A stretch of DNA of 34,962 bases from Syntrophobacterales bacterium (GCA_026417655.1 JAOACS010000027.1:1-34962), one strand, 5' to 3'. Counted from the stretch's first letter, positions 1 through 34,962 are shown. Notes: generated from the letters alone by a model not told the origin. Translations and numbers: made by a program.

Positions 1-343
1 CCGCCGAAGTGCTAAGGAGAATCGATCCTTCGGGGATAGCTTCCACAACGTTTTTGGTGGTCTTAATTCTGGAATCATAGATCTTCTTTTTTATATTGTC
101 GTTCCAACGTTGGAAAATAGAAGCCCCTGCAAGGTTTATAACAATGTCTTGCTTAGCCAAAGCCTCCTGCCAGGGACCCTTTAAGGTGGTATCGCCCACC
201 ATATAAATAGCCTCTTTTGGGGTATAAGGCCTAGGAGAAGGTGAATGGTCTACTAGTGTAACACCATGGCCTTTAGAAATAAAATACCGAGCGGCCTGAG
301 TCCCTACAAAGCCAAGTCCTCCGGTAATTAGTATTCGAGCCAT
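1..343 (-). CDS. TIGR01777-type NAD(P)-dependent epimerase (N-terminal part, cut by window edge)
   Basis: The ATG at 343 opens a frame that runs off the left edge, so only about 114 N-terminal residues are visible. They begin with a Rossmann nucleotide-binding motif (MARILITGGLGFVG). Further on are NLAGA, QRWN and a YDSRIKTT segment, which together are typical of the short-chain dehydrogenase-like TIGR01777 (YfcH/SDR39U1) family. These are presumed NAD(P)-dependent sugar-nucleotide-epimerase-like oxidoreductases with poorly known substrates. A purine-rich AAAGGGGAAAGAG stretch precedes the ATG. The gene starts 13 bases after the response-regulator gene on the same strand, so it may be the last gene of the chemosensory operon, although nothing in it suggests a signalling role. 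Confidence 0.8.
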   Translation of the reverse strand, partial: MARILITGGLGFVGTQAARYFISKGHGVTLVDHSPSPRPYTPKEAIYMVGDTTLKGPWQEALAKQDIVINLAGASIFQRWNDNIKKKIYDSRIKTTKNVVEAIPEGSILLSTSA

Positions 344-356
344 TTCTCTTTCCCCT

Positions 357-1760
357 TTAAATATTTATCCAATAATTTCCGAGACTTTGGTAATTTCCCT
401 GAAAAACCTCTACATCCCGTCCGCTAGCTTTCTTCAATATAGAATCAACCATTTGGGGAAAAACCAAGAGATCCGTCGAAGGAAGAAGCCATTTTACAGG
501 ATATTGAAACATGGTCTCTAACCACTTGTCCGAAAAACCCTCGGCTCCAGAAAGGCATAGAATACCAAACCGATCTTTTATAGTCTTCAGAAACCTTAAT
601 ATATTTTCTTCTAACGGATCCTTCCACATTAAGCTCTGAATTTCTTGTCCAAGAACTGAAGCTTTATATTCCCCATCTTCCGTCTCTTCAATAGAATAGC
701 TAGAATAGGCGTGGAAAATATTGAAAGTTCCTATTTCTAACTTTTGATCTCCCTTTTCTTCAATAAAAGTTTTCACACCAAAACCCTTGTAGTTGACCAG
801 CAACTCAGAAAAAACAGGAAGAAATTCCCTGTCCATCCTCGAAAATCCTCCCACATACCCAGTGGACAGGAGGTTACCTAGAGGCAATCTAAACCAATCC
901 ATGTAAGAGCCCTCCATGCCAACAATCACGAGGAAATCCCTCCTGCCAGATACTTCCACGAACCGAGAGACCTGTTTTATCGATTCTGGTTTCCACAGAC
1001 GGAAATTTTCCATCTTCGCCTTTGAAGCTTTTTTAAGAATCGAACGCAACACGCGTCCATACTCTTCCTGATCACCCCGGCGATTTTTCGGTTTGGGTAA
1101 GACCTCAACGGCTCCAAGACGAAGGAAATCGAACAACAGGTCGGAGGATCCTTCTAAGAATGCACTGATTACTACAACGGGAACACTATAACGTATCATG
1201 AGATGTTTCAAAGTGGTATCACCAGGCATGGTAGGCATAAAGGCATCTAGAGTTACTACATCAACCACCTCATCTTCCATGTAACCTATCGCTTCTTCAC
1301 CATTACTTGCTATGCCTACAACAACAAACTCGGGATCCTCTTCTATAAGTTTCTTAAGCTGCTTGGCAAAAAAGGCTGAATCATCGACTATTAAGACATG
1401 TATAAGCTTTCCCTTCGAGCTTTCGTCTTTAACTCGAGCACTTTCTAGCGCTAGATATTCCCATGGCTTAAATATAGTGCGGGGAACATTATTAACTTGA
1501 CAAGGTATAATCTCAAACACAACATTATCCCATAGGGCTATCTCAAAAAAGGCGGCTTCTCCATCCTTTTGGTTCGTAGCAGCATGGAGGACATGACCAT
1601 CCTTTACAAAAAATACTCCCTCTCCGTTTTCAGACACGGCTTTAACCTTAAGAGGTGTGTTGCCAACACAAATCATTTGCAATAGTTGGAAAATCTCAAC
1701 ATTAGAAATAACTCCTTTAATCCCCTTCGGAGTAAGATCCGAGCGTTTATTGTCCACCAT
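357..1760 (-). CDS. PATAN (DUF4388)-REC protein with a degenerate CheB methylesterase domain
   Basis: This 467-residue cytoplasmic protein has a PATAN/DUF4388 domain (about 12-105), a CheY-like receiver (about 119-243) and a C-terminal region (about 275-450) that follows the CheB methylesterase layout. The receiver is intact: acidic pair D126/D127, phospho-acceptor D172, S199 and K223. The CheB-like part is not. The nucleophile motif GASTGG reads GMEGSY near 281-286, the catalytic His position (HMP) reads SRMD, and the region matching TGMGxDG reads SGAEGFSD. It probably acts as a phosphorylation-controlled regulator rather than a demethylase. It lies 42 bases after cheA, with a GAGGGGTGAT ribosome site before the ATG. 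It resembles the larger protein at 7221-9221, so the two form a paralogous pair. Confidence 0.8.
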   Translation of the reverse strand: MVDNKRSDLTPKGIKGVISNVEIFQLLQMICVGNTPLKVKAVSENGEGVFFVKDGHVLHAATNQKDGEAAFFEIALWDNVVFEIIPCQVNNVPRTIFKPWEYLALESARVKDESSKGKLIHVLIVDDSAFFAKQLKKLIEEDPEFVVVGIASNGEEAIGYMEDEVVDVVTLDAFMPTMPGDTTLKHLMIRYSVPVVVISAFLEGSSDLLFDFLRLGAVEVLPKPKNRRGDQEEYGRVLRSILKKASKAKMENFRLWKPESIKQVSRFVEVSGRRDFLVIVGMEGSYMDWFRLPLGNLLSTGYVGGFSRMDREFLPVFSELLVNYKGFGVKTFIEEKGDQKLEIGTFNIFHAYSSYSIEETEDGEYKASVLGQEIQSLMWKDPLEENILRFLKTIKDRFGILCLSGAEGFSDKWLETMFQYPVKWLLPSTDLLVFPQMVDSILKKASGRDVEVFQGNYQSLGNYWINI

Positions 1761-1802
1761 AAATTAATCACCCCTCATTTATGGAGGAGAAGTTTTTGTT
1801 AG

Positions 1803-4130
1803 CTAGTAGTCCTTTACGCCACAAAACTTTTCGGCAAAATCTATCATATAGGGGACGTCTATAATAAGAGATATTGTCCCATCCCCAAGGATTGTAGCCC
1901 CCGCATAACCCTGAATAACATCCATCACATCCTCTATAGGCTTTATTACTACCTCCTGCTGTCCTAAAAATTGATCCACCAATAGCCCCACCTCCTTAAC
2001 GGGGGTTCTCAGAATAACAATGTAATCCCCTCTTTCTGATGATCTACCCTTTCCGCCCCTCCTTGGAAACAGATATTCGGGGAATAGAAGGGGAATGGTC
2101 CTATCCTCTAAAATCAGGAAATAGGTATTCCGCATCTTCTTTATCCTTCTCTCATCAAAGGCGTGGACTTCTCCGACGGAGGCAAGAGGCAGAGTGTAAA
2201 TATCTCCACGAATCTTAACAAGGAGAGCTGGAATAATGGCCAGTGTAAGGGGTATCTGGATAACGAATTGAGTCCCCTGGCCCGGCCATGATTTAACCGT
2301 AACATGTCCGTTAATCTTTCTGCACTCATCCCTTACTACATCAAGGCCAATACCTCTTCCGGAAGTCTCATCCACTTCAGAAGATGTTGAAACACCAGGA
2401 AGAAAGATGGTCTCAAATAGCTCCTCCTGGCCCATTTTTTCTACTTCTTCTACTTTGTAAATCCCCTTTTCCACAAGAACGTTTCTAAGTCGCTCCAATG
2501 CAATCCCTGACCCATCATCGGTAATCTCTATTATTACATATTGTCCTCTATAATAAGCACTTATGGTTATAGTGCCCTCTTCAGGTTTACCTAGATTCCT
2601 TCTAGCCTCGGGGACTTCAATACCATGGGCAACAGCATTTCTAAGGATATGGACCATCGGTTCATACAGTTGCTCCAGGATTCTTCTATCAATCTCAGTC
2701 TCACCACCTTTAATTACCATTCTTACCGATTTGCCATATTGAGCCGCATGGTCTCTAACCACTCTAGGAAATCTCTGAAAAAGCTGAATCAGAGGTAACA
2801 TACGGATCTTCATAACAGCATCCTGGAGATCGGCCGTTATACGGCCAAGAAGAGAAACAGCTTCACGGTGCTCCTGCCATAGTTTTTCCAATACCTTCTT
2901 ATGGTCGATATCAATAAGGCCCCTATTAAACCAGTCCTCCGCAAGTCTTTTAAGTTCAGAGTTGAGCATAACGAAATGAGAACGCCTTATAACCAACTCA
3001 CCTACCTGGTTCAAGAGATGATCAACCTTTGCTGGATCAACTCGGAGCATCTCGGCAGGCCTATGGGGGATCTCCTTAGGAAGGACCACCTCATCCCTAT
3101 AGACTGGGGCAAAAACCTCTTCTTCCTCTTCAACTATCTCCCTAGGTAATTCCTCTTCTACTGCCTCCTCTATAACATATTCTAACCTTTCGGGTATCCT
3201 CTCCTCTTGTTGTTCTATTTCTTCCCTCTCCTCTACCCTTTCCTCCGGCGCTTCCTCCAACCAGTTAGAAAAGGCCGCTTCAATCTCCTCTTCTAACAGT
3301 TCTACTTCTGTAAAAGGGCGCGCCTCTTCAGGCACCTCATCACCTTTCGCCTCAAAAACCTTTATCAGAACATCGACATCTACTACCGGTAAAACCTTGC
3401 CAAGATAGACCAGGCATTGACTTGAAACCCCAATTAACTCGTCCCTTGATGATCCCTTGCTGATTAAGTCGCTTAAAAGATTCTGCCACCCATTAAAAAA
3501 TCTGACGAGAACCTCATAATCCATATAGCGACTGGAGCCTAAGATGCGATGAAATGCTTTGTCTAACTGATTCTGCCAATCTCTTTGCTCAAAGAGTTTG
3601 CCAGATGCTACTATCTCACAAATTATTTTAAGTTGCTCCCGAAGTGTATCTATAAATATCGAAAACAGCTCGGGATCCGCATCTTCACCCATTATTGGTT
3701 GAACATCCGACGGCATAAAATCAAAGGTTTCAGAAGGCGGTGCCTCCTCAATGTCAGAAAAGGCTCTTTCAACCTCTTGCTCCAGCTCCTGGGGAACAGG
3801 TGGATCCTCTCCAGTCTCTTTGATCACATCAAGACTTTGTTTGACAAAGTCTAGAACCAAAAAGAGGGCATCAATATAACGCTTTTCTACCTCACTACCG
3901 CCCTTTGCGATTGGTTCCAGCAAACTTTCCACCCTATGGACAAAACGGCCTAGGTATTGAAAGCCGGTATAGTAGGAAGCACCTTTAATACTGTGAATCG
4001 CCCGAAAAAGCGAAGAAAGGGATGATCTATCTTTAGGATCTTGATCTAATTTAAGAAGTGAGCTTTCAAAACGATCAGCCTGATCCTTTGCATCTTCCAA
4101 AAAGTCCAACACAATTTCCGAAATTGGCAT
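1803..4130 (-). CDS. cheA: CheA-type chemotaxis histidine kinase with two Hpt domains
   Basis: This 775-residue cytoplasmic kinase phosphorylates receiver domains in response to receptor/CheW signalling. The first Hpt domain (about 1-125) has the phospho-acceptor motif IHSIKGAS with H46. A second, more degenerate Hpt-like domain (about 150-255) keeps FHRILGSS with H194. A very acidic linker (about 275-340) follows. The dimerisation helix begins near 361, the ATPase domain has N498 (HILRNAVAHG), G1 box D538-DGSGI and G2 box GRGIGLDVV at 591-599, and a CheW-like domain fills 630-765. I see no CheY-binding P2 domain; its place is taken by the second Hpt and the linker. AAGGAG lies 6 bases before the ATG. 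Both PATAN-REC proteins of the operon are plausible phosphoryl acceptors. Confidence 0.93.
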   Translation of the reverse strand: MPISEIVLDFLEDAKDQADRFESSLLKLDQDPKDRSSLSSLFRAIHSIKGASYYTGFQYLGRFVHRVESLLEPIAKGGSEVEKRYIDALFLVLDFVKQSLDVIKETGEDPPVPQELEQEVERAFSDIEEAPPSETFDFMPSDVQPIMGEDADPELFSIFIDTLREQLKIICEIVASGKLFEQRDWQNQLDKAFHRILGSSRYMDYEVLVRFFNGWQNLLSDLISKGSSRDELIGVSSQCLVYLGKVLPVVDVDVLIKVFEAKGDEVPEEARPFTEVELLEEEIEAAFSNWLEEAPEERVEEREEIEQQEERIPERLEYVIEEAVEEELPREIVEEEEEVFAPVYRDEVVLPKEIPHRPAEMLRVDPAKVDHLLNQVGELVIRRSHFVMLNSELKRLAEDWFNRGLIDIDHKKVLEKLWQEHREAVSLLGRITADLQDAVMKIRMLPLIQLFQRFPRVVRDHAAQYGKSVRMVIKGGETEIDRRILEQLYEPMVHILRNAVAHGIEVPEARRNLGKPEEGTITISAYYRGQYVIIEITDDGSGIALERLRNVLVEKGIYKVEEVEKMGQEELFETIFLPGVSTSSEVDETSGRGIGLDVVRDECRKINGHVTVKSWPGQGTQFVIQIPLTLAIIPALLVKIRGDIYTLPLASVGEVHAFDERRIKKMRNTYFLILEDRTIPLLFPEYLFPRRGGKGRSSERGDYIVILRTPVKEVGLLVDQFLGQQEVVIKPIEDVMDVIQGYAGATILGDGTISLIIDVPYMIDFAEKFCGVKDY

Positions 4131-4192
4131 AAAAAACTCCTTTTTTCCACCTTAAACCCTCTAGAGAGCCAGCAGGAAAAAGGGAATCTTTT

Positions 4193-6628
4193 TTACTCTC
4201 CCTTCAAAGCCCTAAGGACCTCCTCACCATTGACCTTAAACTGTGCAAGTAAGTCGGCAAATTCCCTCATGACACTTACAAGTTTTTCATTCAAGTCGTA
4301 GGAGTTCCTAGCTCCCGAGGCATTTATATTGGCAAGCTCTGCGACCTGTTTTATGACATTTTCTAACCTCTGGGCATATTCCTGTTGTTGAGTTGTAAGT
4401 TCAGCAATACGGGCTGCTCGTTCGTTGGCCTTCGCAATTTCGCGACTAACCTGATCTGTTCCCTTCGCTTGCTCTTTCGTAGCGGCATCTACTTCCTGAG
4501 AGAGTTGCTGAATCTCTTGAATCATTTCAGCTACACGGTCTCGCCTTATAATCTGATCGCTAGTAAGATTCGTAATCTCTTCGGCCAAAGCACTTAATCT
4601 ATCCATAGCTTCAACAATTCTTTCTACTTCACGGCTCTGATCTTGGGTTGCAAGATTAATTTCGTGGGTTAAGGCATTAGCCTTATCCGAAGCCGTAACA
4701 ACATTTTGCAAAACAGTCTGGCTGGCAGTAGCAAGATTTCTTCCCTCCTGGACCTTTTCGTAACTTTCCTTAGAAAGGATCGCTATTTCTCTAGCTGCTT
4801 CGCTAGTTCTTTCCGCAAGCTTTCTAACCTCCTCGGCAACAACTGCAAAACCCCGTCCGTGTTCCCCCGCTCTCGCAGCTTCAATAGCAGCGTTTAGAGC
4901 TAGCAAGTTGGTTTGGTCGGCAATATCAGAAATTACTTCTACAATTTCCGTAACTCTTGCAGCACCTTCCTCAATAACCCTCATCCTCTCAACCATCTGC
5001 TCAATCGTTTTCTGACCAGAGTAGGCTGTCTCAAGAGCTTCCTGAGAACGTTGAGCTGTTTCCTGCGTTCTTTCTGCTATCCTCTGAATGGCAGCCCGAA
5101 CCTGAGTGACAGCCTGGGAGGTATCTTCTACCGCTTCTAGCTGGCTCGCCGTGCGGATAGATACCTTTTCGTCCGTCTCGCTCATTTGATGAATATAGTC
5201 CAGAGCTTCCACAACCTTTTCGACCTGCTTAGAGGCAGAAATGGAGATTTCCTTAATGTTAGCGGACATTTCCATAAGAGCGGTAGCGATACCCTCGTAG
5301 TAGGACTGACTTCCCAAGGCATTCTGCTGGCTTTCCTCCGCCATCTTTCTTAGCTTGTGAACCTGGGAAAGAACATCCTGAATTTGCGCCGCCTGCTGTT
5401 CAGCATTCTCAACTATATGAGATGTGATACCCTTGACCTGTTCTACCGCCTCAGAAACATGCTGTTGTCCCCTAAGGACCCCTAGAAATGTTTGTTGAAG
5501 TCTTCCAAGTAGCCCATTGAAGGCTATGGCCATCTGACCTAATTCATCTCTAGATTTGACAGCCATCCTTTGGGTTAAATCAAGATTATGAGTTATCTCT
5601 ACCACTGTTTTCAACATATCGGAAATGGGACGGCTTACAAAAACATTCAAAAGCAGGGCCACCAACATTACGAAGACAAGATATATGATTGTTACTAGAT
5701 AAAACTGATTCCTCACCTTCGGAAGAGCAGCATATACCTCAGAGATATCGGCTCCCGCAGCAACCATCCAGTTAAAACCCTTAAATAATCCGTAACCTTT
5801 GCTAACCGAGACGCCAGCAATTTTCTCAATCTCTTCACCGGTCTTCGGATCTTTCCATATATAGCGAGATGAAGTTTTTCCTTTTTTCACATCCTCCACA
5901 AGACTTGGAACCCCAAGATCATGACCAGTCTTTCCTAAAAGAGCCTCTACAGGATGGGCTATAACCTGATATTCCGGTTGACGAACAACATAGGAATAGC
6001 CAGTGTTTCCAATTTTGGAAGCTTTTATAAGATTTCCAATAATTCCCCAATTAACAAACCCCGCAAGGCCTCCAAGAGGCTTCCCACCAGAAATAACCGG
6101 TTCAGCAAAAAGCACAGTATATCCCCTTGAGGCGGGAACAACCTTTTCTAACATTTCATATTTTTGCCAGTTTAAAGCCATACTCTTGCCGGCCATAACT
6201 TCGCTAAACCAGGGCAATTCCTTAACGCTTAATCCTACTACTTCCGACATGTTTGATGAGATAACCCGCCCACCTGAATCAAAAACAATAAGCAAATAAA
6301 AGGTTCCATAATTTTCAACTATCGTCTTAAGAAGGTCGTCACTTCCCGCCTGACCTCCGCCTATTTCCAGAGCAGTTCTAATAGCATCAAGCTGTGCCCA
6401 GGATTTGATATCGGCAATACGTTCATGCATTAGGAGGTCAATGGTGTTAGCCATTCTGGAGGCTTCGGATATCAACCTAGTTTCAACGTCCTTATCTATT
6501 TGAGTCTTAAATGTTTGATAGTTGAGTATCTGAAGTAACACGAGGGGAATAATGGTTAGAAAAAAAAGTCCCATCAATTTGGTTCTGACACTGAGACCAC
6601 CTTCTGACATCCTCTGTGCCCCTGCCAT
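4193..6628 (-). CDS. Methyl-accepting chemotaxis protein with Cache sensor and HAMP
   Basis: This transmembrane chemoreceptor is 811 residues from the ATG at 6628. I prefer that start because AAAAGGAG sits 7 bases upstream; an in-frame ATG at 6655 has no such site. It has a TM helix at about 17-36, an extracytoplasmic dCache-like sensor (about 40-295, with [12 protein letters not shown]), a second TM at about 310-331, HAMP (about 332-384) and a long coiled-coil signalling domain. The conserved hairpin tip (about 566-601) includes [19 protein letters not shown] and [18 protein letters not shown]. No CheR-docking pentapeptide of the NWETF type ends the protein; it stops at ALKGE. It lies 38 bases after cheW and 62 bases before cheA. 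The ligand cannot be told from sequence; a partnership with the PhnD-like protein of the same operon is possible. Confidence 0.92.
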
Positions 6629-6635
6629 TTGCCCA

Positions 6636-6643
6636 CTCCTTTT
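6636..6643 (-). promoter_or_regulatory. Ribosome binding site deciding the chemoreceptor start
   Basis: AAAAGGAG on the minus strand lies 7 bases before the ATG at 6628. It favours this start over the in-frame ATG at 6655, which would add nine residues and lacks a comparable site. Confidence 0.7.
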
Positions 6644-6666
6644 CACATCTTCCATTCGTTACAATC

Positions 6667-7203
6667 TTAAATCACATCAACCAAGGCCTTTTTCAGCTCT
6701 TCCATATTTAAAGACTGTAATTTGTCCCGCTCTTCGGAAGATAAGATCCTATGAAGATTAAGTAGCATTATAAGCCTTTCCTCCATTTGGATAACACCGT
6801 CAAAATATTCCCCCCCTATTTGGCTTTTCAATACACCGGGAACGGGCTTTAGATAATCCTGGGGAACCCTAATAATACCCCTTACACTATCGACTATGAA
6901 ACCAATCCACCTTCCTTCAAGCGTAATTATTAGAACTCTAGTGAAACGATCTAAGGGCTTATACTCTCGGCCAGCTATTTTGAGCCGCTTTCTCAAATCA
7001 ATGACTGGAACTATACGTCCCCTAAAATGGATAATTCCCTCCACAAACTCCGGGGCATTAGGAACTAAAGTCATAGCGGGAAGTCTTATAACTTCCCGAA
7101 CCCTCATTATATCAACGGCAAACTCCTCTTCCGATACGACAAAACTTACAAAACTTTTTAGGTTTACCACCACCTGTTTACCGTAACCTGTCGGCTTCAG
7201 CAT
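6667..7203 (-). CDS. cheW: CheW scaffold protein
   Basis: This 178-residue protein is close to a single CheW domain. Conserved segments are FVVSEEEFAVDIMRVREVIR, VPNAPEFVEGIIHFRGRI and VPVIDLRKRL. CheW couples receptors to CheA at the membrane-bound array. A clear AAAGGAG lies 8 bases before the ATG. The gene sits 17 bases after the large PATAN-REC gene and shortly before the chemoreceptor, the usual arrangement for a scaffold co-expressed with its receptor and kinase. The C-terminal tail after about residue 150 (SSEERDKLQSLNMEELKKAL) is a predicted helical extension beyond the core domain. It is the only ordinary CheW in the window; the 12048-13592 protein may carry a second, divergent one. 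Confidence 0.93.
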   Translation of the reverse strand: MLKPTGYGKQVVVNLKSFVSFVVSEEEFAVDIMRVREVIRLPAMTLVPNAPEFVEGIIHFRGRIVPVIDLRKRLKIAGREYKPLDRFTRVLIITLEGRWIGFIVDSVRGIIRVPQDYLKPVPGVLKSQIGGEYFDGVIQMEERLIMLLNLHRILSSEERDKLQSLNMEELKKALVDVI

Positions 7204-7220
7204 CTCTAAGACTCCTTTAA

Positions 7221-9221
7221 CTAACTATTTGCAATTCTTTTCCACGATTCGATAAGCTGTTCAAGACTCTCTACTTCCTCACCAACTCCGATCTCCCGAA
7301 GTCTAATAGATAAACCTGGGTATAGGCATCTGGAAGGGTTCAAATAAAGTAACGTTATGTCTTTACGTGCCCATTCTTCAAATATCCCTGCATCTTCCTC
7401 TTCCCCAGAAATACAGGAAATTGTTATGTTATCAGAAAATAGGTTCCAAAGGGAGCTCACAACACTTGAGATACCATCTCCACCACTACTAGGTGGTTGT
7501 AAAGATATCATTACCTTGCCATCCAAAGAATAGACAGTAGTTAAAAGATCCTGGGGACAAAGATAAAACCACCCCTTATACATAGGAACAGGAACCTGAG
7601 TAACAATCTCTACAGGTTTTTCGCAATCTAGTCGGACATATTTTATTAGCTCCTGAAGGGGGCTAAATCTTACTGAAGTAAGGAAAATCATAGTAGCATC
7701 CCAATCAGCAGAATCGAGCATAAATAGGATCTTAATCAGATGGGAAAAACTACCAACACCTAAAATATTTAGAAAAATCTTTTCCTTTGGGGTAACAGTG
7801 GAGGAGAAAACCACCTGAGAATAACCTTCCGTCCTGGATTTTCTTAAATATCTTATCTCCTCAAGTTGCACATTACCAGCTCTATATAGCCTATCGAGTA
7901 TCACCTTAGTGTTCCGTTCCATATCCTCTAGGGTAAAATTTTTAGGCTTTTCGATAACATCTACTGCTCCCAATTTGAAGGCATCATAGGTCATTTTAGA
8001 GCTTTCCCCTGCAAAAGCGCTTAAGACTACAACCGGTTTCGGATTTTGAATCATAATCCTTTTGAGAGTACTCAAACCATCGAGTCTTGGCATTTCAAGG
8101 TCTAGGGTAATTATATCAGGGTCATATTTTTCCAAAGCCTCAAGACACTCAATACCATCCTTTGCTGTGGCGATAACTTCAAATCGATTATCCCTTTCTA
8201 GAATTCTTGTAATAACCTTAATAAAAAATGGAGCATCATCAACGACAAGAACCTTATGTTGTTTAAAGGGAGACACCTCAGGGGTAGCCTCAATCTTTGC
8301 AACATAGGCATGCTCTAGTTCCTTCGGGATTGCATCCCCGAGGGATATGATTCTATTTAGGAAAAGGATCGTCCGCAAAGGACTTATTGTAGAAAGTCTT
8401 AACAGAGAATCGATAGACATTTGTTGTCTAGAAAGCATTTCGCATATTTTACTATAGTGGCTAAAGAAGGGGTCTGCGGGATCATCTAAAGCACTATGGG
8501 AAGGTTTAAGCTCTATTAACGTTTTGAAGGAGCTTATTATTTTAAAGATATAAATGTTATCCTTCAAGAGCGCATAGTAGTCATTAATAAGGCGAGACAA
8601 AGGGACGGGGGGATCGAGTTCCGAGATTCCCCCAAAAAGACCCGCTTCCCAGATATAAATACCCTCATTCCAGGAGATGAAATCATATACAGCATCCACG
8701 CCGGTAATTTCCCTGGAATAGGCCCTTTGCAAAAGCCCCTTCACAATCCTAAAGCTAGCATTAGACCCGTCCGATCTGGCAACGGAAAGAGTCCCGGAGC
8801 CCTTACAAAAATCTATTGCCATCAAAAGTTCGTAGGAGCTTATATCTACCCCCAATCGTCCTTCGCTAGGTCGGTTTAGATTAGGATAGCCCGAGAAAGA
8901 TCCACTCCAGACCTTCTCAATCCAGTCACTACAGGCCCCAGAATCCCAGGTTGACAAGATACTATCTTTTGGACTTTTAGGCCATAGAAAGGAGGTAAAG
9001 GGTTCCGTCCAATCTCCCCATATCCAGCAAGGAATCCTATAACCTTCGGGAGAAAATCTCCATTGAAGAAGATTTTCGAAGATTTTTATTCCATTCTTTG
9101 GGATCTTGGCAAATATTCCCTTGATCTCCCTACCGCTATACTCTGGAAGGTGTAGCTCAAAGAAGGATTTCTCTTCCTCAGAAAAGAATTCTTCTCCGAT
9201 CAAAATCCAGCTTCCGCTCAT
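7221..9221 (-). CDS. Large PATAN-REC protein with degenerate CheB methylesterase domain
   Basis: This 666-residue cytoplasmic regulator begins with about 120 residues I do not recognise. A PATAN/DUF4388-like domain (about 122-195) and a helical stretch (about 205-310) follow. Next is a well-preserved receiver (about 322-445: D328/D329, phospho-acceptor D374 in TLDLEMP, S401, K425). The C-terminal CheB-like domain is about 482-655. CheB layout is recognisable (LNILGVGSFSHLIKIL; FSPLQELIKYVRL; GWFYLCPQ; SCISGEEEDAG), but the nucleophile Ser position appears as Gly and the catalytic His position is lost. An Asp remains at the third site. It is probably a phospho-switch and not a methylesterase. 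AGGGGG precedes the ATG. The domain order matches the smaller protein at 357-1760, with an added N-terminal region. Confidence 0.78.
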   Translation of the reverse strand: MSGSWILIGEEFFSEEEKSFFELHLPEYSGREIKGIFAKIPKNGIKIFENLLQWRFSPEGYRIPCWIWGDWTEPFTSFLWPKSPKDSILSTWDSGACSDWIEKVWSGSFSGYPNLNRPSEGRLGVDISSYELLMAIDFCKGSGTLSVARSDGSNASFRIVKGLLQRAYSREITGVDAVYDFISWNEGIYIWEAGLFGGISELDPPVPLSRLINDYYALLKDNIYIFKIISSFKTLIELKPSHSALDDPADPFFSHYSKICEMLSRQQMSIDSLLRLSTISPLRTILFLNRIISLGDAIPKELEHAYVAKIEATPEVSPFKQHKVLVVDDAPFFIKVITRILERDNRFEVIATAKDGIECLEALEKYDPDIITLDLEMPRLDGLSTLKRIMIQNPKPVVVLSAFAGESSKMTYDAFKLGAVDVIEKPKNFTLEDMERNTKVILDRLYRAGNVQLEEIRYLRKSRTEGYSQVVFSSTVTPKEKIFLNILGVGSFSHLIKILFMLDSADWDATMIFLTSVRFSPLQELIKYVRLDCEKPVEIVTQVPVPMYKGWFYLCPQDLLTTVYSLDGKVMISLQPPSSGGDGISSVVSSLWNLFSDNITISCISGEEEDAGIFEEWARKDITLLYLNPSRCLYPGLSIRLREIGVGEEVESLEQLIESWKRIANS

Positions 9222-9239
9222 TAAGACCCCCTGATCCCC

Positions 9240-10157
9240 TTATTTTGAAAGCTTATTGTATGTTCTTACAATCGCATCGAAAAATTGAGCGTTAGCGCTT
9301 AACATTTCTGTAGGATCCTTGAAACCGGCTAATCCAGTTTTCATGAGTACTTCACTAGAGGGATCCAAATGGAGAATGCTTTTTTTCAGCTGTTCTATTT
9401 CCTGTTGGGTAAAATCTGACGACCGCAATGAGAGAATCCACTCAGGCCATAGGGGTGTAGAATGAACAAAGGGGAAATTGTCTTCAACTTTACGGATGAC
9501 CCTCAAGTCATTTCTGTTTATTTTATTTTCCGATGAAAGCTTTTCTATTATCCCTGTCCTGACTATTCCGACATCTGCGGTTTTATTAAGAACAGAAAAT
9601 ACCACATTATCCTGTGTCTTAAGCTCCCTTAGCGTTACCTGTTCTATCTTTACCCCTTCCTGCTCAAGTAGAGCAAGCCCTCCTATCCCACCCCCTAAGG
9701 AAAAACGACTCGCAATGCCTATAGTCTTTCCCCCAATATCCTGAAGGGATTTAATATTGCTGTCGGATCTAACTATAATTACTCCCCCATATTTATCGCC
9801 GTTTCCCTTAATTTTTTGCACAATAACACCAATAGGGACAAGCTGAGCCTTATCCCTAGTGACGAGAAAAGCGAGGGGATTAGTGAGAATTAGTTGAACC
9901 TTTGCAGCTTCTATCCACTGAATAGTTGCACTGAAATCTAGGGGAACGGTTTTTACATTGGCATTTAATATCTTTGAAAAATATGCCCCTAGAGGCTCCC
10001 ACCTTTTAAAGGTGGATACAGGCTCATCCACATAGGTAACCCCAAAGGAAAGTTCCCTTGTCTCGCTCCATAAACTTCTCACCCCTAATAGGCAAAGCCA
10101 TATTATAATAAAAGTGAAACCACCAACCCATAATTTAGCCTTCCCCCATCCGCTCAT
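9240..10157 (-). CDS. PhnD-like periplasmic binding protein, membrane-anchored or exported
   Basis: This 305-residue protein has one hydrophobic segment (about 12-30) behind a Lys-containing start, with no convincing signal-peptidase site, so it may stay anchored. The rest matches the phosphate/phosphonate-binding (PhnD, PF12974-type) fold: FGVTYVDEPVSTFKRWEPLG, LTNPLAFL, SLQDIGGKTIGIA, and FVHSTPLWPEW near the C terminus. No ABC permease or ATPase lies nearby. Its start overlaps the end of the pseudokinase gene by 23 bases, and the PATAN-REC gene begins 18 bases after its stop. It is therefore more likely a sensory ligand-binding subunit of the chemosensory operon than a transporter part. 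The ligand is unknown; family membership alone does not prove phosphonate binding. Confidence 0.75.
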   Translation of the reverse strand: MSGWGKAKLWVGGFTFIIIWLCLLGVRSLWSETRELSFGVTYVDEPVSTFKRWEPLGAYFSKILNANVKTVPLDFSATIQWIEAAKVQLILTNPLAFLVTRDKAQLVPIGVIVQKIKGNGDKYGGVIIVRSDSNIKSLQDIGGKTIGIASRFSLGGGIGGLALLEQEGVKIEQVTLRELKTQDNVVFSVLNKTADVGIVRTGIIEKLSSENKINRNDLRVIRKVEDNFPFVHSTPLWPEWILSLRSSDFTQQEIEQLKKSILHLDPSSEVLMKTGLAGFKDPTEMLSANAQFFDAIVRTYNKLSK

Positions 10158-12003
10158 GAACCTCCCCCTTTTTTCGGAATATTATCTCACGGATACGAGA
10201 TGTTCCCCCTAACATCTTTTCAATTGAAAGAAGAATTTGGGTTGTGCTTCTCCATCTTTTCGATGGGAAAACATTGAGACAATTCATAACAAGTTCACCG
10301 ATCTCCTCTGGAAGATCGGGTTTCGCTACCTGAGGAGGTATCGGTTTTTGATCGCAATGAAGCATTTCTATCTCCTCCACCGACTCACCTAAGAAAGGAT
10401 TAATTCCCGTAAGCATCTCATAGAGTATAACGCCAAACTGGTATATATCAGTACACACTAGAGGTTTTTTTGGATTCCACAAATAAGGTCTAAATTGTTC
10501 TGGTGCTCGGTAAGCTAGAAAAGCTAATGGTAATGCCCGATAACTGGTAAGATGGGGGCATAACTCCGAAAGCATCCGCCATAGCCCACCGTAAGCAATT
10601 TTTACCCTAATACCATTGGTTAGAAATATTCGTGACGGTCTTAAGTCAAGATGATAAATTCTTCTTTTTTGTTTATCCTTTGCAAAGTGAAGGTGTAAGT
10701 AACCTAATCCCTCTAAGATTTGATAACTTATTACCAAAACCTCCTCAATATCTACCCGATCACGATTTTTAGCCATATACTCGGCAAGGGAATACTCATA
10801 GTAGGGACGCACAACAAATAGGGTCCCATCTGATGCAACGGCGAGATCTTCAGGGATAGAAATATATTCAGAATCTAACATCATATTTACGTAGACCCAT
10901 TCAATAAAGGCATTCCTATCGACACACTTTTTCCAATTGGGAATTAGGGTGATAGCAATAAAGGATTTTCCATCTCTTCTTCTAGAAACATCAAAGACCG
11001 CCCATGTAGTCCCTAGCTGTAATAGTTCCTTTATGTCGTATGAATGGTGAACCGGTTGCCATGGCAATTCTATATTCCACTTCCAGGACCTCAAAACATC
11101 TCCTACATACCTGGAAAGATCTTCCAGATGAGAAGCAAGAAAGGATGAGTGTTCATCGTAGGCGACCCTTCTCTGGGTTACTTTATTCGAGGCGATTTTA
11201 TCTATAAACTTTCTCTGCCTACACTTGGTGATCTTATCAAAGATCCTCCTTCTAGTTTCTTCACTAAGCTCTGGAATATTATACACTATCTCGTAATACT
11301 CTAACGCCTCATTGTAGCGTCCAGCCCTGTAGGCACAATCGCCGCATAACTCATAACACTCTTCATACCTATAACCTGTTGCCGCTACGAGTTTTAAAAC
11401 CGATATGGCCTCATCCCACTGGTGAATATTCATAAGATTTTTGGCATATACAAACTGCTCCGAAGGGTTTTTAGCTAGTGCCTCCGAAATACCATTTCCT
11501 AAGCTATGGTCACCTACAACATAATCCGTTTCTTCTTTTCGGTATTTGCCATTAACATCGGTTAGGTAGGGGCTTAAGTCTCCTATATAGTCTTCAATTA
11601 AAAAATAGAGATCCTTTCTCTCCTCCTCTCTCAGAGTGGACGCTCTGTTGATCCTGTCCATTAACTCCTTTACAAGATCCCTAACAATGTCATCCATCCC
11701 CTGTTCGTAGTAAAATCTGATCTCCTTGGATTTCTCCCTGATAGCCTGAGAAAGCTCCGAAAAGCTTTCCTCATCCAGGGAGACCTCCTTTTTGATATAC
11801 TTTCCAATGGATCCCACTTCCCTTTCAATATCAGATAAGAGCTTGGCTTTCTCTTCCTCTGAAAGTGGACTTGAGAGGATTTCCCTATGTAAACTCTCTA
11901 TAGCATCTTTTAGGATATCATCTAATCCTTGGAGCTTATATAGCCTTATCTCCTCAATACTATTGGCTAATCTAGCTTTTATGTCATCAAAATTCCTATC
12001 CAT
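10135..12003 (-). CDS. TPR protein with a C-terminal protein pseudokinase domain
   Basis: This 622-residue cytoplasmic protein has three parts. Residues 8-75 and 84-150 are two copies of a helical repeat (IRLYKLQGLDDILKDAIESL against IRFYYEQGMDDIVRDLVKEL). TPR-like helices follow at about 180-265. A Ser/Thr-kinase-like fold fills about 322-598. Fold landmarks remain: HLDLRPSRIFL, YRAPEQF (498-504), and DIYQFGVILYEMLTGINPF (519-537). Catalytic residues do not: the VAIK lysine is T352 (IAIT), the HRDxxxxN asparagine is R458, and the DFG aspartate is Y471 (YGG). D453 survives. It should bind partners rather than phosphorylate. The upstream gene is 44 bases away, and the next gene overlaps its end by 23 bases, suggesting translational coupling with the PhnD-like protein. 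Confidence 0.8.
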   Translation of the reverse strand: MDRNFDDIKARLANSIEEIRLYKLQGLDDILKDAIESLHREILSSPLSEEEKAKLLSDIEREVGSIGKYIKKEVSLDEESFSELSQAIREKSKEIRFYYEQGMDDIVRDLVKELMDRINRASTLREEERKDLYFLIEDYIGDLSPYLTDVNGKYRKEETDYVVGDHSLGNGISEALAKNPSEQFVYAKNLMNIHQWDEAISVLKLVAATGYRYEECYELCGDCAYRAGRYNEALEYYEIVYNIPELSEETRRRIFDKITKCRQRKFIDKIASNKVTQRRVAYDEHSSFLASHLEDLSRYVGDVLRSWKWNIELPWQPVHHSYDIKELLQLGTTWAVFDVSRRRDGKSFIAITLIPNWKKCVDRNAFIEWVYVNMMLDSEYISIPEDLAVASDGTLFVVRPYYEYSLAEYMAKNRDRVDIEEVLVISYQILEGLGYLHLHFAKDKQKRRIYHLDLRPSRIFLTNGIRVKIAYGGLWRMLSELCPHLTSYRALPLAFLAYRAPEQFRPYLWNPKKPLVCTDIYQFGVILYEMLTGINPFLGESVEEIEMLHCDQKPIPPQVAKPDLPEEIGELVMNCLNVFPSKRWRSTTQILLSIEKMLGGTSRIREIIFRKKGEVHERMGEG

Positions 12004-12047
12004 CGCGAACTAGCTCTCTTGCATAGTTAGAACAGACTAAGAAGGCA

Positions 12048-13592
12048 TTATACCAAAGCTTCGATGTTAATTATCTCTATATTTCTATACTTATTTAGAT
12101 CAGCAATCCCAAGGGCTTTAGGCGAATCAGAAGGTCTCAAGTTAATAATAGAAAAAGGCGCATCACTAATTATAGAATCCACTATAAAGACAACATTTTT
12201 AATACCGTTCGATGCAAATATTACCATCCCCCCATATTCGCCCTTGATTTGTGGTAAGTTAAGTTTCTTTTTTATATCCACATACTCAAAAACCATCTTT
12301 TTTAATTCTCTACTGGACTTATTTCGCCAAAAACCATGAACTCCGTGCTTTATGCTCTTAAAAAATGGTTTTATATCCTTAAGAGTCCCATATCCCTTAG
12401 AACTCAAAGTATGAGCCTTTTCTGAGGAAATATTATCATATTTTATTAACTGATCGAAGGGAATAGCAAAGTATTTTCCTTGGGATAAGAAGAGATAAAC
12501 CTCTTGAACCACCAAAGATTCTAAAGGGGAACCGCTTTCCTTAGGGGTCGGCTCTATAGCTTCAGACACAACCTCCTCAGGAGCGTATTGGGAAGAAACC
12601 TTTTCAGTTATTTCTAAGGGAGTCACTAATTCCTTCTCAATAGTAGATATCGCCCTATGGGGTTCCTTACTATAGAAAGCAAGGAAAGTTTCTATAGAAC
12701 CCATCCGATCAAGATAACCTTCGTAATGATTAACGATTTTCATCAATCGATCGGCTACGGGTTTTAATTTGGGTCTAGCATCTAAGATACTGATAACCTT
12801 ACGTAATCTTAGATTTGCCCTTTCAAGATCCATCTTTAAGTTTCTAATTTCCTTCTCAACATCTTCAATGGAAGAAATACTAGGCGCTTTAGGTTTAGTC
12901 ACGTCAGGTGTTTCTACCAATTCAGCAACTTTCGCCTTAGGAGAGGGTGGTTCTAAATCAGGTTCCTTTACCTCGTATTGTGTTCTTAAAATATTAAATC
13001 TCTTTTCCAGCTGTTCTACGATCTCTCGATCCTTTTCATCTACCTTTTGATCCTTTTGTAAGATCTTGTTTAAGAACTGAAGGGTCTCTTTAAACAGAGT
13101 TAAAGATATCATAGAGACCGTCTGTTCATAAGATAAAAACCAATTAAGTAATTTCTTAAGAATCTCAAAAAGATGGCGAGTCTCTTCGGTGGGACTAATC
13201 TTAGCCTCTACTGCTAAGATGGAAGCCTTCATAGCTTCAAGGTTTTCCTGAGAAAATTCCCAATCTAGGCTGAGATAATTTACCATAATCTGTTCTAGCA
13301 ATTCCGACAAGGTAGGTTCTTTTTTGGTTTCGAGGGAGATACTCTTTTCCTCGCCGGAATCAATAATCTCCGATATTATAGATGCCCCATCTCTACTCTG
13401 TCCAAAGTCGAAGGAGATGTCGGCCTCAGGTCTAAAGAGCTCATCTATTCTTTCCTCAATACCTCTAGTAAGTTCTTCGACACTAATATCCAATTCAGCG
13501 ATCGTAGAGGAACCATCAGATGTATTACCTTGGTTTTGTTCATCTTCCAGCAAATTATTAATCTTTTCATTCTCTTCTACCTTAGATTCCAT
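12048..13592 (-). CDS. Coiled-coil protein with a divergent CheW-like C-terminal domain
   Basis: I do not recognise this 514-residue protein as a named family. Residues 1-95 are acidic and low in complexity, about 98-205 are predicted helical, and about 242-330 form a further helical/coiled-coil section. The C-terminal region (about 362-512) resembles a CheW fold. It opens with VYLFLSQGKYFAIPFDQLIK, later has YGGMVIF and FIVDSIISDAPFSIINL, and ends GIADLNKYRNIEIINIEAL, which fits CheW-type strands. The match is weak and rests on pattern only. The gene sits between mglA (32 bases) and the pseudokinase gene (44 bases), so it could link the GTPase module to the receptor/kinase array. GAGGG lies before the ATG. 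Composition is more AT-rich than the purine and potassium genes to the right. Confidence 0.6.
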   Translation of the reverse strand: MESKVEENEKINNLLEDEQNQGNTSDGSSTIAELDISVEELTRGIEERIDELFRPEADISFDFGQSRDGASIISEIIDSGEEKSISLETKKEPTLSELLEQIMVNYLSLDWEFSQENLEAMKASILAVEAKISPTEETRHLFEILKKLLNWFLSYEQTVSMISLTLFKETLQFLNKILQKDQKVDEKDREIVEQLEKRFNILRTQYEVKEPDLEPPSPKAKVAELVETPDVTKPKAPSISSIEDVEKEIRNLKMDLERANLRLRKVISILDARPKLKPVADRLMKIVNHYEGYLDRMGSIETFLAFYSKEPHRAISTIEKELVTPLEITEKVSSQYAPEEVVSEAIEPTPKESGSPLESLVVQEVYLFLSQGKYFAIPFDQLIKYDNISSEKAHTLSSKGYGTLKDIKPFFKSIKHGVHGFWRNKSSRELKKMVFEYVDIKKKLNLPQIKGEYGGMVIFASNGIKNVVFIVDSIISDAPFSIINLRPSDSPKALGIADLNKYRNIEIINIEALV

Positions 13593-13624
13593 AAAAAATC
13601 CCTCTTCACTGGTAATTTACTTAA

Positions 13625-14230
13625 CTATAACAATTTTCGTGCAACACTTCTTATAGTAATTTTTGTAATCTCCTTTAGAGTCTCAAAAACCCCGAAACCA
13701 ACCACAGCGCTAGCCTCAAAGGCTGGAGCATGAAACCTTGCATTAAGGTCTTCCTCGAGTTCTTGGACTGAAAGAAGAGGGAAATTAGATTTTATAAGAT
13801 CTCGTTTGTTATACTGAAGCACTAGGGGAATTTCGTCTATATTTAAACCATATTCTTGCAAATTCTCCTCTAAGTTTCTGAAGCTTTCTACATTCTTTTG
13901 ACGTTGCACCCTAAGGGAATCGGCCACAAAGACAATCCCGTCGGTACCCTTTAATACAAGCTTTCTGGTGGCGTTATAAATTACCTGTCCAGGCACAGTA
14001 TAGAGCTGAATACGGACGCTAAGATTCTTTATTTTGCCTATATTTAGAGGCAAAAAGTCGAAAAAGAGAGTCCGATCCCCCTTTGTGTCTATCGTTACCA
14101 TCTTCCCCGCCACATTCTTACTCATTGTCCTATATAGATATTGAAGATTAGTTGTTTTACCACTTCTCGCGGGTCCATAATAGACTATCTTTACCTGAAT
14201 CTCCTTCTTGGCAAGATCTATAAAAGCCAT
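13625..14230 (-). CDS. mglA: MglA-type small Ras-like GTPase
   Basis: This 201-residue GTPase of the bacterial MglA family controls cell polarity and motility direction in myxobacteria and relatives. Visible motifs are the P-loop GPARSGKTT (19-27), the family signature GDRTLFFDFLPL (51-62), the switch region TVPGQ (78-82; MglA has TVPGQ where Ras has DTAGQ), the base-recognition motif NKRD (141-144) and EASA (172-175). Length matches the family (about 195 residues). A roadblock protein gene, the usual MglB-type GTPase-activating partner, lies just upstream with an 8-base gap, so the two are surely co-translated. Its neighbours downstream are chemosensory genes, comparable in logic to the Frz-Mgl link of Myxococcus. 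Confidence 0.94.
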   Translation of the reverse strand: MAFIDLAKKEIQVKIVYYGPARSGKTTNLQYLYRTMSKNVAGKMVTIDTKGDRTLFFDFLPLNIGKIKNLSVRIQLYTVPGQVIYNATRKLVLKGTDGIVFVADSLRVQRQKNVESFRNLEENLQEYGLNIDEIPLVLQYNKRDLIKSNFPLLSVQELEEDLNARFHAPAFEASAVVGFGVFETLKEITKITIRSVARKLL

Positions 14231-14238
14231 ATCTTTTT

Positions 14239-14628
14239 CTAACCTGATAAAATTTTTAGTAATTCATCAGACATCCGGCTAGTTTTATAGCGGATTAACC
14301 CTAAAGATACACTCTTATCAAATAGAATGACTAGAATAAAATGATTACCTATTTTATTAAAATGAATATTATATCTTTCACCCTTATGAAACAGCAGAGT
14401 AAAATCCTCTTCCCCAACAAGTCTAGCTATCTCAGCTGTGGCTCCAAAGTTAGCGGCAGAGAGGGCAGCAAGGGGCAAGACATCTCCCAAAGGGTAATTG
14501 CCCTTCTCAACGATTAGGGTTCCCGCCATATCAACGAGTAAGACATGCTCCACACCGTTTTTTATTAGCTCCCGATCTATTAACTCAATTAGTCTTGATT
14601 GTTTTTCCTCCGTGAGGATCAAATCCAT
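14239..14628 (-). CDS. Roadblock/LC7 domain protein, MglB-like
   Basis: This 129-residue protein covers a single roadblock/LC7 domain. The typical helix-strand pattern includes VEHVLLVDMAGTLIVEKG, LAALSAANFGATAEIARLVG, and a late strand pair ending ILVILFDKSVSLGLIR. MglB-type roadblock proteins dimerise and act as GTPase-activating and polar-localising partners of MglA. The immediate mglA neighbour makes that the natural role, but I cannot separate MglB from other roadblock regulators by sequence alone, so I leave the symbol blank. The gene begins 6 bases after the pseudopilin gene stop, so the ribosome site lies within the end of that gene. Positioning between a pseudopilin and mglA is noteworthy. 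Confidence 0.88.
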   Translation of the reverse strand: MDLILTEEKQSRLIELIDRELIKNGVEHVLLVDMAGTLIVEKGNYPLGDVLPLAALSAANFGATAEIARLVGEEDFTLLFHKGERYNIHFNKIGNHFILVILFDKSVSLGLIRYKTSRMSDELLKILSG

Positions 14629-14634
14629 TGTGTA

Positions 14635-15054
14635 TTACTCCCAACTTACTATATCTTTATTTTCTCCTTCTCCCCCTTCTTTGCCATCGGCACCCAAAGA
14701 ATAGAGGTCGTAGGCTCCATGGTCTCCTGGAGATTTGTAAATATAGTCATTCCCCCATGGATCTTTAGGAATGTCTTTAGGAAGGTAGGGACCATCCCAT
14801 TTAGGAAGCCCTGGGTTCTTTCTAAGAGCCTGAAGGCCTTCCTCCGTTGTAGGATATCTTCCAACATCCAGTCTAAAAGCATCAAGGGCAGACTCAATCA
14901 TAGTTATTTGAGCCTTTGCTGCCTTTTGCTTTGAGCTTCCAACTTTTTGGAATAGCTTAGGCGCAACCAAAGCGGCAAGAAGTCCAAGGATGATCATCAC
15001 TATGAGAAGCTCAACGAGAGTAAATCCCAAACATCTAGATCTCACCATAGACAT
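14635..15054 (-). CDS. Type II secretion GspG-like major pseudopilin
   Basis: This 139-residue secreted prepilin-like protein has a short positive leader and the prepilin-peptidase site CLG|FTLVELLIVMIILGLLAA: cleavage after G10, F at +1 and E at +5. Downstream features are GspG-like: AKAQITMIESALDAFRLDVG, RYPTTEEGLQAL, WDGPYL, DPWGNDYIY and GAYDLYSLGADGKEGGEGE, the calcium-loop region of major pseudopilins. GGAGGGG lies 9 bases before the first of two near ATGs, favouring 15054. No other gsp or pil gene is in the window, so it is either an orphan secretion component or a pilin-like partner of the Mgl module that follows 6 bases later. It appears to be the first gene of the chemosensory operon. 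Confidence 0.9.
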   Translation of the reverse strand: MSMVRSRCLGFTLVELLIVMIILGLLAALVAPKLFQKVGSSKQKAAKAQITMIESALDAFRLDVGRYPTTEEGLQALRKNPGLPKWDGPYLPKDIPKDPWGNDYIYKSPGDHGAYDLYSLGADGKEGGEGENKDIVSWE

Positions 15055-15089
15055 AGCCGAATACCCCTCCGAGCTGTAAAATTTTTTAA

Positions 15090-15118
15090 ACTCTATTTTG
15101 AAAGCCCCAGGAAGTCAA
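15090..15118 (-). promoter_or_regulatory. Possible sigma-70 promoter of the pseudopilin-mgl-chemosensory operon
   Basis: On the minus strand TTGACT (15113-15118) and TAGAGT (15090-15095) are separated by 17 bases. The -35 overlaps the stop codon of the upstream amidohydrolase gene, and the predicted start would fall about 28 bases before the pseudopilin ATG. The matches are 5/6 and 4/6. If it is not real, everything from the phosphorylase gene at 18597 to the left edge could be one transcript. Confidence 0.35.
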
Positions 15119-16476
15119 ACACTTTCCCTCCTTTTCCCGATCTCTTGAGAAATCCTACGAGCCTCCTTCAGCATCTCTTCAAGATTTAATGACACCAACC
15201 TCCCATCCCTTACAATCGGTTTACCATCGATCCATACATACTTCACATCGGATGCCTTTGCTGAATAGACGATATGGGAAATGGGGTTATAGAGGGGGAT
15301 AGCATGGGGCTCTGAAATAGAAAGGGCTATGCAGTCGGCCCTTTTTCCTACTTCAAGGCTTCCTATCTCTTCCCCCAATCCTATGGCCCTTGCACCAAGG
15401 ATAGTCCCGAGCTTAAGAACTTCCCAGGCAGAGCACAGAGTTGGATCCCTTCGAAATCCCTTATGGAGTTTCGCAACCATGCCCATCTCACCAAGGACGT
15501 CCAAATTGTTATTACTTGCAGGGCCATCGGTTCCGATCCCTACCTTAAGTCCCCTCTCGAGCCACAAAGGTAGATTTGCAACTCCCGAGGCAAGCTTAAG
15601 ATTACTTTCAAGACAGTGGACAAGCCCCGTCCCTCTATCATTCAGAATATTTAAGTCCTCATCGCTAAGCCATACTCCATGGACACAAAGGGTATTTTCA
15701 TCCAAAAGAGCTAAATCTTCAAGAAACTCGACAGGACTTTTTCCCGTAAGTTCTAAAACCTTACTTCGCTCCCATTCAGTCTCGGCAAGGTGAATTTGAA
15801 AAAGGGCGCCATAGGCTTGGCACAGCTCCTTTGTTCGTTTTACGGTAGCAGCAGAACAGGTATAGAGGGCATGACAAAAAAGAGAGGGTCGAACCATTTC
15901 CGAATGGGTGCTGGATAAAAACCTTTCAGCCCTTTCAAACATCCTATCTGAAGATGGAGCATCGGGGGTTGGAAAATCCAGGATCCCCTGCCCTGCTATA
16001 CCCCGAATACCTACTTCTACCGCCGCCCTTACCACTTCCTCTTCGAAGAAATAGCCGTCACAGAAGCAGGTCACACCAGAAAGAATCATCTCACAAAAGG
16101 AGAGAAGGCTCCCCAAATAAACTGTCTCTTTTTTTACCCATTTTGACTCTGTAGGAAAGATCACCTCAGAAAGCCATACCTCCAAGGGGAGATCGTCTGC
16201 AAGTCCCCTAAAAAGACTCATAGGTGCATGGACATGGGCGTTAATAAGTCCTGGCATTAGAATGTAGCCTTTAAGGGAAAGGGTTTCCCGAGCTCTGTAT
16301 CGAGCCTTTATCTCTTCGGAATCTCCTAGGTCATAGATACGTCCTTTCAAGATAGCTACCGCACCATTTTGTATTATGGCTAAATCATTAGAGCACGTTA
16401 TAAGATAGTCAACATCACACAATATAAGATCCAATATGTCATGAACTCCGAAATCTTTTGGAAATTTTTGTGACAT
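15115..16476 (-). CDS. Amidohydrolase, MTA/SAH-deaminase family (copy 2)
   Basis: This 453-residue cytoplasmic zinc/iron hydrolase of the amidohydrolase superfamily likely removes the 6-amino group of adenosine derivatives such as 5'-methylthioadenosine or S-adenosylhomocysteine. Metal and catalytic motifs are present: H81-V-H83 (NAHVHAPM), H229 and E232 (HLAE), H266 (VHGVW) and D317 (GTDGPASNNNLD). The LFRGLADDLPLEVW segment is characteristic of this subfamily. The ATG at 16476 is supported by GAGGT 9 bases upstream, and the gene overlaps the end of the preceding paralogue by 38 bases. The two copies share motifs throughout but are clearly diverged, so they may divide substrates. Guanine deaminase or a chlorohydrolase-type activity is a less likely alternative. 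Confidence 0.85.
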   Translation of the reverse strand: MSQKFPKDFGVHDILDLILCDVDYLITCSNDLAIIQNGAVAILKGRIYDLGDSEEIKARYRARETLSLKGYILMPGLINAHVHAPMSLFRGLADDLPLEVWLSEVIFPTESKWVKKETVYLGSLLSFCEMILSGVTCFCDGYFFEEEVVRAAVEVGIRGIAGQGILDFPTPDAPSSDRMFERAERFLSSTHSEMVRPSLFCHALYTCSAATVKRTKELCQAYGALFQIHLAETEWERSKVLELTGKSPVEFLEDLALLDENTLCVHGVWLSDEDLNILNDRGTGLVHCLESNLKLASGVANLPLWLERGLKVGIGTDGPASNNNLDVLGEMGMVAKLHKGFRRDPTLCSAWEVLKLGTILGARAIGLGEEIGSLEVGKRADCIALSISEPHAIPLYNPISHIVYSAKASDVKYVWIDGKPIVRDGRLVSLNLEEMLKEARRISQEIGKRRESV

Positions 16477-17761
16477 AAAATTTTACCTCATCGAAATCTA
16501 TCGTAATAAGACCTCTATTCTTCATAAGCCACCGTCCATGAACCATCACATCGCGAACATCACTCCCTCGGGCTGAATAAACAATGTGGCTTATAGGGTC
16601 GTAACAGGGAACAAGATGAGGTTTGTTGAAGTCCAGGACAATAATATCGCCAAGCATCCCCACCTCAATTTTACCTACAAAACCATCTAGTCCCAAAGTT
16701 TTTGCTCCCTCTGTAGTTGCCATTTTCAGAACAGTTCTGGCGGGAAGAACGGTCGGATCTCTAACAGTGCCCTTATGTAACTTTGCGCAGGTATCCATTT
16801 CAGAAAACATATCCAGGTCGTTGTTACTTGCACACCCGTCGGTTCCCAAAGAGATGGTAATCCCTCGCCTCAAAAGCTCTACAACCGGCGAGATACCGGA
16901 GGCGAGCTTCAAGTTACTTTCGGGATTATGGACAACCTTCACATCCCCTTTGGCAAGCAAGTCCCTGTCCTCTTCCGATAGCCATACGCAGTGGTCAGCG
17001 ATTACTCTACCGGTAAGAATGCCAAGATCGGCAAGATGTTTTACGGGGCTCTTTAGGTAACGCCTAAAACTTTCCCGAACCTCCTCTTCAGTCTCGGCGA
17101 GATGAATCACGATAGGGACATCGTATTGCTCTGCAATGGAGAAGCTCTCTAATAAAACCTCCGGCGAACAGGTATAGACCGTGTGGGGATCGACTGAGAT
17201 CTTGATCCGCTCATGACCCTTCCATTCTTCTATAAATCTTTTCGTAAAGGCAAAACCATTCTTAAGTTCCCCATAATGGGGTGAGGGGAAATCGTAGATC
17301 ACTTCCCCAACAACCGCCCTAAGACCAGCCCTATCAACGGCCTCAGCGACTTTATGTTCAAAGAGATACATGTCGCAGAAGGTTGTAGTACCTGAAGTGA
17401 TCATTTCTGCACAGGCAAGCATCGTGCCCCAAAAGACCATATCTTCTGTAAGATGTTTCTCTGCAGGGAAAATATGATTCTCAAGCCACTCCTTCAAGGG
17501 GAGATCGTCTGCAAGCCCTCGAAATATGGTCATGGGAGCGTGGGTATGGGCATTCACAAGCCCCGGCATCACAACACACCCACTTGCATCTACAAATTCC
17601 ATAGTAGGGTATACCTTGGACAAACGCTCTAACGACTCCTGATCCCACTCTGATACCTCGACGATCCTTTCACCCTCGACAATCACCACCCCGGGGCTCA
17701 ACACATCGCCACGGTTGTTCAATGTCAAAACCGTCCCATTAGCAATGACCTTTACTTCCAC
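16439..17761 (-). CDS. Amidohydrolase, MTA/SAH-deaminase family (copy 1)
   Basis: This 440-residue paralogue of the next gene belongs to the amidohydrolase superfamily and is predicted to deaminate 5'-methylthioadenosine and/or S-adenosylhomocysteine to the inosine forms. Visible are H72-T-H74 (NAHTHAPM), the IFRGLADDLPLKEW segment, H193 (DPHTVYTCSP), H220/E223 (HLAETEEE), H257 (DHCVW) and D308 (GTDGCASNNDLDMF). Length is standard. The gene starts 14 bases after the purine nucleoside phosphorylase stop. That pairing fits a pathway in which the deaminated nucleoside (methylthioinosine or inosylhomocysteine-derived inosine) is then phosphorolysed to hypoxanthine. The symbol mtaD is used for this family, but substrate choice cannot be read from sequence. 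Confidence 0.88.
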   Translation of the reverse strand: MEVKVIANGTVLTLNNRGDVLSPGVVIVEGERIVEVSEWDQESLERLSKVYPTMEFVDASGCVVMPGLVNAHTHAPMTIFRGLADDLPLKEWLENHIFPAEKHLTEDMVFWGTMLACAEMITSGTTTFCDMYLFEHKVAEAVDRAGLRAVVGEVIYDFPSPHYGELKNGFAFTKRFIEEWKGHERIKISVDPHTVYTCSPEVLLESFSIAEQYDVPIVIHLAETEEEVRESFRRYLKSPVKHLADLGILTGRVIADHCVWLSEEDRDLLAKGDVKVVHNPESNLKLASGISPVVELLRRGITISLGTDGCASNNDLDMFSEMDTCAKLHKGTVRDPTVLPARTVLKMATTEGAKTLGLDGFVGKIEVGMLGDIIVLDFNKPHLVPCYDPISHIVYSARGSDVRDVMVHGRWLMKNRGLITIDFDEVKFYVTKISKRFRSS

Positions 17762-17775
17762 GGCTTTACTCTCCC

Positions 17776-18597
17776 CTATAGTCTTCTCAAAATCATGGAA
17801 ACTAGTCTAAGAAGAGTCGGAGCGGTGCTGCTTGCCCGAGCAATAACCTTCTCTAGCGGCACCGGCTCATAACAATCGGGCCTGTTAACATTGGTAATTA
17901 TCGAAAAACCGAGCACCTCCATGCCAAGGTGCACGGCAGCGATAACCTCCACAACGGTTGACATACCAATGGCATCAGCTCCAAGGAGGCGAAACATTCT
18001 TGTTTCGGCTGCGGTTTCCATGCTCGGACCCGTCACCCCAATGTATACCCCTTCTTTGAGAGGAATCCTATTCTCCCTCGCCACGGTCTTTGCTATAGCT
18101 CTTAGCCTCTTACTGTAGGGTTCCGTCATATCTGGAAAGCGGGGACCCCAGGTTTCAAGATTTGGACCTATTAGGGGATTTTCTCCCGTAAAGTTAATAT
18201 GATCTACGATAAGCATTATATCGCCGGGTTCAAAGAGGGGGTTCAACCCTCCTGCAGCGTTGGAAATAATCAAAAGATTTACCCCAAGACTTTTTATTAC
18301 ACGGATAGGAAAAGCTATATCCTTAGAGGAATACCCCTCATAGAGATGAAAACGTCCCTGAAGAGCAATAACCGGCCTTTCTTCAAAACGTCCCACAATA
18401 AACTTTCCCTGATGTCCTTCAACGGTGGATACTGGGAAATGGGGGATTCTTTCGTAGGGTATTATAATCTCCCGTTCCATCGCTTCGGCAACTTCTCCAA
18501 GCCCTGTACCAAGAATAATTGCTATCTCGGGCAAATAGGGTATCTTCTTTGAAATGAAGGCCTTCGCCTCTTCTACCTTTTTGTATGCCTCAAACAC
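17776..18597 (-). CDS. Trimeric purine nucleoside phosphorylase (PNP/MTAP family)
   Basis: This 273-residue enzyme splits purine nucleosides with phosphate to give the free base and (deoxy)ribose-1-phosphate or methylthioribose-1-phosphate. Class II PNP signatures are clear: ILGTGLGEVAEAM near the N terminus, IPHFPVSTVEGHQGK, ISNAAGGLNPLFEPGDIMLI, DHINFTGENPLIGPN, GVTGPSMETAAETRM, GADAIGMSTVVEVIAAVH and ITNVN. The base site reads like PNP (TN) rather than eukaryotic MTAP, but family relatives in Pseudomonas use methylthioinosine, and the adjacent deaminases make that attractive here. The start is GTG at 18597 with GGAG 8 bases upstream; no closer ATG fits the family's N-terminal length. It is the first gene of the operon, behind a promoter with a palindromic operator. 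Confidence 0.9.
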   Translation of the reverse strand: MFEAYKKVEEAKAFISKKIPYLPEIAIILGTGLGEVAEAMEREIIIPYERIPHFPVSTVEGHQGKFIVGRFEERPVIALQGRFHLYEGYSSKDIAFPIRVIKSLGVNLLIISNAAGGLNPLFEPGDIMLIVDHINFTGENPLIGPNLETWGPRFPDMTEPYSKRLRAIAKTVARENRIPLKEGVYIGVTGPSMETAAETRMFRLLGADAIGMSTVVEVIAAVHLGMEVLGFSIITNVNRPDCYEPVPLEKVIARASSTAPTLLRLVSMILRRL

Positions 18598-18630
18598 CGT
18601 CTCTTCTCCGTCTTGTCATTGATGATATTT

Positions 18631-18651
18631 ATAAAACCATGATGGTTTTAT
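18631..18651. promoter_or_regulatory. Perfect palindrome, likely repressor operator of the purine-salvage operon
   Basis: ATAAAACCAT and ATGGTTTTAT form two perfect 10-base arms around a single central base. The palindrome overlaps the predicted -10 hexamer of the phosphorylase promoter (18645-18650), a classic repressor position. A one-base loop makes an RNA hairpin unlikely, so I read it as a DNA-binding site. The regulator is not in the window. Confidence 0.6.
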
Positions 18652-18674
18652 TTTAATGAGGGAAGCTTTGTCAA
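18645..18674 (-). promoter_or_regulatory. Predicted sigma-70 promoter of the phosphorylase-deaminase operon
   Basis: A consensus TTGACA (18669-18674) is followed after 18 bases by TAAAAC (18645-18650) on the minus strand. The start of transcription would lie near 18638, about 40 bases before the GTG start of the phosphorylase gene. The -10 is inside the palindrome at 18631-18651. Confidence 0.5.
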
Positions 18675-18734
18675 CAATGAGAGACCCTAAAAATACCGAT
18701 ACCAAACCTTAACAGGATGAAACGTTAGAAACAC

Positions 18735-18764
18735 TTGACTTTTCAAGCTCCTTTCTGATATTAA
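18735..18764 (+). promoter_or_regulatory. Predicted promoter of the Gln-Glu-Thr tRNA cluster
   Basis: TTGACT (18735-18740) and TATTAA (18759-18764) are 18 bases apart and end 14 bases before the first base of tRNA-Gln. The -35 lies inside a short inverted repeat CTTGA-CTTT-TCAAG. Confidence 0.45.
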
Positions 18765-18778
18765 GCATAAGTAAGAGT

Positions 18779-18852
18779 TGGGGGATCGTCTAACGGCAGG
18801 ACGGCGGACTCTGGATCCGCTAGTCTAGGTTCGAATCCTAGTCCCCCAGCCA
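18779..18852 (+). tRNA. tRNA-Gln (anticodon CTG)
   Basis: The acceptor stem TGGGGGA pairs with TCCCCCA, followed by discriminator G and an encoded CCA. The anticodon stem GCGGA/TCCGC encloses the loop CTCTGGA, giving anticodon CTG for the codon CAG. The T arm GGTTCGAATCC is standard. It is the first of three tRNAs read on the plus strand. Confidence 0.96.
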
Positions 18853-18866
18853 TTCCTTATTAAGGT

Positions 18867-18942
18867 GGTCCCATCGTCTAGCGGTCTAGGATACTGGCCT
18901 CTCACGCCAGAGACACGGGTTCGAGTCCCGTTGGGACTACCA
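18867..18942 (+). tRNA. tRNA-Glu (anticodon CTC)
   Basis: The acceptor stem GGTCCCA pairs with TGGGACT (one G-T pair), with discriminator A and encoded CCA. The anticodon stem CTGGC/GCCAG holds loop CTCTCAC, anticodon CTC, reading GAG. It lies 14 bases after tRNA-Gln. Confidence 0.95.
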
Positions 18943-18962
18943 ATTGGTCCTAAACTCTTTGA

Positions 18963-19037
18963 GCTGGCGTAGCTCAATGGTAGAGCAGCTGATTTGTAAT
19001 CAGCAGGTTGCGGGTTCGAATCCCACCGCCAGCTCCA
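18963..19037 (+). tRNA. tRNA-Thr (anticodon TGT)
   Basis: The acceptor stem GCTGGCG pairs with CGCCAGC, with discriminator T and encoded CCA. The anticodon stem GCTGA/TCAGC holds TTTGTAA, anticodon TGT, reading ACA. The T stem has one C-A mismatch, but the TTCGAAT loop is standard. It is the last of the plus-strand trio. Confidence 0.95.
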
Positions 19038-19124
19038 TATCGTTAATTTAGCCACCCTAAAAAAAATCCCCCTTAGAAGTTGTCTCACCTATTAAGTCGA
19101 AATTTAGGCTATCTATTTAATTAT

Positions 19125-19200
19125 TGGTGGGCCGTCAGGGACTCGAACCCCGAACCAACTGATTAAGAGTCAGCTGCTCTACCTGTTGAGCTAACGGCCC
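19125..19200 (-). tRNA. tRNA-Lys (anticodon CTT)
   Basis: Read on the minus strand, GGGCCGT pairs with ACGGCCC, with discriminator A and encoded CCA. The anticodon loop CTCTTAA gives CTT, reading AAG. It follows tRNA-Arg on the same strand with an 18-base gap and points toward the plus-strand trio. Confidence 0.95.
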
Positions 19201-19218
19201 ATTTTAGAGATCCAGAGG

Positions 19219-19295
19219 TGGTACGCCCGGCAGGATTCGAACCTGCGGCCTGCGGATTCGAAGTCCGACGCTCTGTCCAGCTGAGCTACGGGCGC
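19219..19295 (-). tRNA. tRNA-Arg (anticodon TCG)
   Basis: Read on the minus strand, GCGCCCG pairs with CGGGCGT (first position G-T), with discriminator A and encoded CCA. The loop CTTCGAA gives anticodon TCG, reading CGA. The top pair of the anticodon stem is a mismatch as read, while the other four pairs are good. The promoter candidate is at 19312-19339. Confidence 0.94.
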
Positions 19296-19311
19296 TCATA
19301 AGGTTGGCTTT

Positions 19312-19339
19312 TTTATACGAACTCCTTCAAGAAAGTCAA
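19312..19339 (-). promoter_or_regulatory. Predicted promoter of the Arg-Lys tRNA pair
   Basis: On the minus strand TTGACT (19334-19339) and TATAAA (19312-19317) are spaced by 16 bases. The tRNA-Arg gene begins 16 bases downstream of the -10, which fits a stable-RNA promoter. Confidence 0.5.
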
Positions 19340-19382
19340 TCATTTTGAAGAAGAATAGCGGAAAAAAAATTGAATTTATTCT

Positions 19383-19410
19383 TGAATGCCGGTCTCTTAT
19401 TGGCCAAAAT
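19383..19410 (+). promoter_or_regulatory. Weak promoter candidate before trkA
   Basis: TTGAAT (19382-19387) and CAAAAT (19405-19410) are 17 bases apart and lie about 48 bases before the TTG start of trkA. Both hexamers are only 4/6 matches or so, and the remaining 162 bases between tRNA-Arg and trkA show nothing else convincing. Confidence 0.25.
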
Positions 19411-19457
19411 AGAGACTCTACCCAAGAAAGCAACCAATTTAAGGGAGAAAGGGTATC

Positions 19458-20822
19458 TTGAGATTTGTTATTGTTGGAGCCGGTGAAGTAGGATTTCACA
19501 TCGCCCAGAAACTTTCGTCAGAAAATAAAGACGTAACCTTAATTGACAAAAATGCTGAAGCTCTTCGACGTATCACAGAACACCTTGACGTTCAAGCGAT
19601 TGAAGGATCGGGTTGTGATCCCCACATATTAAAGGAGGCCGGTCTGGGAGAGGCCGAAACCTTTCTCGCCGTCACCGATAGTGACGAGACGAATCTTATA
19701 GCCTGTTTCTTCGCTAATTTGATAGCCCCAAATGTTAAAAAACTTGCCAGAATAAGAAATGAAGCCTACACCCACTTTCAACCTGGTCTACTGGAGCGCC
19801 ACCTAAAGATTGATAAAATAATAAACCCCGATAGAGAGCTAGTGGCAACTATAGAACGTTTTATCATGCTTCCAGATGCGGAAGATGTGAGTGAGTTTGC
19901 CGACGGTAGAATTCAACTTATAGGTTTTAGATTGAGTGAAGGCTCCGAAGTTACGGGGATGAGTCTTGCTGAGATTCGTCAAAGACATGAGGGACTAAGA
20001 TTCGTCGTGGGCGCCATCTTTAGAAACGAGACTCTCATTGTCCCAAAGGGGGATAATAGAATAGAGGCAGGCGATTTCATATACGTGGTCTGCGAGCGCA
20101 AATTGGTCAAGCAGATCCTTAGACTGTTCGGATGTTATAGCGATATGCCAAGAAACATTCTGATCATCGGAGGTGGTAAGATAGGACTTCTTACCGCCAA
20201 GCTCCTGGAGACTAGGGATCTTCATATTCGAATTCTTGAAAAGGACAGGAAACGCTGCGACCACCTTTCAGAACTTCTCAACAGAACCCTAGTAATACAC
20301 GGGGATGGCACCGACCAGCAGATACTTGAAGAAGAGAACATTTCTCGGATGGAGCTCGTCCTTACCCTAACGGGAGACGAAGAGACAAATATCCTTTGTT
20401 CACTCCTTGCCAAAAGGCTTGGTGCCCAAAGGATTATTACTAGAATCAGCAAGTTTTCCTATATGCCCATTGTTTATGCCATAGGTCTTACCCACGTAGT
20501 TAACCCCCGTCTATCGGCTATAAACAGTATTCTCCATTATATACGTCGAGGAAAAATCCTTTCGGCCGTAACCCTTAGAGGAGAAGAGGCAGAGGTTCTT
20601 GAGGTGGAGGCCATGAAGGATTCCGACCTTGTGGGACGTCCCCTTAGAGATCTTAAATTCCCAAGGGGTGCACTGGTTCTTGCGGTTATTAGGGCAAAGG
20701 AGATAATTATACCTACGGGGGAAACTGCCATCCATCCCTCCGACCGCGTTATAATACTTGCAGAGAGAAAGGCGATACCCAGGTTGGAAAATCAACTTTC
20801 GGTTCGGGTGAGGTCATTTTGA
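19458..20822 (+). CDS. trkA: TrkA potassium-uptake regulatory subunit (two RCK domains)
   Basis: This 454-residue cytoplasmic protein binds NAD(H)/nucleotides and gates the TrkH channel. It has two tandem RCK units, each a Rossmann TrkA-N domain plus a TrkA-C domain. The first nucleotide site is VIVGAGEVGFHIA (4-16) with the acidic residue of LIDKN. The second is ILIIGGGKIGLLTAKLL (234-250) with ILEKD. TrkA-C parts lie at about 145-225 and 370-450. The start is TTG at 19458, supported by AAGGGAGAAAGGG just upstream and by the family N terminus beginning right there; no ATG is available before the Rossmann motif. trkH starts one base after its stop, so the two are co-translated. Confidence 0.94.
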   Translation: MRFVIVGAGEVGFHIAQKLSSENKDVTLIDKNAEALRRITEHLDVQAIEGSGCDPHILKEAGLGEAETFLAVTDSDETNLIACFFANLIAPNVKKLARIRNEAYTHFQPGLLERHLKIDKIINPDRELVATIERFIMLPDAEDVSEFADGRIQLIGFRLSEGSEVTGMSLAEIRQRHEGLRFVVGAIFRNETLIVPKGDNRIEAGDFIYVVCERKLVKQILRLFGCYSDMPRNILIIGGGKIGLLTAKLLETRDLHIRILEKDRKRCDHLSELLNRTLVIHGDGTDQQILEEENISRMELVLTLTGDEETNILCSLLAKRLGAQRIITRISKFSYMPIVYAIGLTHVVNPRLSAINSILHYIRRGKILSAVTLRGEEAEVLEVEAMKDSDLVGRPLRDLKFPRGALVLAVIRAKEIIIPTGETAIHPSDRVIILAERKAIPRLENQLSVRVRSF

Positions 20823-20823
20823 G

Positions 20824-22272
20824 ATGCAATGGAGCTACGTGTTAAAATTTACCGGTCTGTTATTATGGTGTATCTCCCTATTTATGATCGGATCCTTAAT
20901 AACCTCGCTAATTCTAAAGGATGGAGGGAGTAAGGCCCTTTCTCTGTCAACCCTTATATCCTTTTTTACGGGAAGCATCCTCTTTTTCCCTTTCAGGAAG
21001 GAATCCCCCCGGGTAATAGGGCACCGAGAAGGTGTTGCAATTGTGACGCTTGGGTGGTTTGGAGCTACCCTTATGGGCTCCTTGCCATTTTTCCTAGGAG
21101 GGGTATTGCCTAGCTTTACCGATGCCTTTTTCGAGTCCATGTCGGGTTTTACCACTACAGGGGCATCGGTTCTCGTCGATATAGAGTCGGTTCCCAAAAG
21201 CATTCTCCTTTGGCGAAGCACTACCCATTGGTTGGGTGGAATGGGCATCATTGTGCTATCCCTTGCCATACTTCCCTTTTTAGGGGTAGGGGGAATGCAG
21301 CTTTACAAAGCGGAGGTCCCTTCACCTGTTCCTGATAAACTAAAACCTCGCATTCGAGATACAGCTATGGCTCTTTGGAAGATCTATCTACTTTTTACCA
21401 TTCTGGAGGTTGCTTTACTTACCGCTTCGGATATGACCTTTCTGGACGCCCTATGCCACACCTTTGGAACTCTTGCTACAGGGGGATTCTCTACCAAAAA
21501 TGCCTCTATAGGGCACTATCAAAGCCTTTATGTTGAGATCATTGTAATGCTCTTTATGCTCATCGCAGGCATTAACTTTTCTCTCCATTATCAGTTTGTT
21601 AGAGGGAGGATGGGGACCTTCATAAGGGATTCGGAATGTAAGCTGTTTCTCTTAACAGTCCTAATCTTCATCATACTATGTACTCTATCGTTATGGAAAA
21701 GCTCCTATTCATCCTTTGGAGAGGCTTTTAGGTATGCCTCCTTTCAGGTTATATCCATCATAACCACAACAGGTTATGCTACAGCCGATTATGAACTGTG
21801 GCCTGGTCTTCCTCAGGCTATTCTTTTATTTTCAATGTTTATTGGGGCCTCTGCCGGATCGACCGGAGGAGGCATAAAATTTATACGCCTTATGATCCTA
21901 CTTAGACATGCCTACAAGGAACTGGAGCGAATTATCCATCCCCATGTGGTCACTCAGGTAAAGCTTGGAGGAAAGGTTATCCCCCAAGATGTAATCTCTA
22001 GCATGTGGGGATTTTTTGTGCTTTATCTAGGAATCTTTGTTGTAGCTTCATGGCTTGTTGCAGCCTCTGGAGTTGATATGATCACGGCCTTTAGTTCCGT
22101 TGCAGCTACCTTAGGAAATATTGGACCAGGCTTCGGATCGGTTGGTCCCGCCGAAAATTACGCATCCCTTCCGGAGGTAGCCAAATGGGTTCTCTCCTTT
22201 TGTATGCTTTTGGGAAGACTTGAAATCTACACTGTTATAGTGCTTCTTATGCCGGAGTTTTGGAAGAAATGA
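20824..22272 (+). CDS. trkH: TrkH potassium-uptake channel subunit
   Basis: This 482-residue integral membrane protein takes up K+ together with TrkA. It shows the TrkH/KtrB four-repeat layout with about ten or more hydrophobic segments. The four selectivity-filter regions are visible: FESMSGFTTTGASVL, TFGTLATGGFSTKN, VISIITTTGYATADY and AATLGNIGPGFGSVGP. The G-rich stretch GASAGSTGGGIKFIR before the third-fourth repeat linker is also typical of TrkH. The ATG lies directly after the trkA stop, with GGTGAGGT inside the end of trkA as ribosome site. Its stop overlaps the start of the DUF202 gene. Confidence 0.94.
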   Translation: MQWSYVLKFTGLLLWCISLFMIGSLITSLILKDGGSKALSLSTLISFFTGSILFFPFRKESPRVIGHREGVAIVTLGWFGATLMGSLPFFLGGVLPSFTDAFFESMSGFTTTGASVLVDIESVPKSILLWRSTTHWLGGMGIIVLSLAILPFLGVGGMQLYKAEVPSPVPDKLKPRIRDTAMALWKIYLLFTILEVALLTASDMTFLDALCHTFGTLATGGFSTKNASIGHYQSLYVEIIVMLFMLIAGINFSLHYQFVRGRMGTFIRDSECKLFLLTVLIFIILCTLSLWKSSYSSFGEAFRYASFQVISIITTTGYATADYELWPGLPQAILLFSMFIGASAGSTGGGIKFIRLMILLRHAYKELERIIHPHVVTQVKLGGKVIPQDVISSMWGFFVLYLGIFVVASWLVAASGVDMITAFSSVAATLGNIGPGFGSVGPAENYASLPEVAKWVLSFCMLLGRLEIYTVIVLLMPEFWKK

Positions 22273-22688
22273 TAGAGGAGAAGCATCCTAAGATTAGGAA
22301 TCGACGCCTTCATCTTGCCAACGAGCGTACATTTCTTGCTTGGATTCGCACTAGCATCTCCATCATGGCCTTTGGTTTTGTAATGGAGCGATTTTCCCTA
22401 TTTCTCGATCAGTTTTCCCTTCTCCTTGGAAAGGGTAACTTGGGCTCTTCGTCCCTTTCCCACCACTCGAATGTATCTTCCATTGCAGGAATAGCTCTTA
22501 TAGCCTTCGGGGCTATTATAGGCCTTCTTTCCCTTATAAGATACAAGAAGATAGAGAGGCAGATTGATGAGGACACCTATCACCCCTCCTTTGTTCTCGA
22601 TTTTCTATTGGCCCTTTGCGTAGTGGCGGTAGGACTCTTTTTTGTTACGTATTTTTTACAATCCTTTAATTTTTTCTCTAATCCCTAA
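22269..22688 (+). CDS. DUF202 family small membrane protein
   Basis: This protein is 139 residues from the ATG at 22269. The hallmark N-terminal motif is RLHLANERTFLAWIRTSISI, followed by two more membrane segments (about 72-92 and 110-132), as in the YidH/DUF202 family. The function of the family is unsettled. The ATG overlaps the trkH stop in an ATGA arrangement, which suggests translational coupling; an in-frame TTG at 22260 is possible but less likely. Coupling to trkH suggests a role in membrane or ion homeostasis, which is inference only. Confidence 0.85.
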   Translation: MIEEKHPKIRNRRLHLANERTFLAWIRTSISIMAFGFVMERFSLFLDQFSLLLGKGNLGSSSLSHHSNVSSIAGIALIAFGAIIGLLSLIRYKKIERQIDEDTYHPSFVLDFLLALCVVAVGLFFVTYFLQSFNFFSNP

Positions 22689-22718
22689 ACTTCATCCTCC
22701 CATAAATAACCATTTTGT

Positions 22719-22747
22719 TTGAAGCCCCTACGCTCTTATGCTAAATT
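22719..22747 (+). promoter_or_regulatory. Weak promoter candidate before the biotin carboxylase gene
   Basis: TTGAAG (22719-22724) and TAAATT (22742-22747) are 17 bases apart in the 113-base gap between the DUF202 and biotin carboxylase genes. Each matches the consensus at four of six positions. I see no terminator hairpin in the same gap. Confidence 0.3.
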
Positions 22748-22786
22748 TACATGTTACTTAGACAATAAAAAATGTTTTCATTTTCA

Positions 22787-22800
22787 AGGGAGGGGGGAGA
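22787..22800 (+). promoter_or_regulatory. Strong ribosome binding site fixing the biotin carboxylase start
   Basis: GGGAGGGGGGAGAA directly precedes the ATG at 22802. It favours this start over the in-frame ATG at 22772, whose extra ten residues (MFSFSREGGE) are just this ribosome site read as protein. Confidence 0.8.
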
Positions 22801-22801
22801 A

Positions 22802-24244
22802 ATGTTTAAAAAGCTTCTTGTTGCCAATAGAGGAGAGATTGCCATTCGGATTATTAGGGCAGCCGAAGAGTTAGGCATAAAGACCGTAGCCATTTATGAA
22901 GAGACCGATCGCTTTGCCATGCACATCATGCGAGCCGATGAAGCGATCTGTATAGGACCTGGTCCCAGGAAGGACTATCTCAATATTGACAAGATCATAC
23001 AGGCTGCGAAGAAGACTGGAGCAGAAGCGATCCATCCAGGCTATGGCTTTCTTTCGGAAAACCCGGAATTTCCAAAAAAATGTAGAGAAGCTGGCCTAAT
23101 CTTTGTAGGCCCTCCCTCCGATGTCATTTGGAATATGAGCAGTAAGGTCATCGCCCGAAACATAGCAGAATCGGTAGGAATCCCGTTAATTCCAGGAAGT
23201 GGTGTTCTTCCCGACGGAGAAGAGGGTGACGAGAGGGCTTTAGACTTTGCCCGTCAACATGGGTTTCCCATCATGGTTAAAGCCGTATCGGGAGGAGGAG
23301 GACGGGGTATAAGGGCGGTCTACTCTGAGAATGAGCTCCTCAAGTCACTTAAGGTGGCGCGATCGGAAGCGAAACTTGCCTTTGGAAATCCTGAAATATA
23401 TCTTGAAAAGGGGCTCCTGAAGCCTCGCCATGTAGAGGTTCAAATCCTTGCCGATGCCTATGGTTCGATTATCCATCTTGGCACTCGAAACTGCTCTATC
23501 CAAAGAAGGCATCAAAAACTTATAGAGATTGCCCCTGCAATGCTTCCACCTCTTATAGAGGAGCGAGTTTGTGAGGCAGCCGTCAGAGCGGCTAGAGCAG
23601 CCAAATATGTTAATGCAGGCACCGTAGAGTTTCTTGTTGATGCGGAAAACCAATACTATTTTTTGGAAGTAAATACGAGAATTCAGGTTGAACATACCGT
23701 TACGGAAATGGTCACCGGCTTTGACATAGTAAGGGAGCAGATAAGGATCGCTGCGGGAGAGCGCCTTTCCATAAAGCAGGAGGATGTCGTAATTCGGGGT
23801 TGCGCCATTGAATTGAGAATTAACGCCGAGGATCCCCAAGCAGGCTTTATCCCCCAACCTGGAGTTATCGAGGTTTACCAATCTCCTGGAGGACACGGAA
23901 TTCGATTAGATGGGGCAGCCTATCAGGGGTATGAAATTCCCCGTTTCTACGATTCCCTTATCGTTAAACTAACCGTTTATGGCTTTACTTGGGAGGAGGC
24001 CGTTGATCGGCTTAAAAGGGCCCTTGATGGGTTTAACATAGTGGGTGTAAAGACGACAATACCCTTCTACCGGGCGATAGTTGACGAACCCGATTTTAGG
24101 TCGAGAAATTTCGACACCTCATATATCGATTCTCATCCGGAGCTATTGAATTATCGGGTAGAAGAAAACCCGATCGATAAGTTAGCAAGACTTATCGCCG
24201 AAATTAACGCCCACGGTTATAATCCCTATGCCGATATCCCATGA
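22802..24244 (+). CDS. Biotin carboxylase subunit (pyruvate or acyl-CoA carboxylase)
   Basis: This 480-residue ATP-grasp enzyme carboxylates biotin on a carrier protein using ATP and bicarbonate. Its start MFKKLLVANRGEIAIRII is typical, followed by AIHPGYGFLSENPEF, VKAVSGGGGRGIR, HVEVQILADAYG, HLGTRNCSIQRRHQKLIE, EVNTRIQVEHTVTE, ELRINAEDP and PGGHGIRLDGAAYQGYEIP. All of these are BC-domain blocks. The protein ends soon after the BC C-domain, so the biotin carrier is separate. The carboxyltransferase-like gene 53 bases downstream suggests a two-subunit pyruvate carboxylase (PycA role) or an oxaloacetate-type enzyme. AccC of fatty-acid synthesis is the main alternative, but it usually sits next to accB. 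Confidence 0.92.
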   Translation: MFKKLLVANRGEIAIRIIRAAEELGIKTVAIYEETDRFAMHIMRADEAICIGPGPRKDYLNIDKIIQAAKKTGAEAIHPGYGFLSENPEFPKKCREAGLIFVGPPSDVIWNMSSKVIARNIAESVGIPLIPGSGVLPDGEEGDERALDFARQHGFPIMVKAVSGGGGRGIRAVYSENELLKSLKVARSEAKLAFGNPEIYLEKGLLKPRHVEVQILADAYGSIIHLGTRNCSIQRRHQKLIEIAPAMLPPLIEERVCEAAVRAARAAKYVNAGTVEFLVDAENQYYFLEVNTRIQVEHTVTEMVTGFDIVREQIRIAAGERLSIKQEDVVIRGCAIELRINAEDPQAGFIPQPGVIEVYQSPGGHGIRLDGAAYQGYEIPRFYDSLIVKLTVYGFTWEEAVDRLKRALDGFNIVGVKTTIPFYRAIVDEPDFRSRNFDTSYIDSHPELLNYRVEENPIDKLARLIAEINAHGYNPYADIP

Positions 24245-24285
24245 GGATATTAATTTTTTGCCGGCATAAAAAATGATTGAGTGTT

Positions 24286-24291
24286 AAGGAG
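24286..24291 (+). promoter_or_regulatory. Ribosome binding site fixing the carboxyltransferase start
   Basis: AAGGAG lies 6 bases before the ATG at 24298. It makes this start more likely than the in-frame TTG at 24277, which would put the ribosome site inside the coding region. Confidence 0.7.
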
Positions 24292-24297
24292 AAGACC

Positions 24298-25959
24298 ATG
24301 AGCAGGCCTTTACTAAAAGATCTTCCACTCCACGATAGAATCGCCTTTGTTCGGGAGTATGAAGGTTATTTATTGACAAACAACGAAAGAGACGTCTCCC
24401 AATCTGACTTTAAGGGTCGCATAATGCCCTGGACAACCCTAAGAGTGGCCTCCCTTCGAGACGAGGTAGGATATTTTGCCTTCGAGATATCGGGTGGAGC
24501 CTCCGTTCATGTAGATCTCATGAGGAAGCAGATAAACCCCTTTGAAAAGCTTCGGCTTGTAAGAGAAGCCATGCCTAAGACTCTTATCCAGGCTGTGTGC
24601 AGGGGGCACAGTCTCTTCGGTTATAGACCCTATCCGGAGAAGGTAATCCGCTTTGCGGTGAAATTATTTGCCCAATACATAGATGTCTGGAGATGTTACG
24701 ACTTTTTAAACCACATAGACAATCTTGCCGTGGTGGGAGAGGAGGTAATAAAGGCTGGAAAGATTTTTATTCCATCTCTTTGTTTTGGGATTGGTCCCGA
24801 GCATACGAACGAATTTTATCTTTCTAAGGTGCAGGAGATTGTGAACCGGTTTGGGAAGGAAGATATCATACTGGGGATCAAGAACCATTCCGCCCTTGGA
24901 ACACCTGAGCGGATCGCCGATCTCGTAAGAGCCATAAGGAGCGATTTTCCGGAACTTGTTATCGCCTATCATGGGCATAACACCGATGGAAACGATCTTG
25001 CCAGGATGATGTCGGCAGTTAGAGCGGGAGCTAAAATAGTTGAGGTATCGGATCATGGTTTTGGAGCCTGGTACAGTCAAGCCCCTGCCCTCTCCTTCGT
25101 CCAGACTATGGAAGATTACGGTTACGAACCGAAGGGTCTTAATCTTGATGCCATGATCCAAACCTCCGACATACTCCGCCAGGAGCGTCGATACTATGAA
25201 CGGTTTGAAAGTCCCTTCAAGGGTGTTGATCCCCTTGTCCGTCGCCATAAGCTCACTGGTGGAGCGGTAAGCATGGCCTATGAGCAGGCTGAGCAGATAG
25301 GGCTTCTTCCAAGAATTCATGAAGTCTTTCAGGAACTTGCTCAGGTTATAAGGGAACTTGGAAATATCTGGCCTGTGACACCCGGAAGCCAAATTCTATG
25401 GTCCACCGCTCTAAGTAATGTTCTCTATGGCCGCTATGAACAGCCCTCCGACGATTTAAAGCGGCTTCTCCTGGGGCATTACGGTCCCTTCCCCTTTTAT
25501 GATCCTCCCGAGTGGATCTACGAAAAGGTTTTGGAAAAGGGAAGAACCGATGGGAAGAAGTGGCATAAAATCTTAGCGGAGGAAGGCAGTGGTGCTTTGA
25601 AAACCCGGCGTCCTCCCGAAGAGGATTTTGAAGCCCGCAAGCAGGAGCTAGAAAAGGAGCTAGGGCGCACCGTAACGGACGAGGAACTCTGCCTTTACCT
25701 CATGTTTCCAAGAGATGCGGTAAATTATCTTCGCTTTGAAAGGCAGTTTGGTAAGACGTGGCTTCTCCCACCCAACGTGTGGTATCATAGAGGGCGCTTC
25801 CAGGATGGGACCAGAATCACCTTTGTTGATGACAAGGGGAAAAGTCACTACATTGACATAGTTTCAACCCAGGAAGCGGCAGGTATATGTAAGACATCGT
25901 GCATAGTGGACTATCATTTTAAGACCTTTTCGGTTCCACTTCCAGTCAAGGCAAGCTAG
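24298..25959 (+). CDS. Divergent carboxyltransferase subunit (pyruvate carboxylase B / oxaloacetate decarboxylase alpha type), no biotin domain
   Basis: This 553-residue protein has an HMGL-like TIM-barrel (about 25-300) and a PYC/OADA domain (about 310-490). Matches to the carboxyltransferase pattern include RDVSQSDFKGRI, FEISGGASVHVDL, LIQAVCRGHSLFGYRPYP, the GIK lysine in LGIKNHSALGTPERI, metal-type H-G-H in AYHGHNTDGND, LTGGAVSMAYEQAEQIGLLPR and VTPGSQILWSTA. Some positions differ from classic PycB (KDMAG reads KNHSA, PGGM reads TGGA), so the substrate may not be pyruvate. No biotinyl MKM motif is present, and none is found nearby. It follows the biotin carboxylase gene by 53 bases, and xerC/D starts 12 bases after its stop. 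Confidence 0.82.
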   Translation: MSRPLLKDLPLHDRIAFVREYEGYLLTNNERDVSQSDFKGRIMPWTTLRVASLRDEVGYFAFEISGGASVHVDLMRKQINPFEKLRLVREAMPKTLIQAVCRGHSLFGYRPYPEKVIRFAVKLFAQYIDVWRCYDFLNHIDNLAVVGEEVIKAGKIFIPSLCFGIGPEHTNEFYLSKVQEIVNRFGKEDIILGIKNHSALGTPERIADLVRAIRSDFPELVIAYHGHNTDGNDLARMMSAVRAGAKIVEVSDHGFGAWYSQAPALSFVQTMEDYGYEPKGLNLDAMIQTSDILRQERRYYERFESPFKGVDPLVRRHKLTGGAVSMAYEQAEQIGLLPRIHEVFQELAQVIRELGNIWPVTPGSQILWSTALSNVLYGRYEQPSDDLKRLLLGHYGPFPFYDPPEWIYEKVLEKGRTDGKKWHKILAEEGSGALKTRRPPEEDFEARKQELEKELGRTVTDEELCLYLMFPRDAVNYLRFERQFGKTWLLPPNVWYHRGRFQDGTRITFVDDKGKSHYIDIVSTQEAAGICKTSCIVDYHFKTFSVPLPVKAS

Positions 25960-25971
25960 AGATAGGAGAGT

Positions 25972-26907
25972 ATGCAGGGATTTTATGAATGGATCGATAT
26001 GTTTCTTAGACATCTTCACCTTGAGAGGGGTTACAGCTACAACACTATTACGTCCTACGGCACAGATCTCAGAATTGTTGCGGAATTTCTAGAGGGTCGG
26101 GGCATCTCTTCCTGGAAGGAGGTCTCCCGAGGGGATCTAGAGATGTTTTTACAGGAGCTTTCTACGGGTTTTTCCAAAAGGACCCAGGCGAGGCGTCTTT
26201 CTGTCCTTAGAAGTTTTTTCAAATTCCTAAGTCGTGAGAAGGTTATTAGCTACAATCCTGCAAAGATAGTAAAATTTCCAAAACTCGATAAGACCCTTCC
26301 CAAGGTTCTTTCCATAGAGGAACTGAGACGGCTCTTTAACGTCTATAGTAAAACTAGCAATAATGCCGATGAGGAATCGGCGAAACTTTTAACCCTTAGG
26401 GACATGGCTATTCTTGAATGCCTCTACGGAACTGGTATAAGAGCCAGTGAGCTTACGGGGCTCAGGATAGAGGGTCTTCATCTCGAAACAGGCTATGTTC
26501 TTATAAGAGGCAAGGGATCGAAGGAGAGAATAGTGCCCCTTGGGGAATACGCCATAGAAGCGCTGAAAAGGTATCTTGAAGAGTCGAGGCCTAAGCTTTT
26601 AAGGAAAAACCGAAATGAGAGATCCGAGAGTGCCTTTGTGTTTCTTAATAATCGTGGTGAAACTCTAAGCCGTCAGGGGTTGTGGAAGATCATAAGAGAG
26701 CTTGCTAAAAAAGCTGGCATAAAAAAGCGTATTACTCCCCACACCCTCCGACATACCTTTGCAACTCATATGCTTGAGCGAGGTGCAGACCTAAGATCCA
26801 TTCAAATACTTTTAGGGCATTCAAGCATTTCTTCCACCCAGGTGTATACTCATCTTGTCCTTGCCTACCTGAAAGACATCCATGAAACCTACCACCCTCG
26901 TCCCTGA
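25972..26907 (+). CDS. XerC/XerD-type tyrosine recombinase
   Basis: This 311-residue recombinase resolves chromosome dimers at dif-type sites or acts in integration. The N-terminal SAM-like core-binding domain (about 1-90) has ERGYSYNTITSYGTDLR. The catalytic domain keeps all six residues: R157 (GTGIRASELTGL), K181 (GKGSKERIVPLG), H257 and R260 (PHTLRHTFATHML), H283 (LGHSSISSTQ) and Y292. Length matches the housekeeping Xer family rather than phage integrases. The ATG lies 12 bases after the carboxyltransferase gene, and the last 26 bases overlap the start of the next gene. XerC and XerD cannot be told apart here with confidence, though housekeeping context (no phage genes adjacent) favours the core Xer system. 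Confidence 0.9.
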   Translation: MQGFYEWIDMFLRHLHLERGYSYNTITSYGTDLRIVAEFLEGRGISSWKEVSRGDLEMFLQELSTGFSKRTQARRLSVLRSFFKFLSREKVISYNPAKIVKFPKLDKTLPKVLSIEELRRLFNVYSKTSNNADEESAKLLTLRDMAILECLYGTGIRASELTGLRIEGLHLETGYVLIRGKGSKERIVPLGEYAIEALKRYLEESRPKLLRKNRNERSESAFVFLNNRGETLSRQGLWKIIRELAKKAGIKKRITPHTLRHTFATHMLERGADLRSIQILLGHSSISSTQVYTHLVLAYLKDIHETYHPRP

Positions 26908-29614
26908 GCTAACGGTTATTACGACCCATGTAAATGCAGACTTTGACGGCATGGCTTCAATGATAGCCGTCTCTAAGCTCTATCCCGATGGGATTTTGGT
27001 ATTTTCTGGTTCCCAGGAAAAGCTGATAAGGGATTTTTTCGTCCAAACGACCTCATACCTCTACGGCTTCAAAAAACTAAAGGAGGTTGATTTAAGTCGC
27101 CTAAAACGTCTCGTCCTAGTAGATACGCGCCAGAGCAGCAGAATAGGCAAATTTTCTGAACTCCTTACCAGGGAGGATCTGGAGGTTCACATCTACGATC
27201 ACCATCCGGACTCCGAGGATGATATTGTGATCTTTAATGGCCAAGGGTATGTACCTGCGGAGGGCTTCTGTTTTAAGACGGGCGAGGTCCTAATAAGGTC
27301 CCTGGGTTCAACCACCGCTATCCTTACGGGGCTTATCAGAGAAAGGGGGATCGCCATAACGCCTGAGGAAGCAACCATCATGGCTCTCGGACTCTATGAG
27401 GATACCGGCTCCTTTACTTTTTCTTCAACCAGACCAGAGGATCTTGAGGCTGCCGCCTATCTCCTTAGATGTGGCGCCGATCTTAATATGGTTTCCGACA
27501 TGATAACGAAGGATCTATCATCGGAGCAGATCGCCATCCTTTATGAACTTATCCAGTCTGCGAGAGTATATACAATTCACGGCATAGATATCTGTGTCAC
27601 CTCTGTATCGCTCGATCGTTACGTGGGCGACTTTGCCGTGGTAGTCCACAAGTTTAGGGACATAGAAAACCTCAATGTGGTCTTCGCTCTCGCTCGAATG
27701 GAAGACAAGGTCTATATGGTAGCGAGAAGTCGCATTCCAGAGGTTAATGTGGGAGAGATTGCAGCCTACTTTGGCGGTGGAGGTCATGCCAGTGCAGCAT
27801 CGGCTACAATTCGCGACAAAACCATAATTGAGGTGGAAAACCGGCTCTGGGAGATTCTAAAGAGCAACATAAAACCGGCGCCTCAGGCAAGGGATCTAAT
27901 GACGAGTCCACCAATCTGTATAGATGCCGAGGCCACTGTAAAAGAGGCCGAGGAATTGATGCTTCACTACAGCATAAACGCCGTTCCCGTTCTAAAGGAT
28001 GGGGAGGTTGTGGGTATCCTTTCGCGCCAGACGGCGGAAAAAGCGGTCTATCATGGTTTTGGGGCTTCTCCCGTTCATACCTATATGCACCGAGACATTG
28101 CTACAGTTTCCCCTGACCAGAGCATATTAGATATTCAAAAACCCCTTATAGAACAGCATCAAAGGATCCTTCCCGTCGTGGAAGAGGATCGCATTGTAGG
28201 GGTGATAACGCGAAGGGATCTATTGAAGTATCTCGTGGAGGAGCGGTCGACGGAACCTACAACCCTAAATGGGGTTCCCGTGGGAGAAAAGAGAAAACAG
28301 AAGAACATCCTTTCTATGATGAGGGAAAGGCTTCCAGAATACATTATTGAACTTCTCGGAAGATTAGGAGAGGTTGGGAAGGAATTGAATTATGGCATCT
28401 ACGCCGTAGGTGGTTTTGTTCGGGATATCCTCCTCAAGCAACACAATCTCGACATTGACATAGTGGTAGAGGGTGATGGGATAGCCTTCGCCCAGATCTT
28501 TGCATCCCGTTATGGCCTTAGGCTACGCTCCCACAGAAAATTTAATACTGCCGTTCTTATCTTTCCCGATGGTCTGAAGGTAGATGTAGCCTCTGCCCGT
28601 ATGGAATATTACCGATATCCCGCAGCACTTCCCGTGGTGGAGTTTAGTTCTCTTAAGATGGATCTTTATCGTCGAGACTTTACCATAAACACCCTTGCCA
28701 TAGATATTCATCCGGAACGGTTTGGCCAATTGATTGATTACTTTGGTGGTCAACGGGACATAAAAGAAAAGGTTATACGGGTTCTTCATAGTCTTAGTTT
28801 TGTGGAGGATCCCACACGAATCCTAAGGGCCATACGATTTGAGCAACGTTTCGGTTTTCAGATCAACCGTCAGACCGAAAGGCTAATGAGAAACGCTGTT
28901 CAGATGGGGCTCCTAGAGCGATTAGGTGGATACCGCCTTTTCCACGAGTTTCAACACATCCTCTCTGAAGAGAACCCAGTTGGTGCTTTAAGAAGGATGG
29001 CCGAGTTCAGAATATTTTCAATCTTTTCTCCCAACATGGTTTGGAACGAAAGGAAGGAGCGAATTTTTAAGAACCTAAAGGATGTTATTTCCTGGTATGA
29101 GTTGAGCTTCTTTAATGAAAGGCTAGAAAGGTGGTGGGTATATTTTTTTGGACTCCTCTATGGGCTAAGTAGAGAAGAGATTGAGATGATAGGGAAGAAG
29201 TTAGACTTTAATCCTAGGAGGCAGGAAAGGCTACTGGAGGCCTATGAAAGGATTAACGAGGTTTTAAGGGGGGTTAGAGCCCTTAAAAATCCACCTCCAA
29301 GTATCGTTTACAAACACTTTCAGGATTGCGAGACGGAGGAACTTCTTCTAGTTATGGCTCTTGTAGAGGACGAACAGGTTAAGAGGATGGTTAACCAGTA
29401 TATGACCCACTACCGCTATGAGCAAACCAAGCTTCGAGGACAGGATTTGAAGGAGATGGGAATTCCCCCAGGTCCCTTCTATCGAAAGATCCTTACGGAG
29501 CTTCTCTATGCTCGGCTGGATGGGGTAGTGAGAACGAGAGAGGACGAGATTTCCTACATATTTCGTCATTATCCTCAATCCATAACGGAAGAGAGGGGAG
29601 CCGATGAATCTTAG
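26882..29614 (+). CDS. DHH-CBS-CBS-tRNA nucleotidyltransferase fusion (A-adding/CCA-adding enzyme family)
   Basis: This 910-residue cytoplasmic multidomain protein opens with a DHH phosphoesterase module (about 11-185): HVNADFDGMAS, VDTRQ, YDHHPDSED, and LYEDTGSFTF. A DHHA1 RNA-binding-like part follows with YFGGGGHASAAS (296-306). Two CBS domains lie at about 335-392 and 398-455. The class II nucleotidyltransferase head (about 503-640) has YAVGGFVRDILL, catalytic D524-I-D526, RRDFTINTLAID and EDPTRILRAIRFEQRFG. C-terminal helical RNA-binding domains complete it. The combination predicts tRNA 3'-end maturation joined to nucleotide or nanoRNA hydrolysis with nucleotide sensing by the CBS pair. 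The ATG overlaps the Xer gene by 26 bases; the protease gene overlaps its end by 11. CCA- and A-adding specificity cannot be distinguished by eye. Confidence 0.9.
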   Translation: MKPTTLVPELTVITTHVNADFDGMASMIAVSKLYPDGILVFSGSQEKLIRDFFVQTTSYLYGFKKLKEVDLSRLKRLVLVDTRQSSRIGKFSELLTREDLEVHIYDHHPDSEDDIVIFNGQGYVPAEGFCFKTGEVLIRSLGSTTAILTGLIRERGIAITPEEATIMALGLYEDTGSFTFSSTRPEDLEAAAYLLRCGADLNMVSDMITKDLSSEQIAILYELIQSARVYTIHGIDICVTSVSLDRYVGDFAVVVHKFRDIENLNVVFALARMEDKVYMVARSRIPEVNVGEIAAYFGGGGHASAASATIRDKTIIEVENRLWEILKSNIKPAPQARDLMTSPPICIDAEATVKEAEELMLHYSINAVPVLKDGEVVGILSRQTAEKAVYHGFGASPVHTYMHRDIATVSPDQSILDIQKPLIEQHQRILPVVEEDRIVGVITRRDLLKYLVEERSTEPTTLNGVPVGEKRKQKNILSMMRERLPEYIIELLGRLGEVGKELNYGIYAVGGFVRDILLKQHNLDIDIVVEGDGIAFAQIFASRYGLRLRSHRKFNTAVLIFPDGLKVDVASARMEYYRYPAALPVVEFSSLKMDLYRRDFTINTLAIDIHPERFGQLIDYFGGQRDIKEKVIRVLHSLSFVEDPTRILRAIRFEQRFGFQINRQTERLMRNAVQMGLLERLGGYRLFHEFQHILSEENPVGALRRMAEFRIFSIFSPNMVWNERKERIFKNLKDVISWYELSFFNERLERWWVYFFGLLYGLSREEIEMIGKKLDFNPRRQERLLEAYERINEVLRGVRALKNPPPSIVYKHFQDCETEELLLVMALVEDEQVKRMVNQYMTHYRYEQTKLRGQDLKEMGIPPGPFYRKILTELLYARLDGVVRTREDEISYIFRHYPQSITEERGADES

Positions 29615-30278
29615 CTTTAACCTAGATCTCTCACAGATGTTTATCATGATTCTACCCCTCATGGTGGGGGTTGTACTTCACGAGGTAGCCCATGGCTGGG
29701 TAGCGGAGAAACTGGGCGATCCGACGGCGAGACTCATGGGAAGGATAAGTCTAAACCCCCTTGTGCATGTAGATATCTTTGGAACCCTAATCTTACCTCT
29801 TCTTCTATTTCTCGTAAACTCTCCCTTTCTTTTTGGCTGGGCAAAACCGGTCCCTGTCAGGATGGAGCTTCTGAGGGGAGGAAGGCTCGGGATGGCGAAG
29901 GTTGCCATAGCGGGTCCCCTCACAAATCTTATGCTCGCAGCACTCGGAAGCTGTGTTTACCATGGTCTCCTTTGGATGTTAAGGGGTGGAATCCTATCTC
30001 CCAATCAGGCCACCCTATGGTTTGTCAAGCCTCTCCTTATGATGGCTGGAGCGGCTGTAACGATCAATTTAGCCTTGATGCTTATAAACCTCATTCCCGT
30101 TCCTCCCTTGGATGGAGGAAGATTCGTTATGGGGATTGTCCCAGAGTCACTCGCCATATGGATGGCGAAGGTAGAACGATATGGGATGTTAATTATACTC
30201 ATCCTTATTGTTACCGACCTATGGTCTATTGTTATGAGCCCAATACTTAGGCGGATGGTTAGGTTTTTTCTATGGTAA
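29604..30278 (+). CDS. Site-2-type M50 family membrane metalloprotease
   Basis: This 224-residue polytopic membrane protein carries the zinc site HEVAH (near residues 27-31) inside VGVVLHEVAHGWVAEKLGDP, and the third ligand region NLIPVPPLDGGRFVMGI near 155-172. The order of hydrophobic segments fits small, FtsH-neighbour-type site-2 proteases that lack PDZ and CBS domains. Substrates are unknown; the family performs intramembrane proteolysis of regulators or small membrane proteins. GAGAGGGGAG lies just before the ATG, which is within the end of the previous gene. Its 3' end overlaps the convergent glycosyltransferase gene by 9 bases, so transcription from both sides meets here. Confidence 0.92.
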   Translation: MNLSFNLDLSQMFIMILPLMVGVVLHEVAHGWVAEKLGDPTARLMGRISLNPLVHVDIFGTLILPLLLFLVNSPFLFGWAKPVPVRMELLRGGRLGMAKVAIAGPLTNLMLAALGSCVYHGLLWMLRGGILSPNQATLWFVKPLLMMAGAAVTINLALMLINLIPVPPLDGGRFVMGIVPESLAIWMAKVERYGMLIILILIVTDLWSIVMSPILRRMVRFFLW

Positions 30279-31544
30279 GGATCCTAGCATTCCCTCTACC
30301 CATTCAATCTGTCGTGGAAGGCATACCGATCTAAGGTCATAGTTGATCTTCGCAACGTGGCGAGCCTTCACTCCAAGTTGGTTTCTCATTGGGGGATCAT
30401 CTAGTAATTTACAAACCTCCTCTACTAAACCCTGCACATCAAAGAAATTTACCAATCGTCCAGTCTCATCATGGGTTATTACCTCATGGAGGGGTTGTGT
30501 ATCGCTAGCGACAATTGCGCAGCCCGCGCTCATAGCCTCCAGTAGGCTCCAGGAAAGAACAAAAGGATAGGTGAGGTAGACATGGACTGTAGAAAGCTGC
30601 AACAATGTAATAAAATGGTGGTAAGGGATATTTCCTAGGAAATGGACCCTAGCCCAGTCGGAGTCAGGAATAAGGGGTCTTACCTCAGCAGTAAAGATGT
30701 CTCGCCAAGTCCTTAATCCCCCATACCGGCGGGGATCAGGTGCCCCTCCATAGCTTACTCCATTTCCGCCTACAATTAGTATTCTAACATTTGGCTGGCG
30801 GCGGAGGATTTCCGGAAGAGCCCGCATAAAGATGTGGAAACCCCGGTAAGGTTCCAGGTTACGATTTACAAAGGTGACAATCTGGTTAGCACGAGTTAGG
30901 GTTAACAAGGGGCCTTCTGTAGAGGTTTTAATCGCAAGGGAAGCCGTTGGATTTGGTGCTACTACTTCAGTATTTATCCCGTCGTGGATCACGGTAATTT
31001 TTTTGCGAAAGGGCTCTGGAAAAGTGCTCGCCTGCCAGTAGGTTGGTGAAATTCCCGCATCTGCTATCTGGAAGTGCAATATATTGTTAAGGTTCTTTAG
31101 GCGGATACGGCATCTTTCTAATTCTATATCGTTAGGAGCAAACTCAGGATCGAATCCCACATCAGCTCCTTCGGCATGGTAATAGAACTCACAGTAGATA
31201 GCAAGCTTAGTCCTTGGCCAAACATCCTTTACGAATAGACTCTCACCCCAACCAGGGTGGGCAATTACAAGGTCGGGATAAAATCCCCTTTCTCTAAGCT
31301 GGCGCATTGCGTGGAAGGCGGCTTCACCTCTGATGGTCTTCGTTTCTAGATCAACTATCCAGGGATGGATATTCTTTGTACTGCCACGACTTACAGTATA
31401 GGGCACCAATGTGACGCCCTCCCATTGAAGCTCCTCAACCCTTTGCATTGTCATAGCGACAACATGATGACCACGCTGTGCTAGAGCTGGGGCTAGGTGC
31501 CTAAATTGACCTGGAAAGTTTTGGTGAATGAAAAGAATCTTCAT
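30270..31544 (-). CDS. Glycosyltransferase, GT4-like
   Basis: This 424-residue glycosyltransferase is of GT-B fold. The N-terminal domain begins MKILFIHQNFPGQFRHLAPA, a signature of a bacterial GT4 subgroup, and contains VIAHPGWGESLFVKDVWP. The C-terminal Glycos_transf_1 domain has VTFVNRNLEPYRGFHIFMRA, RILIVGGNG, VHFLGNIPYHHF and the acidic EX7E-like donor-site segment LLEAMSAGCAIVASDTQPLHE. It probably transfers a sugar to a cell-surface glycan or protein at the cytoplasmic face; donor and acceptor cannot be assigned. The gene follows the methyltransferase gene by only 5 bases, so both belong to one unit. The stop overlaps the M50 protease gene on the opposite strand by 9 bases. Confidence 0.9.
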   Translation of the reverse strand: MKILFIHQNFPGQFRHLAPALAQRGHHVVAMTMQRVEELQWEGVTLVPYTVSRGSTKNIHPWIVDLETKTIRGEAAFHAMRQLRERGFYPDLVIAHPGWGESLFVKDVWPRTKLAIYCEFYYHAEGADVGFDPEFAPNDIELERCRIRLKNLNNILHFQIADAGISPTYWQASTFPEPFRKKITVIHDGINTEVVAPNPTASLAIKTSTEGPLLTLTRANQIVTFVNRNLEPYRGFHIFMRALPEILRRQPNVRILIVGGNGVSYGGAPDPRRYGGLRTWRDIFTAEVRPLIPDSDWARVHFLGNIPYHHFITLLQLSTVHVYLTYPFVLSWSLLEAMSAGCAIVASDTQPLHEVITHDETGRLVNFFDVQGLVEEVCKLLDDPPMRNQLGVKARHVAKINYDLRSVCLPRQIEWVEGMLGSLP

Positions 31545-31549
31545 AGTCT

Positions 31550-33142
31550 CTATAGGATACCCAACTTACCCCATCTAGGAAGGGTCCTAGTTAGGAAACC
31601 CCTAGCGATTTCGGCAGCCCATGGAAGCATCTCATCGGGACTCCTCAGAGTTTTTCCATCCTTTACAAGCCCCCTTCCTAACCCTAAAAGATGCTCAACC
31701 CAAATTTTACCAAGTTCCTCCGACTCTATCTTGGGTTTTGTCTGATAGATAGCCCCGAGCATTAACTCACTATCGCTCCAGGACACAACCCAGGGTATAG
31801 TGGAAGCCACAACAAACCGATAGGGTGCACCATTTAACACAGATCTCATTATTACCCTATTTAAGGCCTTTGCTGGCTTTTCATTCCTTATCTCTCTTGC
31901 GATCGCTATATGACCCGCATGGAGCATAAAGCCTACCGCCTGAAGAGTATCCCCAAGGGATCTTGAATTTTGAGAAGGGCTACCAACCTGCGACATATTC
32001 CCGGAAGGATTTAGAATTGGAACCCTAATAAGCTCACCCAGTGTCTTTTTCCCCTTCGAAAGGGCCTCGTAGAGGGGGCCATAAACTTCAGGTTTTCCTG
32101 TGACCTCCCCTAAGGAGGTGGAAAACTTATAGGGATTTTCTCCCTCCTTAGCCTCTGGCTGTTCCAGAAGTATAAAACTTTGGGACAGGAGAGCCTCCTT
32201 TTGATCCTGGGGCCAAATAGGGACTTTTCCTTTTACCCAAAGATCCCTTCTGAAGGACTGATTAACAAGGACATCGAACATGAGTTCCCTTTCTACCGGA
32301 TCCGTGTACTGCTTTAAGATTACCTTCCACTCCTCAGGCAGCATAGCGGGAAGGAACCAATCCCCCGCCGTAGTGGTTCCCAGGTATACAAGTTTTGAGT
32401 TTTGAACCTCCGAGGCTATCTCATCAAACCAAAAGACGGTCCATTCATCGTGAAGGTATTCGTTTATGAGGTAGTTTAGGTCGTGCTTCACAAGATGCTC
32501 AACCCTTTTTATTAACAGAGGCAATTGACTATTTAACGCGATCTTTTCCCGGGTAAGGTTAAAGAGTCTTTCCCTTCCAACCTCTATTGCCCTTACTGAG
32601 GAAAGTCCTTCTCTTTTTTGCCATGTCCTAAGAAGATGCTGAACGACCAGGCCAGACAACCACCCAGGGAAGGTATTATAGGATAAATAAACGAGCCCAC
32701 CAGGCAACAGGGCCGATTCAATACACCGATAGAGCCCCTCACGGACCTCTTTAGAAATCCAGCTTAATACACCGTGGGCGCTTACATAATGAAACCTTCC
32801 CAATTCTGCAGGCCAATCTCTTCCGAGCTCCAGAAAATTTCCCTCGATAAATTTAATATTTCCTAACCCTGCCGCCTTAGCCAAACTCTGGGCGTGGGCG
32901 ACGTGTTGGGGATTAAAGTCTATACCTAGGAATTCCATATCTGGATAGCAGGCGGCGATCAAGCACAGGTTGAGACCCTGGCCACAACCAAGCTCAAGAT
33001 ACCTCAGTTTCCCGCTGTAGAGAATTGAGGGAGGCGTAGCCCCACTGACCAACGCACAAAGCTCAAGCCATGAGGGGTTAAGTTCCCGGTAGTAACCGTA
33101 GGTGTAGCCCACCTCTACGTTATAGCCATAGTTCCAAGTCAT
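31550..33142 (-). CDS. SAM methyltransferase with PF10119 regulatory domain (PKMT-like)
   Basis: This 530-residue cytoplasmic enzyme has an N-terminal class I methyltransferase domain (about 40-160). Motif I is YLELGCGQGLNL (49-59), the acidic SAM ligand lies in FLGIDFNPQHVAHA (71-84), and IKFIEGNF and LLPGGLVYLSYNTFPGW follow. The methyltransferase-regulatory domain (PF10119) is about 215-300 (NEYLHDEWTVFWFDEI, DWFLPAMLP), with a C-terminal helical/winged region after that (NQSFRRDLW, TSLGEVTGKPEVYGPLY). Known members include rickettsial protein-lysine methyltransferases of surface proteins. Coupling to a glycosyltransferase 5 bases downstream suggests surface modification, which is inference. 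GGAG lies 8 bases before the ATG. It is homologous to the partial gene at 33933-34962 but has the ordinary base composition of this chromosome. Confidence 0.88.
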   Translation of the reverse strand: MTWNYGYNVEVGYTYGYYRELNPSWLELCALVSGATPPSILYSGKLRYLELGCGQGLNLCLIAACYPDMEFLGIDFNPQHVAHAQSLAKAAGLGNIKFIEGNFLELGRDWPAELGRFHYVSAHGVLSWISKEVREGLYRCIESALLPGGLVYLSYNTFPGWLSGLVVQHLLRTWQKREGLSSVRAIEVGRERLFNLTREKIALNSQLPLLIKRVEHLVKHDLNYLINEYLHDEWTVFWFDEIASEVQNSKLVYLGTTTAGDWFLPAMLPEEWKVILKQYTDPVERELMFDVLVNQSFRRDLWVKGKVPIWPQDQKEALLSQSFILLEQPEAKEGENPYKFSTSLGEVTGKPEVYGPLYEALSKGKKTLGELIRVPILNPSGNMSQVGSPSQNSRSLGDTLQAVGFMLHAGHIAIAREIRNEKPAKALNRVIMRSVLNGAPYRFVVASTIPWVVSWSDSELMLGAIYQTKPKIESEELGKIWVEHLLGLGRGLVKDGKTLRSPDEMLPWAAEIARGFLTRTLPRWGKLGIL

Positions 33143-33403
33143 AAGGGTAACTCCATGGTTCGGTTAAATAACCAACAAAAAGACCAGTCTCATTAAATAA
33201 CACAAGTTTTGGATTTTAGAAACCCCCAGGAAGCATCCAACCAATAGATTAGTGATGAAGGCCCTTTGGAAGAGGAAGAAGGAGCTAGGTGGTGGGAGTG
33301 ACTAGATCGATGTCGAGGCGTAGCTCCTTCCACTCGGGGTAGCAAAGCCCCGGGTGGTCTCCTCATTCTTCTTGCGAAACGGAATCGACGTGCATCTTTG
33401 GAC

Positions 33404-33898
33404 ATGGGGGCTTACGACTACTTGCCGCCGAGTACCGCCAGACGCTGCAGACGCTTGCCGAGCTTGATCTGCCCAAGGAGGTGGTGCGCGACACGCTGGA
33501 GGGTTTGAAGGGGGGAGATGGAGGTCAAGGCAACGGATGTTTCGGCGCTTGTGAGAAATCTCGAGGCCACCACCCAGGCGATCAAGAAGGCCAAGGAGAA
33601 GATAGCGGCGCGCCGCATGGCGCTTGAGGCCCGCGTAGAGCGCATCAGGAAGTATCTCCTGGAAAACCTCACTGCCTGCGGCATCCAGCGCATCGAGTCG
33701 CCGTGGTTTGTGATAGCGCTACGCAATAACCCCCCAAGCGTCGAGGTTTTCGATGAGGCATAGCTTCCGGCGGAATTCCTGGTCTGCCCCCCACCCGACC
33801 CCAAGCCCGACAAGCGCGCGATTCTGGCGGCACTGAAGGCCGGGCACGAGGTGCCGGGGGCGAGGATCGTCAGGGGGCAGAGGGTGGAGATCCGCTAA
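33404..33898 (+). pseudogene. Broken siphovirus Gp157-like gene
   Basis: Read across frames this segment encodes a complete-looking phage Gp157-family protein. An initial MGAYDY (33404-33421) is followed in another frame by LAAEYRQTLQTLAELDLPKE (from 33421), then from 33518 in a third step by VSALVRNLEATTQAIKKAKE, RIRKYLLENLTACGIQRIES and LRNNPPSVEVFDEA. After a TAG at 33761-33763 the same frame continues LPAEFLVCPPPDPKPDKR and KAGHEVPGARIV to a TAA at 33896-33898. Three lesions are needed: one base lost near 33419-33422, one G too many in the run near 33507-33512, and the nonsense codon. The family is associated with phage resistance and DNA replication operons. It is either decayed or affected by sequencing error. 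Its GC-rich composition matches the block to its right, not the chromosome. Confidence 0.8.
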
Positions 33899-33934
33899 AA
33901 GACGCCGGGCCGGTGCCCGGTGGGTCCCAGGTTT
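33895..33934 (-). repeat. Relic copy of the 3' end of the PF10119 methyltransferase gene
   Basis: The stretch AAGACGCCGGGCCGGTGCCC and what follows to 33934 is an imperfect copy of 33935-33970, the last codons of the neighbouring methyltransferase gene (ending WQRLGVF and stop). Roughly 28 of 34 aligned bases agree by eye, with one single-base gap. The copy contains a GC-rich inverted repeat, CCGGGC-cggt-GCCCGG (33905-33920), with no T run after it. The relic abuts the Gp157 pseudogene stop. Confidence 0.55.
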
Positions 33935-34962
33935 AGAAGACGCCGAGCCGCTGCCAGGTGGGCCAGGTCTTGGCAAGGAAGACTTCGGCGAGTTCCGTTG
34001 CGCGCGCCTCTAGCGCTTCGGGGGTGGTAAGCGGCTGGCCGTCTTTGGCGAGTCCCCGCCCCAGCGCGCGCAGCTGCTCGGCCCAGAGCTTGCCCAGCTG
34101 CCCTGCGTCGGCTTTGGGCTGGGCGAGTTTGGCATAAGCCAGCATCAGGTCGCCGTCGCTGACGTGGAGCACCCAGGGGTAGGCTGCCGCCACCACGTTA
34201 CGGTAGGGGGCGCCGGCCCAGACCGCCTGTAGGATCGCGCGGTTGAGGGCCTGCGAGCCTTTGAGGAGCTTGTCGCTTGGCGTGCGCACAAGCGCCACGT
34301 GCCCGGCCGAGAGCATGAGACCGAGGGCTTGGAGCGTATCGGGGAGTTGGCGTGCCGCAGGGGGCTGTGCAATGGTGGCGGTCTGTGCCACTTCCTGCGG
34401 TGGCTGCGCCAGCGGCAGCCGCAGCAGTTCGGCCACCGTCTTGGGGCCGGCGGCCAGCGCGTCGTAGAGGGGGGCATACACTTCGGGCTTGCCGGTAACT
34501 TCGCCGAGGCTCGTCGTGTATTTGTAAGGGTTGTCGTCGCCGTCTTTGGGCTGAGGAGGCGCAAGGAGCGCCAGGCGGGTTTGGAGGAGCAGTTCACGCT
34601 GGCGGTCGGGCCAGAGGGGGATTTGCCCGCGCACCCACACATCGCGGCGAAAGCTCTGGTTGATCAGCACATCCAGCATCACCTCGCGCACGATCGGGTC
34701 GTCGTGCTCGGCAAGCAGCGTCTTCCACGCTGGCGGCAGCAGCGCCGGCAAGAACCAGTCGCTGGCGGTGGCGGTGGTCAGATACACGAGCTTGGCCGGG
34801 CCGACTTCGGCGGCCAGTTCGTCAAACCAGAGGCAGCGCCAGTTGTCGTGGAGATACTCCTGGATCAGGTAGGCACGATCAAGCGTTGGAAACTTCTCCA
34901 GCCGCACCTTCATCGCCGGCCGCGCGCGGCTCATCGCGGCGTTGGCCTCGATGAGCTTGAGC
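33933..34962 (-). CDS. Second PF10119-domain methyltransferase (C-terminal part, cut by window edge)
   Basis: The frame is open from the right edge; about 343 C-terminal residues are seen. An internal ATG at 34934 is not the true start, because codons for LKLIEANAA precede it. It aligns along its length with the 31550-33142 protein: IQEYLHDNWRCLWFDELAAE, ATASDWFLPALLPP, DVLINQSFRRDVWVRGQIPLW, YTTSLGEVTGKPEVYAPLYD, AGHVAL and a shared C-terminal ending (LGVF versus LGIL). It therefore covers the regulatory domain and C-terminal region, and the methyltransferase domain should lie beyond the window. The gene is far richer in G+C (72% in the line at 34381) than its homologue (52% in the line at 32041), indicating recent transfer from a GC-rich genome or a misassembled contig end. 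Confidence 0.85.
   Translation of the reverse strand, partial: LKLIEANAAMSRARPAMKVRLEKFPTLDRAYLIQEYLHDNWRCLWFDELAAEVGPAKLVYLTTATASDWFLPALLPPAWKTLLAEHDDPIVREVMLDVLINQSFRRDVWVRGQIPLWPDRQRELLLQTRLALLAPPQPKDGDDNPYKYTTSLGEVTGKPEVYAPLYDALAAGPKTVAELLRLPLAQPPQEVAQTATIAQPPAARQLPDTLQALGLMLSAGHVALVRTPSDKLLKGSQALNRAILQAVWAGAPYRNVVAAAYPWVLHVSDGDLMLAYAKLAQPKADAGQLGKLWAEQLRALGRGLAKDGQPLTTPEALEARATELAEVFLAKTWPTWQRLGVF

Follow-up and report, generated by a model that had tools for sequence, protein, structure and literature searches.

Gene organization of the locus

The stretch of DNA analyzed here, hereafter the window, is a sequence of 34,962 nucleotides from a Syntrophobacterales bacterium (GCA_026417655.1 JAOACS010000027.1:1-34962). 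Its minus strand carries an operon in which a gene for a GspG-like pseudopilin (T2SSG, with an N-methylation motif; 14635..15054) lies upstream of genes for an MglB-type Roadblock/LC7 protein of 129 aa (14239..14628; Robl_LC7, 2.7e-11), an MglA-type small GTPase of 201 aa (13625..14230; Pfam Arf/Ras), a coiled-coil protein of 514 aa, here called p514 (12048..13592), and a TPR-pseudokinase of 622 aa (10135..12003). The reading frame of the pseudokinase is exactly the one described in an earlier note on this DNA. It is followed by a gene for a PhnD-like periplasmic binding protein (9240..10157), with which it overlaps by 23 nt, and by a run of chemosensory genes (357..9221) on the same strand. 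These encode a CheB-like receiver protein (7221-9221), a CheW (6667-7203), a dCache-HAMP methyl-accepting chemotaxis protein (MCP; 4193-6655), a CheA (1803-4130), and, at the end, a receiver-DUF4388/PATAN protein (357-1760). No protein of the core module was named by NCBIfam models above their cut-offs. Elsewhere in the window, the plus strand (26882-29614) encodes a 910-aa protein that combines DHH/DHHA1 domains, a CBS pair, and poly(A) polymerase/tRNA nucleotidyltransferase domains.

The constant partners of the pseudokinase are MglB, MglA, and p514. The order MglB, MglA, p514, pseudokinase was complete in the window and 22 relatives, covering all four family-level groups that carry the gene, and most of the remaining pseudokinase loci were cut by contig ends. 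The link to MglA drawn in the earlier note is supported by this order and by a gene presence that tracks MglA. The genes downstream are specific to the genus. PhnD followed by the CheB-like, CheW, MCP, and CheA genes was found after the pseudokinase in the window genome and one congener only, with the 23-nt overlap in both, and PhnD was not seen beside the pseudokinase in the other 28 examined loci. The overlap noted earlier is real but confined to this genus, and a link to PhnD is not supported as the core function. The GspG-like pseudopilin gene lies directly upstream of MglB in all examined members of the window's family and was not seen there in other families. A receiver/DUF4388 (PATAN) match was found upstream of MglB in many other loci, in line with neighborhoods of PATAN and MglA genes reported in the available part of a survey of MglA proteins (PMC4316618).

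We predict that p514 comprises an N-terminal motif of the IDxLF type, a helical bundle, a long coiled coil, and a C-terminal domain with a CheW fold (residues about 362-514). Pfam CheW matched only two of 20 p514 members (best 4.2e-6), and the window protein itself had no match. In its AlphaFold2 model, long helices are joined to a C-terminal domain that Foldseek places with the CheW fold, the first 16 matches all being CheW or CheA entries (best E=9e-7). The N-terminal bundle resembles the P1 domain of CheA, a likeness that we set aside because the match was weak (Foldseek E=0.93). In genomes of f6, the sister subfamily of the pseudokinase described below, we also observed short proteins of about 217-242 aa that consist of the p514 helical domain only (e.g., G048:C135:3537-3998 and G053:C1:3603337-3604609); one of these, in genome G053, follows a second, divergent MglA.

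The CheB-like protein has a receiver domain that looks intact and a methylesterase-like C-terminus with no Pfam match. When the protein is aligned with two genuine CheB proteins from this genome, both the window and the congener appear to have lost the active-site Ser and His positions, and it is possibly a second pseudoenzyme encoded in the operon.

Fold and active site of the pseudokinase

Several lines of evidence agree with the earlier note that the 622-aa protein contains a protein kinase fold joined to TPR helices. 'EQGL'-type helical repeats and TPR occupy residues 1-272, followed by a linker and then by the kinase fold (residues about 320-600). Pfam Pkinase matches residues 331-588 (E=3.7e-16; profile positions 10-255 of 263), and a sequence comparison of the window protein with the PDB returned about 1000 kinases at E<0.01, the best being of the Stk1/PknB types. 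The AlphaFold2 model, built from 19 sequences, has a mean pLDDT of 81, rising to about 90 in the kinase domain, and its best Foldseek matches were bacterial PknB/Stk1 kinases (E about 1e-12; TM-score by target up to 0.82). The TPR assignment rests on weak Pfam matches and on helical repeats in the model for the window protein, and on strong Pfam matches in f6. We note an expanded N-terminus, with two or three TPR units per protein, in two other pseudokinases (L048:1627-4062 and L042:1483-3504).

The active site was examined in an alignment of the window protein, 25 orthologs, and 18 other kinases of the phylum, which places the pseudokinase domain at residues about 322-600 (10204..11040, minus strand). 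In the window protein, the column of the beta3 Lys holds Ile351, in ungapped alignment with the Lys of canonical kinases and of f6; the earlier note had named Thr352, which is off by one. This column varies among relatives, with Asn, Asp, Cys, or Leu in the window's family, Gln in the two other groups near the window and in most orthologs overall, and Lys in f6 only. The most constant loss, one missing from the earlier list, is that of the alphaC Glu; all 26 aligned family members carry Trp in its place (Trp369 in the window protein). The domain also has a reduced glycine loop. The catalytic loop HRDxKxxN has become HLDLRPSR (residues 451-458), in which the HRD Asp is kept as Asp453, the loop Lys is replaced by Arg455, and the loop Asn is replaced by Arg458, an arginine that is invariant in the family except for one Lys. 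The DFG motif reads YGG at Tyr471 in the window protein and NGG, NQG, NPG, NSG, NAG, YGG, or LGG in relatives. The alignment confirms the replacements of the loop Asn and the DFG Asp that had been proposed before, as well as the retention of APE (residues 500-502) and of the helix-F Asp (Asp519), both of which are invariant. The broader statement that all three key catalytic positions are lost is true of the trio meant in the earlier note (beta3 Lys, loop Asn, and DFG Asp) but not of the trio of Lys, HRD Asp, and DFG Asp, of which Asp453 is kept.

A different set of losses was found in f6 (L120-L125, L127), which occupies the same operon position. These proteins keep the beta3 Lys and the DFG Asp, whereas the HRD Asp is replaced by Ala or Gly and the loop Asn by Arg. 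Two lineages seem to have reached apparent inactivity in the same position through complementary losses, and a complete catalytic set was found in none of the 26 family members aligned.

The catalytic loop itself is highly constrained. In the set of 19 sequences used to assess its conservation, which share 31%-47% overall identity with the window protein, all eight columns of HLDLRPSR are 100% conserved, and this was the only one of 271 eight-column windows of the domain to be fully invariant, which we interpret as selection on the loop rather than drift. The protein thus retains a conserved kinase domain from which the beta3 Lys/alphaC Glu pair of an active Ser/Thr kinase is gone and in which the trio of HRD Asp, loop Asn, and DFG Asp is incomplete, with at least one canonical catalytic residue missing across orthologs. 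The alignment supports the interpretation of a kinase fold with a dismantled active site that is predicted to be catalytically dead, and the earlier assignment as a pseudokinase can be extended to a class-wide family, in which we found no ortholog with Lys, Asp, and Asn all intact. We note that Asp453 and the two arginines leave room for nucleotide binding or unusual chemistry.

Distribution and phylogeny

The relatives that bear the gene fall into four family-level groups of the window's class, which we infer to be Syntrophobacteria. In a phylogenetic tree, all 26 family members formed one clade (support 100/100) separate from other kinases of the phylum, and within it f6 branched as the sister of all other members. 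A profile search of 297 genomes across the phylum found no further close family members outside the class. A scan of the genome collection with two peptide patterns gave mainly close relatives, and the distribution reported here was taken from whole-genome searches.

Presence of the pseudokinase closely followed that of MglA. Across 56 genomes of the class, 36 carried both genes, 15 carried neither, and five were mixed (three with MglA only and two with the pseudokinase only), although these counts are not independent, as related genomes share history. All five mixed genomes were less than 90% complete. The pattern for p514 was closely similar. A genome that we take to be that of S. fumaroxidans has two MglA genes. 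The type IV pilus gene pilM was uninformative as a correlate of the module, since PilM was found in all 56 genomes; genomes without MglA keep it, suggesting that the pilus does not need the module, which would be a regulator only.

PilB-type ATPases in the corresponding genomic position

Genes similar to that of p514 adjoin MglB and MglA in other families of the phylum as well, and in many of these the next gene encodes a PilB-type ATPase of 767-849 aa with TPR, MshEN, and T2SSE domains. Matches of the pseudokinase profile to the N-terminal parts of these ATPases (46-49 bits) run collinearly for about 160 residues. Because TPR regions are promiscuous, an N-terminal match of 40-60 bits could be partly generic, and as a check we searched the 297 genomes of the phylum with the profile of the N-terminal region alone (residues 75-272; 11188..11781, minus strand). 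Outside the class, this search gave 17 matches at E<=1e-9, of which 15 were PilB-type ATPases and 13 lay directly beside a p514 gene, and we consider these top matches specific. The full array of MglB, MglA, p514, and TPR-PilB was present at 13 loci in 10 families (L151, L193-L195, L197-L198, L200-L205, L207).

The MglA-linked TPR-PilB ATPases have a T2SSE core with an intact P-loop (GPTGSGKT). They score best against the PilB model, at 495-532 bits, which is under the equivalog cut-off of 675.65, so they may be paralogous ATPases other than the main pilus motor. The window's genome encodes a stand-alone PilB that exceeds this cut-off (TIGR02538, 771.6 bits), together with a PilC-like protein and two PilT-family ATPases. 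A PilB ortholog with at least 59% identity to that of the window genome was found in all 10 class genomes tested, in open frames of 563-595 aa, too short to include a TPR extension.

Proposed role and alternative explanations

Gene order, co-occurrence, the common N-terminal region, and the dismantled active site, all established by comparing sequences, make up the anatomy on which we base a proposal for function. The presence of a motor ATPase with a matching N-terminal adaptor in the corresponding position of related bacteria suggests an adaptor role for the dead kinase rather than an enzymatic one. The pseudokinase may therefore be an adaptor of the MglA module that is interchangeable with an adaptor linking MglA to a pilus motor, a reading that extends to control of the pilus and to which we give about an even chance. 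The earlier note had inferred an 'allosteric scaffold' acting as a bridge, and the comparative evidence would point to a pilus-type motor at the other end of that bridge instead of PhnD.

Under this proposal, the common TPR region would be an effector arm that reads the module of MglA and the CheW-fold protein, as the TPR protein SgmX does with MglA-GTP in Myxococcus. Where the arm is fused to the motor, as it is in other lineages, control by MglA would operate in cis. The class with the pseudokinase would have swapped the motor for a dead kinase, and its stand-alone PilB, encoded elsewhere in the genome, would come under control in trans. The TPR arm would be recruited or reshaped by MglA-GTP, and the kinase fold, whose HLDLRPSR surface is conserved, could act as a platform on which PilB or a different pole-localized partner docks and is placed or licensed. 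The CheW fold of p514 might allow a chemosensory array to bias the switch, and the operon of the window's genus has had a complete CheA/CheW/MCP cluster added to it. More tentatively, MglB, MglA, the CheW-fold adaptor, and the TPR arm could form a portable polarity module, whose output would be a PilB-type ATPase in many families and, in one class, a pseudokinase that steers a stand-alone PilB in trans. To our knowledge, a pseudokinase in a Ras-like bacterial polarity switch would, if true, be the first.

The same adaptor could also act on something other than a type IV pilus, by placing or tethering some other polar structure such as an exopolysaccharide machine, a secretion machine, or a chemosensory array. 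The operon of the window's genus runs into CheB-like, CheW, MCP, and CheA genes, p514 has a CheW fold, and the sole pilus gene in the window's module is the GspG-like pseudopilin, all of which fit such an output. We nevertheless regard it as doubtful, because outside the genus the array lacks the chemosensory genes and the corresponding position in other families holds a pilus- or secretion-type motor with a matching adaptor region. Less probable still is that the domain is a nucleotide-binding sensor or an enzyme that does not phosphorylate, in which Asp453, Arg455, and Arg458 form a metal-independent site for phosphate binding or catalysis, as proposed for DLHK or found in pseudokinases of the SelO/SidJ type. 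Conservation of HLDLRPSR above any other stretch of the domain and retention of the HRD Asp argue for this, as does the description of DLHK, in the portion of a review of bacterial pseudokinases available to us, as arginine-rich, possibly ATP-binding, and carrying HRDLRP (PMC12599244). However, an invariant Trp takes the place of the alphaC Glu, little is kept of a normal glycine loop, and f6 loses the Asp (to Ala or Gly) in the same position while keeping Lys and DFG. The losses in f6 being complementary, no single chemistry is conserved, though the genomic role is.

The remaining readings seem improbable. The scaffold of the earlier note, relaying a PhnD-type extracytoplasmic sensor to MglA, is favored by the 23-nt overlap shared with the congener, yet PhnD was not found beside the gene in the other 28 examined loci, and the PhnD-like protein, which has a hydrophobic N-terminal stretch, is expected to be extracytoplasmic and has no domain that could reach the kinase. 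We find it harder still to credit an active kinase with migrated residues or a decaying gene. Retention of the beta3 Lys and DFG Asp in f6 is compatible with activity, but f6 is without the HRD Asp and the loop Asn, and in the window lineage the Lys, Glu, loop Asn, and DFG Asp are all gone. Nearly all orthologs have an open reading frame and the loop is strongly constrained, on which grounds we reject a gene in decay or a frameshifted relic.

Comparison with known systems

We regard the protein as representing a new pseudokinase family within a known type of GTPase module. An arrangement that joins MglA with a pseudokinase, or a pseudokinase with type IV pili, was not described in the open-access literature that we searched. 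In the available portion of the review of bacterial pseudokinases, MglA and TPR are unmentioned, and the window family does not seem to fit the families described there (PMC12599244). A close likeness is to the DLHK pseudokinases, which, as that text describes them, also keep the HRD Asp and have a non-Lys residue in beta3, DLRP in the loop, and a degraded DFG (PMC12599244). In contrast to the window family, with its Arg458, DLHK retains the loop-terminal Asn and occurs mostly in fusion with DEAD-like helicase or DNA2 domains, where the window family has TPR-type helices only and lies beside MglA; Arg458 and the missing helicase/DNA2 domains rule out membership by the same account (PMC12599244). 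The GLW family, for which the available description gives GLW in place of HRD and a beta3 rich in Leu and Trp, was likewise rejected, as HLD replaces HRD here and the letters GLW sit at the DFG position. A further likeness is to the pseudokinase domain of MviN and to ActPs3, where, according to the part of the review that treats them, bulky aromatic residues are thought to fill the ATP site and the role is that of a non-enzymatic scaffold; the partner of the MviN pseudokinase is recruited after phosphorylation by PknB (PMC12599244). These proteins are described as actinobacterial and often membrane-linked, with all three motifs lost and a deletion in the activation loop (PMC12599244). In the window family, the APE segment is present and the alignment shows no large deletion. 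The reviewed families are mostly of unknown function, as far as the available text goes (PMC12599244), whereas the one described here would bring with it a genomic partner that is defined.

On the side of the GTPase, the locus resembles the Streptomyces conservons and Group 1 MglA proteins, where MglA and MglB are encoded with signaling partners and where some members of Groups 1 and 5 lie near PATAN (DUF4388) genes, as here (PMC4316618). The available part of that survey reports histidine kinases and PATAN but mentions no Ser/Thr kinase fold, CheW-fold coiled-coil protein, or PilB beside MglA (PMC4316618). Type IV pilus genes are reported to be expressed along with an MglA, not necessarily the one beside the pseudokinase, when S. 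fumaroxidans begins to aggregate (PMC10787695).

A functional precedent is SgmX of Myxococcus xanthus, a TPR protein to which MglA-GTP binds and through which PilB becomes localized at the pole, 'by an unknown mechanism' (PMC7519303, PMC11580455). As in that system, a TPR protein acts or is encoded alongside an MglA/MglB pair, and the output of SgmX is the PilB extension ATPase. Unlike SgmX, which has 14 TPRs and no reported kinase fold, the TPR region is fused here to a dead kinase and elsewhere to a PilB-type ATPase. The array of MglB, MglA, the CheW-fold protein, and TPR-PilB is a natural fusion in which a single polypeptide makes the link from MglA to the motor directly testable, and the array with the pseudokinase resembles a split form of it.
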